A model generated the notes under the pieces. The model made no database searches, was not told the origin of the DNA, and saw only the letters and a list, made by a program, of their open reading frames with translations. 64,000 nucleotides of DNA, from contig NZ_VTWH01000002.1 in the NCBI RefSeq assembly GCF_008369445.1, positions 186,001 to 250,000 of the forward strand, in the 5' to 3' direction. Made by a program: the position numbers and the translations under genes. The stretch comes from Aureimonas fodinaquatilis (GTDB lineage: Bacteria > Pseudomonadota > Alphaproteobacteria > Rhizobiales > Rhizobiaceae). The stretch's first letter is position 1, and every line of letters starts with the position of its first letter. This document shows, one piece after another, positions 1-64,000 of the stretch.

Positions 1-312
1 TGGTTTCGAGACATTGTGTCAGGAGTCGTGCGTGCACAAAAGACCATCGACCCGCTGATCCACTCGTCTTTAACCGCGGACTGGCCACTTGCAAGGCTGG
101 ACACCACCCTCCGGGCAATTCTGCGCGCTGGCACTTACGAAGTTACCAGCCGCAAGGATGTGCCGGTGGCCGTCATCGTTTCCGAATATGTGGACATTGC
201 CAAGGCGTTCTATTCTGAAGATGAGCCGAGGCTGGTCAATGCTGTGCTGGATCGCGTATCGCGCCGGTCCAGAGGTGAGGGGCGCGGGCAGGAAATCCGG
301 GCGAAGGATTGA
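1..312 (+). CDS. nusB: Transcription antitermination factor NusB, C-terminal part (5' end outside window)
   Basis: NusB is a small all-helical RNA-binding protein that, with NusE (S10), binds boxA RNA and promotes rRNA antitermination. The frame is open from base 1, so the true start lies upstream. The visible about 103 residues contain the family's C-terminal helical core: [16 protein letters not shown], then LRAGTYEV, the [18 protein letters not shown] segment that is nearly invariant in NusB, and the closing LVNAVLDRV helix. GTG at 16 is only an internal codon, since homology extends upstream of it. The stop overlaps the possible TTG start of the next reading frame. Confidence 0.93.
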
Positions 313-665
313 CAACCTGCCGTTCCAAATCTAACTGCTGGCTTGTGTCGGCGATATTGAAAATCTTTCTGCTCTTCTTGGTGGCCGCCTGTCTGGCGGC
401 TCCCTTGCGTGTTGCAGTGGCGGCGGAAGTGACCTGCCCCTCGCAGCAGAGCATCCGCGTGTGCAGCATCGACACGGAAAATGCACGCGTTGCCAAGCAA
501 GCGCCGGCAGAGACTTCGTGCCTTGGCAAGGCTGTTTTGCATGCTGCGCAATCAGATGCTGTGCGCATGGCGGACAAAATGTTGCTTGCGCACACCATCG
601 ATCTTTTGCCGCAGGGCAGTGCAGGCGGCAGGCTGGAACGGCCACCGCGCGAACTGACAGTCTGA
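309..665 (+). CDS. Hypothetical exported protein
   Basis: This 118-residue reading frame begins with TTG overlapping the nusB stop codon. Residues about 10-38 form a hydrophobic, alanine-rich segment ending in AVAAEV, which looks like a signal peptide cleaved before EVTCPSQQ. Three cysteines follow in the first 60 mature residues. I recognise no family. The weak start codon and lack of a clear ribosome binding site leave real doubt that it is expressed; the signal-like N-terminus is the only positive evidence. Confidence 0.35.
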
Positions 666-731
666 TCTGACTTACCACTCAATTTCATTTTGCTATGCCG
701 CAGGCTGACAGCCGCGGAAAAAGGATCTGAC

Positions 732-1178
732 ATGTCAAATATTGAAACACGCGTTGGCGAGCGTATTCCCGCCTTGGCCGGATTTTACGATGCATTGCGT
801 GCGCCCTCCGAAACCCTGTTGCGGGTGATTTGCGGAGCGGCACTGATGGTGCACGGTTTCCCCAAAATCATGGATCCGTTCCGGATGACTGGAATGGTTG
901 AAAACCTTGGCTTCTATCCAGGTGCGTTCTGGTCGCCACTTTTGGCCGCAACCGAATTTCTGGGTGGTCTTCTGCTGGTCATCGGCCTGTTCACTCGGCC
1001 CGCAGCACTGGCTGCAACGGTCGTTCTGCTGGTAACGGTGTACTTCCACTGGGTGGTTCAGGCCGAAGGCTTTTCGGGCGCTGAGAAATCCATCCTCTGG
1101 GCGGCTATCACCTTTTTCTTCTTCATCCACGGCGCCAACAAGCATTCGGTGGACCACAAACTGGGTCGCCAGTTCTGA
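732..1178 (+). CDS. DoxX family membrane protein
   Basis: A 148-residue integral membrane protein of the DoxX family, a group of four-helix inner-membrane proteins linked in some bacteria to redox or thiol stress but without a defined reaction. The sequence shows the family pattern: LRVICGAALMVHGFPKI in the first helix, PLLAATEFLGGLLLVIGLFTRPAAL in the second and third, and a final hydrophobic FFFFIHG helix. ATG 732 is preferred over the upstream ATG at 690 because an AAAAAGGA ribosome binding site lies just before it and MSNIETRVGERIPAL is a typical soluble N-terminus. Confidence 0.85.
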   Translation: MSNIETRVGERIPALAGFYDALRAPSETLLRVICGAALMVHGFPKIMDPFRMTGMVENLGFYPGAFWSPLLAATEFLGGLLLVIGLFTRPAALAATVVLLVTVYFHWVVQAEGFSGAEKSILWAAITFFFFIHGANKHSVDHKLGRQF

Positions 1179-1281
1179 CATTGTGAATGAAAACTGCCGT
1201 GCGGCTCAACAACAGGGCCGTGCGGCAACCCCTTTCCGACCAGATGCGATACCGCTTCCCATTGAAGTTGAAACTGCTGTA

Positions 1282-1331
1282 TTAGAGCGGTTCAGGTGAT
1301 GATTTCGTTCACCTGAACCGCTCTAACTTTT
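1282..1331 (+). terminator. Perfect 18-bp inverted repeat with T-run (terminator-like)
   Basis: TTAGAGCGGTTCAGGTGA (1282-1299) and its exact reverse complement (1309-1326) flank a 9-base loop and are followed by CTTTTT. It lies in the 240-bp gap after the DoxX gene. The shape fits a rho-independent terminator, but an AGAGCGGTTCAGG-type palindrome could also be a dispersed repeat; no second copy was noticed in this window. Confidence 0.6.
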
Positions 1332-1418
1332 TGTAATGTTTCATTATCTTGCCGTTGAAATGGTCACGTTTCAACGAGAAATGCTCCAGCGCGTATCAAC
1401 TCCACGGGTTCGGCCACC

Positions 1419-1760
1419 ATGACAATGAATATGTTTCTGACGCCGCTTTTGCTGGTGGTATCCAATATCTTCATGACGTTTGCCTGGTATGGGCATTTGA
1501 AGCACAAGGCTTCTCCGCTGATGATTGCCATCATGGTCAGCTGGGGAATTGCGTTTTTTGAATATTGTCTGGCTGTGCCTGCCAACCGTTGGGGAAGCGA
1601 GTATTACTCGACAGCCCAGCTTAAAACCATGCAGGAAGTCATCACCCTGATGGTGTTTGCCGGCTTCTCGGTTTTCTGGCTGAAAGAGGCAATTACCATC
1701 AACCATCTGATTGGATTTTGCTTTATCGCGCTGGGTGCGGCCTTTGTTTTCAAGACCTAG
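1419..1760 (+). CDS. DUF486 family small membrane protein
   Basis: A 113-residue protein with four predicted membrane helices, matching the DUF486 family of small drug/metabolite-transporter-like proteins with unknown substrate. Diagnostic stretches are SNIFMTFAWYGHLK near the N-terminus, the central SWGIAFFEYCLAVPANR, and the C-terminal ALGAAFVFKT. Length is close to the family norm. The start could equally be the second in-frame ATG at 1425. It stands alone after the 1282 hairpin. Confidence 0.8.
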   Translation: MTMNMFLTPLLLVVSNIFMTFAWYGHLKHKASPLMIAIMVSWGIAFFEYCLAVPANRWGSEYYSTAQLKTMQEVITLMVFAGFSVFWLKEAITINHLIGFCFIALGAAFVFKT

Positions 1761-1863
1761 TCTGGAAAGCTTTGCCGGAAAATCATTTATGTGACGAAAT
1801 TGACTTGGCATTGTCGCACAAAGCGGCCTTTATACCCGTCATCACGGGTTAGGGGATGATGTC

Positions 1864-2919
1864 ATGTTCTTGCGCAAGCGCTCCATCGCAACAATTTGCA
1901 CCGCAGTGTTCCTAAGCAGCACCTTGATGGCCGATGCGTGCACGCGCTTTGTCTACAAGGGCGGCGGCGATCAGATCATTACCGCCAGATCCATGGACTG
2001 GAAGGTCGATGTCGGCACGAACCTGTGGGTTTTTCCACGCGGCATGGACCGTTCAGGTGAGGCCGGCCCGAACTCAATCAAGTGGACGTCCAGATATGGC
2101 AGCGTGATTGCCAGCGGATACGACGTTTCCACCACAGATGGAATGAATGAGGCCGGCCTTGTTGCCAACATGTTGTGGCTTGTGGAATCGGAATATCCGC
2201 ATTTCGATGGCACCGGCCCGGGCCTGGCGATTTCAGCGTGGGCGCAATATGTGCTCGACAATTACGCCACGGTGCAGGAAGCCGTTGATGCGCTGCGCGA
2301 TGAGCCGTTCACCATTGTTACGGCCAATGTACCGGGTGAGGACAGGCTTGCTACGCTGCATCTTTCCATTTCGGATGCTGGCGGTGACAGTGCTATATTT
2401 GAGTATGTGGATGGCAAGCAGGTCATACACCACAGCCCGGACTACAATGTCATGACCAATTCTCCACTGTTTGAGCAGCAATTGGCGCTGAACAGCTATT
2501 GGCAGCAGATTGGTGGCACGGTGATGCTTCCCGGAACCAACCGGGCATCCGACCGCTTTACGCGCGCCTCGTTCTATGCCGGTGCAATACCAAAAACTGA
2601 CGACAGGGTGGAAACGCTGGCCAGTGCCTTCAGCGTCATTCGCAATGTGTCGGTGCCACTTGGCATTTCCACACCGGAAGAGCCCAATATCTCATCCACA
2701 CGCTGGCGCAGCGTGTCCGATCAGACCAGCCTGCAATATTTCTTCGAATCTGCCATGACGCCGAATGTGTTCTGGGTTGATCTGACCAAACTGGATTTTT
2801 CGCCGGAAACCGGAAAAACAATGAAGCTTGATCTTGGCGCAGACCAGAGAAACATATTCTCCGGCGAGGCCAACGCGGAGTTCAAGGAAAAAGAAGCGTT
2901 CAAATTTCTTGGCCTTTAG
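1864..2919 (+). CDS. Secreted linear amide C-N hydrolase, choloylglycine hydrolase family
   Basis: A 351-residue N-terminal-nucleophile hydrolase of the bile salt hydrolase/penicillin V acylase group (PF02275), which cleaves linear amides. Residues 1-25 form a signal peptide ending LMADA, so signal peptidase would expose Cys26 directly as the catalytic nucleophile, as in Gram-negative members. Relative to Cys26, Arg42 and Asp45 (ARSMDW) sit at the same spacing as the conserved Cys2, Arg18 and Asp21 of bile salt hydrolases. A TNSP motif supplies the usual asparagine. Likely periplasmic. The substrate is unknown; N-acyl homoserine lactones or penicillin V are possible in this family. Its stop overlaps that of the convergent LacI gene. 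Confidence 0.88.
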   Translation: MFLRKRSIATICTAVFLSSTLMADACTRFVYKGGGDQIITARSMDWKVDVGTNLWVFPRGMDRSGEAGPNSIKWTSRYGSVIASGYDVSTTDGMNEAGLVANMLWLVESEYPHFDGTGPGLAISAWAQYVLDNYATVQEAVDALRDEPFTIVTANVPGEDRLATLHLSISDAGGDSAIFEYVDGKQVIHHSPDYNVMTNSPLFEQQLALNSYWQQIGGTVMLPGTNRASDRFTRASFYAGAIPKTDDRVETLASAFSVIRNVSVPLGISTPEEPNISSTRWRSVSDQTSLQYFFESAMTPNVFWVDLTKLDFSPETGKTMKLDLGADQRNIFSGEANAEFKEKEAFKFLGL

Positions 2920-3926
2920 AGCCTAGCCGTTGTTTCCCGGATCATGAGCTCAGGTTTCAGAAGCGTGGTTTGAGCCACGCTTTCTCCTGCAATGCTGTTC
3001 AGGATGACCCGTGCGGCATTGCGGCCCAATTCGCGCTTGGGCTGATGCACAGTGGTCAGCGCCGGCGAAAGATGAGAAACGAGTTCAATATCGTCAAAGC
3101 CGATGATCGAAACATCCTTTGGTATGCTGTAGCCCGCCCTTTGCAGGCTGGCCATGAAGGCACAGGCCATTTCATCGGAGAAGGCCAATATGCCTGTTGG
3201 TCGCTGGTCCGGGGAAAGCATTTGCCAGCTTTGTGCCGCCTGCTGCCCCGCCTGCAGCCTAAAATCTCCGGGAAACAAAGTCAGACGTGCACTGTGCGCC
3301 GCCTGTTGCGCGCCTGCCAGCCGGGCTTTGTGCAAAACATTTTCCGGAGGTCCGCAGATCAGGCCAATGTGATTGTGCCCTAGTGCCAGCAAGTGCTCAA
3401 TCGCCTGCCGCGATCCTGTGCCATTGTCCAGTATCACGCGGGGCAGGTGGCTGCCCTCTATCCATTCACAGGCAGTAATCACCGGCGGCAGGTCCGGGTT
3501 TCCTGCCATGTTGCCAAGGCTGGCGCGACCATCCAGCAGAATAATGCCATCCGCGCGTGAAGGGTCCAGAAAACGGTGCAGCGCCAGTTGCGGCGCTGCA
3601 TCTTCCTGCGTGTCAGCCACCAGCAGATTGTAGCCGCACCGTGCCAGTTCCCGGCCCATACCATCCAGAATTTTGGCGAAGAACGGATTGCCGAGATTTG
3701 GCACAAGCGCCACCACGCAACCTGTGCGCTGTTTGCGCAAATTTCTTGCAGCGTGGTTCATGCGGTAGCCGGTGGCATCCACCGCTTGCATGACTGATTC
3801 CCGCGTGGCGTCAGCCACAAGGTCAGGCCGTGAAAGAACGCGACTCACGGTTGCAGCGGAAACGCCTGCAACCTTCGCAACATCCGACAATCTGGCCCTG
3901 CCGGCTATGGTCTGCCTCTTGTTCAT
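2916..3926 (-). CDS. LacI family transcriptional repressor
   Basis: A 336-residue LacI/GalR-type regulator. The N-terminus carries the standard helix-turn-helix and hinge (residues about 13-60: LSDVAKVAGVSAATVSRVL, then HAARNLRKQRTG), followed by a periplasmic-binding-protein-like sensor domain with GFDDIELVSHLSPALTTVHQP near the end. The reading frame is open far upstream, but ATG 3926 is the only start that gives a normal N-terminus and leaves room for the divergent operon. It is transcribed away from the sugar catabolic operon at 4020 and probably represses it through the palindrome at 3971; the inducer is presumably the sugar imported by the ABC system. Confidence 0.92.
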   Translation of the reverse strand: MNKRQTIAGRARLSDVAKVAGVSAATVSRVLSRPDLVADATRESVMQAVDATGYRMNHAARNLRKQRTGCVVALVPNLGNPFFAKILDGMGRELARCGYNLLVADTQEDAAPQLALHRFLDPSRADGIILLDGRASLGNMAGNPDLPPVITACEWIEGSHLPRVILDNGTGSRQAIEHLLALGHNHIGLICGPPENVLHKARLAGAQQAAHSARLTLFPGDFRLQAGQQAAQSWQMLSPDQRPTGILAFSDEMACAFMASLQRAGYSIPKDVSIIGFDDIELVSHLSPALTTVHQPKRELGRNAARVILNSIAGESVAQTTLLKPELMIRETTARL

Positions 3927-3970
3927 GGCGCGACAATATGGCTTCGCGCATCGGGCTGCAAGAAATCGTT

Positions 3971-3984
3971 TGCAATCGATTGCA
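3971..3984. promoter_or_regulatory. Probable LacI-family operator in divergent promoter region
   Basis: TGCAATCGATTGCA is a perfect 14-bp palindrome with the central CG typical of LacI-family operators. It lies in the 93-bp gap between the divergent repressor (start 3926) and the sugar operon (start 4020), 36 bp before the operon's start codon, so a bound repressor could control both promoters. Confidence 0.65.
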
Positions 3985-4019
3985 GTCCAGTGCAGCTTAT
4001 AGGCAGGGAGTGAGATTTC

Positions 4020-5072
4020 ATGCAGACGATTAAGGGCCCGGCGCTGTTTCTGGCGCAGTTTGTTGGTGCAGACGCGCCGTTTGACAGTTGGGTCGGCCTG
4101 ACCCGCTGGGCGGCCGAATGCGGCTACCTTGGCGTGCAGGTGCCCACAAATGACGCCCGTATTTTCGATCTGGATCTTGCTTGCACATCCGCTGACTATC
4201 GCGACGAATTTCTGGGAATTGCTCGCGACAATGGAGTGGAGGTGACCGAGCTCTCCAGCCACTTGCAGGGTCAGCTCGTGGCCGTTCACCCCGCCTATGA
4301 TGCCGGGTTTGATGCTTTTGCGCCGCAGGCGGTGCAGGGCAATGCGCAGGCGCGGCAGGAATGGGCGGTTGATCAGGTCGGCAAGGTCATTCGCGCCAGC
4401 CGTCTGTTGGGCCTGGATCGTATGGCAACTTTTTCCGGTGCACTGGCATGGCCGTATCTTTACCCGTGGCCGCAACGTGCGCCGGGTCTGGTGGAAATGG
4501 CGTTTGATACGCTGGCCACGCGCTGGCGGCCGTTGCTTGATCTGGCGGAAGAAAATGGCGTCGATGTCTGCTACGAAATTCATCCAGGCGAAGATCTGCA
4601 CGACGGCATAACTTTTGAAATGTTTCTGGAGCGGGTCGGCAATCATGCCCGGGCCAATATGCTCTACGATCCGTCGCACTATGTGCTGCAGCAACTGGAC
4701 TATCTTCAGAACATCGACATTTATCATGAGCGGATCCGGATGTTTCACGTCAAGGATGCCGAGTTCAATCCGACAGGGCGACAAGGCGTGTATGGCGGGT
4801 TTCAGTCATGGGCAAACCGGGCTGGACGGTTCCGCAGCCCGGGAGACGGGCAGGTGGACTTCAAGGGCGTATTTTCCAGACTGACGCAGTATGGTTTTGA
4901 CGGCTGGGCCGTGGTTGAATGGGAATGCGCCCTGAAACATCCGGAAGATGGGGCGAGGGAAGGCGCGCGTTTTGTTCGCGACCACATCATTCGCGTCACG
5001 CCGCATGCATTTGACGACTTTGCCGCTTCGGACATTGACCCGCAGGCCGTCAGGAAGGCGTTGGGGCTATGA
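4020..5072 (+). CDS. Sugar phosphate isomerase/epimerase (xylose isomerase-like TIM barrel)
   Basis: A 350-residue AP-endonuclease-2/xylose-isomerase-like TIM barrel, probably a cytosolic sugar or polyol isomerase/epimerase/dehydratase. The expected divalent-metal ligands are visible in order: Glu186 (CYEIHPGE), Asp217 (LYDPSHYV), His243 (RMFHVKDAEF) and Glu300 (AVVEWE). It is the first gene of an operon and overlaps the following oxidoreductase by ATGA. The pairing of such a barrel with a Gfo/Idh/MocA enzyme is typical of inositol-like or uncommon sugar catabolism; the exact substrate cannot be read from sequence. Confidence 0.85.
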   Translation: MQTIKGPALFLAQFVGADAPFDSWVGLTRWAAECGYLGVQVPTNDARIFDLDLACTSADYRDEFLGIARDNGVEVTELSSHLQGQLVAVHPAYDAGFDAFAPQAVQGNAQARQEWAVDQVGKVIRASRLLGLDRMATFSGALAWPYLYPWPQRAPGLVEMAFDTLATRWRPLLDLAEENGVDVCYEIHPGEDLHDGITFEMFLERVGNHARANMLYDPSHYVLQQLDYLQNIDIYHERIRMFHVKDAEFNPTGRQGVYGGFQSWANRAGRFRSPGDGQVDFKGVFSRLTQYGFDGWAVVEWECALKHPEDGAREGARFVRDHIIRVTPHAFDDFAASDIDPQAVRKALGL

Positions 5073-6157
5073 GCAGAATTCGCCTGGGAATGGTTGGGGG
5101 TGGCACGGGCGCCTTTATCGGCGCCATTCACCGCATAGCCGCGCGCATGGATGGCGAGTTTGAGCTTGTGGCCGGGGCCTTGTCATCAGACGCCGCGCGC
5201 GCCGCTGCAAGTGCCGAAGAACTGGGAATTCGCAGCTATAACAGCTTTGAAGACATGGCCAGGGAAGAGGCCGGGCGCGCGGATGGTGTCGAGGCGGTGG
5301 CGATCGTAACACCCAACAATCTGCACGCGGCTCCGGCGATCGCGTTTCTGCAGGCGGGCATCCATGTCATCTGCGACAAGCCACTGGCGGCGACGCAGGA
5401 ACAGGCGCAGGAAATTGCCAATGCCGTTCGGGCCAGCAGCGCGAAGTTCTTTCTGACGCACAATTACTGCGCCATGCCGATGGTGCGCGAGGCACGCGCG
5501 CTGGTGCAGGAAGGTCGGCTGGGTGAAATTCGTCTGGTGCAGGCAGAATATCTGCAAGGCTGGCTGACCGACCCGGCGGCAGGCAAACAGGCTGAATGGC
5601 GCACAGATCCGGCGCGGTCTGGCGCGGGTGCCATTGGCGACATTGGCACACATGCCTGGCAACTGGCGCAATTTGTCACCGGTATGACGCCAGGTCACCT
5701 GTCGGCAGATCTGTCCAGCATGGTTGCGGGGCGCGCAGTGGATGATGATGCACGCATTGCCTTGCGTTACGCTGGTGGTGCCAAAGGCGGCCTCTGGGCC
5801 AGCCAGGTCGCCACTGGTCAGGAAAATGGCCTGTCATTGCGAATTTTCGGCAGTGAAGCAGGCCTGGAATGGAAATTGCAGGACTGCGAACGGCTTATGC
5901 TGTTTCCGAAGAACGGCCCTGCCCAGATGCACACACGGACACAGGATCGCAGTTTGTCCTTCCGCACGCCGCCCGGCCATCCGGAAGGGTATCTGGAAGG
6001 CTTTGCCAACCTGTATCGCGATATCGCGGCCATCATCCGCGGTGACGATGCGGCTCAAACCCGCGTGCCGGGTTTGGAAGACGCTTTGTCGGGCATGGCG
6101 TTCATTGCGGCAGCGCAGGCATCTTCCCGCCGCGATGGCGCTTGGGTGGAGGTGTAG
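5069..6157 (+). CDS. Gfo/Idh/MocA family NAD(P)-dependent oxidoreductase
   Basis: A 362-residue two-domain dehydrogenase. The N-terminal Rossmann fold starts [17 protein letters not shown], a GGG-rich dinucleotide-binding loop; the CDKPLAAT stretch is the family's E/D-K-P catalytic lysine motif. The C-terminal alpha/beta domain includes [15 protein letters not shown]. It probably oxidises the sugar or the keto-intermediate handled by the preceding isomerase. The start overlaps the upstream stop by four bases, implying translational coupling. The ABC ATPase follows almost without a gap. Confidence 0.88.
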
Positions 6158-6159
6158 CC

Positions 6160-7644
6160 TTGGCGGTTCTGACTCTCAGCAATGTTTCCAAAAGCTTTGG
6201 TCCCATTCGGGTTCTGCACAATGTTGACCTGGCGCTTCAAGCCGGTGAAGTGCACGCGCTGATCGGCGAGAACGGAGCTGGAAAATCAACAATCATGAAA
6301 ATTCTCGGCGGATTTCTGGATCCGACAGAGGGTGATGTGTTGTTGAATGGCAAGCCTGTGCGCTTTGCCAGCGGACCAGAGGCAGAGGCTCAGGGCATTG
6401 TTGTCATCCATCAGGAATTCAACATTGCGCCGGATCTGACGGTTGCAGCCAATATATTTCTGGGGCGAGAGCTGGGTGGCTGGCGGCTGAACCACACGGC
6501 TATGCGGCAGGAGGCAGAGCAGTTGCTGCGGCGCCTCAATACGTCCATTTCGCCCGACGCCGTCATTCGAGACCTTTCTGTGCCGGACCGGCAGATGGTG
6601 GAAATTGCCAAGGCCCTGGCGCGCAATGCCCGCGTTTTGATCATGGATGAGCCAAGCGCGGTTCTGACACATCGTGAAGTTCATACACTTTATGAGCAGA
6701 TTGATCGGCTGCGTGCCGATGGCGTTGCCATTCTCTATTGCTCACACCGTCTGGATGAGGTGGCGCACCTTGCCGATCGCATCACCGTTCTGCGAGACGG
6801 GCGCGTGGTGCGCCAGGCGGTTCGTGGTGAACTGGATGAAGGCGGCATGGCCACAGCCATGGTTGGCCGCAAACTGGAAGATTTTTACCCGCCCAAAGGC
6901 AACCCTTCATCGGAGCCGGCACTGACAGTTCGCAAGCTGACGGTTCCGGGCCGGGTCAAGGATGTTGATCTTGTGCTGCGGCGCGGGGAAGTGCTTGGCA
7001 TTGCGGGGCTTGTCGGTTCCGGCCGCACCGAGCTGGCAGAGGGGCTGGTTGGCCTGCGCCCTGCCACGGGCGAAATTGAAGTGCAGGGCAAGCCGGTCAG
7101 GATCAATGACCTGCGAGATGCGTTTGATGCCGGGCTGGCCTATCTGACAGAAGATCGCAAGGAAGCCGGTTTGCTTCTGGACAAGGGCCTGCGGGAAAAC
7201 CTGACATTGGCAACGCTGGAGCGGTTTGGCAATTGGCGGGTGGACAGGAAGGCTGAAGAAGCGGCCCTGCAACGCGCCACGCAGGAATTTGATATCCGCG
7301 CACCCAGCCCCACCATACTTGCGGGCAAACTGTCGGGCGGCAACCAGCAGAAATTGCTTCTGGCCAAGACCATGCTGCCCGAGCCGCGCATCATCATCAT
7401 CGATGAGCCGACACGCGGCATTGATGTGGGCACCAAGAGCCAGATTTACGCATTCATTCGCAAGCTGGCCGAAGACGGGCTCAGCATTATCGTCATCAGC
7501 AGTGAAATGACCGAGGTTATCGGCCTTTCCGACCGGGTGCTTGTCATGCGCGAAGGGCAACTGGCGGGTGAAGTTTCGGGTGATGCGATCACCGAAGACA
7601 ATATTGTGCGCCTGGCAATGGGCGTGGGCAGAGAGGCCGCATGA
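6160..7644 (+). CDS. Sugar ABC transporter ATP-binding protein (RbsA/MglA type, two ABC domains)
   Basis: A 494-residue fused double ATPase that energises a ribose/galactose/xylose-type importer. Domain 1 has Walker A GENGAGKS, a signature-like LSVPDRQMVEIAKAL and Walker B VLIMDEPSAVL. Domain 2 has the usual degenerate Walker A (GLVGSGRTEL), LSGGNQQK signature and IIIIDEPTRGIDVG. TTG 6160 is preferred to TTG 6142 because GGAGGTG sits about 7 bases upstream of it. The 3' end overlaps the permease ATG. Signature 1 reads LSVPDRQ rather than the more usual LSVGQQQ. Confidence 0.92.
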   Translation: MAVLTLSNVSKSFGPIRVLHNVDLALQAGEVHALIGENGAGKSTIMKILGGFLDPTEGDVLLNGKPVRFASGPEAEAQGIVVIHQEFNIAPDLTVAANIFLGRELGGWRLNHTAMRQEAEQLLRRLNTSISPDAVIRDLSVPDRQMVEIAKALARNARVLIMDEPSAVLTHREVHTLYEQIDRLRADGVAILYCSHRLDEVAHLADRITVLRDGRVVRQAVRGELDEGGMATAMVGRKLEDFYPPKGNPSSEPALTVRKLTVPGRVKDVDLVLRRGEVLGIAGLVGSGRTELAEGLVGLRPATGEIEVQGKPVRINDLRDAFDAGLAYLTEDRKEAGLLLDKGLRENLTLATLERFGNWRVDRKAEEAALQRATQEFDIRAPSPTILAGKLSGGNQQKLLLAKTMLPEPRIIIIDEPTRGIDVGTKSQIYAFIRKLAEDGLSIIVISSEMTEVIGLSDRVLVMREGQLAGEVSGDAITEDNIVRLAMGVGREAA

Positions 7645-8612
7645 AGAAGCTTGATCTCCACACGCTTGGTCCGCTGATCGCCCTTGTAGCGCTGGTTATT
7701 CTGGGCGCGATGCTGAACAGCGCCTTTCTTGCCCCGGCCAATATTACCAATGTTCTGGCGCGATCGGCCTTTATTGGCATGATTGCCGTTGGCATGACCT
7801 TTGTCATCACTGCGGGTGGACTTGATCTGTCCGTTGGCTCCATGGCGGCCTTTCTGGCCGGTGTCGCCATTATTGCCATGAACGCGCTTGTGCCCAGTGT
7901 TGGTGTTACCTGGGGAACCATTGTTCTGGGCATGGGGGTGGCGGTGATTGGCGGCATCGCCGCTGGCTACCTCAACGGTGCGCTGGTAACCAAAGCCGGT
8001 ATTGAGCCTTTCATCGTTACATTGGGCACCATGGGCATTTTCCGCTCTCTGGTGACATGGCTTGCCGATGGTGGCACGCTGAGCCTGGATTATGGCCTGC
8101 GCACTCTTTACCGCCCGGTCTATTATGGCGGAATCGGCTGGATCACGTGGCCGATCATCGTGTTTGCCATTGTTGCAATTGCCGGTGAATGGATGATGCG
8201 GCACAGCCGGTTCGGCCGCCATGTGGAAGCCACCGGTTCCAACGACCGTGTTGCGCGCTATTCGGCCATCGACGTTAACCGTGTCCGGCTTCTGACCTAT
8301 ATGCTGCTGGGCATTCTGGTCGGGTTGGCAGTGGTGCTGTATGTGCCGCGCCTTGGCTCTGCTTCCGGTTCAACCGGTGTTTTGTGGGAACTTGAAGCCA
8401 TTGCTGCCGTGATTATTGGTGGCACCGCGCTGAAAGGCGGGCGTGGCCGGGTCTGGGGCACCGTTGTCGGCGTGCTCATTCTCAGCCTGATCGACAATAT
8501 TCTGAATCTGGCCAATCTGGTCAGCCCCTATCTCAACGGGGCAATCCAAGGGGTCATCATTGTGCTTGCTGTTGTGTTGCAGCGAGAAAAACGCGCCGCC
8601 GACGAGCGGTAA
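7641..8612 (+). CDS. Sugar ABC transporter permease (RbsC type)
   Basis: A 323-residue inner-membrane permease of the carbohydrate-uptake-2 family. It shows the family's characteristic GMTFVITAGGLDLSVGSMAA segment after the second helix, followed by GLVNG-like AGYLNGALV and PFIVTLGTM, and the C-terminal AVIIGGTALKGGRG loop. Around eight to ten membrane helices are evident. It begins inside the ATPase stop (ATGA) and is followed after 18 bases by the binding protein. Confidence 0.92.
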   Translation: MKKLDLHTLGPLIALVALVILGAMLNSAFLAPANITNVLARSAFIGMIAVGMTFVITAGGLDLSVGSMAAFLAGVAIIAMNALVPSVGVTWGTIVLGMGVAVIGGIAAGYLNGALVTKAGIEPFIVTLGTMGIFRSLVTWLADGGTLSLDYGLRTLYRPVYYGGIGWITWPIIVFAIVAIAGEWMMRHSRFGRHVEATGSNDRVARYSAIDVNRVRLLTYMLLGILVGLAVVLYVPRLGSASGSTGVLWELEAIAAVIIGGTALKGGRGRVWGTVVGVLILSLIDNILNLANLVSPYLNGAIQGVIIVLAVVLQREKRAADER

Positions 8613-8630
8613 TTGCAAGGGAGGAACGAC

Positions 8631-9596
8631 ATGAAACGCAGAACCCTGTTCAAGGCAGCCACAGCGCTGGTAGCGGTAATGGGCCTGGGCACCGGCATGG
8701 CCGTGGCACAAGATGCTGAAAAGACGATTATCGGTGTTTCCATCCCATCGGCAACACACGGCTTCATGGGTGGTTTGAACTGGCACGCACAGGACACAAT
8801 CAAACGTCTGAGCGAAACCTATCCCAATCTGGAATTCGTTCTTTCCACTGCCGGTGCTTCAGCCAAGCAGGTCAACGACATTGAAGACATGATGGCCACC
8901 CGCAATATTGATGCGCTTGTGGTGCTGCCATTTGAGTCCGAACCGCTGACTGCGCCGATCAAGGCGGTCAAGGATGCCGGAAAGTTCGTGACCGTGGTGG
9001 ATCGCGGCCTTTCGCAGGAAGGCATTGAAGATCTGTATGTCGCTGGCGACAACACAGCATTTGGCCGTGTCGCCGGTGAATATTTCCGCGACAATCTGGA
9101 AGCCGGTTCGAAGATTGTGGTGTTGCGCGGCATTCCAACCACGCTGGACAATGAACGCGTAGAGGCATTCCAGAAGGCTTTGGAAGGCTCTGACGTCGAA
9201 ATCCTGGATATGCAGCACGGCAACTGGAACCGCGATGACGCTTTCAACGTCATGCAGGATTACCTTTCCAAATATCCGCAGATCGATGCAGTCTGGGCAG
9301 CAGATGATGACATGGCCATTGGTGTGCTTGAGGCCATTTCCGCAGCCAACCGCAGTGACCAGATGTGGGTCATTGGTGGTGCTGGCATGAAGGAAATTGT
9401 CAAACGCATCATGGATGGCGACAAGCAGTTGCCAGTTAACGTGACATATCCGCCGGCTTTGATTTCCTCAGCCATTGAAATGACCGCACTGAACTTTGTG
9501 TCCAACGCACCTGTATCAGGCCGGTTCATCATTGGTTCAAGGCTGATCACTCCGGAAAACGCCGAGCAATATTATTTCCCGGACAGCCCTTTCTGA
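8631..9596 (+). CDS. Sugar ABC transporter substrate-binding protein (RbsB-like)
   Basis: A 321-residue periplasmic binding protein of the ribose/LacI fold. Residues 1-26 are a signal peptide (MKRRTLFKAATALVAVMGL, ending AVA). Mature protein starts with IIGVSIPSATHGFMGG, the usual first strand of this fold, and continues with LPFESEPLTAPIK and VVDRGLS. ATG 8631 is preceded by GGGAGGAACGAC, an excellent ribosome binding site. It is the last gene of the operon and, as often, lies before a strong terminator. Confidence 0.92.
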   Translation: MKRRTLFKAATALVAVMGLGTGMAVAQDAEKTIIGVSIPSATHGFMGGLNWHAQDTIKRLSETYPNLEFVLSTAGASAKQVNDIEDMMATRNIDALVVLPFESEPLTAPIKAVKDAGKFVTVVDRGLSQEGIEDLYVAGDNTAFGRVAGEYFRDNLEAGSKIVVLRGIPTTLDNERVEAFQKALEGSDVEILDMQHGNWNRDDAFNVMQDYLSKYPQIDAVWAADDDMAIGVLEAISAANRSDQMWVIGGAGMKEIVKRIMDGDKQLPVNVTYPPALISSAIEMTALNFVSNAPVSGRFIIGSRLITPENAEQYYFPDSPF

Positions 9597-9620
9597 TAAA
9601 GTCTTTCAGGGCGTAACAAG

Positions 9621-9660
9621 GCGTCTGCGCAGCGGAAAAGCTGCGCAGACGCTTTTTTGT
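9621..9660 (+). terminator. Rho-independent terminator of the sugar operon
   Basis: GCGTCTGCGCAG (9621-9632) and its exact complement CTGCGCAGACGC (9641-9652) enclose an 8-base loop and are followed by six Ts. It sits 24 bases after the binding-protein stop codon. Confidence 0.93.
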
Positions 9661-9829
9661 TTTCAGCCATGGCCAATTGCCGGCCTGGCATTTGCCTGAA
9701 TATTGCCGTTTCGATCGCCATAATACCGCAGGTTGGGTTTTTCGTAAGATTCATGATTGTAGTGTGCGGGGGATGTTCTATTTACCCAGTCCTGCCATCT
9801 CCCTATCAAAGTTCAATATCGGAGCGAGT

Positions 9830-12800
9830 GTGAAGAAGCCCCTGATACCCGAACAACTGTCAGAAAATGACAGCACTTTGCTCGGTCGCATTATCCAAGA
9901 TCTTAGAATCGGTGATGAGTATTTCTGGTATCCTGAGCGGTTGGTGCCTTATGAGCATTGGGTAGGGCACATTCCTTTTGCCTATTGGCTTGTGAAGGTT
10001 CTTCAGCCTCGGCGACTGGTGGAGCTCGGCACACATCGCGGCAATTCATATTGCGCAATGTGTCAGGCTGTTTCCGCGTTGCAACTGGACACGGTGGCAA
10101 CGGCGGTCGACACATGGCACGGCGATGTTCATATGCAAGTCGAAGAGGGCTTGTTTGAAGAGCTTTCAACCTATCACGACCCGCGTTATGGCGCGTTTTC
10201 AACTCTGCTGCGCGCAATGTTTGACGAAGCGAGGGCCTGTTTCTCGGACAGTTCAATAGATCTGCTGCATATTGATGGTACGCACACTTACGACGCAGTC
10301 CGGAAGGATTTCGAGACCTGGCGTTCGACGCTGACCGACAGGGGTGTCGTGCTGTTCCACGACATTGAGGCCCGGCAGAATAACTTCGGTGTCTGGAAGC
10401 TGTGGGAAGAGTTGTCCAGGGACCATCCGTCTTTCAGTTTCAAGCACAGTTTTGGGCTCGGAGTTCTGGGAGTTGGCAACAATCTGCCACCGGAACTGGT
10501 GACACTGTTTGAAATGGCAAAGACGCCCCAGCTTGAAGCGCTTGTCCGCCGACTTTTTTCCAGCCGTGGCAGTGCCCTGGTTCATTCACTGAAAGAACAA
10601 CAGGGCCGGCTGCAAATCAGGCATCTGGAAAAGATTGCCGGGCCTGAAGTGCTGGGCCATATGGCGGAAACTGCCAGACTTCGCGAAGCTGCGTTGACCA
10701 GAAAGCTGCATCGGGCCGAGCATGCCGAAGGCTTGTTGATGCAGACATTGCGCCAGACTGAACAGAATCTGGCAGAGCAGATCGTTCTGCGTGAGCAGGA
10801 GACGTCGGTTCGCCAACAAACCGAGGCCCAGCTTCAGGATATCGTCAGCAGCACAATGTGGCGGGCCACCGGGCCCTTGCGCAATGTCAGCCATAATTTT
10901 CCGCGGGCAAGGCGGTTGAGCCGCAAAGCGGCCAAAGCTGCCTGGTGGACAGTGTCCGGCCAGCTTCCGCAAAGATTGGCCGCGCGTAAGGCTTTTGTCG
11001 AAGCGGTCAGCACCGAAGTCGCTCGCCCGTCTGCCGTTGTTCCGCAGTATATTTTCGCAGATGCAAATACCGTGTTGCAGCCTGCCGCAACAGGAAGCGT
11101 TGCCGTACACCTGCATGTGTCCTCGCGTGAGGCTGTTGCGGATGTTGCGTTTCGGCTGTCGCGTATAGCCGCCCCGTTTGACGTTTATGTTTCTGTTGTG
11201 GAGCGCTTGAACCAGCCTGACTTCATCGAGTTCGTCAGAACTGCTCTGCCGCAGGCCGGCAAATTTACCGTTCGCGCGGTGCCTGACAGTGCGCCTGAAA
11301 TCGCACCGCTGACAGTCGAGTTCGGCACTGAGTTGACGGCCTATGATGTGATTGGCCATTTCCATGCGGGCGCGCAGGCCGACCAGCAGATCGACACTGT
11401 CCTGCGTGAGCTGGCGCTGGACAGCTTGTTGGGCAGCGCTGGCGATGTGCCGGCCTATGCGTCGAAAGTGCTTCACCTTGTTTCGCCCGAGGTCAAGCTT
11501 GTTGTGCCTCAGCATCATCCCGAGCTTGACGCGGCTTCCCACGGTGATGACAAGGGAAGCGCATGGGTTCGGACCATTCTTTCACGAAAAGATGGCAACG
11601 CCCAGTTCGACACGCCGCCGGTTAATTTGCCGGCTGGTGTGATGTTCTGGGCCCGCGCTGATGCGTTGAAGGATTTTCTGGCTCTGCCGCTGACTTACAA
11701 GGACTTTGACGCCCAGCCTCATGCAGATGATGGCAACGTTGCGCATATGCTGGAACGTCTGGCTGTTTCGCTGCTGGCAGATGCCCGGGGCGATATTGTT
11801 CAATTGCACCATGCCCAATACGATGTTCCGGCAGATTTTGCCGAAGAGCAAGAGGACTATTCCACCTCGATCGTCCACAACGACGTGAAAATACTGGCTT
11901 ATTACCTGCCGCAGTTTCATCCCAACCCGAAAAACGATGAATGGCACGGCAAAGGCTTTACGGAGTGGACAAAAGTCAGGGCTGCCAATCCGCTTTTCAA
12001 AGGGCACTACCAGCAGCGCGTGCCGCATGCAGACCTTGGCTATTACCACATTGAAGATGACAGGATTTTGCGTCAGCAAGCAGACCTGATGAAAAAAGCT
12101 GGCGTGCATGGCCTGATCTTTTATCACTACTGGTTCTCAGGCGAGCTTATTCTGGAGGAACCCGTCAAGGATCTTCTGGCCAATAAAGACATCAATATGC
12201 CGTTCTGCTTTTGCTGGGCCAATGAAAACTGGACCAGACGCTGGGATGGCAGCGAGCGGGAAGTTCTGCTCGGTCAGAACTACTCAGCCGACGATGCGCG
12301 GGCGTTTATTCAATATCTGATCCCGTTTTTTCAGGATGAGCGCTATATCACCGTGGACGGCAGACCCATGCTGCACGTCTATCGCCCTTCGTCGATGGTC
12401 AACCCCGAAGAGTATATTGCCATCTGGGCGCAGGAGTGTGAAAAGGCCGGGCTGAAAGCGCCCTATCTGGTTGCTACACTGGCGGCTGGGGCCAGCAGTC
12501 CTGAACAGTTCGGCATGGATGCGGGTGCCGACCGGGTGTTGTATGATTGGACAAATGGTGCCGTGAAGGACATTACGGCAGCCGTGCACTCTTACGGCGA
12601 TATTGCCGGCAGGGTTTTTTCCTACGATGAAATTGCCGCGCATTATGAAAAGGAAATTCCAGCGGGAGCTTTCACGCGCTTTCCCTCCATTGTTCCCGAT
12701 TGGGACAACACTGCGCGTTATGGCTATCGCGCCCATGTCCTGCATGGCAGCACGCCGGAAAGGTTCCAGTCATGGCTGGAAGCGCTCGTTTACCGTGCCA

Positions 12801-14176
12801 ATGTGACATTGCCGGAAGACCGCCGGTTCATATGCGTCAATGCCTGGAATGAATGGGCGGAAGGCGCGCATCTGGAACCGGATGTTCGCAGCGGCTACGC
12901 ATATCTGAACAGTGTCGGCCGGGTGCTTTCCGATATTCCATATCACGCAGTGCAGGGCACCAGAGCCAGGGCTGATGATGCGGTTATGTTTGTCACGCAC
13001 AGTTGGGGAGGCGGCACGACTGGCCATGTGGCAGACCTGGCCAGGGTCATGCGGCGGAAGCATATTCCCACCCTCATGCTCGTGGCCGATACAACCAATC
13101 GCAGCAATATTGCGGTCGATATGGTGGATGACAGCGGTTCAACCCGCATTGCATCCATCAGCACTCAATCCGACCCGTCTGTTCTGTCCCGCTTGTTTGA
13201 TCGGTACTCCGTAAAGCTCGTGCACATTCATCACACCATCGATATGCCATCGAACACCGCCGACTGGCTGCAACTGGCATGTCTTGGCGCAGGGGTGCCA
13301 TACGACGTGACCCTGCATGACTATTTCTCGGTCTGCCCGAGAATTTTTCTGGTGAACCGATACGGAGATTATTGCCGCGAGCCAGCGGAAAATGTCTGCA
13401 ATGCATGTATTGCGCCAGACAGGCCATTTGGCGCGACCTCGATCAGCGACTGGCGCAGCAAGTCCTACAGGCTGCTGCGGCATGCAAGGCAGCGCTTTGT
13501 GCCGGATATTGATGTGGCAAACCGCATGAACCGCTATTTCCCTGACTTGAAATTCACAGTTCGCCCGCATCCCGAGAAAAAGCGGGACAATGCGGCAATC
13601 GAGCGGTTGCAAAAGCGCGCCAGCAGACCGGCAGGGGAAAAACGCATTCAGAACATTCTGCTGCTCGGGCACCTGAATGTGCATAAGGGCGAAGATGTCA
13701 TTTTCGATTGCGCGCAACTGGCGTCGGGAATGAACCTGCCTTTGCGCTTTTCAATACTGGGTGACGTTATTCGGGTTCAGGATTTCAAAACACTGGCCAA
13801 TGTCAATATTCTGGGGCGTTATGACAACAATCATGTCACCGAGAAAATAATTGAAAGCGGTGCGGATATTATATTTCTCTCATCAATCTGCCCGGAGACC
13901 TACTCTTACGCGTTGAGCGAAGCTCTAACGGCAGGGCTGTACCCGGTGGCCTTTGACATCGGTGCTATTGCATCGCGGATTAAAAGCCTGGAATGGGGCA
14001 CTGTGTTGCCGATACAGTTGCAGCAAGACCCGGAAGGTCTGGCAAAAGCGCTTATCGCAATACGCCCGACACCGCCCAGTCAGAAAGTTTTTGATTTTCT
14101 GAAAGGTCATGATTATCAAGACGTAATGAATGAGTATTACGATTTTGATTTAGCTGAAGCTGCGGTTTCCAATTGA
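9830..14176 (+). CDS. Giant multidomain surface-glycan protein (methyltransferase, RgpF, WbsX, GT4 modules)
   Basis: About 1448 residues. From N to C: a class I SAM methyltransferase (about 40-220; glycine motif ELGTHRGNSY, later LHIDGTHTY); a charged, probably coiled-coil linker (about 250-345); an RgpF-like rhamnan-synthesis module (about 420-680; VHLHV start, later PAGVMFWARADAL); a WbsX/GH99-like module (about 686-1035; AYYLPQFHPNPKND, GLIFYHYWFSG, CFCWANENWTRRWDG); and a GT4-type glycosyltransferase (about 1050-1430; THSWGGGTTGHV, later SSICPETYSYALSEAL). It probably builds or modifies an O-antigen or capsule chain at the cytoplasmic face of the membrane. GTG 9830 with GGAG five bases upstream is preferred; ATG 9773 is the alternative. 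No other polysaccharide genes are near it. Confidence 0.85.
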   Translation: MKKPLIPEQLSENDSTLLGRIIQDLRIGDEYFWYPERLVPYEHWVGHIPFAYWLVKVLQPRRLVELGTHRGNSYCAMCQAVSALQLDTVATAVDTWHGDVHMQVEEGLFEELSTYHDPRYGAFSTLLRAMFDEARACFSDSSIDLLHIDGTHTYDAVRKDFETWRSTLTDRGVVLFHDIEARQNNFGVWKLWEELSRDHPSFSFKHSFGLGVLGVGNNLPPELVTLFEMAKTPQLEALVRRLFSSRGSALVHSLKEQQGRLQIRHLEKIAGPEVLGHMAETARLREAALTRKLHRAEHAEGLLMQTLRQTEQNLAEQIVLREQETSVRQQTEAQLQDIVSSTMWRATGPLRNVSHNFPRARRLSRKAAKAAWWTVSGQLPQRLAARKAFVEAVSTEVARPSAVVPQYIFADANTVLQPAATGSVAVHLHVSSREAVADVAFRLSRIAAPFDVYVSVVERLNQPDFIEFVRTALPQAGKFTVRAVPDSAPEIAPLTVEFGTELTAYDVIGHFHAGAQADQQIDTVLRELALDSLLGSAGDVPAYASKVLHLVSPEVKLVVPQHHPELDAASHGDDKGSAWVRTILSRKDGNAQFDTPPVNLPAGVMFWARADALKDFLALPLTYKDFDAQPHADDGNVAHMLERLAVSLLADARGDIVQLHHAQYDVPADFAEEQEDYSTSIVHNDVKILAYYLPQFHPNPKNDEWHGKGFTEWTKVRAANPLFKGHYQQRVPHADLGYYHIEDDRILRQQADLMKKAGVHGLIFYHYWFSGELILEEPVKDLLANKDINMPFCFCWANENWTRRWDGSEREVLLGQNYSADDARAFIQYLIPFFQDERYITVDGRPMLHVYRPSSMVNPEEYIAIWAQECEKAGLKAPYLVATLAAGASSPEQFGMDAGADRVLYDWTNGAVKDITAAVHSYGDIAGRVFSYDEIAAHYEKEIPAGAFTRFPSIVPDWDNTARYGYRAHVLHGSTPERFQSWLEALVYRANVTLPEDRRFICVNAWNEWAEGAHLEPDVRSGYAYLNSVGRVLSDIPYHAVQGTRARADDAVMFVTHSWGGGTTGHVADLARVMRRKHIPTLMLVADTTNRSNIAVDMVDDSGSTRIASISTQSDPSVLSRLFDRYSVKLVHIHHTIDMPSNTADWLQLACLGAGVPYDVTLHDYFSVCPRIFLVNRYGDYCREPAENVCNACIAPDRPFGATSISDWRSKSYRLLRHARQRFVPDIDVANRMNRYFPDLKFTVRPHPEKKRDNAAIERLQKRASRPAGEKRIQNILLLGHLNVHKGEDVIFDCAQLASGMNLPLRFSILGDVIRVQDFKTLANVNILGRYDNNHVTEKIIESGADIIFLSSICPETYSYALSEALTAGLYPVAFDIGAIASRIKSLEWGTVLPIQLQQDPEGLAKALIAIRPTPPSQKVFDFLKGHDYQDVMNEYYDFDLAEAAVSN

Positions 14177-14177
14177 T

Positions 14178-14213
14178 GTTTGGGCCTTGCGCATGATTGC
14201 GCAAGGCCCAAAC
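14178..14213. terminator. Perfect 16-bp hairpin between convergent genes
   Basis: GTTTGGGCCTTGCGCA (14178-14193), loop TGAT, then its exact complement (14198-14213). It sits directly after the glycan gene and before the convergent DUF1428 gene, so it could end transcription from both sides, although neither strand has a T-run. Confidence 0.6.
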
Positions 14214-14246
14214 CAAACCGGATGGAGTGCTGACGACGAATGAGGC

Positions 14247-14975
14247 TTAAACGGCTTTTGCCGAGTCAAAAACCGGTTCGAAACCGCCCCACATCATTCG
14301 CATTCCATCAAATGGCATTTCAGGAAATTCCTGGCCCTGCATATCGGCTTCCATAGCCTTGGCTGCGGCCTCACAGGTGGCTTTGTCCGGCCATGCGCAC
14401 CAGCTGAAAACTGGCACTTCGCCGTCTTCCGCCAGACTGGCCCGATAGAAGTCTGTCTGTTTGCCATGCGGAACATCCGTTCCCCACGCCTCAACTATGC
14501 CGGTGCATCCGTGTGGCCGGAACATCGTTTCCCAGGCGTTTTTGGCCATATCGGTGTATGCCGCCTTGTTTTTTTCCGGCACCGCCAGCGCGAAACCCTG
14601 AACATAGCCAACGCCTTTGTCTGTGCCTTCCGCCAGAACCGGTTCGAAACCGCCAAAGATCATCCGGCTTCCATCAAACGGCATTTCAGGCATTTGCTGC
14701 ATGGCCGGGTCGGTTTCCATTTTCTTCCACGCGGCATCCGCAGCAGATTTGCTGGGCCACTCAATCCACGAGAAGATAATGCTCTCTCCGTCTTTGGCGT
14801 TCACCGCACCATACAGATCGTTCACTTTGCCTTTTTGAACATCCACACCCCAGTTTTCAACCATCCGCTGGGCGCCGTAGGTTTGAAACAACTTCCACGC
14901 GGCCTGCGTATGCTCGATGAATTTTTGCCGGTTGTCTGTTGGCACCGCGGCTATAGTCCCGGTGTAATAGGTCAT
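14247..14975 (-). CDS. Tandem DUF1428 domain protein
   Basis: A 242-residue cytosolic protein made of two copies of the about 120-residue DUF1428 domain, a dimeric alpha/beta-barrel fold of unknown function. The duplication is obvious: MPEMPFDGSRMIFGGFEPV ends the first copy and FPEMPFDGMRMMWGGFEPV the second. Most members have a single domain and dimerise, so this looks like a fused dimer. It is transcribed divergently from an HxlR-type regulator 87 bp away, which is its likely regulator. Confidence 0.82.
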   Translation of the reverse strand: MTYYTGTIAAVPTDNRQKFIEHTQAAWKLFQTYGAQRMVENWGVDVQKGKVNDLYGAVNAKDGESIIFSWIEWPSKSAADAAWKKMETDPAMQQMPEMPFDGSRMIFGGFEPVLAEGTDKGVGYVQGFALAVPEKNKAAYTDMAKNAWETMFRPHGCTGIVEAWGTDVPHGKQTDFYRASLAEDGEVPVFSWCAWPDKATCEAAAKAMEADMQGQEFPEMPFDGMRMMWGGFEPVFDSAKAV

Positions 14976-15062
14976 GGTTATTTCCTCTCCCGATTTTCCC
15001 TGTGAATCGTTTTTGGCAATGTGAACCTTGTAGTCCTAAAAAGAAACCGATAGTACGAAAAT

Positions 15063-15722
15063 ATGACGAGAAAAAGTGACGATATGCGCCTGCGCTATGA
15101 CGAGGGATGTCTGGCAGTTCACGCACTGAACCAGATTGGTGACCGCTGGGCACTGCTGGTTGTGCGAGAATTGACGTTTGTGCCCAAGCGCTTCCAGATG
15201 CTGCGGCATGGTTTGCCGGGAATTACCGCCGGGGTGCTGACCGCGAGACTTGTGCAACTGCAGAAGGCGGGCGTTGTGGAGCATGATGAGCGTCTGGGCG
15301 TCTATTCCCTCAGCGAAGCCGGGCGCGGCCTGTTGCCGGTTCTGGAAGCGCTATGCCGGTGGGCATTGACCATTCCCGGGCATGACCCGTCTCGTTTCAT
15401 CAGCCCCACGGCGTTGATGATCTCCATGGGTGTGAATCTGCAGCGCCAGCGCGTTCAGGAAGGTCAGTATCTTGCAGGCTTCGCCTTCGGCAAGGAAGCT
15501 TTCGAGGCTAGCATAGTTGATCATCAACTGGTTACGGTTGCTGTTGCCCGTCCAAAAGCTCCATTTGTTTTGAAAAGCAGTGGAAATGGCATGGCAGCCG
15601 CAGTTTACGGCCCCGTTCCACTGTCGTTGCAAATGGCACAGGGCACTGTCGGGGTTGAGGGCGATATTGCCGCCGCGCAAACATTTCTGGATCTGTTCCA
15701 GTTACTGCCGCAGCCTGCCTGA
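15063..15722 (+). CDS. HxlR family winged-helix transcriptional regulator
   Basis: A 219-residue regulator. The N-terminal half is a winged helix of the HxlR/DUF24 type, with the family signature region GDRWALLVVRELTFVPKRF followed by LPGITAGVLTARLVQLQ and a wing VYSLSEAGRGLLPVL. It has an additional C-terminal domain of about 100 residues, perhaps a sensor. Unlike classic HxlR proteins, Cys14 lies in the usual position for redox sensing (DEGCLAVHAL), so thiol sensing is possible. The divergent neighbour is the DUF1428 gene. Confidence 0.82.
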   Translation: MTRKSDDMRLRYDEGCLAVHALNQIGDRWALLVVRELTFVPKRFQMLRHGLPGITAGVLTARLVQLQKAGVVEHDERLGVYSLSEAGRGLLPVLEALCRWALTIPGHDPSRFISPTALMISMGVNLQRQRVQEGQYLAGFAFGKEAFEASIVDHQLVTVAVARPKAPFVLKSSGNGMAAAVYGPVPLSLQMAQGTVGVEGDIAAAQTFLDLFQLLPQPA

Positions 15723-15881
15723 ATTTTTCCGCCTCTTCGCCATTTCTGGTTCCAGCTGCTGCGACATTTCGTCAATCACTGGCGATAATGGTTTCCAATG
15801 AGCGAGGCAGCACCTATGACACTTACAAAAGGTATAGTTTTCAGATGTTCATCTGACATGTAAGCGTGTGGAGTAGCCAGC

Positions 15882-17699
15882 TTGATCAACTCGCGTTCCG
15901 GCCCCGGCGAAGGAGAGTTGGCTAAGCTCATTCAGGAGGTCGACTGGAGCAAATCACCAGTCGGGCCGCCGGCTGGCTGGCCAGCTTCACTTCGCTTCGC
16001 GGTGGACATGATTTTGCCCGCTCATTCCCGGATCGTTCTATTCTGGGGACCGGAGTTCGTCACATTTTACAATGACGCTTATGGACCGACAATTGGCGTC
16101 AAGCACCCTGGTGCATTGGGCCGCCCCGCCCGGGAAAACTGGTCGGAACGGTGGAATGATGATCTTGGCCCCTTGCTTGAAAAGGTGCGTGAAACTGGAG
16201 AGACGTTTTCCTGCAAGGGCCGTCCGTTTTACACCGAACGTCACGGCTATCCTGAAACTGTTTATTTTGATCTGTCCTATTCGGCCGTTCGTGATGAAGC
16301 GGGCGCCATTCAAGGCGTGCTCTGCCTTGTCAATGAAACGACAGAATGGGTGCTGGCTCAGGCAGCTCTGGAAGAAAATGAGCAGCAGTTGGCAGCAATC
16401 ATTTCTCAAGCCTCTGGCGGCATCGCCGTTGCCGATCTTACAGGGCAAATGACCCTGGTGAACCGGCGCTTCTGTGAGATTGTCGGCTATTCAGAGGCGG
16501 AGTTGCTGCAAATGAACATGCAGGACATCACCTATGATGCCGATTTGCATGAAAACCAGATATTGTTCAGCCGGCTAATTGATGGGGAAGGCGATTTTTT
16601 CATTGAAAAGCGCTACGTCCGCAAAGATGGATCGCTGGTCTGGGTCGGAAACTCTGTCGGGCTTATCCGCGACGAGCAGGGCGTTCCTGAGAAGGCGCTT
16701 GCTGTTGTTGCGGATATCAGCGATCGAAAGCGTGCCGAGGATGAAGGGCGGCGTCTGGCTTCAATCATTTCATCATCGCAGGAAGCCATTCTGGCGACCG
16801 ACCTTGAGATGATCATCACCAGTTGGAACACTGGAGCAGAAAAGCTTTATGGCTACGATGCAGAAGAGGTGATTGGCCAGAAACTCAGCATTCTGGTGCC
16901 CGCGGACCGCAGTGGCGAGGAAGCGGATACGATCGATTGCATGCGACGCGACGAATTTCTCGCACCTTTCGATACGCAGAGGGTGCGAAAAGACAACACC
17001 ATAGTCGACGTTGCATTGACCGTTTCGCCAATCAAAGACGAACATGGAGTGGTCACAGGGGCATCGATAATTGCGCGCGATGTTACCGAGCGTAAGCATG
17101 CTGAACGTTTGCAGCGTGTTATTGCGCAGGAAATGCAGCACCGGGTTAAAAACATTTTTGCAACCGTGCAGGCAATTGCCCGGCAGACATTCAGCGGCAG
17201 TTCCGATGTTGCCGCTTCCATTCAGGCGTTCAATGGCCGCATAATGGCCATGACCAAGGCTCATGATCTTCTGCACAGTGAAACTTGGGATGGCGCGGAC
17301 CTCTGGGCGGTTATTCGCCAGGCAACAGCACCTTATGATGCTGACCAGTTTGAAATTTCCGGGCCCAACGTTCGATTGTCGCCAAGGGCTGCGCTTGCCT
17401 TGTCACTGGCCCTGCATGAACTTGCCACCAATGCAGCCAAATACGGTGCTTTATCCGCATCGAGCGGCCGCGTTTCAATCGAATGGTCGATTGCAGAATA
17501 TGCAGACCCGATCCTGCATTTCTGGTGGAAGGAAAGCGGCGGGCCGGAAGTGTTTCCACCGACCCGGCAGGGGTTTGGCTCCAAGCTTATTCAAAATGTG
17601 CTGGCGGCCGAGTTGCGTGGTGACGTGACCGTCTCCCATAATCGCGAAGGTCTTGAATTTGCTGTGACCGCTCCTCTGGAAATTTCCTGGGATAGCTGA
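15882..17699 (+). CDS. PAS-domain sensor histidine kinase, HWE type
   Basis: A 605-residue cytosolic sensor kinase without membrane helices. Three sensory segments of PAS type precede the kinase: an N-terminal one (about 1-155), a second (about 160-285, LVNRRFCEIVGYSEAELL) and a third (about 290-405, ILATDLEMIITSWNTGAEKLYGYDAEEV pattern). The kinase is of the HWE family common in alphaproteobacteria: phospho-accepting His420 in MQHRVKN, N-box Asn517 in HELATNAAKYGAL, and the WKE tripeptide in the late strand. The start is TTG with GGAG about 8 bases upstream. No response regulator is adjacent. Confidence 0.85.
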   Translation: MINSRSGPGEGELAKLIQEVDWSKSPVGPPAGWPASLRFAVDMILPAHSRIVLFWGPEFVTFYNDAYGPTIGVKHPGALGRPARENWSERWNDDLGPLLEKVRETGETFSCKGRPFYTERHGYPETVYFDLSYSAVRDEAGAIQGVLCLVNETTEWVLAQAALEENEQQLAAIISQASGGIAVADLTGQMTLVNRRFCEIVGYSEAELLQMNMQDITYDADLHENQILFSRLIDGEGDFFIEKRYVRKDGSLVWVGNSVGLIRDEQGVPEKALAVVADISDRKRAEDEGRRLASIISSSQEAILATDLEMIITSWNTGAEKLYGYDAEEVIGQKLSILVPADRSGEEADTIDCMRRDEFLAPFDTQRVRKDNTIVDVALTVSPIKDEHGVVTGASIIARDVTERKHAERLQRVIAQEMQHRVKNIFATVQAIARQTFSGSSDVAASIQAFNGRIMAMTKAHDLLHSETWDGADLWAVIRQATAPYDADQFEISGPNVRLSPRAALALSLALHELATNAAKYGALSASSGRVSIEWSIAEYADPILHFWWKESGGPEVFPPTRQGFGSKLIQNVLAAELRGDVTVSHNREGLEFAVTAPLEISWDS

Positions 17700-17797
17700 A
17701 GCTTCTAGATCGGATGTCCGGTCCCGCAACTGCAAAACAGCGGGAACCTTACTGGCAAGGCAACATTAGATTCCTGAAGCCAGTCCGGAGAACGCTG

Positions 17798-20080
17798 ATG
17801 TCTGATCGAGCAACATTTACACCCTATGATCAGCCGACCGGCGGATGGGGTTCGGTCAAATCTCTCGTCAAGCATTCCACCGAACAAAAGGCTTTGTCCA
17901 CTCTGCCCGCGCTGGTGCGCGACCACAACAAGACCGGTGGTTACATGTGCACAAGTTGTGCCTGGGCCAAACCTGGCAAACCCCATATGGCAGAGTTTTG
18001 CGAAAATGGCGCAAAGGCGACTTTCTGGGACTTGACGTCAAACCGCACGGGACCAGAGTTTTTTGCCCGCCATACCGTGTCGGAGTTGCTGGGTTGGTCG
18101 GATTTTGACCTGGAAAATCAGGGTCGCCTCACGCACCCGATGCGATACGACCGGGCCACCGACAAATATGTCGAGGTTTCCTGGGACGCGGCCTTTGCAG
18201 ATATTGGTGCCAGGCTGCAATCATACACTCCGGAAAGTGTCGTGTTTTACATGTCCGGACGCGCCAGTCTGGAAACATCGTTTATGTATCAATTGCTGGC
18301 GCGCCTGTATGGCAACAACAATCTGCCGGACAGCTCCAACATGTGCCACGAAACAACTTCGGTAGCCCTGCCGCAGAGCATCGGCACACCGGTTGGCACC
18401 GTGTTGCTGGAGCATTTTGCCCACACCGATTGCATTCTTTCGTTCGGGCAGAATGTTGGAACAAATGCCCCGCGTCTTTTGCACAGTCTTCAGGAAGTTC
18501 GCGAACGCGACGTACCAATCGTGGTTTTTAATCCGCTTCGCGAGCGAGGGTGGGAATCTTTCATCAGTCCGCAGCGTGTTGGTCAGATGCTGACCAATTC
18601 TCCTACACAGATTGCAACGCAATATTATCAACCGCGTGCCGGTGGCGATATTGCCGTGATGATGGGAATGGCTAAAGCCTTGTTTGCGTTCGATGATGAA
18701 TCGAAGCGGGCCGGTTGCGAGCGCGTTCTGGATGTGGATTTCATAGAAGCACACACGCATGGATTTGATGAGTTTGAGCAGCAGGTTCGCGGCACCGACT
18801 GGCATGAAATTGCCCAGGCAGCTGGCCTGACCCGCGGCGCGTTGGAGGAAGCCGCGCTGACATATGCCAATGCCAGATCAGTGATCGCCATTTACGGCAT
18901 GGGCCTGACCCAGCACAGGCTGGGCGTCGACAATGTGCAGATGCTGATCAACCTTCTGCTGATGCGCGGCAACATCGGCAGGCCGGGTGCTGGCATCTGC
19001 CCCGTACGCGGGCATTCCAATGTGCAGGGCCAGCGCACTGTCGGAATATCGGAAAAAGCGGAGCTTGTGCCGCTGGACGCAATGGCGGAACGGTATCAAT
19101 TTGCGCCGCCACGCAAAGATGGCCTCAACACAGTCGAGGCTTGCGAGGAAATTCTGAACGGAAAAATCAGCGGGTTCATTGGCCTGGGCGGCAATTTTGT
19201 TCGCGCTGTGCCGGAAACCGAATTGATGGAAGCAGCATGGCGCGGGCTGGATCTTTCGGTGCAAGTTGCAACCAAGCTTAACCGCTCTCATCTTGTAACC
19301 GGCCATGCATCCTACATATTGCCGACACTTGTGCGGCCTGAAATTGATGTTCAGGCCTCGGGGCCTCAAATTGTGACGATTGAGGATTCCACAACCTGCA
19401 TTCACGCCTCACACGGGGTGCACAAGCCGGCAAGCGAGCATCTGCTTTCAGAGCCACAAATTGTGGCGCGGCTTGCCATGGCTGCATTGAAGGCCAACCC
19501 AAAAGTACCCTGGTCAGAATGGGCTGGGAATTACGCGCTTGTCCGAGATGAAATTGCAGCGATATTTCCTGGGGACTTTGTGAATTTTAACAACAGGTTG
19601 AATGTGCCGGGCGGTTTCCCAAGGCAGATTCCCGCTCGCGAGCGGGTTTGGGAAACTGATACCGGAAAAGCGAATTTCAAGCTGCCAAGGGCGCTGCATG
19701 CCAGCTTCGATGCGGGTGACGAGCCGGATGTTCTTCGGCTGATGACCCTGCGCTCGAATGACCAGTTCAACACCACCATTTATGGCATGGCCGACAGGCT
19801 TCGTGGCATTCATGCATCTCGAATGGTCCTGATGATCAATGCCAATGACAGGCAGCGTTTGGGAATTGCGAAAGACGCCTCTGTGCGGCTTTGCGCTGCG
19901 GTGGATGACGGGATCGCCAGAAGCGTGGATGGCTTGCAGCTCATAGATTACGACATTCCGGAGGGAACGCTTGCCGGCTATTATCCGGAATGCAATGCGT
20001 TGATACCGCTCTGGCAGTTTGCCGATGAAAGCAAAACTCCGGCAGCAAAATCCGTTCCCGTCAAAATTGAAGCTTCATGA
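17798..20080 (+). CDS. FdhF/YdeP family molybdopterin-dependent oxidoreductase
   Basis: A 760-residue protein of the YdeP branch of the formate-dehydrogenase-like molybdopterin superfamily. In Escherichia coli YdeP is associated with acid resistance; the reaction is unknown. Visible features are CTSCAWAKPG and EFCENGAKATFWD near the N-terminus, typical of this branch, the molybdopterin-binding stretches RGNIGRPGAGICPVRGHSN and GFIGLGGNFVRAVPE, and a C-terminal MGD-binding domain (MTLRSNDQFNTTIYG). ATG 17798 has CCGGAG seven bases upstream. A SemiSWEET gene follows after 14 bases and may be co-transcribed. Confidence 0.88.
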   Translation: MSDRATFTPYDQPTGGWGSVKSLVKHSTEQKALSTLPALVRDHNKTGGYMCTSCAWAKPGKPHMAEFCENGAKATFWDLTSNRTGPEFFARHTVSELLGWSDFDLENQGRLTHPMRYDRATDKYVEVSWDAAFADIGARLQSYTPESVVFYMSGRASLETSFMYQLLARLYGNNNLPDSSNMCHETTSVALPQSIGTPVGTVLLEHFAHTDCILSFGQNVGTNAPRLLHSLQEVRERDVPIVVFNPLRERGWESFISPQRVGQMLTNSPTQIATQYYQPRAGGDIAVMMGMAKALFAFDDESKRAGCERVLDVDFIEAHTHGFDEFEQQVRGTDWHEIAQAAGLTRGALEEAALTYANARSVIAIYGMGLTQHRLGVDNVQMLINLLLMRGNIGRPGAGICPVRGHSNVQGQRTVGISEKAELVPLDAMAERYQFAPPRKDGLNTVEACEEILNGKISGFIGLGGNFVRAVPETELMEAAWRGLDLSVQVATKLNRSHLVTGHASYILPTLVRPEIDVQASGPQIVTIEDSTTCIHASHGVHKPASEHLLSEPQIVARLAMAALKANPKVPWSEWAGNYALVRDEIAAIFPGDFVNFNNRLNVPGGFPRQIPARERVWETDTGKANFKLPRALHASFDAGDEPDVLRLMTLRSNDQFNTTIYGMADRLRGIHASRMVLMINANDRQRLGIAKDASVRLCAAVDDGIARSVDGLQLIDYDIPEGTLAGYYPECNALIPLWQFADESKTPAAKSVPVKIEAS

Positions 20081-20094
20081 GCAAGAGCTGAAAG

Positions 20095-20391
20095 ATGGAT
20101 ATGGCTTTGATCATAGGTTACCTCGCATCTGTCTGCTCGATGACAAGCTTCGTGCCGCAGGCGTGGAAGATTATCAAAACGGGCGATACCGAAGCCATTT
20201 CCAAACGGATGTACACCGTCACAGTCATTGGCTTTGCACTCTGGTCGGCTTTTGGATTCCTGCGTATGGAATGGCCAATCATTCTGACGAATGTCGTCTG
20301 TTTCTTTCTTTCCGGATTCATTTTGACGATGAAATGGCTGCCGAGGCGTAAGCGGGAAGCGGTTTCGGCAAAGCTTGACCCGGACAAATAG
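20095..20391 (+). CDS. SemiSWEET family small transporter
   Basis: A 98-residue, three-helix PQ-loop protein that would work as a homodimer to pass small sugars or related solutes down their gradient. The PQ motif is in SFVPQAWKIIKTGDTEAIS, and the last helix ends before a basic tail KWLPRRKRE. The length is typical for bacterial SemiSWEETs. It lies 14 bases downstream of the FdhF/YdeP gene. Confidence 0.85.
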   Translation: MDMALIIGYLASVCSMTSFVPQAWKIIKTGDTEAISKRMYTVTVIGFALWSAFGFLRMEWPIILTNVVCFFLSGFILTMKWLPRRKREAVSAKLDPDK

Positions 20392-20502
20392 TCTTTTGCC
20401 CACCCGCGCTTATTCACGATTGCTTCAAGGTGCCCAACAAATTTGGAACCATTTGGCCCACCGGTCGTACCGGATAGTGAACAAACTTCAGGGCAATCAT
20501 CA

Positions 20503-20925
20503 ATGAGCAGCTACCCTTACGTAAAATATGCGCCGCCAACTTTCGCCGGTTCAGCGTATCGAATTATATCGGCCTTCCCAATTGCCGCCTTCAGCCTGAC
20601 CATCGTCACCGATGTCGCCTATTGGCAGACCGCAAATCTTCTTTGGTTGCATTTTTCCGAATGGCTGCTCTTTGCCGGTATTATTTTCGGAGTATTGGCT
20701 GCGCTGGTGCGTGTTCTGGAAGCTTTCACTGGCGGAACGCGCCATAAGGCAGCGTATTACATAGCCGGTGCGGCTGTTCTGCTGCTCGCGCTGGTCAACA
20801 ATTTTGTTCACACGGCCGACGGCATTACGGCCGTTATTCCTTATGGGCTGGCACTATCCATTCTCACGGCTGTCGCCATGTGCGCAGCTGGCCTTTTCGG
20901 CCGGATTGGAGGCCATTATGCGTAA
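20503..20925 (+). CDS. DUF2231 family membrane protein
   Basis: A 140-residue membrane protein with four predicted helices matching the DUF2231 family (function unknown). Features include FPIAAFSLTIVTDVAYW and LVNNFVHTADG. The upstream ATG 20443 would add a non-hydrophobic stretch; ATG 20503 is taken as start though its ribosome binding site is weak. Its stop overlaps the start of the following dehydrogenase, and this pair is probably one unit: DUF2231 proteins are often next to sorbosone-dehydrogenase-type genes. Confidence 0.8.
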   Translation: MSSYPYVKYAPPTFAGSAYRIISAFPIAAFSLTIVTDVAYWQTANLLWLHFSEWLLFAGIIFGVLAALVRVLEAFTGGTRHKAAYYIAGAAVLLLALVNNFVHTADGITAVIPYGLALSILTAVAMCAAGLFGRIGGHYA

Positions 20926-22420
20926 GCTCAACGTTGCCGCGCTTCTGGCAGGTGCCTCATTTGTTGTTGTCGGATGCAGCGATTCCGACAATTTTGATAT
21001 ACGTCAGCAGATTGGGCCGGACCCGGTGCTTCCAGCACCCTCGCAGAGTTTGCTTCCCGACCTGAAAGTGGCTGAAGTTGTCGGCTGGCAGGAGGGGCAG
21101 ACCCCGACCGTTCCGGAAGGGCTGGTCATTGCACCTTACGCTACCGATCTTGCCAATCCTCGCACTGTTCACACTCTGCCCAATGGCGATGTTCTGGTGG
21201 TGCAGTCCAAAGCGCCACCCGGCAAGCCGCTCAACCGCCCGAAGGATGTGGTGCGTGACTGGATCATGGCCATGGCGGCCGGGGACGGCGGCAACGAGAA
21301 GGAAACCAATCTCGTTACACTGTTGCGCGATACCGATCGCAATGGCGTGGTTGATGAACGCGTGGATCTATTGACCGGACTGACCTCTCCATTTGGCATC
21401 GCCTGGCATGATGGCACACTTTATGTTGCAGCAGCCGACGCCATCCTTTCCTATCCCTATGAACTGGGCGCAACTGAAATCACGGCAGAGCCGACAATAT
21501 TGGCACCTCTGCCCGGTGGCCCTATCAATCACCATTGGACCAAAGATCTGGCTCTCAGCCCGGATGGCCGCTTTCTCTACGCTTCTGTTGGCTCCAATTC
21601 CAATGCGGGCGAAAGAGGACTTGAGGCGGAAAAGGGCAGGGCCGCAATCTGGCAGGTAGACCGTGAAACCGGCGCAGCCAAGGTGTTTGCTTCAGGATTG
21701 CGCAACCCGAATGGATTGAACATTCATCCTGAAACGGGCGAACTCTGGACCGTTGTCAACGAGCGGGACGAGCTGGGACCAAACCTTGTGCCTGACTACC
21801 TGACATCAGTGCAGGAAAACGGATTCTATGGCTGGCCATGGAGCTATTTCGGCCAGCATGTGGATGAGCGGGTTTACCCGCCGCGACCTGATCTTGTGGA
21901 AACGGCCATTGCGCCTGACTATGCCTTGTCCAGCCACGTGGCCGCATTGGGTCTGGCTTTTACGAATGATTCCGCAATGCCGGAAGAATTTGCGCAAGGC
22001 GCGTTTGTGGGCAATCGCGGAAGCTGGAACCGCAACACGTTCAACGGCTACAAGGTTCTCTACATACCGTTCGTTGATGGAAAGCCCGCTGGCGAAGCCC
22101 AGGATGTTGTGACCGGATTTCTGGAGAGCGATGAAGCCCGTGGCCGTCCTGTAGGTTTGGCGATGGACGGTACAGGTGCGCTGCTGATTGCCGATGATGC
22201 AGGAAATACAGTCTGGCGTGTGGCGGCGGCAGATGGAACTGTTACGCCTGAACCATTTTCAACAGACAGGGTTGTGCAGGATACTGTGGGGCAGGGGCAG
22301 GTAACGCAACCTGCAGGGCCTGCCGCTGATGGTGTATCTCCAGTGGAACCGCCACAGACGGACATTGCGCCTGCAATATCACCGGAGGATGGTGCCGCCC
22401 CGCCGCAAGAGGCGGAGTAG
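20918..22420 (+). CDS. PQQ-dependent sugar dehydrogenase (sorbosone dehydrogenase-like lipoprotein)
   Basis: A 500-residue periplasmic beta-propeller of the soluble glucose/L-sorbosone dehydrogenase family. Residues 1-20 form a lipoprotein signal with lipobox VVGC, so it is probably anchored to a membrane. Propeller motifs include LANPRTVHTLPNGDVLV, NHHWTKDLALSPDGRFLYASVGSNSN (written here only in part of its extent), FASGLRNPNGLNIHPETGEL and GNRGSWNRN. The last 60 residues are proline-rich and low-complexity. ATG 20918 overlaps the DUF2231 stop and follows GGATTGGAGG. PQQ as cofactor is inferred from the family. Confidence 0.86.
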   Translation: MRKLNVAALLAGASFVVVGCSDSDNFDIRQQIGPDPVLPAPSQSLLPDLKVAEVVGWQEGQTPTVPEGLVIAPYATDLANPRTVHTLPNGDVLVVQSKAPPGKPLNRPKDVVRDWIMAMAAGDGGNEKETNLVTLLRDTDRNGVVDERVDLLTGLTSPFGIAWHDGTLYVAAADAILSYPYELGATEITAEPTILAPLPGGPINHHWTKDLALSPDGRFLYASVGSNSNAGERGLEAEKGRAAIWQVDRETGAAKVFASGLRNPNGLNIHPETGELWTVVNERDELGPNLVPDYLTSVQENGFYGWPWSYFGQHVDERVYPPRPDLVETAIAPDYALSSHVAALGLAFTNDSAMPEEFAQGAFVGNRGSWNRNTFNGYKVLYIPFVDGKPAGEAQDVVTGFLESDEARGRPVGLAMDGTGALLIADDAGNTVWRVAAADGTVTPEPFSTDRVVQDTVGQGQVTQPAGPAADGVSPVEPPQTDIAPAISPEDGAAPPQEAE

Positions 22421-22426
22421 CCTTTC

Positions 22427-23491
22427 CTACTTCGCGCTGTTCAACCAGCGTCTTACGATGGCCTCGTCAGGATCGAGGCCATCGGGCACCGATTTCAGTC
22501 GGGAACGAATGCCCTTGATTTTGTCGTGCAGCGTGTCATCCAGCCAGGCATTCACCGCATCCGGGTGCACATAGCAACGACGGCACACACTGCGTGTATT
22601 TCGCAACTGGGCTGCCACATGATCAATCACTGCATTGAGGGCAATGGTCTGACCCCGCTTGGTTTCGGGAAGCGGTTCTTGCGCAAAAGCCAAAGTGGCC
22701 AACACAGTGGCGCCCCATGTTCTGAAATGTTTTGAACTGAAGGCAGGTCCGATAGCCTGTTGAATATACTCATTCACATCATGCGAATTGATTTTGCGGC
22801 GTGAACCGTCTGTATCAATATATTGAAACAGATTTTGCCCGGGCAGATCCTGAATGGCCCGCACGACATTTGCAATGCGACGATCTGAGAGTTTCAGGTT
22901 CCACTGCTTGCCGGATTTGCCTTTAAACGCAAAGCGCAAGGCGGATCCTTCAATTTCCAGATGGCGATTGCGAAGCGTTGTCAGGCCAAAACTGGCGTTT
23001 TCGCGGCGGTAGGTATCATTTCCAATGCGGATAAGCGTGTTGTCCAAGAGCCATATTACCGAGGCAATCACCCGCTCTCGCGGCAAGCCATGCCGCCTGA
23101 GGTCGGCATCCACCTGCTGACGCAGTTTGGGCAGCTCATTGGAAAAAGCCGCAAGGCTGGAGAATTTGGCTGCATCTCGGCATTGGGTCCAGGATGGATG
23201 ATAACGGTATTGCTTGCGGCCTTTCTGGTCCCGTCCGGTTGCCTGGATATGTCCGGTGGTGTCGATGCACATCCAGACATCCTGCCATGCGGGCGGAATA
23301 ACCAGCGCCTTCAGGCGAGCCACGGTTACCTTATCAGAAACGCGCTTTCCATCGCTGTCGTAATAGGCAAAACCTGTTCCGGATTTTCGCCGGGTAAATC
23401 CCGCTTCACTGTCATTGACGTAAACAAGCTCAGCCTCCTGCGCTGATACTGTTGCGGCGGCCCGCACTCTTGGGAGCTCAATGACGTCCAT
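22427..23491 (-). CDS. Type IB DNA topoisomerase (poxvirus-like)
   Basis: A 354-residue monomeric topoisomerase that relaxes supercoils through a 3'-phosphotyrosyl intermediate. The family's bacterial N-terminal domain (GFTRRKSGTGFAYYD, LVIPPAWQDVWMC, GHIQATGRDQKGRKQYRYH) is followed by the catalytic domain with the conserved RIGNDTYRRENASFGLTTL segment, KGKSGKQW, and HFRTWGATV. The nucleophile is Tyr307 in CRRCYVHP. ATG 23491 is chosen; a GTG at 23605 would add 38 residues with no family resemblance. Confidence 0.9.
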   Translation of the reverse strand: MDVIELPRVRAAATVSAQEAELVYVNDSEAGFTRRKSGTGFAYYDSDGKRVSDKVTVARLKALVIPPAWQDVWMCIDTTGHIQATGRDQKGRKQYRYHPSWTQCRDAAKFSSLAAFSNELPKLRQQVDADLRRHGLPRERVIASVIWLLDNTLIRIGNDTYRRENASFGLTTLRNRHLEIEGSALRFAFKGKSGKQWNLKLSDRRIANVVRAIQDLPGQNLFQYIDTDGSRRKINSHDVNEYIQQAIGPAFSSKHFRTWGATVLATLAFAQEPLPETKRGQTIALNAVIDHVAAQLRNTRSVCRRCYVHPDAVNAWLDDTLHDKIKGIRSRLKSVPDGLDPDEAIVRRWLNSAK

Positions 23492-23728
23492 GTCCAGCGC
23501 CTTTTCAAAGAAAGTCAGCCTATTCAAACGGTGGAGCTGGAATGGCGTTCCCGGCGCATTGAAAAATCCTGAAATCGAAGGCCGGGCGCCGAAGTCGTTC
23601 GGCACAACCGCTATTCTTTTCTGATGACGCAGTTGAGAAGATCAAGGACGGCACAATTACCAATTACATCTACGATCCCTCAACTGCCAGCCTGGTGTAC
23701 CAGGGCACTGATGCGGCATAACAGCCGA

Positions 23729-25213
23729 TCAGTGTCCCAGAACCTTTTGCATGGCGTCAGGGCGGTCATGCACGGCGAGCTTGTCCATGATTGTTGCACT
23801 TGCATCATTCATGCCGATCAGCTCAACGTCCACGCCCGTTTTTCGAAATTTCAACACTGCCTGATCGATGGCGTTTACGCCGGTCAAATCCCAGATATGT
23901 GATTGGCTGACATCGATAATGACCTTCTGCAGCGGCTCGGTAAAATTGGACGCGGCCAGAAACTCATCGGCTGAAGCGAAGAAAATTTGCCCCTCAACGC
24001 GGTAATGGCGCTGTGTGCCGTCGCTCGAAAGGCTCGAACCAACCCGAAAGATCTGCGCGACCTTCCATGCAAAAAACACTCCGGACAACAGAACGCCTAT
24101 GCCAACGCCGAGCGCCAGATTGTGCGTGAAAACCATGGTGATCACCGTTGCAAGCATGACGATGCTGGAACGGCGAGGGTGGTGACCAAGGTCGGCCAAT
24201 GACGACCAGCGGAATGTGCCGATTGATACCATGATCATGATGGCAACGAGCGCTGGCATGGCGATCAGCCCCACAATATCCCCCAACACCATCAACAGAA
24301 ACAGGAGGAAAGCCCCGGCAGTGAATGTGGACAAGCGCGTGCGTCCGCCCGACCTGACATTGATGCCGGACTGGCCGATCATCGCGCAGCCCGCCATGCC
24401 GCCGAAAAAACCACTGGCGATATTGGCGATGCCCTGACCAATGCTTTCACGATTTTTGTCGCTGGTTGTATCCGTCATCTGATCGACAATGGAAGCTGTC
24501 AGCAGGCTTTCCAGGAGGCCCACAGCGGCAACAGCGACAGATGTTGGCAAAATGATCCAAAGCGTTTCCAGATTCAACGGAATGTCTGGAAACAGCAGCA
24601 CTGGCAGCGCATCCGGCAACTCGCCAAGATCCGCAACAGTGCGCACGTCTATGCCGAACGCAATTGACAATCCGGTCAGCAGCAGAATGCAGATAAGAGG
24701 CGACGGCACAGCCTTGGTCAATTTGGGAAACAGGTAGATGATGGCAAGGCCAGCGGCAATCAGCACATATGTCTGCCACGTCACTCCGATCAACTCGGGC
24801 AATTGTGCCATGAAGATCAGAATGGCGAGTGCGTTGACGAAGCCTGTCATCACCGAACGCGAGATGAACCGCATGACATAGCCGACGCGCAAATAGCCAG
24901 CAGCGATCTGGATCACCCCGGCAAGAATGGTTGCTGCCAGAAGATATTGCAGACCATGCTCACGCACCAAAGTGCCAAACAGCACGGCGGTTGCCGCCGT
25001 TGCCGCAGAGATCATCGCTGGTCTGCCGCCGGCAAAGGAAATGACAATGGCAATGACCACAGAGGCATAGAGCCCGACGCGTGGATCAACACCCGCAATG
25101 ATGGAAAAGCCAATGGCTTCGGGAATAAGGGCCAGTGCGACAACAATACCGGCCAGGATATCGGCACGGACATTGGAGAACCAGTTGCGACGCAGGTATT
25201 CAGTTGGAAACAT
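23729..25213 (-). CDS. SulP family anion transporter with STAS domain
   Basis: A 494-residue inner-membrane SulP (SLC26-like) transporter, probably for sulfate, bicarbonate or another small anion. It starts with the canonical [11 protein letters not shown] and [22 protein letters not shown] helix, contains the repeated core helices, [15 protein letters not shown], and ends in a STAS domain (about 395-494; [29 protein letters not shown]). The substrate is not predictable. TTG 25228 is an alternative start five codons upstream. Confidence 0.9.
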
Positions 25214-25491
25214 TGACTCACAATACAACCCACGCGGCCAGCAGAAGTGTGCCGAGCTTATTCTGTATGGGTTTTAATTTGAGTGTCCGGCGGATCGGCG
25301 GCCGGAAGAGCCACCCGGAATTGCACCGGGTCCAGGGTTGATAGAGTGCCATTGCCACAACCGCTCACTGCTTGCAAGCTGAAGCGAGTGTGCCAAAAGT
25401 GTTGATCGACCGTCTATGCAAATGGCGGATGGCTCACAAAAACACTTGAAATGAGCGGCGCAGGGGATGTTGCGAGGTTTTGCCTGCGGGT

Positions 25492-26898
25492 TTATCGGAC
25501 GCGTTCAACGAGGGGTGATTTCCAGGTGCCATCAATGAGCGAAGCCTGTGGCAGATAATAACGCAAAGCCAGCATAAACGGACCCTCGGGTGCAGGCAGC
25601 CAGTTGCTTTGTAGATCTGCTCCGGGCGACTCCGCTTGAATGTAGATCGTGACTCCGCCGTCGGCATCCTTTTTCAGCTCAGGCAGCATCGGCGAATTGA
25701 TCAGATAGCGGTCGATCGCGTTGGCGACCAGAAACTGTTCCGGCAGCTTGTACATGGTAAGCGACCAGAACGCATTCACCGGTGGAAATTCGCCTCCTGC
25801 AAAGCGTAAGCGGTACTGGCCGGTAGAACCGTCCAGTCGCTGATTGTCAGAATCCTTTTCATAAAGCGGGTAAATTGCCTCTTCTTTGGAATTGGCGCCG
25901 ATGCCGACCTGAGTGCCGACGGCGCGCCGTATATAATCATTTTCCAAGAACGATCGGGTGCCAAAAAGGTCGTCGACATTGCCGCCGAGGCTCTCTCGTC
26001 TCTCATCAATCTGTTTCTGACCATCCGCCATTCCGGCTTTCAACGCATCCTGCAGTTCTGGCGAAAGCTGTGCGAAATCGAACGGCTCGCCCGCCACGAT
26101 ACCAATCCGTTCAAAACGTTTTCGTAGGTCAGTTTCTGTGGGGTGCACCGGCTCCGCGAACTGAAGTGCAAATGCAAGAACGTTGAAAAACTCGGGTGAC
26201 AGCTCTTGAGGCGATGGGTTAACAGGCTTCACCCAGTCAATAACAGGTGCCGCTGGTGGGGTGGGCGTCTGCAAAAATTCAGAAAGCGGACGAATCTGAT
26301 ACTTTTTCTGAATGGCAATGACATTGTCCAGATCGGCGGGATTGAAAAGCTGCGTGCGGCCCACAATGTTCACGAACGACGTTTCGGCCTTGAACACCCT
26401 CTCAATGCCATCTGGCATTTCCCCGTCCCAATCCGGTCCGGCAAACAGATAGTTGCCACCAGAATTTCCCGTTGCCCGAGTGCCCAGATAATCGAAATTG
26501 AATGTGTAAATATCCATCATCTGGAACACAAAATAGCGCTCTTTTTCGATAGCCGGCACCGTTAGAACGATTGGCTCTGCACGCAGATCCAGCCCGATAA
26601 AGGTATAGGGCGTGTCGGAGTTCGGGGTAACAAAGGCGGTGTCTTCAGGGGTGAAAACGCGTGCAATGTTCAGGAGTGAGTTGAACGGTCCCTTATATTG
26701 GGAATTGTTCCTGTCCACCGAGAAAGCGTACATTGTAGCGTAGCTAGTGACGATCGGCACACCGTAAACATAGGCATCACGAGCGATTTCCCGCGTTTCT
26801 TCAACTGTCGCATCAGGTTGCCCAGAATTGGCCTTCGGTGATGCCAGCAAACAGGCTGAAAGCATCATCAGAGTGAAAAGTGTGCTGCGAAATCTCAC
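25492..26898 (-). CDS. Exported DUF1254/DUF1214 protein (copy 1)
   Basis: A 468-residue secreted protein. A GTG start at 26898, with GGGGGC upstream, gives a clean signal peptide (RFRSTLFTLMMLSACLLAS); an ATG at 26955 would add 19 residues. The DUF1254 domain comes first (YVYGVPIVTSYATMYAF, VTPNSDTPYTFIGLDLRAEP) and the DUF1214 domain last (FWSLTMYKLPEQFLVANAIDRY). No reaction is established for the family. It is followed downstream in the same direction by nothing; upstream is a paralogue with the same layout. Confidence 0.85.
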   Translation of the reverse strand: MRFRSTLFTLMMLSACLLASPKANSGQPDATVEETREIARDAYVYGVPIVTSYATMYAFSVDRNNSQYKGPFNSLLNIARVFTPEDTAFVTPNSDTPYTFIGLDLRAEPIVLTVPAIEKERYFVFQMMDIYTFNFDYLGTRATGNSGGNYLFAGPDWDGEMPDGIERVFKAETSFVNIVGRTQLFNPADLDNVIAIQKKYQIRPLSEFLQTPTPPAAPVIDWVKPVNPSPQELSPEFFNVLAFALQFAEPVHPTETDLRKRFERIGIVAGEPFDFAQLSPELQDALKAGMADGQKQIDERRESLGGNVDDLFGTRSFLENDYIRRAVGTQVGIGANSKEEAIYPLYEKDSDNQRLDGSTGQYRLRFAGGEFPPVNAFWSLTMYKLPEQFLVANAIDRYLINSPMLPELKKDADGGVTIYIQAESPGADLQSNWLPAPEGPFMLALRYYLPQASLIDGTWKSPLVERVR

Positions 26899-27011
26899 CG
26901 ATTGCCCCCTTATGGTTCCACTGACGGCCACGCTTTGTGGCGTGTGGAAATTCATGACGACCCACGCATCTGTTCTTCGACAGGTCCCCGCAGGTTTGCT
27001 AAGAATTCAGT

Positions 27012-28379
27012 TCAGCCCCGCCGCACAATTTTTGGTGGTACCCAACGTCCGTCGCGGGCATCAGCCTTCGGCAGATATAGCCGCATAACAGCGTAGAATT
27101 TGCCGGCCGGAGCGGGAAGCCAGTTGGACTCTAGTTCGGGACCCGGGCTTTCATGCTGGAGATACAAGGTGATCCGGCCCGTATCATCCTTCTTCAAACC
27201 AGAAAGCATGGATGAATTTATCAGGTAACGATCCATCTCATTGGCAACCAGAAATTGGCTGGGTTGATCGTACATGGTTATTGACCAGAATGCGTCCACC
27301 GGTGGGAGCATGTTCGCATCAAAGGATAGACTGTATCTGTCGCGGGTTGCATCCAACAGAGTTCGATCGTCATTAAAGACGTACATGACATAGAGCGCTT
27401 CCTCCAGGCTGTTGCCATATATGCCACCCTGCGCGGCAGAGGCGCGGACCATATACTGTCCCTTCATCTGCTCAGGGGAACCGAATGCCTTTGAGGAATC
27501 CACAATCTGCGCGGCAGTGTTTCTGATCTCGTCATACGTCGTTACAGCGCCTGCTTTCATCTGCGAGACCGTGTCCGCAGGCAGTTTTTGAGGCGGCCAG
27601 TCTTCGCCGGCGACAACGCCCAAATTGGTCAGGATTTCCCGTTGCGCTTCATCGCCTTCATATGGCGGTGCAAACTGCAGGAGGAATGCGGCCAGTTGCC
27701 AGTAGTTTGACGCCATCAATTCTTCCGATATTGGTGGCCAGTCAACGGCTTTCGGCGCGGGCGGAGCTTCGGTCCCGGCATATTCGGACAGAAGCTGTGC
27801 CCTGTATCCCTCTTGTATTTTCTTGACCTCATTCAAATCGTCAGGAGAGAAAAGCTGCGTACGCACAATGCCAATACCGAGCTCGGTGGGCATTTCGATC
27901 ACCCGTTTGATGCCCTGAGGAACAACACCGTCCCAGCCCGGGCCTGTGATGAGGAAATCGCCACCTTTATTGCCATCCAGCCGTGTACCCGGATAGTCGA
28001 CATTGTTTGTATAGAGATCAACCAGCTGCAGGGAGTAATAGCGGTCATCTTCAATCGCCGGCATGGTAACCACCACTGGCTCGGCGCGCAGATCAAAAAC
28101 GATGAAGGAGTATGGAGTATCGGAATTCGGCGTGATGATTGCCGTGTCCTCAGGCGTGTAGACCCTTGCAATGCTGACCAAGCTGTTGAGCGGGCCTTTA
28201 TATTGGGCGCCACCCGGTTCCAGGGCATACTGATACATCGTCAGATAATTCTTCACCATCGGGTAGGTGTAGATGTATCCCTCACGGATTTGCGCCTGAA
28301 TGTCCTGCTGCGCAAGAGCAGGCAAAACAGGCAGTACGACAGCAGTTACAGCCATCGACAAAAAACTGCGGCGTTTCAT
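27012..28379 (-). CDS. Exported DUF1254/DUF1214 protein (copy 2)
   Basis: A 455-residue paralogue of the neighbouring gene. It has a typical signal peptide (MKRRSFLSMAVTAVVLPVL, ending ALAQ), then DUF1254 (YIYTYPMVKNYLTMYQYAL, ITPNSDTPYSFIVFDLRAEP) and DUF1214 (FWSITMYDQPSQFLVANEMD) domains in the same order. The two genes are 113 bp apart, probably co-transcribed leftwards, and clearly arose by duplication, but have diverged well beyond recent-copy levels. Confidence 0.87.
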   Translation of the reverse strand: MKRRSFLSMAVTAVVLPVLPALAQQDIQAQIREGYIYTYPMVKNYLTMYQYALEPGGAQYKGPLNSLVSIARVYTPEDTAIITPNSDTPYSFIVFDLRAEPVVVTMPAIEDDRYYSLQLVDLYTNNVDYPGTRLDGNKGGDFLITGPGWDGVVPQGIKRVIEMPTELGIGIVRTQLFSPDDLNEVKKIQEGYRAQLLSEYAGTEAPPAPKAVDWPPISEELMASNYWQLAAFLLQFAPPYEGDEAQREILTNLGVVAGEDWPPQKLPADTVSQMKAGAVTTYDEIRNTAAQIVDSSKAFGSPEQMKGQYMVRASAAQGGIYGNSLEEALYVMYVFNDDRTLLDATRDRYSLSFDANMLPPVDAFWSITMYDQPSQFLVANEMDRYLINSSMLSGLKKDDTGRITLYLQHESPGPELESNWLPAPAGKFYAVMRLYLPKADARDGRWVPPKIVRRG

Positions 28380-28702
28380 TCAACATCCTCCGCACGACAC
28401 AACTACAGGTTCTAATGTACCTGATTATATGCTTTAGACATTAATCGAAAGATGTTTGATAGCTAGATTGAATTTCTCAGCTACGGCAACTCTGAGCGGC
28501 CGAAATGCGTTGTTAGGACGGGCCACAAAAAAAACCCAATAGCTAGAGTAATCAAGTTAGTGAATGAATTCATCGGGCACTCACCGCAATTTCTCTATGG
28601 GTCGGCTGGTAATGGCGCTTGATAGTGCAAATTCTGAGAGAGCACCTGCGCTATGACCGCTCGGGGCTTTTTGTTTGAAACGGCCGGACGTTCGAAGACC
28701 CG
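28380..28702. other. Intergenic region between divergent genes, no gene seen
   Basis: This AT-richer 323-bp stretch separates the leftward DUF1254 pair from the rightward diguanylate cyclase and must hold both promoters. I see no convincing reading frame, hairpin or operator in it. Confidence 0.5.
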
Positions 28703-29929
28703 ATGAGCTTTCTCGATGTGCTTCCCAGGTTGGATTTTCTGACAATTTACGTCATGATCGCTGTGATCGGCATCGCTCTCAGTGCGGTTTGGGGGGCTGT
28801 CTGCTGGCAGCATCGCAGCTTCATTTCAGCGCGCGTCTGGTTTGTCGGTTGCATAGCGCAGGCTGCCGGCGGTCTTTTGTTGCCGTTTCAAATCGGCAAC
28901 CTTGCCGCCCCGGTCGCCTCACTTGCATTTGGCCTTATCGTGTTCGGGTTCTGGTTGCTTTGGTCCGGAGTGAGAGGCTTTTACGGTCGTGATCTGCGTA
29001 TAAAGACTGCCGTTGGCGCAAGCGCACTTTGTTCACTTCTGACCGTAATTCTCTTCGACAACAAAGAGCATCTCGCAATTTTATATGCAGCCGGGCAAAT
29101 CGTTCCGCAGGTTGCTCTGTTGCGGCTTTTTCTGAAAACAAGAGGCCGCTCAATCGGTGCACTTATCGGTTGTGCAGGTCTGTTCATCGGCCTCACCAGC
29201 CACGTCATCGTGGTGGTGATGAACATCGTTATTCTTGCAGGGTCAGGTCCGGTGCCCGATTGGTTTGCGCTTGCGGCTCTGACAATGGTCGGCGCTGTCA
29301 TGTGTGGCCTTCTGCTTAATTTTGGCCTGGCAGTGATGACCATCGACCATTTGCGGGAAGAGCTGGCCATTCTGGCCAATACGGAATCGTTGACCGGCCT
29401 TTTGAACCGCCGGGGGTTTGAGGATAATGCCAAGGGCGCGCTGATGCTCGCTGCTGGTCCTGCATCTATGGTGTTGTGTGACCTCGACCACTTTAAATCT
29501 GTTAATGATCGCTTCGGTCATACGGCCGGAGACACGGTTCTGCGAGAGTTCAGCGAGATTTTGCGATCGCATCTGCGCTCTGTTGACATCTGCGGGCGTG
29601 TCGGCGGCGAAGAGTTTGCTATTTTGTTCCCAGGGTTGAGTTTGTCTGAAGCGCGAAAGCGCGTGGGTGATTTGCGCAAACGCCTGAACCAGACGGAGTT
29701 TAAATCCAGAGGTGAGGTTTTCTCAGTTACAGCCAGCTTTGGCATTTCTGAAAGACTGAAGGGTGAGCCTTACGAAGTGTTGTTCAGCCGCACAGACCGT
29801 CTTTTATATGCCGCGAAGGACAGCGGGCGAGACCGGATTTTCAGCGGTATAGCTGGATTGTCGCAAACCGTGAATGGCCCAGAGGATGAGATTCGAACCC
29901 ACGATACCGTCACCAGTTTGCTCCCTTAA
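28703..29929 (+). CDS. Membrane-bound diguanylate cyclase (GGDEF protein)
   Basis: A 408-residue enzyme making cyclic di-GMP from two GTP. Residues about 15-215 form six or seven membrane helices, probably a sensor; the GGDEF domain occupies about 222-385, with the active-site loop GGEEF at 301-305 and an intact inhibitory I-site RSVD at 292-295, exactly five residues before it. Therefore it should be active and feedback inhibited. The last about 17 residues (from GPEDE) are encoded by tRNA-Ser-like sequence, so the native C-terminus was replaced or extended by an old integration event. Confidence 0.88.
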   Translation: MSFLDVLPRLDFLTIYVMIAVIGIALSAVWGAVCWQHRSFISARVWFVGCIAQAAGGLLLPFQIGNLAAPVASLAFGLIVFGFWLLWSGVRGFYGRDLRIKTAVGASALCSLLTVILFDNKEHLAILYAAGQIVPQVALLRLFLKTRGRSIGALIGCAGLFIGLTSHVIVVVMNIVILAGSGPVPDWFALAALTMVGAVMCGLLLNFGLAVMTIDHLREELAILANTESLTGLLNRRGFEDNAKGALMLAAGPASMVLCDLDHFKSVNDRFGHTAGDTVLREFSEILRSHLRSVDICGRVGGEEFAILFPGLSLSEARKRVGDLRKRLNQTEFKSRGEVFSVTASFGISERLKGEPYEVLFSRTDRLLYAAKDSGRDRIFSGIAGLSQTVNGPEDEIRTHDTVTSLLP

Positions 29930-29938
29930 TAGGGGGAG
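29875..29938 (-). repeat. Degenerate tRNA-Ser 3' fragment (old attachment site)
   Basis: Reading leftwards this matches the 3' part of a tRNA-Ser gene. Against the better copy at 31492-31554 I count eight mismatches and one 1-bp insertion over 63 positions; the T-arm core GATTCGAACCCACGATACCG is identical. It directly abuts the remains of an integrase gene in the same relative position and orientation as at 31.5 kb. It is therefore best read as the attachment site of an earlier element. Confidence 0.85.
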
Positions 29939-29951
29939 AAGATCGTTATTT

Positions 29952-30300
29952 CTCAGGATCACCGCGCTTCATTCTGCCCATTCTCGAAAATCCCACCCGA
30001 AATTCACGGCATGAAATGCAAATGCCGGGGTTCCAAGTTTGGTGCATCTCTGCCACTCGCGAGATTCCATTCTCCTTCACCTTATGGAATTTGCAAATCC
30101 TTGGTTTGAGCGTGGAACCAAGTTGCCTAAGTGTGGCGACAGACGTGAGGCGCTATCAGACCTGCATCCAAGCCGGCTGCCGTTACTGCTAAACCAAACG
30201 GCTTAGCTCTATGGCCAGTGCCTTCGCTTTGCCTCGAAAAGCCCGGGCCATCGACGCCTATTGTTGGCAAAGTTGACATGACGGTGATTACGCGCGGAGC
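29952..30300 (-). pseudogene. Decayed C-terminal part of a tyrosine integrase
   Basis: Translated leftwards, 30300-30130 gives PRVITVMSTLPTIGVDGPGF and later PHVCRHT, matching residues 221-284 of the intact integrase at 31571-32611. A stop follows, and the homology continues at the DNA level through a disrupted stretch to the end of the gene, including GGGTGGGATTTTCGAGAA. The codon equivalent to catalytic Tyr313 reads TGC (Cys). The first two thirds are missing. It is non-functional. Confidence 0.88.
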
Positions 30301-30312
30301 AACCATTTCGGC

Positions 30313-30639
30313 ATGCTCTCCTGGCGGGAGGGAACTGGCGCAGATTACGATCTGCAAATTGCTGAAGATTTGCTGCCCAACTGGTTCAGCTCTCCGGTGG
30401 ATATACGACGGACCAAATATGCTTATGCGCATATCGGCCAGCTGCACAGCGATCAGGGTCGCAAATCTGGCCTGATGTACGTAGCGCTACATGAGACGTC
30501 AGCCGCGCCAGATGCTTACGCCGCAGGCCGAGGTTGGTTATCGGGCAGATCCGCAACGGTGATTCCATACAGCATGGGTGCAGGAGAGGATTATCGCTCA
30601 ACCCTGCAGCCAGAAATGTTGCTGCGAATGATAACGTGA
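30313..30639 (+). CDS. Hypothetical protein or fragment
   Basis: A 108-residue reading frame immediately beyond the broken edge of the integrase remnant. The composition is protein-like (ADYDLQIAEDLLPNWFSSP, YAYAHIGQLHSDQGRKSG), with no membrane segment. I do not recognise it. Its position suggests it may be the surviving C-terminal part of a gene truncated when the old element decayed; the ATG at 30313 has a plausible but weak upstream context. Confidence 0.35.
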   Translation: MLSWREGTGADYDLQIAEDLLPNWFSSPVDIRRTKYAYAHIGQLHSDQGRKSGLMYVALHETSAAPDAYAAGRGWLSGRSATVIPYSMGAGEDYRSTLQPEMLLRMIT

Positions 30640-30674
30640 AGGCTGCCTGATCGGGGTGCCAAGCCCCATCCTGT

Positions 30675-30959
30675 CTACCCGGCCTGGCGATTGCGAGCGT
30701 CTTCCATCTTCTGCTTGAACGCTTCGGTTTTGCGTTTCTTCTCCATCTTGCGATAGAGCCACATGCCATCTGCTTGACGTCCGCAGCTTGGGCAGAAATG
30801 GGCGCGAGACGTTTGGCTCATCAAAAACCATGGAATTAGCCAGAGCCCGAATGTGAAAACTGTTAGCAATAAATGGAGTATGTGGTTGGGGGTGTTGCGT
30901 TCCGCGAGAACAATCTTGTCCTCATGCCTGCAATACATTTGCTCTTTTCTAACGCCCAC
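30675..30959 (-). CDS. Small membrane protein with zinc-ribbon-like cysteines
   Basis: A 94-residue protein. A central hydrophobic hairpin (HILHLLLTVFTFGLWLIPWFL) is flanked by Cys9 (in MYCRHEDK) and a CPSCG pair after the helix, then a basic, helical tail (KMEKKRKTEAFKQKMEDARN). This layout resembles small proteins with a zinc ribbon at a membrane. The function is unknown. It lies in the scar region between the integrase remnant and the intact prophage, so it could be cargo of the lost element. Confidence 0.55.
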   Translation of the reverse strand: MGVRKEQMYCRHEDKIVLAERNTPNHILHLLLTVFTFGLWLIPWFLMSQTSRAHFCPSCGRQADGMWLYRKMEKKRKTEAFKQKMEDARNRQAG

Positions 30960-31491
30960 TGAATGCTCCTACAATTATTGGCAGGAAAGAAACATCATAT
31001 AGATGAATTGTCTAGTGGTCGCGTGCTTATGAGTGCCAATGATATGAAATTTAAACATTCATAAGAATGTGAGGTTTAAATTGAAAGGATGTATGGTTGT
31101 CGCGTTGGTACTTAGGCAGACGAAATCACGGTCTTCGGCTTTAAAACTGGCGCGCATGTTAGCTACCGCCCGTCGTGTGAGGAGACGGACACATCCGGGT
31201 TCTATTTCCGCAGTGAACCTCCTAGGCCTCACCCAGCCTTCACTACCTATGTTCTATGGGCGCACGACGCCACGGCAGTGACAATTATGAGTGTCAAAGA
31301 CTAATCTCATTGGACAAAGCGAAGGCTTTCCAAGCGCTTCCAGGAAAGCGCCCAATTAAATTTAAATGGGCGCTGTTTTTAGCTTTTACAAATTTCCCCA
31401 CCTCAGTGCGCATGTTCCTGCAAATTCTGCTTCGCTCGGCACTCTTAATACAGAGGTAGTGGTGGGGGAAAGCCTGCTTAAAGGCCTGAAA
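30960..31491. other. 532-bp stretch without a convincing gene
   Basis: AT-richer sequence between the small membrane protein and the prophage edge. Short reading frames exist but show no ribosome binding site or family features. The only structure noticed is the hairpin at 31347-31380. Confidence 0.5.
31347..31380 (+). terminator. Terminator-like hairpin
   Basis: AGCGCCCA (31347-31354) pairs with TGGGCGCT (31367-31374) and is followed by GTTTTT. It would stop rightward transcription just before the prophage boundary. No gene ending here was identified. Confidence 0.55.
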
Positions 31492-31554
31492 TGGCGGAGA
31501 GGATGGGATTCGAACCCACGATACCGTCACCGGTATACTCCCTTAGCAGGGGAG
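31492..31554 (-). repeat. Prophage left attachment site: 3' portion of tRNA-Ser(GCU)
   Basis: Read leftwards: a complete anticodon arm (stem CTCCC/GGGAG, seven-base loop CTGCTAA with anticodon GCT), variable arm, T-arm (GGTTCGAATCC) and acceptor 3' strand ending TCTCCGCCA. The 5' half of a tRNA is absent: upstream sequence is phage DNA. This is the pattern left when a phage integrates into the 3' part of tRNA-Ser, with the restored full tRNA expected at the other end of the prophage, beyond the window. Confidence 0.88.
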
Positions 31555-31570
31555 AGAAAATCCCTATTTC

Positions 31571-32611
31571 TCAGGCTCTCAGGGCCTCATTCCCCCAATT
31601 CTCCCCCAGTTCTCGAAAATCCCATCCAGAATTCAACGCGTCCAATGCAAGGGACGGTGTGCCAAGCTTGGTGTATCGCTGCCACTCTCCCGACTTCCAG
31701 CCGCCTTCATCTTGCAACCTTCGAACATCCTTGGTCTGAGCGTAAAACCATGTCGCCCAGGTGTGACGGCAGACGTGCGGGGTTATCGTGTTCTCGTCCA
31801 GCCCCGCATCCTTCACAGCCTGTGCAAATGGTTTGGCTATCTGACCACCACCAGCATTTCGCATTGAAAAACCCATCCCATCGTGACGCCTGAAAAGAGG
31901 CCCATCCACACCGACTGTGGGCAGCGTGGATAGCGCGGCGATAACGCGGGGAATTAACGAAATCCTGCGCTCCTCGCCATTCTTTGTGTTTCGAAGAATT
32001 GCGTACTTGTGGTCGAGTGATACGTCACGAGAATCCAGAGAAAGTGCTTCACCGGTTCGGCAGCCCTGACCGAAGAGCATTGTCACGAGCGCAGGAAGAA
32101 AAGCGTTCGCGTTTTTGCTGATCGAAATAATGATGGCATCGGCTTGAGCTGGGGTAGTAAACACTGTTCTTTTCCTATCGCCAGTTGGAGATTTGATGCG
32201 AGGGGCGACACATAGGTCATCCTCTGCGGCGCAGTTCAGAATGGCCTTCACAGGCGTGTATAATTGCCGTCGGATTGTCGCTGGTGACCTACCGGGGTAG
32301 AGCGCATTTGCTGCTCGGCGCATTTCTGCGTTCGTCACTTCCGATACCAGTTTGTCAGCAAAATGCCGTCGAACAGGTTTCAGAAAACGCGCGTTCGGAT
32401 GTTGCCTCTCATACAGATCCAGCGCCTGAATGAACGTTAACTCGGCTTGTTGATCATACGTATCGGCGCATAACTCCGCGATGATGCCGGGGAGCGAGGC
32501 TTTAGCGTCGGCAAGCTTTTCGCATTTTGTGCTGATTTCAACCCTGCGACCGCCGACCGTGCCGCGGGCATACCAGTACGGGCTTTTCGGACGTTTTTTA
32601 AGTTCGAGCAT
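31571..32611 (-). CDS. int: Tyrosine-type site-specific integrase
   Basis: A 346-residue phage integrase. An N-terminal arm-binding and SAM-like core-binding region (about 1-130) is followed by the catalytic domain with Arg185 (QGCRTGEAL), His279 and Arg282 (HVCRHT), Trp305 (EGGW, in the place of the second His/Trp) and nucleophile Tyr313 (QRYTKLGT). It ends 16 bases before the tRNA-Ser attachment repeat, as expected for an enzyme acting there. The N-terminal coding region overlaps the excisionase-like gene by about 175 bases in another frame. Confidence 0.94.
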   Translation of the reverse strand: MLELKKRPKSPYWYARGTVGGRRVEISTKCEKLADAKASLPGIIAELCADTYDQQAELTFIQALDLYERQHPNARFLKPVRRHFADKLVSEVTNAEMRRAANALYPGRSPATIRRQLYTPVKAILNCAAEDDLCVAPRIKSPTGDRKRTVFTTPAQADAIIISISKNANAFLPALVTMLFGQGCRTGEALSLDSRDVSLDHKYAILRNTKNGEERRISLIPRVIAALSTLPTVGVDGPLFRRHDGMGFSMRNAGGGQIAKPFAQAVKDAGLDENTITPHVCRHTWATWFYAQTKDVRRLQDEGGWKSGEWQRYTKLGTPSLALDALNSGWDFRELGENWGNEALRA

Positions 32612-32793
32612 TTTGGCTCCATTATTCTGTCGAGGTCTTCCGGAAGAAAAAACATCTCTCTCCCAACCTCTCTGTACGCCCCGATCTCCCTTGCTTTTCG
32701 CCTCAAAGCGCGCTCGGAAATACGGACACCCGCCATCAACAGCTTTTCCACAGCAGCGGCAGGAGAAATTACGCGTTCAAGCTGCGCGCTCAT
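32437..32793 (-). CDS. Excisionase-like helix-turn-helix protein
   Basis: A 118-residue DNA-binding protein. Residues about 12-45 (PAAAVEKLLMAGVRISERAL, then REVGREMFFLPEDLDRIM) resemble the winged HTH of MerR/excisionase-type proteins. The gene sits directly upstream of the integrase in the same operon, so a recombination directionality role is likely. The second half, basic and low-complexity, overlaps the integrase start; homologues may be shorter. ATG 32793 follows GGAGGGTGAGC. Confidence 0.65.
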   Translation of the reverse strand: MSAQLERVISPAAAVEKLLMAGVRISERALRRKAREIGAYREVGREMFFLPEDLDRIMEPKCSNLKNVRKARTGMPAARSAVAGLKSAQNAKSLPTLKPRSPASSRSYAPIRMINKPS

Positions 32794-32795
32794 GC

Positions 32796-32918
32796 TCACC
32801 CTCCTTTCCCTCGCATTGCCAGTGCGATCACCGAAGCCGCATGCCCAATGCACAAAATCAACATAACTGTTCCGGCAAACGTCCAGAACGATGAGAAGAT
32901 GAATTCAAGGATGGTCAT
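32796..32918 (-). CDS. Tiny membrane protein (40 aa)
   Basis: MTILEFIFSSFWTFAGTVML opens a 40-residue protein that is almost entirely one membrane helix, ending in MRGKGG. ATG 32918 has a strong GGAGGCC ribosome binding site and overlaps the stop of the preceding small gene by ATGA; its own stop is two bases before the excisionase start. Unknown function. Confidence 0.6.
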   Translation of the reverse strand: MTILEFIFSSFWTFAGTVMLILCIGHAASVIALAMRGKGG

Positions 32919-33043
32919 CGTTTGGCCTCCACGTCACGCCAAGTCGGCATTGCCCTTTGAAGCCGCGATCTATGTGGCTCAGGGCAAACTGCCCATCCAA
33001 TGCGCGATATGAGCTTGAACAGTTTCCAGCGGATTGCGGTCAT
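32915..33043 (-). CDS. Small basic protein (42 aa)
   Basis: A 42-residue, arginine- and tryptophan-rich protein (MTAIRWKLFKLISRIGWAVC...) with an amphipathic N-terminus. It overlaps both neighbours by ATGA, which supports translation. A GGACGGGG ribosome binding site precedes it inside the upstream gene. Unknown function. Confidence 0.5.
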   Translation of the reverse strand: MTAIRWKLFKLISRIGWAVCPEPHRSRLQRAMPTWRDVEAKR

Positions 33044-33804
33044 TCCCCGTCCTCCTGCTTGCGCAGGGCAGCTATGGCGACCTGACGTATTCGCTCATAG
33101 TTTGCCTGACCGGGGCCGCTTCCCAGATTGCCTTCAGCAATATTTCGCAGGGCAATCCTTATCCGTTCAGCATCGACCGGGGCGGGGTGTCCAAAGTCCT
33201 TGAGCGCAAAATCACGTTCTGCCTCTTTGGCAACATCAAAGGCTTTGAGTAGCCATTGCGGTTCGGGATGCCAATCAGTGGAACCGAACCAAACGGTTAT
33301 CGGCACGATGGAGCGGGCGTCTGTTTCGCCGCGCCAGTTGGTATAAGTCAGCGTCACCGCCTGCCCGGTATCGGCTGCGGGCTCCGCATCCATCTTCGGG
33401 TCACTCCAACCAAAATCGTAATCAAGCGCTCCCATAATAGAGTGACACCGCGCTTCCCAAGACCTGTGTGTCTCGGACATGGCCTGCACAGCATTTTCGA
33501 TACGGTCTTTCAGAGTAGCTTCATTGTCGGTATCGGCAGCGGGCTCATCGCTATCAGCGTGGGATCGAATGCGTTCGGCGATCTGAATTGATGCCGTTTC
33601 CAGAAGACCGGAATAGTCGCCCCAATCCTCGAATGTTAATGCCACCTTTGCCGCTTCCTCGAAAGCATCACGGCGGGCAGTCGATAGGGCGTTCAGAACA
33701 GTGCGGATATCCTCGCGGTCCTCAAACGTCGTGGCATGGAAGAAGGACGGATTGCGCAGTAGTAACACCACCCGCTCAACGGCTTGTTTCAGTTCAACCG
33801 TCAT
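33040..33804 (-). CDS. Phage protein with WYL-like segment
   Basis: A 254-residue cytosolic protein. Residues about 140-205 (TLTYTNWRGETDARSIVPIT, then WHPEPQWLLKAFDVAKEAERDFAL) form a small beta-rich module that recurs in rhizobial phage proteins and resembles WYL-type ligand-binding domains. The flanks are helical and charged, with an acidic linker DSDEPAADTDNEA. Both ends overlap neighbours by ATGA. Exact role unknown; a nucleic-acid or nucleotide sensor is conceivable. Confidence 0.65.
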   Translation of the reverse strand: MTVELKQAVERVVLLLRNPSFFHATTFEDREDIRTVLNALSTARRDAFEEAAKVALTFEDWGDYSGLLETASIQIAERIRSHADSDEPAADTDNEATLKDRIENAVQAMSETHRSWEARCHSIMGALDYDFGWSDPKMDAEPAADTGQAVTLTYTNWRGETDARSIVPITVWFGSTDWHPEPQWLLKAFDVAKEAERDFALKDFGHPAPVDAERIRIALRNIAEGNLGSGPGQANYERIRQVAIAALRKQEDGE

Positions 33805-34007
33805 TGTGATTTCCTCGCGACGTGCCGAGCCTTGCGCGCAGCCTTGGACTTGTCCCGGCGCTTGCGTTTGGCTGTCTTCATAGGTTTTGGGGTGTCTCGG
33901 ATGGTTTGGTGCTGGCTAAACCGACCAGTGGCATGCGGTTTGAGCCCCAGAGCCATAAAGACGGCTAAATCTACGTCTTCCTCTATCCTCAGAGGTTCAT
34001 CCGTCAT
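33801..34007 (-). CDS. Small phage protein with basic tail
   Basis: A 68-residue protein: acidic N-terminal half (MTDEPLRIEEDVDLAVFMAL) and a strongly basic C-terminal half rich in Lys/Arg (KRKRRDKSKAARKARH), suggesting nucleic-acid contact. It is coupled to both neighbours by short overlaps. Family unknown. Confidence 0.55.
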   Translation of the reverse strand: MTDEPLRIEEDVDLAVFMALGLKPHATGRFSQHQTIRDTPKPMKTAKRKRRDKSKAARKARHVARKSQ

Positions 34008-34284
34008 GGTCGGTTCCTTTCAGAAGGGCGCGGGCTTTTAAAAATCTGTTGGCATCAACGTGGTTTCCGGGCGGATTACCGCTGATCAATGCTAGCTCTG
34101 CGGCTTCTGCAAATGGATGAAGCCCCGCCTCCAACTCTGCATTGCGGGCTTCCAGTGCTTCAATGCGGTCGGCTGCTTCGATGCGCGTGTCATATGTTGG
34201 ATCAGCCACCCAATCCCCAAAATCGCGCCGCAGCCGCTGTTTCAGGTCATCACTCACCGCCAATGGCTTTGTGTCTGTGGTCAT
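33997..34284 (-). CDS. Hypothetical phage protein, coiled-coil
   Basis: A 95-residue protein with a central heptad-like helix (RIEAADRIEALEARNAELEA) typical of small phage early proteins containing 'ADRIEALEA' stretches. ATG 34284 overlaps the upstream stop; the longer frame start at 34341 lies inside the methyltransferase-like gene and is not needed. Confidence 0.65.
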   Translation of the reverse strand: MTTDTKPLAVSDDLKQRLRRDFGDWVADPTYDTRIEAADRIEALEARNAELEAGLHPFAEAAELALISGNPPGNHVDANRFLKARALLKGTDHDG

Positions 34285-34964
34285 GCGACGTTCCTTTCCA
34301 GAAGCTCGGCTTCCTTGCACATCCGGACCCAATCGCCCCATTGCTCTGCAATTGCCTCGGCATGCCCAGGCGTGAATTTGGATCGCGCCATGCGTCGTTC
34401 CTCCGGGTCTGCGGTGGGTGCCATCTGATGAACTTCGTCGCGTGCCGTGGAACCATCCAATGTCCCCGTGGGGCCCAGCTTCGGTAGGCCACCTTTAAGC
34501 CGCCAAGCTGTTGCTTTTTTCACGTTGTCCGGGCCGTTTTCATCGTGGCCAAACCACCAAGGTTGGACGATCTGATCAGGCTTGCCGATCATGAGCTGCG
34601 CATATCCCAGCATCACCGGGTTTTCCCATGCGGCAAAGCGTACAGGGCAGTTCTGCATGTGATGCCAGAACGCCCATGCATGCCGACCCATCTCAAGCCA
34701 GCGATCCTCGTTCAGGCCACCGTTCTTGCTCATGTTCAGGTACAGATGCTTTGCGCCGGAATTGGCCAAGAATGTGCATGTGCGATGGAAGATGGCCAAA
34801 TCCCAGCCATCGCCCTCTATGTCAGACCAGTCGCCCTGATGATGAGGACCGCCGACCTTTGATGGCGAGAAATCACACGACACAGCGTAGTGTCCTCGCG
34901 CGATAAATGCATCGCGCACAACGCCGTTGTGCTCACCGCCAATAAGAACGCGCAGCCCCGTCAT
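34281..34964 (-). CDS. Phage DNA methyltransferase-like protein with altered catalytic loop
   Basis: A 227-residue protein of the phage family that resembles the SAM-binding half of cytosine methyltransferases: RVLIGGEHNGVVRDAFIARGH (first strand and glycine loop), SCDFSPSKVGGPHHQGDW, GWDLAIFHRTCTFLANSG, ENPVMLGYAQLMIG, QPWWFGHDE, WRLKGGLPKL. Relatives carry PPC in the catalytic loop; here it reads HRTC. Cysteine is kept but both prolines are gone, so activity is doubtful. ATG 34964 overlaps the upstream stop. Confidence 0.7.
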   Translation of the reverse strand: MTGLRVLIGGEHNGVVRDAFIARGHYAVSCDFSPSKVGGPHHQGDWSDIEGDGWDLAIFHRTCTFLANSGAKHLYLNMSKNGGLNEDRWLEMGRHAWAFWHHMQNCPVRFAAWENPVMLGYAQLMIGKPDQIVQPWWFGHDENGPDNVKKATAWRLKGGLPKLGPTGTLDGSTARDEVHQMAPTADPEERRMARSKFTPGHAEAIAEQWGDWVRMCKEAELLERNVA

Positions 34965-35569
34965 TTGCAGCCACATGCAGGCTTGGCTTTCGCCTTCCGC
35001 ACCTTCTTTTTCGCAGGGGCTTTCTTGACGGCAACCGGCTTCAATGACGCTTCGTAAGCGGCCAGCTCCTGATAACGCCCAGCCCGCGCAAGATCGCAGC
35101 GGACACCTTTGAGCATCAACGTGGCGTGTGCTTCCCGGATACTGCATTGTGTGTAGAGCAAGGCTCTATCATTTCCGATGGAAATAATATTTCGGACCAC
35201 CTGTCCTGACTTGTAACCCGCAGTAGGAAGTGCAAATCCGACTGCACCAAAGGGCGTTCCGAGCGATACCGCATTCGTGTCGCCATTGCCGCTGATGGAC
35301 GGCGCGACAACCGTGACGTTTTTCGACGTGACATTGACGCCTCCGTTGTTGGCCGATGCGGCAGCATTGCCTCCGGTCGCATTGGCTGTCGCATTCTGCT
35401 GCTGGGTCTGTCCTTGGGTTTGAGCCTGCGCCTGGTGCTGTGACTGCTGGTTCGTGCTGAACCATTTCTGCACCAGTGTTTGCTTGGGCTGCTCGACAGG
35501 TTTGGATGGTGTCTCTGCCAGAGCAGGGGATGCCAGCACGATGCCGGTAAGGATGATCGCGAGCTTCAT
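34961..35569 (-). CDS. Exported Gln/Ala/Asn-rich protein
   Basis: A 202-residue protein with a clear signal peptide (MKLAIILTGIVLASPALA, cleavage before ETPSK). Residues about 42-75 are low complexity, dominated by Gln, Ala, Asn and Thr (QSQHQAQAQTQGQTQQQNAT). A more ordered middle (GTPFGAVGFALPTAGYKSG, YTQCSIREAHATLMLKGVRC) has two cysteines, and the tail is Lys/Ala-rich ending CGCK. An exported protein inside an early phage operon is unusual; it may act in the periplasm, for instance on the envelope or on other phages. Confidence 0.7.
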   Translation of the reverse strand: MKLAIILTGIVLASPALAETPSKPVEQPKQTLVQKWFSTNQQSQHQAQAQTQGQTQQQNATANATGGNAAASANNGGVNVTSKNVTVVAPSISGNGDTNAVSLGTPFGAVGFALPTAGYKSGQVVRNIISIGNDRALLYTQCSIREAHATLMLKGVRCDLARAGRYQELAAYEASLKPVAVKKAPAKKKVRKAKAKPACGCK

Positions 35570-35901
35570 GACCGGCCCTCAGCTTTTGCGATGGCGGCAA
35601 GCATCTGCTCTTGCAGCCCGTCGAATTGCGAATATTGGGTGCCGGAAAAATCCATGACGCTATCAATGCGCTTGAGGACTTCCAGCAGATCAGGCGCTGC
35701 GGCAATCAGCTGGGCGTTTGCAACAGCTTCTCTCTGGCTTGTTGCATTATCCCACTCGTATGGCCATTGCCCGCCTGTCCGTACGACTGTTTTGTCGGTT
35801 TCGTTGACGGCGGATATTGACAAAGGCCAGCCAGTCCATTGACCGCCACTATCGTCAATGAACACGGACCAAGGTCCAGGCGTGTGCTTTGCCTGTGTCA
35901 T
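35566..35901 (-). CDS. Phage protein with KHTPGPW N-terminus (copy 1)
   Basis: A 111-residue protein starting MTQAKHTPGPW, a hallmark of a widespread but uncharacterised phage family, followed by ANAQLIAAAPDLLEVLK and a closing helix AAIAKAEGR. A paralogue with the same start and end lies at 39504-39818. Overlaps both neighbours by four bases. Confidence 0.75.
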   Translation of the reverse strand: MTQAKHTPGPWSVFIDDSGGQWTGWPLSISAVNETDKTVVRTGGQWPYEWDNATSQREAVANAQLIAAAPDLLEVLKRIDSVMDFSGTQYSQFDGLQEQMLAAIAKAEGRS

Positions 35902-36008
35902 GGCTTTGCTCCTGTTCGAGCTGGACGGTTGTTGAAGCCAGCCAGACCGCAGAGAAATGCGACGGCGGCGAATTCGAGCGGGATGAAAAGGAGGCATGCG
36001 GTAATCAT
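35898..36008 (-). CDS. Tiny membrane protein (36 aa)
   Basis: MITACLLFIPLEFAAVAFLC begins a 36-residue protein with a single hydrophobic helix and a basic tail (NNRPARTGAKP). Coupled by ATGA overlaps at both ends. Unknown function. Confidence 0.55.
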   Translation of the reverse strand: MITACLLFIPLEFAAVAFLCGLAGFNNRPARTGAKP

Positions 36009-36388
36009 GGTTGCGTCTCCCTTGATGTCTTCACGTAGCGGCCACGGCCCCAGTCAAATTTGAAGCCTTCCGGCTTGCTGAGGGCAGATTTCTTGTCTGT
36101 TTGGAACCCGTCGAATTTCGCTTCGAGGCGCTTGGCGCGGGCAATGTCGGCAACGTCTTTCTTCGTTTTGGGCGCATGGCAGCAGGCTTGACCAAGCAGC
36201 TTGCCGTCGTCCGGCTTGAGCGGCTTGCTCTTGTCTCTATGCATGGCATCCGGAATCGTGTGGTCGATCTGGTACGGTTTCTTTTTGAGCACGAGGCCAC
36301 AGCCTTCGCAGACGACAAAGCCGTCGGCATTCCTTGCTCGATCCACGATCTTGGCCCGAACTTCTCTGGTGAACTCGCGGCGGGTCAT
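36005..36388 (-). CDS. HNH endonuclease-like phage protein
   Basis: A 127-residue protein. CEGCG near residue 28 and the QIDHTIPDAM stretch resemble the zinc knuckle and the core histidine of HNH nucleases; KLLGQACCHAPKTKKDVADIA completes the betabeta-alpha-like region. It probably nicks or cuts DNA, as HNH proteins near recombination genes often do. ATG 36388 overlaps the upstream stop; a second, unrelated HNH gene is at 45479. Confidence 0.72.
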   Translation of the reverse strand: MTRREFTREVRAKIVDRARNADGFVVCEGCGLVLKKKPYQIDHTIPDAMHRDKSKPLKPDDGKLLGQACCHAPKTKKDVADIARAKRLEAKFDGFQTDKKSALSKPEGFKFDWGRGRYVKTSRETQP

Positions 36389-36561
36389 TGCTTCACCGCC
36401 AGTTCGCGGCATGACCGGCGAAGATCCTGTTCCCATCCGCTCCAGAATATCGCTGCGCGTAGATCCTCGTGCGTGTGCGCTTGGATAATGCTGTGCAAGA
36501 TGCCGCGATGAGGTGATGTCCGGGGCAGGGCGTCACGACGATGCTTGATGGCCGTAATCAT
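36385..36561 (-). CDS. Hypothetical small phage protein (58 aa)
   Basis: MITAIKHRRDALPRTSPHRG opens a 58-residue basic protein with a helical C-terminus (WEQDLRRSCRELAVKQ). No family recognised. ATGA overlaps at both ends support expression. Confidence 0.55.
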   Translation of the reverse strand: MITAIKHRRDALPRTSPHRGILHSIIQAHTHEDLRAAIFWSGWEQDLRRSCRELAVKQ

Positions 36562-36995
36562 CGTGCGCGCTCCTGATCTTCGCTGAAGATCACGCCTTGC
36601 TCTGAGAACACCCGATAGATGCCTTCAATGTAAGCCGTCTTCTGCGCTGTGTTCATGAGGCGCGTTACCGGAAAATCGATAGGTTCTGCCATCATCTCAA
36701 GCTTGCGCTCGTAGGGCATTGGTTTGATCAAGCGGTCGTATTTTTCGGCGAACAGTTCGCTTCCTGCCCGCAGGATCGGCACGCCGATTGTCAGCTTGCA
36801 GAGAGCACGCACTTCCTCATGGGTTTGATCCGTCTGAGCGGCTATCTCGTTGAGCAATCGGCGCTGAAGCCTGTTCTGCTCAACGCTGCGGCGCTTGCCT
36901 TTGACGACCTCGGCTGTGAATGGCAGCGGTCGGCTGGCAATGAGCGCGGTTAGAGCATCGCGCTGGATTTCGTTGGTTATAACTCGTGTGGTCAT
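36558..36995 (-). CDS. NinB-like recombination protein
   Basis: A 145-residue protein resembling lambda NinB, an Orf-type recombination mediator: KGKRRSVEQNRLQRRLLNEIA at the family's usual position, then LCKLTIGVPILRAGSELFAEKYD and a C-terminal TAYIEGIYRVFSEQGV. It is adjacent to the ERF annealing protein, consistent with a phage homologous recombination module. GTG 36998 is an alternative start one codon upstream. Confidence 0.65.
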   Translation of the reverse strand: MTTRVITNEIQRDALTALIASRPLPFTAEVVKGKRRSVEQNRLQRRLLNEIAAQTDQTHEEVRALCKLTIGVPILRAGSELFAEKYDRLIKPMPYERKLEMMAEPIDFPVTRLMNTAQKTAYIEGIYRVFSEQGVIFSEDQERAR

Positions 36996-37630
36996 CACCC
37001 GGCCTCCAGCGTGCTTGCCTTGGGCAGGGATTTCCTCAGGTCACGAGCCGTGTTCAGAACACGGTTACGGCTCACCTCATCGAGGTCTTCGATCTCAGAT
37101 TTTTGCTTCATCCACCATTTCTCGAGTGCCAATTGATCCGGCGAGATTTTCATCGCCTCAATCATGGTGTCGGCAATTACAGCATTGCGGTCATTGACCC
37201 GGGCCGTGGGTTTTGGCCGCTGCTGATTACGGTCGATAGCGCTCTCCGCATCATCATCCAGCGGTGGCAGTCCTAGGGCGGCCATCAGGGAATAGCGCAG
37301 GCCGTAGGTCATCGCTGATCCCGCACCCTGTGGATCACGCTTGGACATTGGCACATGCATGGTGGACTGCATCCACTCACCGCTTTCGGCGTGCGTCAGG
37401 CGTGTCGTTACCTCAATGCAGCCATCGACCACGATGCCAGGTGCTTGATTGAAGACTATGCCGTTTTCCTGAAGGTGTGGGCGCGCAGCCTCCACCACGG
37501 CCTCAAGCGAGGCATAGCTGTTCTTAAAATGCGGGTTTTTGCTGTCTTTATGGACGCCCTCGACTTTGCCTTGAAAGGCCAGCAGGGAAGTCATCAGTTT
37601 ATTGATTGTTGGGCTTGTGACGATGCTCAT
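36995..37630 (-). CDS. erf: ERF family single-strand annealing protein
   Basis: A 211-residue ssDNA annealing protein of the P22 Erf family. Conserved features: GVHKDSKNPHFKNSYASLE, GIVFNQAPG, TRLTHAESGEWMQST and the family signature DPQGAGSAMTYGLRYSLMAALGL. The C-terminal 60 residues are helical and variable, as in relatives. It probably promotes phage genome circularisation and recombination, aided by the NinB-like protein downstream. Confidence 0.9.
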   Translation of the reverse strand: MSIVTSPTINKLMTSLLAFQGKVEGVHKDSKNPHFKNSYASLEAVVEAARPHLQENGIVFNQAPGIVVDGCIEVTTRLTHAESGEWMQSTMHVPMSKRDPQGAGSAMTYGLRYSLMAALGLPPLDDDAESAIDRNQQRPKPTARVNDRNAVIADTMIEAMKISPDQLALEKWWMKQKSEIEDLDEVSRNRVLNTARDLRKSLPKASTLEAG

Positions 37631-38379
37631 CAGACAACACTCCGATGCTCATGCACTTCGACACCAGGAATGGAGCGCGTCCCCGCATCCACCTTGCGCT
37701 GGGCCAAAGTGCGGAAAAACTGCGACAGTTCTTCGTGATGGTTTTTCCAGCAGAAGCGGGCGAACTCCGTCATATCGACAACTTCAGCGACATAGCTGGT
37801 ACGCAGAGATGTGGCGCGGCTTCCACCCTTGGCCTGGGCCTTGTCGTTCGCGGCTCGACGCGCAGCGGTTTCCGCCTGCTGTGCATCACGCAGGAGGCGT
37901 TCGGCTTCCTCACGTTGTGCCAGATCAGCTTCACGGCTGGCGCGAATAGCTGCCTCAGCTTCTTCGCGCTTTCGATCAGCCACAATGCGCGCAACCTCAG
38001 CGATGGCCCGCTTTTCATCATCCAGCTTCTTCAGATATGGAGCGAGCGCCTTTTTGCAGGCGTCTAGAGCCATCGGGCCTTTGCCGGTGACGCTTTTCGT
38101 CTCGCCGATCAGCTCATTGTAACGAGCCTGAATTTTGCTCTTGGCATCATCCAGCGGCTTCACTTCTTCCTTGCGACGGTTATCCGCTGCCTTGATGGCT
38201 TTGCGGATTTCGTCCATGAGCTTTGACACCTGCTCAGCAACGGCATGCTCAACGATGTCGTCGCCGTCCAGCCAGTGCTTGGCTTCCTCGTACAGCGCTT
38301 CAATCTCGTCACGGGAAATCTCAAAAGGTGTTGCCTCTGGAGGATTGTTGTGATGCCGCATATCAATGGCTTCCGACAT
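37630..38379 (-). CDS. Helical phage protein paired with ERF
   Basis: A 249-residue protein, mostly long charged helices (about 60-185, KLDDEKRAIAEVARIVADRK, EEAERLLRDAQQAETAARRA), likely a coiled coil. The end (RTLAQRKVDAGTRSIPGVEV) recurs in phage proteins preceding ERF or RecT. It probably supports recombination or inhibits host nucleases; this is inference from position. ATG 38379 is chosen for its typical MSEAIDMRHHNNPPE start. Confidence 0.65.
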   Translation of the reverse strand: MSEAIDMRHHNNPPEATPFEISRDEIEALYEEAKHWLDGDDIVEHAVAEQVSKLMDEIRKAIKAADNRRKEEVKPLDDAKSKIQARYNELIGETKSVTGKGPMALDACKKALAPYLKKLDDEKRAIAEVARIVADRKREEAEAAIRASREADLAQREEAERLLRDAQQAETAARRAANDKAQAKGGSRATSLRTSYVAEVVDMTEFARFCWKNHHEELSQFFRTLAQRKVDAGTRSIPGVEVHEHRSVV

Positions 38380-38551
38380 GACGGGCCTCCATTTCATCCA
38401 TGAATTGCTTGATGAGTTGACGCGCTCTGGCATGGCCGTGTTCTGCAATCAGGTCGGCTATCGCAGCACGAGCGGTAAACTCGGTGTATCCGGCGTAATC
38501 AGGAGCGACGATTGTCGGCTCTGGCATGATGGTGCTGGCTCGATGCGTCAT
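38363..38551 (-). CDS. Hypothetical small phage protein (62 aa)
   Basis: A 62-residue, mildly acidic helical protein (AAIADLIAEHGHARARQLIK). It overlaps the next gene by 17 bases and the previous by four. No family recognised. Confidence 0.55.
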   Translation of the reverse strand: MTHRASTIMPEPTIVAPDYAGYTEFTARAAIADLIAEHGHARARQLIKQFMDEMEARHVGSH

Positions 38552-38946
38552 TCCGCAGCCTCCAGCAGATCGTAGCCGAGGCGCATGTCACGCTCTTGGT
38601 CTGGGTCTTCCCAGTTGCGGGCTTCCTCTTGAAGCTTGTCCATGATCCAGTCGGACGTGGCAGGCTTCAGGCAGTGCTCCCAGAGACAGTCATCCAAGTG
38701 GTGCTCAAGATTGACCGAATGGCCGTTGCGGGCGTTCTCGATCCTTTGCAGTGAAACAACCCGTTGCTTGCCGGATGCCTTGCTCGTTTCAATGAAGGCT
38801 TCTCCAATGTCGAAGTTGCCTGCTTCCTCGAGGTAGAATGTCACCGTCGCATTGAAATAGGCGTCGATTTCATAGCCATTGAGGATGATAGGGATATCCT
38901 CGACATACAGCTCAACATGGGGTTGATTTATCCAAGAGGGGATCAT
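38548..38946 (-). CDS. Hypothetical phage protein (132 aa)
   Basis: A 132-residue acidic protein starting MIPSWINQPHVELYVEDIPI, with mixed strand/helix pattern and EEARNWEDPDQERDMRLGYD at the end. The longer upstream frame is discarded because the region before ATG 38946 encodes a small membrane protein in another frame. Function unknown. Confidence 0.6.
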   Translation of the reverse strand: MIPSWINQPHVELYVEDIPIILNGYEIDAYFNATVTFYLEEAGNFDIGEAFIETSKASGKQRVVSLQRIENARNGHSVNLEHHLDDCLWEHCLKPATSDWIMDKLQEEARNWEDPDQERDMRLGYDLLEAAE

Positions 38947-39092
38947 TTCTGCACCTCTGCGTAGGATGAATTGAAGGATTGACGGGACTCCAGGACGTAA
39001 TCGCTGCCGAGCTGTGCGAAGACGTATCCCGCACCTATGAACAGAGCGATTGTCAGGAGTTCCAAGATTGGTTTTGCGTATTCGCGGATCAT
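38943..39092 (-). CDS. Small membrane protein (49 aa)
   Basis: MIREYAKPILELLTIALFIG begins a 49-residue protein with one membrane helix and a polar C-terminus. It overlaps neighbours by ATGA on both sides. Unknown function. Confidence 0.6.
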   Translation of the reverse strand: MIREYAKPILELLTIALFIGAGYVFAQLGSDYVLESRQSFNSSYAEVQK

Positions 39093-39385
39093 GGCTTGAC
39101 CTCGCGAGCTGCAATCATGGCGTCAGCTACGCGGTAGGCTGCGCCTGCCGCCTCTGCCGGATAGTGCTGAAGTCCGAGTGATTTGCTATTGCCCAGAAAA
39201 CCACTCAAAGCCTGACCCGCGAACTGATCGCGCAATGACCCGACGCTTTGCAGGCGGTGGACGATCTCAGCATTCATGCTGCGGCCATTACGCTCTGCTG
39301 CTGATCTGATTTCCTCGCGCAGTCCGTCTGGTAGGCGTATTTGAAAGCGCTCTGCCTTTTCACTTGGATATTGTTCACGAGCCAT
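39089..39385 (-). CDS. Arc-type ribbon-helix-helix DNA-binding protein
   Basis: A 98-residue putative regulator. QIRLPDGLREEIRSAAERNGR and SMNAEIVHRLQ form the strand-helix-helix of Arc/MetJ repressors. The remaining 45 residues are a helical extension. ATG 39385 follows GGAGGGCGATGTG. It sits near the start of the leftward early operon and may modulate it. Confidence 0.82.
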   Translation of the reverse strand: MAREQYPSEKAERFQIRLPDGLREEIRSAAERNGRSMNAEIVHRLQSVGSLRDQFAGQALSGFLGNSKSLGLQHYPAEAAGAAYRVADAMIAAREVKP

Positions 39386-39507
39386 CACATCGCCCTCCAG
39401 TAAGCAGCAATGATCTCGCCAATGGGAGAGATTGCAGTGAGGTAGGAAAGGGTGGCTGTCAGGATGGAAGCCATGATCAGGCTGGGATGATTGGCTGTGC
39501 GGCTCAT
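39385..39507 (-). CDS. Tiny membrane protein (40 aa)
   Basis: MSRTANHPSLIMASILTATL starts a 40-residue protein with a hydrophobic central helix (IMASILTATLSYLTAISPIG). TGATG and ATGA overlaps link it to its neighbours. Unknown function. Confidence 0.55.
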   Translation of the reverse strand: MSRTANHPSLIMASILTATLSYLTAISPIGEIIAAYWRAM

Positions 39508-39818
39508 GACCGGCCCTCCGCTTTTGCGATGGCGGCGCGGGCTTCGTCGGCCACAATCTGAAACGCAGCCAGCCTGTCTTTTCCTGGCTCCATGCTCGCC
39601 GCATGAGCCAACCTTATTGCCACGGTCAGCAGATCAGGAGCTGCGGCGATCAGGGGGGAATTCTCAATATTGCATTCCGCAATCAGAGCCTTATCGCCTC
39701 CATATTTCCCATCTCCGAGAGGGACTTTTGCTGATATGGCGGCATCCCAGCAGCAGCCGTGCTCAACCATTTCTCCAATAATTATCCATGGCCCGGGCGT
39801 GTGCTTCACCTCAGACAT
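39504..39818 (-). CDS. Phage protein with KHTPGPW N-terminus (copy 2)
   Basis: A 104-residue paralogue of the 35566 gene: MSEVKHTPGPW at the start, SPLIAAAPDLLTVAIRL in the middle and AAIAKAEGR at the end. The middle part has diverged. Function unknown. Confidence 0.75.
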   Translation of the reverse strand: MSEVKHTPGPWIIIGEMVEHGCCWDAAISAKVPLGDGKYGGDKALIAECNIENSPLIAAAPDLLTVAIRLAHAASMEPGKDRLAAFQIVADEARAAIAKAEGRS

Positions 39819-39948
39819 CGTAGAGCCCCATTAAAACGAGGATCATGATAAGCGCGATGTAGACGGCGTATTTCACCGCCTGAATGATGCCATCAACGCG
39901 CCGGTTATTGTCGGCTTGCGAGGGGCCTATGATCTTCATGGGCTGCAT
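39811..39948 (-). CDS. Small membrane protein, first gene of the leftward operon (45 aa)
   Basis: MQPMKIIGPSQADNNRRVDG leads into a membrane helix (YAVYIALIMILVLMGLYDV). GGAGATGACCC precedes ATG 39948. It is the promoter-proximal gene after the operator region at 39983. Confidence 0.6.
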   Translation of the reverse strand: MQPMKIIGPSQADNNRRVDGIIQAVKYAVYIALIMILVLMGLYDV

Positions 39949-39982
39949 GGGTCATCTCCTGTGTTGGAGACATACAATCACT

Positions 39983-40012
39983 GCTTGCATAAAAGTGCAA
40001 GCGAAACTTGCA
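39983..40012. promoter_or_regulatory. Operator region of the leftward early promoter
   Basis: GCTTGCATAAAAGTGCAAGC (39983-40002) is an inverted repeat with perfect 7-bp arms, and a further CTTGCA half-site lies at 40007-40012. The same TGCAAG element recurs in the repressor/cro region at 41022-41070, so these are probable binding sites of the S24 repressor. Confidence 0.65.
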
Positions 40013-40093
40013 TAAAAAATGAAGATGGCAGACTCGACTCTCGCCGCTGACGAATCAATAATGAGAACATAAAGGGAACGGAGCAGGGCAGAT

Positions 40094-40387
40094 ATGACGG
40101 GATACAGCCCGCCAGTGTGGCATTTAAAGGCTTTGGCAGTGGAGTGCAGTGATTGTGGTCGAGAGAAGTGGCTGAATACTCACGATCTCGAAAGGGTGTG
40201 CAGGCGTCAGAGCGGGCCGATGCGAGATTTTGTCGCAAAGCTGCGGTGCCAAGCCTGCAAAAGCGAGGGCAAGCCGGGAGACGCTGTATCAGTTCAAGGG
40301 GTTTTTCGAGATGCTCGAGAAATCAAAAGCCGAGAAGCTCTTTCGCTGGGATTACGCGGTATACGCGATCTATGTCGGCGAGCTTAA
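40094..40387 (+). CDS. Hypothetical protein with two CxxC pairs
   Basis: A 97-residue protein with CSDCG near residue 18 and CQACKSEG near residue 52, which could bind one zinc. It is transcribed rightwards from the same intergenic region as the leftward operon, and its last 65 bases overlap the convergent repressor gene. The zinc pattern supports a real gene; the convergent overlap is a caution. Confidence 0.5.
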   Translation: MTGYSPPVWHLKALAVECSDCGREKWLNTHDLERVCRRQSGPMRDFVAKLRCQACKSEGKPGDAVSVQGVFRDAREIKSREALSLGLRGIRDLCRRA

Positions 40388-41006
40388 ATTCAACCTCCTT
40401 TGCGGGGTTGAATTGCCGACAGATCAGAAGCCCGGACTGACGACCAATAAGCCGCTTGATGAAACCTTTGCCGTTTTCATGTTCCGCTTCGGGCTTCAAT
40501 TTTATCACGATGTCATCGCCGGGGATTGGCTCCCGCCCACCGCAATAGATTAAGTCGCCCGGCTCGAAGCGCGGCTCCATGCTGGTTCCTAGAACATGCA
40601 GGGCAAAAACGTCTTTGACGTGGGCAATACCGACAGGCCTCCTTACGTAGTCCACAACATCGCTGTAGGTCGTAAAGTCTGAATCGCCACCGCCATAGCT
40701 GACGCCCTGAACGGGAACGTCCTTCGGGCCTCGATCTGGCATTGGTGCAGGATCTGTGACCTGCTGAACCTCGTTCAAGGCTTGCTCTATGTCAACGAAA
40801 CGCAATTCGCCAGAGAGGGCGGAAACAGGGTCTATTCCAAGAAAACCAGCCAACTTGCGTAAGTTGGTCATGCTTATTTCGTTGTCGCCGCGTTCCCACT
40901 GGCCCACGGCCTGGTAAGTCACAGCGAGGGTTGCCGCAACTTCCTTCTGGGTCTTCTTGCGCTGCTTCCTAGCAGTCCGGATCACATTTCCGAGCGTTCT
41001 GTTCAT
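40323..41006 (-). CDS. CI-like repressor: XRE helix-turn-helix plus S24 peptidase domain
   Basis: A 227-residue lysogeny repressor. The N-terminal XRE domain (about 5-60, RTARKQRKKTQKEVAATLAV, TYQAVGQWERG) binds DNA; the C-terminal S24/LexA-like domain has the Ser142 (GTSMEPRF) and Lys184 (GFIKRLIG) dyad. SOS-triggered self-cleavage is expected from the family, though an Ala-Gly cleavage pair is not obvious. ATG 41006 is chosen over 41069. It faces a Cro-like gene and shares operators with the leftward operon. Confidence 0.9.
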   Translation of the reverse strand: MNRTLGNVIRTARKQRKKTQKEVAATLAVTYQAVGQWERGDNEISMTNLRKLAGFLGIDPVSALSGELRFVDIEQALNEVQQVTDPAPMPDRGPKDVPVQGVSYGGGDSDFTTYSDVVDYVRRPVGIAHVKDVFALHVLGTSMEPRFEPGDLIYCGGREPIPGDDIVIKLKPEAEHENGKGFIKRLIGRQSGLLICRQFNPAKEVEFKLADIDRVYRVIPAKELLGF

Positions 41007-41021
41007 ACTGTTGTAGTGCGA

Positions 41022-41070
41022 TGCAAGTTGATCGCCGTCCACAAAAGACTGGCTTGCATTATTAAGCAAG
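41022..41070. promoter_or_regulatory. Operator region between repressor and cro
   Basis: TGCAAG at 41022-41027 and an imperfect palindrome CTTGC (41053-41057) / GCAAG (41066-41070) match the half-sites of the 39983 operator. They lie in the 81-bp gap between the divergent repressor and Cro-like genes. Confidence 0.6.
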
Positions 41071-41087
41071 TCATGCTTGTATTGGGC

Positions 41088-41339
41088 ATGAGCGATAAAA
41101 ACTCCATGTTATCGGCCTTGCAGGCCGCAATTGTCAGCGCTGGAGGGGCGGTGTCTCTCGGAGCGCGGCTTGGCATAACTTATCAGGCTGTGAGCCAGTG
41201 GAAGGTGTGCCCGCCTCTTCGCGTTCTGGATGTCGAGAGGGCCAGTGGCGTTTCTCGCCACGATCTTAGGCCAGACCTTTATCCTCGTCGCAGCCGTCAT
41301 CGTGCTCGCCGCCCTCTATCTGAAGGCGCGCCAGCATGA
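41088..41339 (+). CDS. Cro/YdaS-like regulator
   Basis: An 83-residue helix-turn-helix protein of the YdaS/Cro type: GGAVSLGARLGITYQAVSQW is the HTH, and SRHDLRPDLYP is the usual family end. It is divergent from the S24 repressor and first in the rightward early operon, so it should oppose repressor synthesis. Its final about 20 residues run beyond the family's usual end into arginine-rich sequence and overlap another open frame. Confidence 0.82.
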   Translation: MSDKNSMLSALQAAIVSAGGAVSLGARLGITYQAVSQWKVCPPLRVLDVERASGVSRHDLRPDLYPRRSRHRARRPLSEGAPA

Positions 41340-41388
41340 GCACGTTCCAGCCCCTTCGCTCCAGAGATCAGGTCATCAAGTACCTTGA
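41230..41388 (+). CDS. Possible nested small membrane protein (52 aa)
   Basis: In a different frame from cro and the next gene, ATG 41230 opens a 52-residue frame with a convincing membrane helix (ILGQTFILVAAVIVLAALYL) and a polar tail. Similar tiny membrane proteins occur elsewhere in this prophage. No strong ribosome binding site and complete overlap with neighbours make it uncertain. Confidence 0.3.
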   Translation: MSRGPVAFLATILGQTFILVAAVIVLAALYLKARQHEHVPAPSLQRSGHQVP

Positions 41389-41704
41389 GCAGAACCCGGA
41401 AGTTGTCCGGGACGCTCATGCACGGATGGAGCATCGCCCGCGCAACCCCATGACCATGACCGCCCGCATGCGTGATCTGCTGGCATTCATCCGCGACTAC
41501 ATCAACGAGCATGGCATTGCGCCTTCGTGTGAGGAAATGGTCGAGGCAATTGGCCTTCGGTCGAAAAGCGGCGCGCATCGATTGATGGTGGCGTTGGAAG
41601 AGCGCGGCCATATCGAAAGATCGTTTTCCCGTGCTCGCTGCATTCGGATCATCAACCCTGAGTATCAGCCGGCTCAACATGCGGCACCTTCGAGGTTCGC
41701 ATGA
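41336..41704 (+). CDS. LexA-type DNA-binding domain protein
   Basis: A 122-residue protein containing only the winged helix of LexA: TARMRDLLAFIRDYINEHGI, then APSCEEMVEAIGLRSKSGAH and HIERSFSRARCIRI. There is no S24 protease domain, so it cannot self-cleave. It probably regulates early transcription. Starts at an ATGA overlap with the Cro-like gene. Confidence 0.8.
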   Translation: MSTFQPLRSRDQVIKYLEQNPEVVRDAHARMEHRPRNPMTMTARMRDLLAFIRDYINEHGIAPSCEEMVEAIGLRSKSGAHRLMVALEERGHIERSFSRARCIRIINPEYQPAQHAAPSRFA

Positions 41705-41865
41705 CACCCTCTGTCGCCCTTCGCCTTTGCCGAGATATGGGACGAGCGCCTTTCGTGATCATCACCAAAGAAGGCTTTCCCATCGCTCATATCCCGCGTC
41801 CAGCCAAGGATGGATTGTCGCTGGTTAAGGCTGCGCGACTTCTGCGTGTGGAGGATGCGCGATGA
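41701..41865 (+). CDS. Hypothetical small phage protein (54 aa)
   Basis: MTPSVALRLCRDMGRAPFVI starts a 54-residue basic protein ending LLRVEDAR. Overlaps both neighbours by ATGA. Unknown function. Confidence 0.55.
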   Translation: MTPSVALRLCRDMGRAPFVIITKEGFPIAHIPRPAKDGLSLVKAARLLRVEDAR

Positions 41866-42023
41866 GGTTTTTGATTGCCACCGTTTCTGGCGGCACTTTT
41901 GGCTATTTTGGTCAGCTCATCGCCAGAAATACACTGGAGAGTTTTGACCCGGCGTCGCTGGTGGTCGGCATGCTTATTGGGGCGGTCTGCGTAGTCATCG
42001 GCATAGTTATGGATGCTATCTGA
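41862..42023 (+). CDS. Small membrane protein with two helices (53 aa)
   Basis: Two hydrophobic segments (FLIATVSGGTFGYFGQLIA and LVVGMLIGAVCVVIGIVM) joined by a short polar loop. ATGA overlap with the upstream gene. Similar in style to phage proteins placed in the membrane early in infection; function unknown. Confidence 0.6.
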   Translation: MRFLIATVSGGTFGYFGQLIARNTLESFDPASLVVGMLIGAVCVVIGIVMDAI

Positions 42024-42320
42024 ATGACTAGCTTTCCTCTCCCTCCATCGCTTGGCGATCAGCGCATTGGCGATCAAGCCAGCGATATAGGTTTCAAATT
42101 CCGATCCGTCGCCCTTGCCGGGGCTGTTCGGATCATGGGCAGCGCGCTTGCCGGCGCAGCAGCCCTCAGTGCCCGTGTTCGGCGGGTCTTTGCAGTTTTC
42201 AAGAAGGTTTCCGTCAGCGGCTCTCTCCATGTCGATCAATTTGACATTGGAGCCACCCATGAACGCGGAATTTTCACCCAAGATCTTGGAATTTTCACCC
42301 AGGAATACGGAAATGTCTGA
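42024..42320 (+). CDS. Uncertain reading frame; coding strand unclear
   Basis: ATG 42024 directly follows the stop of the preceding gene and gives 98 residues (MTSFPLPPSLGDQRIGDQAS...) with no family features. The opposite strand of the same stretch also has an open frame whose third codon positions look richer in G and C by eye (LLENCKDPPNTGTEG, GSEFETYIAGLIANALIAKR). I cannot decide which, if either, is real. Confidence 0.3.
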   Translation: MTSFPLPPSLGDQRIGDQASDIGFKFRSVALAGAVRIMGSALAGAAALSARVRRVFAVFKKVSVSGSLHVDQFDIGATHERGIFTQDLGIFTQEYGNV

Positions 42321-42657
42321 CACGACAGCAGCGCACTTGATGGATGAAGTGATTGGCGAACGCGGTATCCGCGAGCCGGTTAAATCCATGCTTGAGCGCG
42401 CCTATCGTTCCCTTTCCAAGGTTAACCCCAAATGGACCCGACGCCGCGTGCGGGCGATCTGGGACAATGAGGCGAGCCGCATCGAGTACCGCGAGATCGT
42501 GGAGATGCAGGCAGTCATTACCGCGAGGAAACAACATGCCGACTTTCGCGCAGAAACCGCGCGGCTGGCGGCGATGCATATCAATCAATCGGCGGATCGG
42601 CTGGGCGCTATTGCTCAGGACGAGAGCTGCCGATCTGGCGGAATGGATCGCCCCTGA
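42313..42657 (+). CDS. Hypothetical phage protein (114 aa)
   Basis: A basic helical protein: [60 protein letters not shown]. The last pattern (AIWDNEA...I.YREI..M) suggests a DNA-binding helix bundle seen in rhizobial phages. ATG 42313 is chosen; ATG 42259, with GGAG upstream, would add 18 residues containing a sevenfold-codon repeat (EFSPKIL EFSPRNT). Confidence 0.65.
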
Positions 42658-42707
42658 GCTTCGCTCAGAAACGCCGGACGAACAACGCATCAAGGAGACG
42701 AACGACA

Positions 42708-42971
42708 ATGGCAACGAACGGTATTGAGGAAAACGACCGCACTCAGCTTCGCTCGTTCGTTGAGCGGATAGAGCGGCTGGATCAAGAGAAGAAGACAATC
42801 GCGGATGACATCAAGGACGTTTACGCCGAGGCCAAGGGCAACGGGTTTGACACTAAGGTTCTGCGCAAGATCATCGCACTGCGCAAGCAGGACACCAATG
42901 AGCGCCAAGAGCAAGAAGCAATCCTAGACCTGTATATGCAGGAACTCGGAATGCAGCCGAGGTTGCTATGA
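42708..42971 (+). CDS. DUF2312 (UPF0335) family protein
   Basis: An 87-residue helical protein matching DUF2312: [36 protein letters not shown] and [14 protein letters not shown] are diagnostic. The family is nearly universal in alphaproteobacteria and their phages; its function is unknown, with similarity to GapR-type DNA-binding proteins that sense overtwisted DNA. Its stop overlaps the next start (ATGA). Confidence 0.9.
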
Positions 42972-43357
42972 CCTCAATCATTTCCGAAACCGATTTCCGT
43001 GCAATGACAGGCAAGCCGCGGCGGTCGAAATACGGCAACGTACGTGTCGAACACAACGGCATCAAGTTCGATAGCAAGGCTGAGTACAACTACTTTCTGA
43101 AGCTGGAGAGGCGAGAAGAAAAAGGCGAGGTGTCCAACATCCGCCACCAGGTGCCGTTCGTCCTCAAGGGCGAGAACGGCCAGATCGTTGCTGTCTACAA
43201 CGCTGATTTCGTTTTCTACGACAGCGTTACGGGCCGTGAGCGCGTTGTCGATGTGAAGGGCAACAAAGGCGGCAAAGGCACAATCACGCCTGTGTTCCGC
43301 CTCAAGGCAAAGCTTATGCAGGACAACCACGGCATTACGGTCGAGGTCGTGTCATGA
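42968..43357 (+). CDS. DUF1064 family protein (nuclease-like)
   Basis: A 129-residue protein of the DUF1064 family, a restriction-endonuclease-like fold found in phages. Visible features: [20 protein letters not shown] at the start (the Glu is a likely metal ligand), YNADFVFYD, and [10 protein letters not shown], the usual D...K nuclease pair. It could be a resolvase-like enzyme. Coupled to both neighbours. Confidence 0.85.
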
Positions 43358-44142
43358 GCATCGCTGCCGCTATCCGTCGAATGATTGCCGCTGGCTTAAC
43401 GATAGAGCATGCGCTCGTAGCGGCGGAAGCTATTGAGGCGGAACTTCCCAAACAGAGATCGGCGGGAGCAATTCGGCAAGAGCGCTACAGGCGTAACAAA
43501 GCGTCACAAGTGACGGAAAGTGACGCTTGTGACGGTAGTGACGCTCCCCCTCCTTCCCCCTCTCTTTCCCCCCAGACCCCCCAAACACACCCCCATCCAC
43601 CCGCGAGAGATATACCCGCGCGTAAGGGGGCCTCTCGCAGCCAATCCGAACAAGAGTTCGAGCAGTTCTGGGCAGCGTATCCTCGGAAGGTCGGCAGGGG
43701 CCAAGCGGAGAAGGCATTCGCCAAAGCCCGGAAGGATTTCGAATTCCAGGCCATTCTTCACGGTGCTCAGCGATACGCCGAAGAGCGCCGTCTCGAAGAC
43801 CAAACATTCACTCGCCATCCAGCGACTTGGCTGAACGGAAAAGGCTGGCAGGACGAACCAGCTCCGAAGCCTCAGACAGGACAACGCCATGAACAACGTA
43901 ACTCGCATTCCTCAAGGCCAAGTCTCAACGCCAGTGTCCGGGAAGGTGTCCGCAGCGCGCTTGCTGGACGACGCTTTCGAGAGCCTGTCCAGCCGAACAA
44001 TCATGGCAGTGGGGCCGACTGGCCAGACGATGAGCATTCCAGTGGCATGGCCTCACGGTCGTTCACCCTCGAACGACGAGAAGACGGAACTTATGCGGAT
44101 AGTGAACAGCATTCATACCGCCATGCAAACTCCCGCCACTGA
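43354..44142 (+). CDS. Phage replication protein (primosomal/helicase-loader type)
   Basis: A 262-residue protein. After a short helical N-terminus and a Pro/Ser-rich linker (43.55-43.6 kb), residues about 105-175 contain QEFEQFWAAYPRKVGRGQAE, YAEERR and FTRHPATWLNGKGW, the module common to phage replication proteins that replace DnaT/O-like primosomal functions. The final 85 residues overlap the next gene in another frame by 254 bases and may not be conserved. Confidence 0.7.
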   Translation: MSIAAAIRRMIAAGLTIEHALVAAEAIEAELPKQRSAGAIRQERYRRNKASQVTESDACDGSDAPPPSPSLSPQTPQTHPHPPARDIPARKGASRSQSEQEFEQFWAAYPRKVGRGQAEKAFAKARKDFEFQAILHGAQRYAEERRLEDQTFTRHPATWLNGKGWQDEPAPKPQTGQRHEQRNSHSSRPSLNASVREGVRSALAGRRFREPVQPNNHGSGADWPDDEHSSGMASRSFTLERREDGTYADSEQHSYRHANSRH

Positions 44143-44509
44143 GGATGAGCTTGAGGATAATATCGACCTGCTGATTTCCGGACGTGCGTCATCAGGCAAG
44201 GTCGAAGGCGGCAGCAGGGGCAGGGTGTATGCGCTGGTTTTGGCTGATGTGCCGGGCGCAATTCTCAAAGCGGCGGTGACGAACATTCTTCGCGGCAAGG
44301 CGGAAGGCATTAAGGCCGAATTTCTGCCGACCACTGACGTGATGCTCGAATATTGCGAACGCTTGCAGCGCAACGTGATGGCCAAGGCCGTCATGGTCGA
44401 GCGGATGCTCAACCTTCCAGAGCTACCAGCGCCGGAAGAACGCGAAGGTGACTTTCAGGCCATGCGTGAGAAGATCTCGAAGCTGGCACAGACGGTGAGG
44501 GTGGCATGA
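43889..44509 (+). CDS. Hypothetical phage protein (206 aa)
   Basis: A 206-residue mostly helical protein: residues about 75-200 (IDLLISGRASSGKVEGGSRG, LVLADVPGAILKAAVTNILR, FLPTTDVMLEYCERL) look like an ordered domain. The start lies well inside the preceding gene; GGACAACGCC before ATG 43889 serves as ribosome binding site. It may act with the replication protein. Family not recognised. Confidence 0.65.
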   Translation: MNNVTRIPQGQVSTPVSGKVSAARLLDDAFESLSSRTIMAVGPTGQTMSIPVAWPHGRSPSNDEKTELMRIVNSIHTAMQTPATEDELEDNIDLLISGRASSGKVEGGSRGRVYALVLADVPGAILKAAVTNILRGKAEGIKAEFLPTTDVMLEYCERLQRNVMAKAVMVERMLNLPELPAPEEREGDFQAMREKISKLAQTVRVA

Positions 44510-44778
44510 TGGACGGCGGCTATCATCCTCAACGCATTCTCTACGACTACCGACAGCCCCGATCCTCAGTGATCTTGCGCGAATGCACCAAGAGCTTTGC
44601 CAGAGAGCAGGTAAACCGTGGCGTCCATCCGAAAGGGTCAATCTGGGTTCCTGGTAACTGCGAGGGATCGCATGCCCGGCCTGAAATGGGCGATCTGTTC
44701 GGCCCAGATCCCGCATGGAAACCAGCCACGCCGCTGAACGCAGTTCCCGACGATCATATTCCATACCAGACACGGTGA
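44506..44778 (+). CDS. Hypothetical phage protein (90 aa)
   Basis: A 90-residue protein (MMDGGYHPQRILYDYRQPRS) with proline- and aromatic-rich sequence and two cysteines. ATGA overlap with the gene before it. No family recognised. Confidence 0.55.
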   Translation: MMDGGYHPQRILYDYRQPRSSVILRECTKSFAREQVNRGVHPKGSIWVPGNCEGSHARPEMGDLFGPDPAWKPATPLNAVPDDHIPYQTR

Positions 44779-44784
44779 ATCCCA

Positions 44785-44949
44785 ATGGACAACACATCAC
44801 CCGTAACTCACCCCGCACCCCATGACGGCAAGCAATATTCAATCCCGCATGTGGTTCGCAGTCTGACCGTAATCCATCCAGGCGGCGATGGCAGCAAATC
44901 AGTCCTCATCAGCCTTCCAAAGCTACAGTGTCAGAAGGATTGGCAGTGA
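44785..44949 (+). CDS. Hypothetical small phage protein (54 aa)
   Basis: MDNTSPVTHPAPHDGKQYSI starts a 54-residue protein with a beta-strand-like centre (VVRSLTVIHPGGDGSKSVLI). Its stop overlaps the next start as TGATG. Confidence 0.5.
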   Translation: MDNTSPVTHPAPHDGKQYSIPHVVRSLTVIHPGGDGSKSVLISLPKLQCQKDWQ

Positions 44950-45479
44950 TGATTGCGTCACACGATCTATCTGGCTTTACTCCTGAGCAACTGGCATCTG
45001 CACCTCGTATCTGGGCAGGGCGACCCGGCTTTCAAACACGCGTGTTCGATCCTGACTGGATAGCGCAGCGCAGGGCTGAGATTGACTGGCAGAAGGCCAA
45101 GGCTGCTGCTGAAGCCGCAGCGGCCGCAAAGGCTGGCGAAGCTATACCTGAATTCATTGGCGAGTTCGATTTCGATGCCGCTCTTGCCAAGTATCATTCG
45201 AGAAGCGGCCCGGCGCGCAGACAACAGGTGTTGCGCCAGCTCCTGGCGATTTATCCCCGCTTTACGAGAGCTGATATCGTTGGCCATCGCCGCAGCGTAG
45301 ATCTCGTGTCTGCCCGCCATCACATCATGTACGAGATGAGGCGCCGCTGCGATTGCAGCCTGCCAGCTATCGGCCAGATCATGGACCGGGATCACACAAC
45401 ACTCATCCACGCAATCAGGAGATGGCCCGAAAAGGCCAAACGTCTTGGCATCCCATGCATACCTCTGGAGGGAGAGTGA
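44949..45479 (+). CDS. DnaA domain IV-like DNA-binding protein
   Basis: A 176-residue protein. The C-terminal about 85 residues match the DNA-binding domain of DnaA: RSVDLVSARHHIMYEMRRRC, SLPAIGQIMDRDHTTLIHAI (the RDHTT loop is the DnaA-box recognition signature). There is no AAA+ domain. The N-terminal half is a helical, Ala-rich linker. Such proteins could bind an origin or mimic DnaA boxes' ligand. ATG 44949 is preferred over GTG 44928. Confidence 0.8.
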   Translation: MIASHDLSGFTPEQLASAPRIWAGRPGFQTRVFDPDWIAQRRAEIDWQKAKAAAEAAAAAKAGEAIPEFIGEFDFDAALAKYHSRSGPARRQQVLRQLLAIYPRFTRADIVGHRRSVDLVSARHHIMYEMRRRCDCSLPAIGQIMDRDHTTLIHAIRRWPEKAKRLGIPCIPLEGE

Positions 45480-45814
45480 TGCAGGTCACCTACTATCCGA
45501 GGTGGTTTCGGCGGAAAATCAAGCGTGAGCATCTTTGGCAGGTGCAGGCTGGCAGATGCTTCTACTGCGATTGCGAAATGGCCAAATCTCAAAAGAAACG
45601 GAAACCGAATACGGCAACCTTTGACCACATTGTTCCGAAGTCCGCCGGCGGGAAGCATGAAGCAGGCAATATTCTTCTTGCTTGCTACGAGTGCAACAGC
45701 GCCAAAGCCGACATGCCCGCATCCGAATTTCTGAAGCTGCGACTTGGAGGCGGTGATGCCCACCAGCCCCAGCAGCACCCACGAACAATGACAAGCCTGG
45801 AGGGCAGACTATGA
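45479..45814 (+). CDS. HNH endonuclease
   Basis: A 111-residue canonical HNH nuclease: CFYCDCEM zinc pair, TFDHIVPKSAGGKHEAGNIL (Asp-His core and Asn), then ACYECNSAKADM (second zinc pair and final helix). It precedes the packaging region by about 2 kb and could assist terminase or be a homing-type nuclease. TGATG start overlap. Confidence 0.88.
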   Translation: MQVTYYPRWFRRKIKREHLWQVQAGRCFYCDCEMAKSQKKRKPNTATFDHIVPKSAGGKHEAGNILLACYECNSAKADMPASEFLKLRLGGGDAHQPQQHPRTMTSLEGRL

Positions 45815-46416
45815 GTTCATTCGCCGCAAAGCGCCGGGCCCGTCAGGCAAAGCGGGCAGGGAGGAAAGCCAAGGAGGGTGAGCGCCACGAATGTGGCAAG
45901 CTCGTCCAGCCGCCCAAGCAGGAGACACAGAAGCAGCGCATGGCCACCGTTGTAGCCCAGCGGGTGAAACACCTTGGTGTGTCAGACGAAGTTGCAAAAC
46001 AGCAAAGCTCTGGCAATGCGATCGAGTACCTTGGCCAGATGAAGCTGATCGACGGCGGGCTCAACAAAAACCAGGTGCATGCTGCTGAGCGAATTGAGGA
46101 AGCAAAGGCCGCTTACGATGCCGCAATCCTTCTGCCCCGTCAGAGATCATCCAGCGATTACGATGGTCCGCGCGGTGCCGGTAGCAGTGTCATCACTGAT
46201 GAATACGAGAAGCAGGCCAAGCGCTCAATTGAGACATGGGCCATGATGCGCAGGGCAATCCTCGAAAGCGGCCCATTGGGCATGATGGCAGTAGAGGCAA
46301 TAATCTTTGAGAACAAGCTGGCGTACAAGCTGCTGGGTGATCTTCGCCTTGCTTTGAACCAAGTACACCATGCGTTTAATGCTCCAGCGCCACGAAGATT
46401 TTCCGAGATGGCTTGA
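45811..46416 (+). CDS. Hypothetical phage protein at end of early operon
   Basis: A 201-residue protein with a very basic N-terminus (AAKRRARQAKRAGRKAKEGE) and a helical rest (AIEYLGQMKLIDGGLNKNQV, MMAVEAIIFENKLAYKLLGD). Its place as the last gene before the late region is where late regulators often lie, but I see no recognised domain. A weak hairpin CATGCC-GTA-GGCATG follows at 46421-46435. Confidence 0.6.
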   Translation: MSSFAAKRRARQAKRAGRKAKEGERHECGKLVQPPKQETQKQRMATVVAQRVKHLGVSDEVAKQQSSGNAIEYLGQMKLIDGGLNKNQVHAAERIEEAKAAYDAAILLPRQRSSSDYDGPRGAGSSVITDEYEKQAKRSIETWAMMRRAILESGPLGMMAVEAIIFENKLAYKLLGDLRLALNQVHHAFNAPAPRRFSEMA

Positions 46417-46554
46417 CACGCATGCCGTAGGCATGTAATTTCCGTAATGCATTGGTCGGAATTGTGTAAAAGCGGTTCCGGCCATTTTTGATTCAGAGAT
46501 CATGGCAGCCGAGTATGGTGGTGAACATCTATCGTCTATGAGGGCATAGCGGGG

Positions 46555-46866
46555 TTAAATCGCGATGGCCTGAGACGGTGATCTACGGATTGGGCTCAAA
46601 TCCCTAACTGCCATGCCCACAATCTCGACATCGTGTGGCTGAGTTATTGAAAACCAGCCCAACGTCTCGATTTGATGCGCATGTAGTTTAATCTCGTGGG
46701 CGATGGAATTACTTTTTTCTACGGAATAGCACCAACCTTTGATTGTTTGACGCGCACAAGAATTTACCTCCCTACGAGCGCTTTCCGTAAAAGGTTGCTC
46801 GGGAAAAATGATCAATTGATCTCGCGTGTTGATAGAGGTGCTTAACAAAATAGCATTGTACTTCAT
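46555..46866 (-). CDS. Hypothetical accessory protein
   Basis: A 103-residue protein from an AT-richer patch (MKYNAILLSTSINTRDQLII). It has three cysteines or fewer and a central HEIKLHAHQIETLGWFSITQ that looks ordered. GGATAAG precedes the ATG. Reverse orientation and different composition suggest cargo. Function unknown. Confidence 0.5.
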   Translation of the reverse strand: MKYNAILLSTSINTRDQLIIFPEQPFTESARREVNSCARQTIKGWCYSVEKSNSIAHEIKLHAHQIETLGWFSITQPHDVEIVGMAVRDLSPIRRSPSQAIAI

Positions 46867-47014
46867 ATCTTATCCTTGCGTAAGTCTTACATATAGATAT
46901 GAGTATACGGTTGATTTTAAAGAGCCCCGTCATTGCAGGAATAAAGTATTCTGTGGATTGCGATGTCAAAAAACAGGCGCAGCGAAGTGCCTACCCGTTA
47001 GATTAATCCTAAGC

Positions 47015-47236
47015 CTACTTTGTAACTGCTTCTCGTATGCCATGAAGCATTGCCAGCGTCATATCCGAGAGATCACGTCTCCCATTCTCCATTGCCATGT
47101 GCAGAGCATCAGAGAACTGCCCCGGCCTCAATGAGCCATTGTCTTCAAGACATCGAACGAGTGCTAGCAGGGCAATATGATGCGCCGTCATATGGGCGTC
47201 TAACACTTCGCCGTCAGGTGAGAGCTTGCCAGTCAT
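47015..47236 (-). CDS. Hypothetical small protein next to XRE regulator (73 aa)
   Basis: A 73-residue helical protein (HMTAHHIALLALVRCLEDNG, FSDALHMAMENGRRDLSDMT). It lies 10 bases after the XRE gene in the same direction and is likely its operon partner; toxin-antitoxin-like arrangements look like this, but nothing in the sequence shows toxicity. Confidence 0.55.
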   Translation of the reverse strand: MTGKLSPDGEVLDAHMTAHHIALLALVRCLEDNGSLRPGQFSDALHMAMENGRRDLSDMTLAMLHGIREAVTK

Positions 47237-47246
47237 ATTGAACACC

Positions 47247-47537
47247 TCACGTCTTTTTGTATAACTCGCGGGAGCTTCTGAGTCCCGACCGTACTTCAGT
47301 TTGCGGAAAGGCCCGGGCATCGTCTATGACCGGCTCGTCCCAAGGCTCCAGATTATGGAACAGCGCCCGGCAGGCAAGAGCAATGTGCAGCGGTATGATA
47401 ACAGGATCGCCGTTGTCGCGCCGTGTGCCGCGTTCGTAGTTCTCGATTGTCGGCTTCGATACGCCAAGGGCTTGTGCAGCAGTTGCTTGCGTCAGGCCCA
47501 TTTGTTTACGCCAGTCCTTGAAACTCTCAGGGGTCAT
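47247..47537 (-). CDS. XRE family transcriptional regulator
   Basis: A 96-residue regulator with a clear HTH: FKDWRKQMGLTQATAAQALG, VSKPTIENYERGTR. ATG 47537 with GGAG six bases upstream is chosen over a TTG at 47642. It is divergent from the terminase operon and faces a palindrome at 47742, so it may control the late promoter and itself. Confidence 0.8.
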   Translation of the reverse strand: MTPESFKDWRKQMGLTQATAAQALGVSKPTIENYERGTRRDNGDPVIIPLHIALACRALFHNLEPWDEPVIDDARAFPQTEVRSGLRSSRELYKKT

Positions 47538-47741
47538 GATAATATCTCCAACATAAGGGGGTGAGACTGTATCCTCTTCGGTCGGGACCAGCATTTGCGC
47601 TGGCCCCTTGGGAGTTACTTCCAGATCAGTGTCAGGCGCCAACCGAACAATCTGATCCGAAGTACCACTTTCCGAAGCTTCACATGTCTCACCCCCTTTC
47701 GTTTGCGTTAGGCCTGATCGCCTCCCGCCTCATTGTTGTAT

Positions 47742-47797
47742 CGTACTATGTACGAATATGCAATGGGTATTTGCGCAATTTTACCGATTTTTGTACG
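47742..47797. promoter_or_regulatory. Probable operators in the XRE/terminase intergenic region
   Basis: CGTACTATGTACG (47742-47754) is a palindrome with 5-bp arms, and its half-site GTACG recurs at 47793-47797. Both lie in the 300-bp gap between the divergent XRE regulator and the terminase genes. A GC-rich hairpin (CCCCG...CGGGG) directly precedes the terminase small-subunit start. Confidence 0.5.
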
Positions 47798-47837
47798 AAT
47801 TATTCCCCGTCGCGCTTCGGTTCGGCGGGGTTTCTGT

Positions 47838-48383
47838 ATGGAGAATCCAATGGCTCTCGACGGTAAGCGAGGCCGCTTCGTCGAAGAGTATCTGGTCGAT
47901 CTCAACGCGACACGGGCAGCTATCAGGGCAGGGTATAGCGCCCGCAGCGCAGAAGTCACCGGCCACCGGCTGCTAAGGGATGCTAAGATCGCGGACGCAA
48001 TCTCGAATGCCCAAAGGGATCGGTCGAGGCGGACGGAGCTGACCGTTGATCGCGTCCTTTTAGAACTGGGCCGCATTGGCCTGTCCGATATCCGGGGCGC
48101 GTTCACGGACAAGGGCAGCCTTTTGCCGCCAGAAGAATGGACGGATGATTTCGCCGCGTCTGTCGCGGCTGTAGAGGTGATTTCGCGCAATACCAATGAG
48201 AAGGATGAGGACGGTCGCACCGTCATCGAGCATGTTCACAAAGTCAGGCTCTGGGACAAAAACAGCGCACTTGAGAAGATCGGCAAACACCTCGCTATGT
48301 TCATCGATCGGCACGAGCACACGGGCAAGGGCGGAGGGCCGCTATTCCCGCCGACCATCGCATTCGTGAAAGATGAGGATTAG
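47838..48383 (+). CDS. terS: Terminase small subunit
   Basis: A 181-residue DNA-recognition subunit of the packaging motor. LDGKRGRFVEEYLVDLNATR, AAIRAGYSARSAEVTGHRLL is the typical N-terminal HTH of the Terminase_2 family; TVDRVLLELGRIGLSDIRG follows. It recognises the packaging start site on phage DNA. ATG 47838 is preferred to the upstream start in the operator region. Confidence 0.88.
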   Translation: MENPMALDGKRGRFVEEYLVDLNATRAAIRAGYSARSAEVTGHRLLRDAKIADAISNAQRDRSRRTELTVDRVLLELGRIGLSDIRGAFTDKGSLLPPEEWTDDFAASVAAVEVISRNTNEKDEDGRTVIEHVHKVRLWDKNSALEKIGKHLAMFIDRHEHTGKGGGPLFPPTIAFVKDED

Positions 48384-49614
48384 CCTTTCAGGTCCGCAGC
48401 ATGACTTCGTGTCTGCGCCGGAGCAGTTCCCTGCCATGGTCGCTGGCTTCGGGGCGGGGAAAAGCCACGCAGCCATCATGCGGGCCATTGCAAAGAAACT
48501 CTGCTACCCGAAGCAGAATGTCGCCTACTACCTGCCAACCTATAGGTTGGTCGCGGATATGGCCTTCCCGCGTTTTGCTGAGGCCCTCTCGGAACTGAGT
48601 ATCCCGTTTACGATCAATAAGACGGACGCGGACGTGATAATTGGTCCTGGCGGGGCGTGGGGCAAGATCATCCTCCGCACGATGGATACGCCGGAAAGGA
48701 TCGTCGCCTACGAGGTGGCAGACAGTATCGTCGACGAACTCGACACGCTTCCTAAGGACAAGGCGGCGGATGTTTGGCGCCGGGTCATGTCGCGAAATCG
48801 ACAGAAGAAGCCGGACGGGTCTCCGAACACGATCGGGGTGGCGACCACTCCGGAAGGGTTTCGGTTCGTTCACTGGAGATGGGTGGAGCAAGCTCAACCA
48901 GGCTATCGGATTATTCAGGCCCCGACCTATTCGAACAAGCACTTGCCGGCGGACTACGTCGATAATATCCGCAACGATTATCCGCCACAGTTGATCGACG
49001 CTTACATCGAGGGACGGTTCGTTAATCTGACGTCTGGCTCGGTCTACAGCAGCTTCGACCGGACGCGTTGCAATAGCGACGAGACAATCCGTGAATACGA
49101 ACCGCTTTTCATCGGACAGGATTTCAACGTTGGCGCCATGTCGAGTGCCGTAATCGTCCGCCGTCCTGATGGCTGGCACGCCGTTGATGAAGTGGTTGGC
49201 ATTCTTGATACGCCAGCGCTCATATCGACGCTGGCAAGCCGTTATGGCGGTCATAAGCTATATCTCTACCCCGATGCCTCGGGCGGGAGCCGGAAGACGG
49301 TCAACGCCAGCGTTTCGGACATTGCTTTGTTACAGAAGGCCGGAATTTCGGTTCGAGCCCCTGCCAAGAACCCGCCGGTCAAAGATCGCATCCTGGCATT
49401 GAACGGTGCGTTCGAGCGGGCTGAATTAAGAGTTAACGCCAAGCGGTGCCCGACTATCGCAGCAGGTCTCGAGCAGCAGGCATTTGACAAGAACGGGGAG
49501 CCGGATAAGTCGAGCGGCTACGATCACATGAACGACGCACTCGGATACTTTGTCCATTACGAGATGCCGATCCGCAAGCCGATCGCCGCCGTGCCGGTCA
49601 GGTTCACATACTGA
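48373..49614 (+). CDS. terL: Terminase large subunit
   Basis: A 413-residue packaging ATPase-nuclease. The ATPase has Walker A GFGAGKS (25-31) and Walker B/catalytic acid IVDELD (Asp121-Glu122); the RNase H-like nuclease has Asp250 (FIGQDFNVG), Asp301 (YPDASGG) and a late GYDHMNDALGYF. This is a complete two-domain enzyme. It overlaps the small subunit by 11 bases. Confidence 0.93.
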   Translation: MRISLSGPQHDFVSAPEQFPAMVAGFGAGKSHAAIMRAIAKKLCYPKQNVAYYLPTYRLVADMAFPRFAEALSELSIPFTINKTDADVIIGPGGAWGKIILRTMDTPERIVAYEVADSIVDELDTLPKDKAADVWRRVMSRNRQKKPDGSPNTIGVATTPEGFRFVHWRWVEQAQPGYRIIQAPTYSNKHLPADYVDNIRNDYPPQLIDAYIEGRFVNLTSGSVYSSFDRTRCNSDETIREYEPLFIGQDFNVGAMSSAVIVRRPDGWHAVDEVVGILDTPALISTLASRYGGHKLYLYPDASGGSRKTVNASVSDIALLQKAGISVRAPAKNPPVKDRILALNGAFERAELRVNAKRCPTIAAGLEQQAFDKNGEPDKSSGYDHMNDALGYFVHYEMPIRKPIAAVPVRFTY

Positions 49615-49621
49615 GGGCGCG

Positions 49622-51043
49622 ATGCCAGTCAATTCTACACACCCGCAGTACGACGCCGCTAGGGATACCTGGCGCAGGAACCGCGATGCGGTTGCAGGGC
49701 AAGAAGCAATAAAGGCTGGCGGCGAGCTTTACCTTCCGCGGCCTAATGCGGCGGACGCAAGCGATGAGAACCGTGCTCGCTACGATCGCTATCTCGAACG
49801 CGCACTTTGGTATGCGTCACCGGAGCGCACGAAAAACAGCCTAATCGGCGCCGTTTTCCGCAAGGGTCCCGAGAAGCAGGAGCTTGTTCCGCAGATAGAA
49901 TATCTGGCGGAGGATGCCGACGGGGCCGGGGTGTCCCTAGAGCAGCTGGCAAAGCACGTCGTCGGCGAGCAGTTGGAAGTGGGACGCATCGGCATACTGG
50001 TGGATTATCCCGCTGCGGAAGAAGGATTGTCGGAAGAGCAGGTGCGTCGTCGGAATCTTCGGGCTACGCTAGCGCTTTACGACACTGAGAGCATTATCAA
50101 TTGGCGGGTGGCAAAGGTCGGTGGCCGGCTCGTTCTCACGCTCGTCGTGCTCAAGGAGCTGCAGCAGACCGAAGACGATGGATATGCTGTCGAGACCGAG
50201 GAAGTTTATCGTGTCCTGAAGTTGGAAGATGGCCACTATGTGCAGCGTCTCTTCAACAGCAAGGAAGAGCAGATCGGCGAGGATATCGAACCTCGCAATG
50301 CAGCCGGGCAAAGGTGGACGGAAATTCCGTTTGTCGTCATCGGGTCGGAGAACAACCGGGCTGATGTTGATCGCGCCCCACTGACACACCTTTGCAACCA
50401 CGCCGTTGCCTACTGGCAGACTAGCGCGGACCACCGGGAGAACCTATACACCCACGGCCAGCTTACACTGGGCATCGCGTCCGACCTTTCGGTCGAGGAC
50501 TGGGCTTCAGCAAATCCAAAAGGTGTTCAGGTCGGAGCGCCGGTAGGAATTTTTCTTGGTTCCGGCGGGTCGTTTCACACTGCATCGGCACCAGAAAGCA
50601 CTAGCCTTTCGAAAGCTCTTGAAGACCTCCGTGCTGAGATGGCCGAGTTGGGCGCGCAAATCATCACGAAGGGCGGTCAGGCCCAGACGGCTGAGGCGGC
50701 GCGCATCGATGCATCAGCGGAATCGTCGGTGTTATCTAATCTTGTCGGAAACGCGTCGGAGGGTCTGGAGCAAGCATTAGAATGGGCGGCTGAGTTCATG
50801 GGCGGCGATCCCACGGCCGTACTCTTTACGCTCAATCAGGAATTTTTCGACGAGGCTCTGGATCCGCAGACCCGCACAGTCATGCTCCAAGAGCTGGATC
50901 GCGGTCTTATCGCGAAAAAAGACTATCGTGCCTCGCTTCGCAAAGCCGACCATATTGACGCTCTTCGGAGCGATGAGGAGATCGACCAGGACGTAGAGGG
51001 GCAGGGCCCGGCGCTGGGGATGATGGCAGATGGCGCTGAATGA
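49622..51043 (+). CDS. Portal protein (DUF4055 family)
   Basis: A 473-residue head-vertex portal of the DUF4055 type. Features include YDAARDTWRRNRDAVAGQEA at the start, ALWYASPERTKNSLIGAVFR, and IPFVVIGSENNRADVDRAPL, all characteristic. It forms the ring through which DNA enters and leaves the head. Position after terL and before MuF agrees. Confidence 0.88.
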   Translation: MPVNSTHPQYDAARDTWRRNRDAVAGQEAIKAGGELYLPRPNAADASDENRARYDRYLERALWYASPERTKNSLIGAVFRKGPEKQELVPQIEYLAEDADGAGVSLEQLAKHVVGEQLEVGRIGILVDYPAAEEGLSEEQVRRRNLRATLALYDTESIINWRVAKVGGRLVLTLVVLKELQQTEDDGYAVETEEVYRVLKLEDGHYVQRLFNSKEEQIGEDIEPRNAAGQRWTEIPFVVIGSENNRADVDRAPLTHLCNHAVAYWQTSADHRENLYTHGQLTLGIASDLSVEDWASANPKGVQVGAPVGIFLGSGGSFHTASAPESTSLSKALEDLRAEMAELGAQIITKGGQAQTAEAARIDASAESSVLSNLVGNASEGLEQALEWAAEFMGGDPTAVLFTLNQEFFDEALDPQTRTVMLQELDRGLIAKKDYRASLRKADHIDALRSDEEIDQDVEGQGPALGMMADGAE

Positions 51044-52085
51044 CGAGATCCTTGATCGGATCATAGCACACCAGATCTGGACGCAGCGCTATTCGACAGC
51101 GACGGTTCGCAAGGTCATTGCCCTCCTAAACCGGGCTGACAAGCGCATCGTTGATCGGCTTGCGACCCAGATGCTATCGGAACTGAGCGTCGAGCGGAGT
51201 AACAAACTGCTGGACGCTATACGGACCATCGTTGCTGGCGCATATGGTGTAGCAATCGAGGGGCTCACTTCGGAGCTATCTAGCTTTGGAGCTTACGAGA
51301 CGGGTTTCCAGAACAACCTGCTCCGGCAGGCTCTTCCTGATACGTTTGAAACAGTTCGACCTAGCGCGTCTCAGGTTGTGGCGGCCACAAAGGCGAGGCC
51401 ATTCCAGGGGCGCCTGCTAAGGGAATGGGGCAAGGATCTTCAGGACAGCGCTTTCAAGCGTGTTCGCGACACGATCCGTATGGGCATGGTCGAGGGACGG
51501 ACGACAGACCAGATCGTTCGCGACATCCGCGGGACGAAGGCTCGGAACTACGAGGACGGCATTCTTCAGCGCAATCGCAGGGAGATGGAAAGCGTCGTCC
51601 GCACGGCAGTCAACCACACGGCAAACGTGGCGCGTGAGGAAACTTACAAAGCGAACGCCGATATTATTAAAGGCGTGCGCTGGGTGGCAACGCTGGACAG
51701 CAGAACCACAACGATCTGTGCCTCCCGGGATGGAAAGGTTTACCCAGTCGACAACGGGCCGAGACCGCCGGCGCACTTCGGGTGCAGATCGACGACAGCG
51801 CCCGTGACGAAGTCCTGGAGAGAGATGGGCTTCGACGTCGATGATCTGCCTGCGGGAACGCGAGCGAGCATGAACGGTCAGGCGCCAGCAGACCTGACCT
51901 ACAACGAATGGCTGCGAAAGCAGTCGGTCGAAACACAGGAGGAAGTTCTCGGAGTGACCAAGGCACGCCTCTTCCGGCGGGGCAACATGCCCATCGATCG
52001 TTTTGTTGACAAGACCGGTGCCGAGTATACTCTTGATGATCTTAGGCAGCGTGACGCTGCGGCATTTGTGAGAGCAGGACTATAG
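51030..52085 (+). CDS. Phage head morphogenesis protein (Mu gpF-like)
   Basis: A 351-residue minor head protein. The C-terminal MuF domain is seen in REEMESVVRTAVNHTANVAR-like sequence near 185-205, GVRWVATLDSRTTTICASRD and RPPAHFGCRSTTAPV, which are diagnostic. The N-terminal half is helical and may face the portal. Overlaps the portal gene by 14 bases. Confidence 0.88.
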   Translation: MALNDEILDRIIAHQIWTQRYSTATVRKVIALLNRADKRIVDRLATQMLSELSVERSNKLLDAIRTIVAGAYGVAIEGLTSELSSFGAYETGFQNNLLRQALPDTFETVRPSASQVVAATKARPFQGRLLREWGKDLQDSAFKRVRDTIRMGMVEGRTTDQIVRDIRGTKARNYEDGILQRNRREMESVVRTAVNHTANVAREETYKANADIIKGVRWVATLDSRTTTICASRDGKVYPVDNGPRPPAHFGCRSTTAPVTKSWREMGFDVDDLPAGTRASMNGQAPADLTYNEWLRKQSVETQEEVLGVTKARLFRRGNMPIDRFVDKTGAEYTLDDLRQRDAAAFVRAGL

Positions 52086-52285
52086 CCAGGTTCAAGGTCA
52101 TCGAGGGCGGCGAGAAGCCAAAACCCTTTCGGGCGCGCAAAAAGGGCGAGCCGGAGATGCTGGTGTGTACCTGCGGCTCGTCAACTTCGATCGAGGTGAA
52201 GATCGGCCGAATGCTGGTAGACGGCAAAGTGCAGGGCGGAACGAAGCAAATCCTATGCTTTCACTGCCAGCGAGTTGTTTTTTAA
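52082..52285 (+). CDS. Small zinc-ribbon protein with no standard start codon
   Basis: An open frame of 67 codons overlapping the MuF stop: (I)ARFKVIEGGEKPKPFRARK, then CTCGSS and CFHCQR, two Cys pairs about 30 residues apart that would bind zinc. The frame is closed by stops just upstream, and the first position, which should be ATG by analogy to the other coupled genes, is ATA (AGCAGGACT before it). Either ATA or ATT is used, or the gene is damaged; ATG 52157 would give only 42 residues. Confidence 0.5.
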   Translation: MARFKVIEGGEKPKPFRARKKGEPEMLVCTCGSSTSIEVKIGRMLVDGKVQGGTKQILCFHCQRVVF

Positions 52286-52641
52286 TTTTCTGTATTGTTG
52301 CAAGGGAAGCTTTCTTGCATTGCGAATATCATAATCATAGCAATTGGATCAGAGTGTTTTGGTTCATTCCTAACAATATATCCATCCAGTAGCGAAATTG
52401 CGTCCCTTCCAGTTATGATTTTGTTTCCTGCAATACAATATGTGGGCCTTCCGCCGATGTGTAACGTAACTGCTCTCGACCAAGAAATACCTTCATGTAT
52501 TCCCGATATAAAAATTTTTGCCTCATTCGTTTCCTTGTTTTCTTTATACCACTGAACATCGATTGCAAATCCTGGTTGTGCAGGTGAGGGACCAATAAGA
52601 TACAGATTGGTCAGCAGTATCAAACTAAGAATTCGGAACAT
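52282..52641 (-). CDS. Exported Rap1a/Tai-like small protein (moron)
   Basis: A 119-residue secreted protein. Signal peptide about 1-21 (MFRILSLILLTNLYLIG), then a globular part ending DGYIVRNEPKHSDPIAMIMI, FAMQESFPC, which resembles the C-terminus of Rap1a/Tai-type periplasmic immunity proteins. Two cysteines (69 and 114) could form a disulfide. It is reverse to the head operon, AT-rich compared with its neighbours and has a terminator on its upstream side, all typical of cargo genes. The family match is by eye and tentative. Confidence 0.6.
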   Translation of the reverse strand: MFRILSLILLTNLYLIGPSPAQPGFAIDVQWYKENKETNEAKIFISGIHEGISWSRAVTLHIGGRPTYCIAGNKIITGRDAISLLDGYIVRNEPKHSDPIAMIMIFAMQESFPCNNTEN

Positions 52642-52651
52642 CTATACCTCC

Positions 52652-52673
52652 AGCCGCTTCCGGGCGGCTTTTT
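52652..52673 (+). terminator. Rho-independent terminator within head operon
   Basis: AGCCGC (52652-52657), loop TTCCGG, GCGGCT (52664-52669), then TTTTT. It would reduce rightward readthrough before the scaffold gene and marks the upstream border of the reverse-oriented exported gene. Confidence 0.75.
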
Positions 52674-52714
52674 CATGCGGCAGGGCCGCACCAACCTATC
52701 AGGGATAGGAAATC

Positions 52715-53380
52715 ATGCCACTGAAACTCGTATTAGACAGCCTCGACGGGCTGGATGACACCACGCGTGCCCTATACTCGGAAAAGGACGGCAAGTTCCG
52801 CCTTGATGTTGAGGGCGTAGAAGACACCGAGGGGCTGAAGCGAAAGAACGCCGAACTCCTCGCCGAGACGAAGAGCGAGCGCGAAAAGCGCCAGGCTCTC
52901 GAGCGTCAGCACGAGGAAGCCGAGCAGGCCCGGCAGCGTGAGGCCGGTGAGTTCAAAACGCTCTACGAGAAGTCGCAGACTGATTTGGAGAAAGAGCGAA
53001 ACGACAACCGCACCTTCCGGCAGACCATCCAGGATCGCGATCGTGAGGCTGCAGCGGCATCGCTGGCCTCCGAGCTCACTCGCGACACTGCGCGCGCCGC
53101 TCTCCTGAAGAAAGAGGCGCTGGCCTTCGCGGAGTTCACAGATCAGGGTGTTCAGTTCAAAATCGGCGGCATCCAGCAGGATAAAGCCAAGGTGCTTGAG
53201 CACTTGAAGACGCAGTACCCGTTCCTCGTGGACGGCAATCAATCCAACGGTGGTGGGGCCAACGGTGGGAGCGGCGGGGCCGCAGGAAAGAAACTCTCAG
53301 ATCTCAACGACGAGGAGCGTCTGAAGCTCGCTCGTGAAGACCCCGCAGCCTTCCGCAAATTGCGTGAAGCCAGCCTTTAA
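52715..53380 (+). CDS. Head scaffolding protein
   Basis: A 221-residue highly charged coiled-coil protein (LKRKNAELLAETKSEREKRQ, EKSQTDLEKERNDNRTFRQT) with a Gly/Asn-rich hinge (GGGANGGSGGAAG) and a short C-terminal helix (LAREDPAAFRKLREASL). This composition and the position just before the capsid gene are typical of phage scaffolds, which guide capsid assembly and then leave. Confidence 0.85.
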   Translation: MPLKLVLDSLDGLDDTTRALYSEKDGKFRLDVEGVEDTEGLKRKNAELLAETKSEREKRQALERQHEEAEQARQREAGEFKTLYEKSQTDLEKERNDNRTFRQTIQDRDREAAAASLASELTRDTARAALLKKEALAFAEFTDQGVQFKIGGIQQDKAKVLEHLKTQYPFLVDGNQSNGGGANGGSGGAAGKKLSDLNDEERLKLAREDPAAFRKLREASL

Positions 53381-53389
53381 GGAACGGAT

Positions 53390-54406
53390 ATGCCGTACAC
53401 CACTCTTGGCGACCTGTTCGCCCGTGACCGCGTCACAACCTATGAAGTGCTCCAGTCCTACATGGACGCCGACCCTGTAACGGTAACGCCGTTCTTCGAG
53501 TCGGGGATTTTGACGTCGAACCCGCTTCTTGCCGAGGCTGCCGCCTCCGGCACGGGTATTGTCGAGATGCCCTACTGGCTCGGCATCGATAGCTCGATCG
53601 AGCCGAACTATTCGAACGACGTTTATGAAGATGTGGCCGTTCCCCGTTCGATCGGCACCGGCTACCTGCGTGGCCGCAATGCCTATCTGAACGAGGGCTT
53701 CGGGACCATGTCGCTGGTCAATGAAATTCGTGGCCGCGATCCGCTTGCGCGTGTAGCCTCCCGCCTTGACCAGTTCTGGCGTGAGCAGGCTGAGCGGCGT
53801 CTCGTCGCCACAATGCGCGGTATTTTTCTTGCGTCCGAGGCAGACGATCTGGGCTTCGTAGCAACAGGCGCTGTCGGGCTCGAAGGCATCATCGACGCAA
53901 CGATGACGATGGGCGACAACTTCGGCGCCATCGCTGGCTACGTCATGCACTCTGCAGATTTCGCTACGTTTGCCAAAGCCGATCTGACCGAGGTTCGCCG
54001 CAATCGCGAGACGAACCTCCTGGAGCGCACGATCAATGGCCTGCCTGTGATCGTGAACGACCAGGCCATGGTGATCGGCACTGGTCCGACGGCTCGTCGC
54101 GTTATTGGCGCGCTGGGTACGGGTGCATTCGGCTACGGATCTGCTCTTCCGGCTGTTCCGCTTGAGTATGAGCGTGAGGCTGCGCGCGGCAATGGTGGCG
54201 GTGCTGAAACGCTGTGGACCCGTCGGAACATGATTGTTCACCCGATCGGCTTCGACTTCACGTCCGACAGCATCACCGGAAACGGCACGGAAGGTCGCCC
54301 GCGCTCTGCTGGCTGGACTGACCTAACCAATCCGGTGAATTGGGAACTGGCCGAGGGTGTCGAGCGCAAGAAGGTGCCCATCGCCTTCCTCGCTGCCGCC
54401 GCTTAA
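53390..54406 (+). CDS. Major capsid protein
   Basis: A 338-residue head shell protein, probably HK97-fold. MPYTTLGDLFARDRVTTYEV opens the protein; GTGIVEMPYWLGIDSSIEPN, LNEIRGRDPLARVASRLDQF-like sequence, HPIGFDFTSDSITGNG and a C-terminal PVNWELAEGVERKKVPIAFL resemble coat proteins of this group. It lies directly after the scaffold gene with GGAACGGAT as ribosome binding site. Confidence 0.88.
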   Translation: MPYTTLGDLFARDRVTTYEVLQSYMDADPVTVTPFFESGILTSNPLLAEAAASGTGIVEMPYWLGIDSSIEPNYSNDVYEDVAVPRSIGTGYLRGRNAYLNEGFGTMSLVNEIRGRDPLARVASRLDQFWREQAERRLVATMRGIFLASEADDLGFVATGAVGLEGIIDATMTMGDNFGAIAGYVMHSADFATFAKADLTEVRRNRETNLLERTINGLPVIVNDQAMVIGTGPTARRVIGALGTGAFGYGSALPAVPLEYEREAARGNGGGAETLWTRRNMIVHPIGFDFTSDSITGNGTEGRPRSAGWTDLTNPVNWELAEGVERKKVPIAFLAAAA

Positions 54407-54433
54407 CCCTTCACGTAATTGGAGACTAATACA

Positions 54434-54622
54434 ATGGCTAATCATTCCCCGAACCGCGACAACTACGTCGCCAAGAAGACTTGGGACGAGGCGATGAGCG
54501 GAGAGGCTGCCAAGCCTGCCGAGGATGCCAACACCCCTGAGCCAACGAAGAATGAGGCTCGCAAGAATGGTGGTGGTGCCAAAGCGCAGCCCTCCCGTGG
54601 GCTCGCAAGCGCTTCGAACTGA
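54434..54622 (+). CDS. Small protein following capsid gene
   Basis: A 62-residue polar, probably disordered protein (MANHSPNRDNYVAKKTWDEA, AKPAEDANTPEPTKNEARKN). Such small genes after the capsid gene often encode head accessory proteins. GGAG lies 9 bases before ATG 54434. Confidence 0.55.
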   Translation: MANHSPNRDNYVAKKTWDEAMSGEAAKPAEDANTPEPTKNEARKNGGGAKAQPSRGLASASN

Positions 54623-54627
54623 TTAAC

Positions 54628-54651
54628 GAAGCGGGGTTCCGGCCCCGCTTC
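54628..54651 (+). terminator. Hairpin after capsid genes
   Basis: GAAGCGGGG (54628-54636), loop TTCCGG, CCCCGCTTC (54643-54651). No T-run follows, so it may be an mRNA-stabilising or partial-termination hairpin separating abundant capsid mRNA from connector genes. Confidence 0.5.
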
Positions 54652-54670
54652 TATCCCATCGGAGGCCGTA

Positions 54671-55105
54671 ATGCTTTCTTTCACTGATCCTGCCGCCACC
54701 GTCGAAGAGGCGGACGCCTACGCTTCCCCGCGCCGCTGGACGGACTGGGAAGCCGCAGCTAGTGAGGACAAGGCAGCTGCAATCCTTCGCGCACAAACGT
54801 TCGTTGCTGCGACCTACAATGGCCGATGGATGGCGGATTGGGAGAACGCGGAGGCGCCTGAGAACGTCAAGTTTGCCATAGTGGAAGCTGCGCGACGTGA
54901 GTTGCAGGCTCCAGGGTCCTTGGCGCCAGACGTGAATCCGAGCGGCGTCATCAAACGCCAAAGCAAGGCTGTCGGGCCATTGAAGACTGACATTGAATAC
55001 GCTGACGGCAAGGGTGCTCGTCCGTCTGTGCCGATGGTTGGCTATCTTCTTGCTGGTCTTGTTGGCGGGATGGGTGGCGGTAATTTTCGGGTAGTACGGT
55101 CGTGA
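54671..55105 (+). CDS. Head-tail connector, DnaT-like superfamily
   Basis: A 144-residue protein. ATVEEADAYASPRRWTDWEA and AAILRAQTFVAATYNGRW match the DnaT-like head-tail connector family found after capsid genes (helical fold of gp6 adaptor type). ATG 54671 follows a GGAGGCCGTA site. Confidence 0.78.
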   Translation: MLSFTDPAATVEEADAYASPRRWTDWEAAASEDKAAAILRAQTFVAATYNGRWMADWENAEAPENVKFAIVEAARRELQAPGSLAPDVNPSGVIKRQSKAVGPLKTDIEYADGKGARPSVPMVGYLLAGLVGGMGGGNFRVVRS

Positions 55106-55473
55106 GCCAGATCTTCGACTATTCACAATCGCAGCAGGATGCCGATGAACTCATTCGCGAGTTTGGGCAGGTGGGCGCGATCCGAGTGCTGGAGGAACGC
55201 TCTGACTGGGACGATTTCCCAGCCTCGGTAACCGATCACGCTTGTAGTCTAGTCGTGCTACCGATCGATTTGCAAAGCACCGGATATGACGTCGCTGGAA
55301 CGCTGATAAAGTCTGGAGACGTGCAAATCCTAGTGTCGGTTGTCGGTCTCACCGTGACGCCCTCCACAGTCAACAGCGTTGTTACGGCAAATGGCGTGTT
55401 CAACATTGTTCGCGTCAACACGCTTTCTCCATCCGGAATGCCAGTTCTGCACGACATTGTGGGGCGACGCTGA
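55102..55473 (+). CDS. Probable head closure protein
   Basis: A 123-residue mostly beta protein (SLVVLPIDLQSTGYDVAGTL, DVQILVSVVGLTVTPSTVNS) starting at a GTG that overlaps the preceding stop. Position between the DnaT-like connector and the gp10-like protein fits a head-closure or stopper role; the sequence itself is not diagnostic. Confidence 0.6.
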   Translation: MSQIFDYSQSQQDADELIREFGQVGAIRVLEERSDWDDFPASVTDHACSLVVLPIDLQSTGYDVAGTLIKSGDVQILVSVVGLTVTPSTVNSVVTANGVFNIVRVNTLSPSGMPVLHDIVGRR

Positions 55474-55877
55474 TGGTCGGGTTTGCTGATCAGGTTGCTC
55501 AATGGTCCGACAACACCCGAACTAAGGTTGAGATCGCAGTCCGCAAGATTTCCCTAGATGTTTTTTCTGCCGTCATATTGATGTCACCGGTTGATACCGG
55601 GAGATTCCGGGGAAATTGGCAGGTAGCCATAGGGAATATCCCTAGCGGCACGATCCAGATTGACGACAAGGACGGAACGGCCAGTATTGGTAGGGTGCAG
55701 GCTGCGACGCTCGGCTTAGAGGCTGGGCAGATCATCTACTTGGTCAATAACCTGCCGTACGCCCAGCGCCTTGAATATGGATACTCTCAGCAGGCTCCTG
55801 GTGGGATGGTTCGGCTCACGGCTCAGCGGTTCCGGCCCATCGTTGAAGCAGTTGCCCGCAGTATTAATGGTGGGTGA
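55473..55877 (+). CDS. HK97 gp10-like tail completion protein
   Basis: A 134-residue protein. VILMSPVDTGRFRGNWQVAI and LPYAQRLEYGYSQQAPGGMV are the two hallmark motifs of the HK97 gp10/minor tail protein family, which joins tail to head. ATG overlaps the previous stop by one base. Confidence 0.85.
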   Translation: MVGFADQVAQWSDNTRTKVEIAVRKISLDVFSAVILMSPVDTGRFRGNWQVAIGNIPSGTIQIDDKDGTASIGRVQAATLGLEAGQIIYLVNNLPYAQRLEYGYSQQAPGGMVRLTAQRFRPIVEAVARSINGG

Positions 55878-55878
55878 G

Positions 55879-56328
55879 ATGGCTTTAGACTTGAACATCC
55901 ACACCGCGCTCGAGAGGCATCTTCGCTCCTATGCCGAGCCAAAATTAATACGCGTAGCCCGGCAGGGCTATGCCTTCACGCCTCCCGTCGAGGAGGGTTA
56001 TGACGAGACTTGGAACCCCATCGAGGTTTCAGCCAGTTATCTACGCACCTCGTTTTTGCCAAACCGCAATGAACGCCTGCTCATCCAGGACCCGACGCAT
56101 CGTCGTCTCGGAATTTATCAGATCGACGTCGTTGATGTGGTTGGCCGGGGCATATCGTCCGCATTGCGCCTGGCAGGCGAAGTAGCCGATCATTTCGGCA
56201 TGGACACGTTGCTGACTGCTGGCGTTGTCACGGTTCGCATCACAGCGGCCCCATCACTCGCACCGCCTATCATCGATGCGGCGAGCATGAGCATTCCGGT
56301 TTCGGTGTTTTACGAGACCTTGATCTAA
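55879..56328 (+). CDS. Tail terminator-like protein (DUF4128)
   Basis: A 149-residue protein. The N-terminus LDLNIHTALERHLRSYAEPK and the FLPNRNERLLIQDPTHRRLG, GIYQIDVVDVVGRG segment are typical of DUF4128 phage proteins that occupy the tail-terminator position. Start ATG 55879 lies one base after the upstream stop. Confidence 0.78.
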   Translation: MALDLNIHTALERHLRSYAEPKLIRVARQGYAFTPPVEEGYDETWNPIEVSASYLRTSFLPNRNERLLIQDPTHRRLGIYQIDVVDVVGRGISSALRLAGEVADHFGMDTLLTAGVVTVRITAAPSLAPPIIDAASMSIPVSVFYETLI

Positions 56329-56340
56329 CGGAGAAAAACT

Positions 56341-56835
56341 ATGGCACAGAAATACCCCGTTGCCGGCTGCAAGTTCTACATCAGCACCACGGCGTTTACT
56401 CTTCCTGAAGGCGATGTCGTCGCCGCTGACTTCACGGCACTGACCTTCGTCGAGATTGGCGGCTGGGAAACAATGGGGTCGGTCGGTGATACGGCAGAAC
56501 TCATAACCACGCAGCTCATCAACGAGGGCCGCGACGCGAAGCTCAAAGGCACGCGCAACGCCGGTTCCATGGAAAATACCTTCGCGGTAATCCCGACCAA
56601 TGCCGGCCAGTTGGCCCTAATCGCGGCCGAAGCGTCGAGCGACAACTACGCTTTCCGCATTGAGATGAACGATGCCCCGGCCACGGGCGCCAGCCCAACG
56701 AACGGCATGCGCTACTTCGCCGGCATCGTCATGGGTGCTGCGGAGCAGGGTGGATCTGCGAACACGGTTCGGATGCTCTCCGCAACCGTCGAAGTCAACA
56801 CAAACATCGTGACGGTTCCGCCGTCCGCTACGTGA
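56341..56835 (+). CDS. Tail tube protein
   Basis: A 164-residue protein of the siphovirus tail tube (gpV-like) type. CKFYISTTAFTLPEGDVVAA, FVEIGGWETMGSVGDTAELI and FAGIVMGAAEQGGSANTVRM match the family. It polymerises around the tape measure protein. GGAGAAAAACT precedes the ATG. Confidence 0.83.
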   Translation: MAQKYPVAGCKFYISTTAFTLPEGDVVAADFTALTFVEIGGWETMGSVGDTAELITTQLINEGRDAKLKGTRNAGSMENTFAVIPTNAGQLALIAAEASSDNYAFRIEMNDAPATGASPTNGMRYFAGIVMGAAEQGGSANTVRMLSATVEVNTNIVTVPPSAT

Positions 56836-56846
56836 GGCCCATCGCT

Positions 56847-57125
56847 ATGGAAGACAACAAGTCGAAACCGGCCAAGGAGGTCGAACTTACGACCTCCTAC
56901 GGTGTGCCCATTGGCGTCACAGTAACCTTCAAGACTCAAACCGAAAAGGTTGAGCGCGAGAAAGGCGAGACTGAAGGCCAGCACAAGCTGCGTACCATCG
57001 CCAAGAACATATCCGGCTGGACTACGCTTTACGTCGATGGCGAGAAAGTCACTTTCAGCCAGGAGCGGGCGGTCGCGCTAATGCAACGCTATCCGCATTT
57101 TGCGAAACAACTAGGGAAAGCATGA
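56847..57125 (+). CDS. Small tail protein before the tail chaperone
   Basis: A 92-residue charged protein (YGVPIGVTVTFKTQTEKVER, AVALMQRYPHFAKQLGKA). GAGG upstream favours ATG 56847 over GTG 56832. Its position between the tube and the chaperone suggests a tail assembly role; not otherwise recognised. Confidence 0.6.
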   Translation: MEDNKSKPAKEVELTTSYGVPIGVTVTFKTQTEKVEREKGETEGQHKLRTIAKNISGWTTLYVDGEKVTFSQERAVALMQRYPHFAKQLGKA

Positions 57126-57562
57126 TGGATCTCTCAAGCCTACAGCGCGATAGCGCCAAGGTTGAAGCTGGCGAGTGGGTCGGCGACATACCAGGGTTTG
57201 GCGAAGCGCGGTTGCGTGTTCGCGGCCTCGAAAGTACGGCCTTTGCTGCAACGCGTGCCCGTAAAGAGCGCGCCGTTCCGCGCAATCAGCGTGAGCGTGA
57301 TGGAACGCTAAAGTCGGACGCCGCGCGTCGGATATTCGGTGAGGCTCTTGCCGATGTCATTTTGCTTGATTGGGACGGCATCACGGAAGGCGGCAAGACG
57401 GTGCCTTACGACGCCGAGCGGGCTGCTTTACTGCTGACCAATCCTGACTTCAGCCCGTTCGCCGATGCGGTTGTCTGGGCGGCAAGTTTTGTCGACCGCG
57501 CCCGCGTGGCGGATGCTGCAGAGGTGGGAAACGGCTTGCCGAAGTCGTCAAAAGGGCGCTGA
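57122..57562 (+). CDS. Tail assembly chaperone, short (gpG-like) product
   Basis: A 146-residue protein produced without frameshifting. The core (EAGEWVGDIPGFGEARLRVR, RRIFGEALADVILLDWDGIT, FADAVVWAASFVDR) resembles tail assembly chaperones that coat the tape measure before tail tube growth. Near the 3' end it contains the slippery heptamer at 57526, and a second frame continues the protein. Confidence 0.8.
   Translation: MMDLSSLQRDSAKVEAGEWVGDIPGFGEARLRVRGLESTAFAATRARKERAVPRNQRERDGTLKSDAARRIFGEALADVILLDWDGITEGGKTVPYDAERAALLLTNPDFSPFADAVVWAASFVDRARVADAAEVGNGLPKSSKGR
57526..57532 (+). promoter_or_regulatory. Programmed -1 ribosomal frameshift site
   Basis: G GGA AAC is a canonical X XXY YYZ slippery heptamer placed in the zero frame ten codons before the stop of the gpG-like gene. 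The -1 frame is open across it and continues to 57858, giving a gpG-GT-type fusion as in lambda. Confidence 0.85.
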
Positions 57563-57858
57563 AGGGCGACGACCTTGTCCTCCCTGGCGATTTGTTCCCG
57601 GGGACTCTCGAATGGCTTCACGCTTTCTGGGAGTTGGGAACGGATCGCCAGATTGGAATGACAACTGGGCCGATTCCCGCCGCGTCCATAGAACGGTGGT
57701 CTTTCGGCATGGGCGATGATGACGCAGAGTGCTTCCGTGTTGCCATCCGCTGCATGGATCGGGAATATCTTGCATTTGCAGCCTTGCCAGAGGATCAGCG
57801 CCCGCAAGCCAAGAATCGAGATATGACCCCGGAGCTATTCGATGCTCTGTTCGCTTAG
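57532..57858 (+). CDS. Tail assembly chaperone frameshift extension (gpT-like)
   Basis: After the -1 slip the ribosome reads RLAEVVKRALKGDDLVLPGD and about 88 more residues (LEWLHAFWELGTDRQIGMTT, DREYLAFAALPEDQRP), making a fusion of about 245 residues. The second frame has no ATG of its own in a suitable place (first start TTG 57592). This long form recruits tube protein in known systems. Confidence 0.82.
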   Translation, partial: RLAEVVKRALKGDDLVLPGDLFPGTLEWLHAFWELGTDRQIGMTTGPIPAASIERWSFGMGDDDAECFRVAIRCMDREYLAFAALPEDQRPQAKNRDMTPELFDALFA

Positions 57859-57862
57859 GATT

Positions 57863-58204
57863 TCACTCAAGTATCTTGAACGGGTCCATATCACCGGGAG
57901 GCGATCCTGTCCCAGCGTCGAAAGAGACTTGGTAATCCCCTTGTGGGACCGAGTACGGAGCGCATCGTCGGACGGCTCTCACTGCTGCTTCCACGCTGGC
58001 TCGCCATGCGGGGTTTCCCGTGTCTCCGGATGCATTGCCGAAATCGATGATCTGACCGTCCGCCGCTAGGCGGACAGTGATCTCGACATCAGCACTCGTC
58101 CGCGGGGGAGCCCAGCATCGTTCTGCTTGCTTCTGAACTGTTTGCCCTTGGGCGAGAGCCGTCGTTGGCACCGCCAACAACACGACCGTCAGCATCATTT
58201 TCAT
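57863..58204 (-). CDS. Exported TolA C-terminal domain-like protein (moron)
   Basis: A 113-residue secreted protein. The signal peptide (MKMMLTVVLLAVPTTALA) is followed by AERCWAPP, DVEITVRLAADGQIIDFGNA, AWRASVEAAVRAVRRCAPYS, the pattern of the TolA domain III/TonB-C-like fold. Cys30 and Cys81 are placed to form a disulfide, as in TolA. There is no membrane anchor or long helical domain, so it would be free in the periplasm. It is inserted in reverse orientation between the tail chaperone and tape measure genes, nearly without spacers. A role in the lysogen is likely. Confidence 0.75.
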   Translation of the reverse strand: MKMMLTVVLLAVPTTALAQGQTVQKQAERCWAPPRTSADVEITVRLAADGQIIDFGNASGDTGNPAWRASVEAAVRAVRRCAPYSVPQGDYQVSFDAGTGSPPGDMDPFKILE

Positions 58205-58219
58205 CCGGGGATCCTTCTC

Positions 58220-61200
58220 ATGGTCGATATTGCTACTCTTGGCATAGCCGTCGAAAGCAAGCAGGTCGATAGCGCGACGACATCCCTAGGAAAATTTACC
58301 GGCTCGGCAGGTGCCGCCGAACGTGCCGTGACGAAGATGGGCAAGGAGTCGAGTAGCGCCGGGCGCGCTGCCGCCGCCGCTAATGACAATGCTGCTCGAT
58401 CCGCCAACAAAGCCGCAGTGGCTTATGCTGGATGGGAAAGGGCTGCCGCCAATGTCGGTCGTGTGCTTGGGGCCATTGTTGGGGCACTCGCCACGGGTGC
58501 GCTTGTACGGTACGCCGACGCGTGGTCGGACATGCAGTCCCAAGTCGGCGCCGCGACCCGCGACATGGAAGCCGCACCGGCGATGATGCAGCGGCTCGTT
58601 GACATCGCAAACGCATCATACTCCCCGCTGCAGCAAACTGTAGAAACGTATTCCCGAAACGTCTCGGTACTGCGTGATATGGGAGGCACGGCCAAAGACG
58701 CTGCTGACTTCACTGAAAGCATGAATAACGCTCTTGTGCTGACCGCTACGCGCGGCGAGCGTGCCGCATCGGTTCAAAATGCACTTTCGAAGGCTATGGC
58801 GGTTGGCAAGCTCCAGGCCGATGGTCTGGAAACCGTGCTGGCAAACGGTGGAGCGGTTGCGGAGGCCCTGGCTGATGAACTCGGCACGACTGTCAACGGC
58901 TTGCGCGCCATGGCCACCGCCGGTAGGATCACGGGCGACGTCATCGCGAACGCTCTCATCAAACGAACCGAAGAGTTTCGCGCCCGTGCGGCAGAAATGC
59001 CCGCCACGGTGGCGGATGCTTTTGTCCGCATCCAAACGAACCTGACAGCGTTCGTCGGTCAGATGGACCAAGCGACTGGTGCTTCAGGATTTCTCGCGGA
59101 AAAGCTTATCTGGGTTGCCGACAACATCGACACGATTGCGAAGGTTGCAGCGGTGGCCGGCGTTGCTCTCACGGTGGCATTTGCCCCGGCAATATTTGCC
59201 ACCATAATCACAGGTCTTAATGCCGCAACCGCTGCCGCCGTGGCGTTCTCTCTCGCCATCAGCGCCAATCCCATCGGTGCGACCACGGTAGCACTTGCTG
59301 CGGCCACGGCGGCGGTGATGTTTTTCGGTGATGAGGTCGCAATCAGCGCCGACGGGACTGTGACACTGAGGGATTACGCCGTTGCCGCGTTCACTTCCAT
59401 CGGCGACGCGGTTCGTTCCTTAGGTGAGTGGTTTGGCACCGTCTTCGGTGGCCTTGAAGGTCATGTTGACACGGCGATTACTGCCGCGACGACGCTATTT
59501 ACGGGTGGCTTCACTACGTGGATGACTGTTCTCCGCACCACGATCAACTGGATGATCGGCGTCGTCAAAACCGGCGTCGAGAATATAGCCACGCTTGCAA
59601 AAGTCGGCTTCGAGCATGGTTTCACCGCAGCTGGTCAGCTAGCGTACAACGCGGTTGTTGAGTACCTAGCCTTGATGATGCAGAAGGCCGTCGAAGCCGC
59701 GAATTTCATAATCGAGGAACTCAGCCAAGGCATCAACCGGTTAAACCGGATATTGCCCAATACGATGCAGCTTGGGAATCCGTTCTTAACTCTCGATTAT
59801 GATCCCCATGCCATCGCCGAATCTATTCGAGGCACGAAGGTCGAAGTTACCGATGCCGTGAAAGAGATCGATGCGGCCATGTCCGCGAATGCCAAAGCCA
59901 ATATGTCCCGCGATTACCTCGGTGAACTGGGTGCGGCATGGACGGGCGCGGCCGAAAAGGTATCCGCGGCGCGCCGGGCGATTGAGGGTGAAGATACGGG
60001 CGACGGTCTGGGACCGGGCGGCGGCGCATTGCGCTCGGCAAACAACGACAATAGCAAGAGCGGCGGCCGCAAGCGCAAGACGGAATCGGAGAAGGCTGCA
60101 GAGAAAGCCGCCAAGGAGGCGCAGCGTCTCTCCGACGCCTACGACGGCATCACGCGGCGCGCTCAGCAGCGCATTGTCGACCTCCAGATCGAGCGGGATG
60201 CTCTTGGTATGACCGAGGAGGCTACCGCCCGCCTGCGTTATGAGACCGAGCTTTTTAATTCTGCCATCAACGCCGGCATCAACCTGACAGCGCAGCAAGA
60301 GCAGCAGTTGCGCGGCTATGCCGCCACGATGGCTGCGATCGAGGAAGAAACACGCCTTGTGAAGGAGCAGATGGATTTTGCCCGTGGAGTTACGGGTGGC
60401 TTCTTCTCCGACATGCGGTCCGGCCTAGAAAGTGGGAAAGGGATTTGGCGCTCGTTCGCCGACTCGGTATCCAGCGCACTCGACAAGATCATCAACAAGC
60501 TTCAGGACGGCCTTCTCAACTCCCTGTTTGGAGGTGTCAGCGGCGACGGTGGCGCGGGGCTTCTGGGCGGCTTGTTTGGCGGTGGGAGAGGCAAGAGCGG
60601 TGGGGGAAAGAGTTCCGGCGACGCCGTGAGTGCCATGACAAATTTCCTAGGTTTCAAGGAAACCGGCGCCAGCGGCAAAAGCATCAACAGCTTCATGAAA
60701 TCAAATGGGGTAGACATTGATGCGGCTCGCACTGCGTGGTGTGCCGGTTTCGTTAACAGTTCCCTGGAATCTGTCGGCGTAGACGGTTCCGGCTCGCTGG
60801 TCGCCAACTCGTTTCTGAATTGGGGCAGCAAGGTCAACCCTGGGTCGGCGTTGCGCGGCGACGTATTGGTGAAGTCACGCGGCCTTGGCGCCAATCAGAC
60901 AGGTGGTCATGTAGGCATGGCCACAGGTGCATCTCGTATGGGCAGCAATGGCCTTGAGCTGCAGATGATCTCTGGCAACCAAGGTAACGCTGTTTCGCAG
61001 ACGTGGGAAAAAGCCGCCGCGTTGGATGTGCGACGCGCAAGCGAAACACTGTCGGAAAGCTCGAAGCAAATCAGCGGAGCCGCATCGTCTTTCGGCCAGA
61101 ACTTCGACCTCAGTACCTCGACCATGACGAGCACCATGGAAGGCACTGTCAGCCAATTTGCACCGAAGTTCGGTAGCAGCCTCGATCAGTTGCTGAAATC

Positions 61201-61690
61201 CATTCAGGGTGGCGGCGGAAGCGGGTTAGGCAGCCTAGTCAGCAGCTTGTTTGGGCTCTCGCCTCGCGCCGCAGCGGTAACAGCAGCCGGTGGCGCTGGC
61301 TTGTGGTCATCAGGCGGCTATACCGGACCCGGCGGCGTGCATGAGCCCGCAGGCGTCGTCCACAAGGGCGAGGTTGTCTGGTCCCAGCGCGACGTTGCCC
61401 GTGCCGGCGGTGTCGGCACGGTCGAGGCCATGCGCAAAGGTAGGCGTGGCTATGCCGGCGGCGGCGCTGTTGCCGGCGTCTCGGCAAGCGGCGGCGGCGT
61501 GTCAATAAACATCATCAACAATGCCGGCGCACAGGTTTCGCAACAGGAACGTACGAACGCAGACGGATCCACGTCTATTGACATCATGGTGGATCGCATG
61601 GTCGCCCAGAAAATCGGCACCCGTGGAACTGACTCTAATAATATGATGCGCCAGAATTTCGGCGCGCGACAGGTTCTTGCGAGGCGATGA
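58220..61690 (+). CDS. Tape measure protein with embedded peptidoglycan hydrolase domain
   Basis: A 1156-residue protein that sets tail length. The N-terminal part (about 75-275) is the phage tape-measure N-terminal domain (GLETVLANGGAVAEALADEL), followed by hydrophobic helices at about 310-370 and long coiled segments. Residues about 805-935 form a TIGR02594/CHAP-like hydrolase with Cys841 (TAWCAGFVN) and His897 (GGHVGMATG), probably cutting peptidoglycan during DNA entry. The C-terminal region is Gly/Ser-rich. ATG 58220 gives the usual MVDIATLGIAVES start. Confidence 0.9.
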   Translation: MVDIATLGIAVESKQVDSATTSLGKFTGSAGAAERAVTKMGKESSSAGRAAAAANDNAARSANKAAVAYAGWERAAANVGRVLGAIVGALATGALVRYADAWSDMQSQVGAATRDMEAAPAMMQRLVDIANASYSPLQQTVETYSRNVSVLRDMGGTAKDAADFTESMNNALVLTATRGERAASVQNALSKAMAVGKLQADGLETVLANGGAVAEALADELGTTVNGLRAMATAGRITGDVIANALIKRTEEFRARAAEMPATVADAFVRIQTNLTAFVGQMDQATGASGFLAEKLIWVADNIDTIAKVAAVAGVALTVAFAPAIFATIITGLNAATAAAVAFSLAISANPIGATTVALAAATAAVMFFGDEVAISADGTVTLRDYAVAAFTSIGDAVRSLGEWFGTVFGGLEGHVDTAITAATTLFTGGFTTWMTVLRTTINWMIGVVKTGVENIATLAKVGFEHGFTAAGQLAYNAVVEYLALMMQKAVEAANFIIEELSQGINRLNRILPNTMQLGNPFLTLDYDPHAIAESIRGTKVEVTDAVKEIDAAMSANAKANMSRDYLGELGAAWTGAAEKVSAARRAIEGEDTGDGLGPGGGALRSANNDNSKSGGRKRKTESEKAAEKAAKEAQRLSDAYDGITRRAQQRIVDLQIERDALGMTEEATARLRYETELFNSAINAGINLTAQQEQQLRGYAATMAAIEEETRLVKEQMDFARGVTGGFFSDMRSGLESGKGIWRSFADSVSSALDKIINKLQDGLLNSLFGGVSGDGGAGLLGGLFGGGRGKSGGGKSSGDAVSAMTNFLGFKETGASGKSINSFMKSNGVDIDAARTAWCAGFVNSSLESVGVDGSGSLVANSFLNWGSKVNPGSALRGDVLVKSRGLGANQTGGHVGMATGASRMGSNGLELQMISGNQGNAVSQTWEKAAALDVRRASETLSESSKQISGAASSFGQNFDLSTSTMTSTMEGTVSQFAPKFGSSLDQLLKSIQGGGGSGLGSLVSSLFGLSPRAAAVTAAGGAGLWSSGGYTGPGGVHEPAGVVHKGEVVWSQRDVARAGGVGTVEAMRKGRRGYAGGGAVAGVSASGGGVSINIINNAGAQVSQQERTNADGSTSIDIMVDRMVAQKIGTRGTDSNNMMRQNFGARQVLARR

Positions 61691-61691
61691 A

Positions 61692-62060
61692 ATGGCAGTT
61701 GACAATTGGCCGGCAAGCTTGCCGCAGAGGTTCATCCGATCAGCGTTCAACGAGAAAATTGGAAATGGAGTCTTGCGGTCGCAGATGGACTCAGGACCGG
61801 CCAAAACTCGGCGCCGCTCGTCTTTCATGCCCAGCCAGTTAAATGTTTCCTTGATGATGAGTGTTGAGCAGGTCGTTACACTGCGTAATTTCGTCGAAGT
61901 GACATTATTGGGTGGCAGCCTTCCTTTCACAATTATCGACCCGCTAACACAGGGTCGCATAATGGTGCGGTTCGTTGAAATGCCATCGTGGCGCGCAATG
62001 TCGCATGACATATACGAAGTATCATTGCCATTGGAGTCACTAGGGACGGTTGCGACGTGA
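61692..62060 (+). CDS. Tail protein downstream of tape measure
   Basis: A 122-residue protein (WPASLPQRFIRSAFNEKIGN, VVTLRNFVEVTLLGGSLPFT). Beta-rich sequence and the place directly after the tape measure fit a distal tail-like component of siphoviruses. ATG 61692 overlaps nothing but lies one base after the tape measure stop. Confidence 0.7.
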   Translation: MAVDNWPASLPQRFIRSAFNEKIGNGVLRSQMDSGPAKTRRRSSFMPSQLNVSLMMSVEQVVTLRNFVEVTLLGGSLPFTIIDPLTQGRIMVRFVEMPSWRAMSHDIYEVSLPLESLGTVAT

Positions 62061-62560
62061 GGACGCTTTCACTCACCATGCGGCAAACGCTGGCAGGGCA
62101 AGATAGCGGGCGGGTGGCTGTCGTCTTGCTGACGATCAGCCATCCAATGATGTCAGTGCCGTTCCGGTTTTCGTCTGATCCAACGCAGCTCCTGTCAGAA
62201 ACACCACTGCAATACGGCACAATCAGCAGAGGCAGCCCGTTTCTGTTCTTCCCGTTCTCGATCAGCCTGCCTGATGATGTCGGCGAGCGTGCTCCCGTAT
62301 CGCAAATCCAGATCGAAAATGTCAGCCGCACGATGGTTGAGCTGATCCGTTCTGCGCCATCTCGCGCAACAGTTGGAATTGAGTTGGTGCTGGCTTCATC
62401 GCCCAGCAGCGTTGAGGTGGCATTCCCGCCTTTCGATCTGAATGGCGCAACATACAACGCCGACACGATCACCATGGAATTGTCGATGGACAGCCTTTCG
62501 AGCGAGCCATTCCCGGCTGGCCGCTTCAATCCCGCAGGCTTCCCCGGTCTGTTTGCATGA
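62057..62560 (+). CDS. DUF1833 family tail protein
   Basis: A 167-residue tail-tip protein. VAVVLLTISHPMMSVPFRFS, FFPFSISLPDDVGERAPVSQ, and RFNPAGFPGLF at the end are characteristic of DUF1833, which lies before NlpC/P60 genes in lambda-like tail tips. GTG start overlapping the upstream stop. Confidence 0.83.
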   Translation: MRTLSLTMRQTLAGQDSGRVAVVLLTISHPMMSVPFRFSSDPTQLLSETPLQYGTISRGSPFLFFPFSISLPDDVGERAPVSQIQIENVSRTMVELIRSAPSRATVGIELVLASSPSSVEVAFPPFDLNGATYNADTITMELSMDSLSSEPFPAGRFNPAGFPGLFA

Positions 62561-62805
62561 GGATCACGGCGATGACTGCTCTTGAAGCTTTCAACCATCT
62601 GAGAGATCGCATTGAGAAATTGGAAGTCGAGAACCGCGCTCTGAATAGGCGTTTGACTGCCGTCGAAAATGGTCCCTCAGTTAACAGCGTGCTCTTCGAG
62701 GAAACGACACCACAGGGTGGCAAGGTCGTTTTAGTAAGATATCCAGAAGGGTATCGGCTACGCCATCACGGCGAGACGGTATGGCGAGAGCAACCGGTCG
62801 AATGA
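62557..62805 (+). CDS. Small coiled-coil tail protein
   Basis: An 82-residue protein: residues about 8-40 are a heptad helix (ALEAFNHLRDRIEKLEVENR), followed by a beta segment (KVVLVRYPEGYRLRHHGETV). Starts at an ATGA overlap. Probably a tail-tip accessory protein. Confidence 0.6.
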   Translation: MRITAMTALEAFNHLRDRIEKLEVENRALNRRLTAVENGPSVNSVLFEETTPQGGKVVLVRYPEGYRLRHHGETVWREQPVE

Positions 62806-63203
62806 TGCTCGACCACTACGTCGGCCTTCCGTTTGCAGAGCGCGGACGGGATGGCGACGGCTTGGACTGTTGGGGCTTGCTACGGCTGATCTACCGCGAA
62901 CAACTCGGCATCACCCTGCCGTCGTTCGCAGACGCATACATGACAACTGAAGATGGCGTGGCGCTGGCTGACCTGATGGCCGGTAACATGGGACCATGGA
63001 TTGAGGTCGCGCGGGATTCTGAACGTGTGGGGGACGGTGTGCTGATGACGCTTGCCGGTCAACCTCGTCATATCGGCATCGTGGCTGCGCCAGGCTTCGT
63101 CCTTCACATTGAGCGCGGCATGGGTTCGATCATCGAGCCTTTCACTTCGCCTCGCATCAGTCGCCGCATAGTCGGGTTATTCCGTCACCGGAGTGCAGCA
63201 TGA
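62802..63203 (+). CDS. NlpC/P60 family tail peptidase
   Basis: A 133-residue cysteine peptidase of the tail tip. Cys at LDCWGLLRLIYRE is the nucleophile, His at QPRHIGIVAAPG the base; VGLPFAERGRDGDGLD is the usual lead-in. It probably opens peptidoglycan at infection or matures the tail. ATG 62802 overlaps the previous stop. Confidence 0.88.
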   Translation: MMLDHYVGLPFAERGRDGDGLDCWGLLRLIYREQLGITLPSFADAYMTTEDGVALADLMAGNMGPWIEVARDSERVGDGVLMTLAGQPRHIGIVAAPGFVLHIERGMGSIIEPFTSPRISRRIVGLFRHRSAA

Positions 63204-64000
63204 CGACATTACAGCGCCGGAAGCAGGAGCTTCAGGGCAACGTCTATGGATCAGGCGATACCGTCAAAGTGGTGGTCGCCTCGCATCCGCTGCGCATGGA
63301 TCGCGTCGAGATCATCATGCTGGCGGGTTTGTCGGTTGCTGAGATTGCCGAGCAGGCGGCAGTTGAAACCCGGATCAGCGATCTGGCAACCGCGGTGGTC
63401 TGCTACATCGACGGTCATGTTGTTGAGCGGACAAACTGGTGTCGGGTGCGTCCGAAAGTCGGCACGACGATTGTTCTGCGCGCTGTGGCCGAAGGGCCAA
63501 TCTTCGCCGGCGTTGGTGCAATTTTCTCAGCCATATCTGCTGCGACTGCCAGTGTGTCTGCGTTTATTGGCGGTCTGGGTATTCTCGGCAAGGTCATCGG
63601 CCTTGGTTTGGCGATCGGTGCGCAGTATCTTCTGAGCGCATTGTTTCCAGTTCGTCAGCCGCAGCTGGATCGCGAAGTTCAGGAGCAAGGCAAGCAAGCA
63701 TTCTCAATTTCTGGCAGCCGCAACTCGGTTGCCACGTGGGAAGCTGTGCCTGTTGTGATGGGTCAACATCGTATGACGCCGTATTACGGTGCGCAACCCT
63801 ACACGGAAGCCTTTGGCAGCGACCAGTTCTGGCGCGGATTGTTTGCGTGGTGCTATGGCTCGGCAACCATTTCGGATGTACGCATCGGCGAGACACCGCT
63901 TCACAGTTTCCAGGACGTGCAGATTGAGCATGCCTGGGGTTATCCGGGCGAGGGTGAGCTGAGCCTCTACAACCGGCAGGTGATTGAAGAGCCGCTATCC
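63200..64000 (+). CDS. Host specificity (J-like) tail tip protein, 5' part
   Basis: The first 267 residues of a gene that runs off the window. MTTLQRRKQELQGNVYGSGD begins it; two hydrophobic stretches near 110-155 (IFAGVGAIFSAISAATASVS, FIGGLGILGKVIGLGLAIGA), the SGSRNSVATWEAVPVVMGQH segment and ISDVRIGETPL are characteristic of the N-terminus of TipJ/gpJ host-specificity proteins, which bind the receptor. The start overlaps the NlpC stop. Confidence 0.85.
   Translation, partial: MTTLQRRKQELQGNVYGSGDTVKVVVASHPLRMDRVEIIMLAGLSVAEIAEQAAVETRISDLATAVVCYIDGHVVERTNWCRVRPKVGTTIVLRAVAEGPIFAGVGAIFSAISAATASVSAFIGGLGILGKVIGLGLAIGAQYLLSALFPVRQPQLDREVQEQGKQAFSISGSRNSVATWEAVPVVMGQHRMTPYYGAQPYTEAFGSDQFWRGLFAWCYGSATISDVRIGETPLHSFQDVQIEHAWGYPGEGELSLYNRQVIEEPLS

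What the first reader, a model, noticed from the sequence alone, without database searches (positions are those of the whole stretch)
29875..30300. Scar of an earlier phage in the same tRNA-Ser site, next to the living prophage
A degraded tRNA-Ser 3' fragment followed by the last third of an integrase (catalytic Tyr codon changed to Cys, stops, missing N-terminus) is arranged exactly like the intact attachment site and integrase 1.6 kb to the right. Two related elements used the same site at different times; the older one has almost vanished. The 1.6 kb between may still hold its cargo (30313 and 30675 genes).
Basis: seen in the sequence. Interest (0 to 1): 0.7.

Follow-up and report, generated by a model that had tools for sequence, protein, structure and literature searches.

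The report
Old prophage scar beside newer prophage
Two related viruses once inserted one after the other into the same bacterial tRNA gene; the older has decayed to a 1.6-kb remnant and the newer is still complete, which is a clear but ordinary case of a well-known process.

Summary
Window 29873-30157 is 75% identical over 300 aligned columns to the attachment site and integrase 3' end at 31490-31787 (E 3e-53); without the tRNA part the match still gives E 8e-31, and integrase codons can be traced to 30297. The interpretation needs one correction. The "intact" tRNA-Ser at 31496-31580 is not the host gene but a second displaced 3' half fused to phage sequence. The real 90-nt tRNA-Ser(GCT) lies outside the window, at the equivalent of 77773-77862, at the far end of the 46.3-kb prophage. 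The order is: host, old tRNA fragment + integrase remnant + remainder of 1.6 kb, new tRNA fragment + intact integrase + prophage, intact tRNA. This is expected if the newer phage entered the restored tRNA and pushed the older one outwards. The last ~90 bp of the 1.6 kb match the newer prophage's right arm (77%, E 6e-19). The 30313 ORF is a doubly deleted phage exonuclease; the LITAF-like ORF at 30675 is the only possible cargo gene found. Tandem arrays at one tRNA gene are well known, so interest is low. No relative with an empty site was found.

The parts
28703..29929 (+). Host diguanylate cyclase (GGDEF) ORF, 408 aa, whose last 17 or so codons lie in the old tRNA fragment; the same length results if it is joined to the true tRNA
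   Evidence: PF00990 E 4e-35, profile 2-161 of 161; ORF; empty-site join
29873..29935 (-). Old displaced 3' half of tRNA-Ser(GCT) (tRNA part 29875-29935): host-side junction of the older element, mutated also in the anticodon
   Evidence: 87% over 63 bp to the true tRNA, E 1e-16; 8 mismatches, all in the tRNA part
29972..30297 (-). Integrase remnant, residues about 221-337, frame-shifted, with stops, Tyr to Cys
   Evidence: TBLASTN joint E 2e-32; best score of 14 integrases compared is the neighbour's own
30301..30639 (+). Remnant of a phage DNA repair exonuclease (ORF 30313-30639): N-terminal part lost and an internal stretch of about 140 residues lost
   Evidence: phrog_704 E 3e-22, profile 316-389 of 390; matches to residues 169 to about 204 and 343-413 of the 419-aa L125 protein
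30675..30959 (-). 94-aa ORF with a LITAF-like zinc ribbon; possible surviving cargo of the older element
   Evidence: PF10601 E 2e-5, 25.2 bits against a cut-off of 23.8; phrog_34413 E 6e-8
31389..31479 (.). Right arm of the older element, homologous to the right arm of the newer prophage
   Evidence: 77% over 114 columns incl. the first bases of the next fragment, E 6e-19
31480..31554 (-). Displaced 3' half of tRNA-Ser (31492-31554) plus 12 bp: left attachment site of the newer prophage
   Evidence: 99% over 75 bp to C2:263761-263835; identity stops in the anticodon arm
31496..31580 (-). ARAGORN call 'tRNA-Ser(gct)': a chimaera of the fragment above and the phage sequence next to the integrase, not the host gene
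   Evidence: 85 nt with an irregular acceptor and D arm against 90 nt for the true gene
31571..32611 (-). Intact tyrosine integrase ORF of the newer prophage (346 aa)
   Evidence: PF00589 E 2.5e-16; phrog_1 E 8e-35
31480..64000 (.). Newer prophage, continuing past the window to the equivalent of 77760 (46.3 kb); the intact tRNA-Ser(GCT) follows at the equivalent of 77773-77862
   Evidence: Terminase, portal, major head, tape measure, endolysin, repressor, Erf; right end

Best explanation
Tandem integration of two related temperate phages at one tRNA-Ser(GCT) gene. Each phage carries its own copy of the tRNA 3' half. Its tyrosine integrase recombines it with the host gene in the anticodon arm, so the gene is restored at one end and a 3' fragment is displaced to the other. 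The older phage entered first and left its fragment at 29875-29935. The newer phage later entered the restored gene and pushed the older one away from it, leaving a second fragment at 31492-31554. The older phage has since lost all but about 1.6 kb. One deletion fuses its integrase (cut at 30297) to the middle of its exonuclease (from 30301), another removes the exonuclease core, and point changes break the rest. Because the phage brings the tRNA 3' half, the neighbouring cyclase gene, which overlaps the tRNA on the other strand, keeps its end as well. Shown here: the two fragments, the intact tRNA at the far end, the integrase and exonuclease remnants, and the shared right arm. Inferred: the order in time, the deletions as events, and the integrase reaction itself.
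For: Three copies of the tRNA 3' half lie in the same orientation, and only the far one (C2:263773-263862) is complete at 90 nt. Homology between the newer left site and the true tRNA stops in the anticodon arm; past that point the newer site and the scar share phage sequence. Left of the scar is the diguanylate cyclase; the sequences left of the other two copies resemble each other, not it. The old element's right end matches the newer prophage's right end, 77% over 114 columns, E 6e-19. Integrase remnant joint E 2e-32 and E 8e-31 at DNA level without the tRNA part. Exonuclease remnant in two pieces beginning 3 bases after the integrase match stops. The newer prophage has head, tail, lysis, repressor and recombination genes.
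Against: No relative with an empty or singly occupied site was found: the right flank gave no TBLASTX match (E 1e-8) near the tRNA in 20 of 20 other genus genomes, where 5 of the 20 stretches were shorter than 20 kb or began at a contig end, and the best match to the cyclase in those genomes was E 3e-40 at 33% identity. So the order in time rests on geometry and decay alone. The old right arm lacks an exact copy of the CCCCCA-TT-TCCCCC motif that the newer prophage has near both ends.
Confidence: 0.92

Rival explanations
1. The scar is a decayed duplicate of the newer prophage's own left end (a segmental duplication), not a second phage.
For: Same parts in the same order: fragment, then integrase end.
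Against: The two integrase ends are only about 75% identical at DNA level and 58-66% at protein level. The exonuclease gene of the old stretch has no second match in the 82 kb of window plus L006. The old right arm is 77%, not near 100%, identical to the newer one. Decay alone could account for part of the difference.
Confidence: 0.03
2. The old remnant was a small satellite or island of about 1.6 kb, not a full phage.
For: It has both ends and is only 1.6 kb long.
Against: It joins a third of an integrase directly to the middle of a phage exonuclease that has a further internal gap; in phage contig L125 the exonuclease gene lies beside a terminase large subunit gene. This is what deletions of a larger phage leave.
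Confidence: 0.05
3. The order in time is the other way round: the outer element entered last, at the displaced fragment.
For: Geometry alone could allow insertion at a displaced fragment (inference; no call supports it).
Against: The scar's tRNA half is mutated at 8 of 61 positions, also in the anticodon, and its integrase is broken; the other fragment is identical to the intact gene over the tRNA part.
Confidence: 0.02

Closest known systems
Tandem genomic islands at one tRNA/tmRNA gene (Islander database, PMC4383910; passages read)
   Same: Each element has its own tDNA fragment; the restored gene marks one end. Islander's table lists 3919 islands, 125 tandems of two or more, and 2083 anticodon-centred sites.
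   Different: Here the outer member is a remnant with a broken integrase, so a search that asks for an integrase per member could miss it.
Phage integrases that use the anticodon stem-loop of a tRNA gene (Williams 2002, recalled; not held; in the reference list of PMC4383910)
   Same: Identity block from the anticodon arm to the 3' end; tyrosine integrase next to it.
   Different: Nothing essential. Here the integrase gene lies at the displaced fragment and not at the restored tRNA.
Prophage record IMGVR_UViG_2894822303_000001 (IMG/VR)
   Same: It appears to be this very prophage: the integrase and the 30313 ORF are 100% identical and equally spaced.
   Different: By those positions its ends correspond to window 25492 and the equivalent of 72242, so it takes in host genes and the scar on the left and stops 5.5 kb short on the right.

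Membership tests
Tandem tDNA array (Islander definition) | Each member has its own tDNA fragment in the same orientation as the intact gene | tested here: met
   Fragments at 29875-29935 and 31492-31554, intact gene at C2:263773-263862
Tandem tDNA array (Islander definition) | Each member has its own integrase gene | tested here: inconclusive
   Newer: intact, PF00589. Older: a remnant of residues about 221-337 only
Tandem tDNA array (Islander definition) | Empty or singly occupied site in a relative (my added check) | tested here: inconclusive
   One genome per species is held; the right flank is found beside this tRNA in 0 of 20 other genus genomes
Temperate tailed phage (newer element) | Integrase, repressor, terminase, portal, capsid, tail and lysis genes | tested here: met
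Temperate tailed phage (older element) | Phage-specific genes besides the integrase | tested here: met
   Exonuclease remnant phrog_704; full-length relative beside a terminase gene in L125. No structural gene was found in the 1.6 kb, of which two ORFs were scanned
Temperate phages | Excision and reintegration observed | not tested
   Needs an experiment

The most novel reading that the evidence does not exclude
This integrase family reads the near-palindromic anticodon stem (CTCCC-N7-GGGAG in Ser, Val and Thr tRNA genes) and not one tRNA as such, so its phages can swap target tRNA genes and even flip the core relative to the integrase gene, carrying the 3' half in some and the 5' half in others. 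Scars such as this one would then record repeated use of one recognition element in several arrangements.
Probability: 0.3. Interest if true: 0.4.

Novelty: new member of a known kind. Interest (0 to 1): 0.2.

Why it matters
It is a clean example of a prophage graveyard: two related phages stacked at one tRNA gene, one with a complete-looking gene set and one almost gone. It also shows three practical traps. A tRNA finder calls a tRNA at the phage's attachment fragment. A public prophage record has its ends in the wrong places. And a second remnant hides inside the record of the first. It answers no long-standing question.

Tried and rejected
Looked for the empty site. The tRNA with its right flank as DNA in 21 genus genomes including the own one: in the best match of each of the 20 others only the tRNA and at most 17 bases beside it matched. 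Both flanks by TBLASTX in the 20 other tRNA neighbourhoods: right flank 0 of 20; left flank scattered hits in 15 of 20, among them GGDEF-domain matches of 41-46% in 5. The cyclase protein in 394 family genomes: 15 others at E <= 1e-50, best 45%; no tRNA-Ser within the about 1.5-kb flanks of the 9 loci held. The right-flank esterase in 394: 5 others at E <= 1e-150; no tRNA-Ser in the flanks of the 7 further loci held, one of them a paralogue in the own genome.

The native end of the cyclase. My first empty-site join dropped two bases at the junction and gave a wrong 437-aa frame; the corrected join gives 408 aa, the same length as now, ending inside the tRNA. In 9 relatives of 32-45% identity the protein ends 5 to 35 residues after the aligned part, and the tails are not alike except in L130 and L131, so this does not confirm or deny the end. 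An attempt to print those tails gave nothing.

Integrase relatives: 9 of 296 other family genomes at E <= 1e-40, 13 loci in genome contigs, 8 in viral contigs including this prophage itself, 9 records at 28-32% identity among phages.

Tested whether core orientation follows the integrase tree: 14 rows, 6 sense, 5 antisense, 3 with no visible core. Parsimony needs 3 changes; shuffled labels do as well in 130 of 500, and one origin is not ruled out by well-supported branches. Labels are my reading. Left out as the same or near-same sequence under another locus: L069, L071, L072, L116, L117, L118, L122; L121, which resembles L119 and has no visible core, was left out too, as were the distant loci L073-L081.

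Full report
What was claimed.

BLASTN finds one block, window 29873-30157 against 31490-31787, 75% over 300 columns, E 3e-53. With the tRNA part removed the match remains 75.7% over 185 columns at E 8e-31 (119 bits), against a best of 26.5 bits in 200 mononucleotide shuffles. TBLASTN places integrase residues 221-305 at 30297-30067 and 306-337 at 30067-29972, with a frame shift between them, in-frame stops, and Cys in place of the Tyr in WQRYTKLG.

The 'intact' site is not the host tRNA. ARAGORN calls one tRNA in the window, tRNA-Ser(gct) at 31496-31580 on the minus strand. Searching the window's own genome with window 31480-31640 gives itself, a 75-bp match at 99% at C2:263761-263835, the scar, and two weaker matches, which are Ser(GGA) and Ser(CGA) genes. 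At the far match lies a regular 90-nt tRNA-Ser(GCT), C2:263773-263862, which is 77773-77862 in window numbering. Aligning the three copies shows that the site at 31480-31554 equals the true tRNA only from its 3' end to the anticodon arm, its one mismatch lying outside the tRNA part; beyond it the sequence is phage DNA next to the integrase, shared with the scar. The 85-nt call in the window is thus a chimaera with an irregular acceptor stem and D arm.

The layout. From left to right: host diguanylate cyclase; old tRNA fragment 29875-29935; integrase remnant 29972-30297; exonuclease remnant from 30301; LITAF-like ORF 30675-30959; old right arm 31389-31479; new tRNA fragment 31492-31554; intact integrase 31571-32611; the rest of a 46.3-kb prophage; intact tRNA. 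By PHROGs the new prophage has terminase, portal, head morphogenesis, major head, tail terminator, major tail, tape measure, tail fibre, endolysin, repressor, Erf, exonuclease (of another family than the remnant), resolvase and replication genes: of the 20 proteins scanned (20 of the 60 ORFs of 90 aa or more that my script listed from the integrase on, many of which will not be genes), 15 matched a family with a named function, 1 only a family of unknown function, and 4 none.

The 1.6 kb is the old element itself. Its last 90 bp match the right arm of the newer prophage, 77% over 114 columns, E 6e-19, as expected if a related phage ended there. The 30313 ORF matches phrog_704, DNA repair exonuclease, with its best stretch at profile positions 316-389 of 390. 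Against a full-length 419-aa relative in viral contig L125 it matches residues 169 to about 204 and then 343-413, so it has lost its N-terminal part and an internal stretch; the match starts at 30301, three bases after the integrase match stops. In L125 this gene lies next to a terminase large subunit gene. No second match to it was found in window plus L006, which hold the whole newer prophage. The 94-aa ORF at 30675 matches the LITAF-like zinc ribbon family just above its cut-off and may be surviving cargo; nothing tests its function.

The cyclase end. Joined to the true tRNA, the cyclase frame ends inside the tRNA gene at 408 aa, the same length as in the window (an earlier join was off by two bases and its 437 aa is void). 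The displaced fragment therefore seems to have kept the gene's native end, with a few changed residues. This is inferred, since no empty site was seen.

Relatedness of the two phages. Among 14 integrases compared with the scar, the neighbour's own scores highest, 95.5 and 48.5 bits for the two pieces; the next best, L108, has 81.3 and 38.9. The two phages were thus probably related but distinct; a duplicated end of one phage is less likely.

Age and order. The scar's tRNA fragment differs from the true gene at 8 of 61 positions, including the anticodon, while the newer fragment is identical over the tRNA part. The older element lies further from the restored gene, as expected if each newcomer enters the restored gene. 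The order in time is inferred; no strain with an empty or singly occupied site was found, and the right flank is found beside the tRNA-Ser(GCT) of 0 of 20 other genus genomes.

Where it lies. Two genus members have contigs of the same length as named records with the same integrases, Aureimonas altamirensis DSM 21988 (G014) and Aureimonas ureilytica (G017), so the window's genus in this collection is Aureimonas by inference. In those two a displaced 3' fragment of tRNA-Ser(GCT) lies elsewhere and a related integrase lies beside the intact gene, so this tRNA is used repeatedly in the genus: 2 of 20 others by this sign.

Literature. Islander (PMC4383910; passages read) describes the principle and lists 125 tandems of two or more among 3919 islands, 3760 islands with a 3' and 159 with a 5' fragment, and 2083 anticodon-centred sites. 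A search for Aureimonas together with prophage listed 10 papers, none of which by its title and abstract start treats this locus (listing only). The finding is a new member of a known kind.

Noticed in passing
Loci L106-L123, L069-L072, downstream of the integrase: Relatives of this integrase sit beside halves of Ser(GCT), Val and Thr tRNA genes, several with the anticodon stem CTCCC-N7-GGGAG, and with the tRNA in sense or antisense relative to the integrase gene; L120 and L112 show a 5' half instead (my reading and tRNA naming; tree).
   Followed up: partly
window 25492 to the equivalent of 72242: IMG/VR record IMGVR_UViG_2894822303_000001 appears to be this prophage with misplaced ends: it includes host genes and the scar on the left and lacks about 5.5 kb on the right.
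   Followed up: partly
window 31496-31580: A tRNA finder reports a tRNA-Ser at a phage attachment fragment, so an annotation of this genome could count one tRNA-Ser(GCT) too many. PMC11476347 reports Ser(GCT), Val(CAC) and Thr(GGT) tRNA genes inside Sinorhizobium phage sequences (passage read); whether some are such chimaeras was not tested.
   Followed up: partly
window 28703-29929: The diguanylate cyclase gene seems to overlap the tRNA-Ser gene on the opposite strand, with its stop inside the tRNA 3' half, so a phage that brings that half keeps both genes' ends.
   Followed up: partly
L069 11058-11600: In Aurantimonas sp. 22II-16-19i an ORF that looks like another integrase N-terminus (recalled, not searched) starts about 100 bp beyond the tRNA-Ser fragment, perhaps a second tandem array.
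   Followed up: no
L100 3988-4351: In genus member G001 weak integrase pieces in separate matches (32% and 48%, joint E 1e-5) lie about 110 bp from the intact tRNA-Ser(GCT): perhaps another scar at the same site.
   Followed up: partly
L083 13612-13651: Genus member G007 has a 40-bp 5' half of tRNA-Ser(GCT) 6.3 kb from the intact gene, perhaps a scar of an element that carries the 5' half.
   Followed up: no
L006 8734-12059: Two ORFs at the right end of the newer prophage (836 aa and 290 aa, the latter with a Cys-rich start) match no PHROG and may be cargo.
   Followed up: no
window 31592 and the equivalent of 77665: The motif CCCCCA-TT-TCCCCC occurs once near each end of the newer prophage and nowhere else in window plus L006, and similar runs flank related integrases: candidate arm-type binding sites.
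   Followed up: partly
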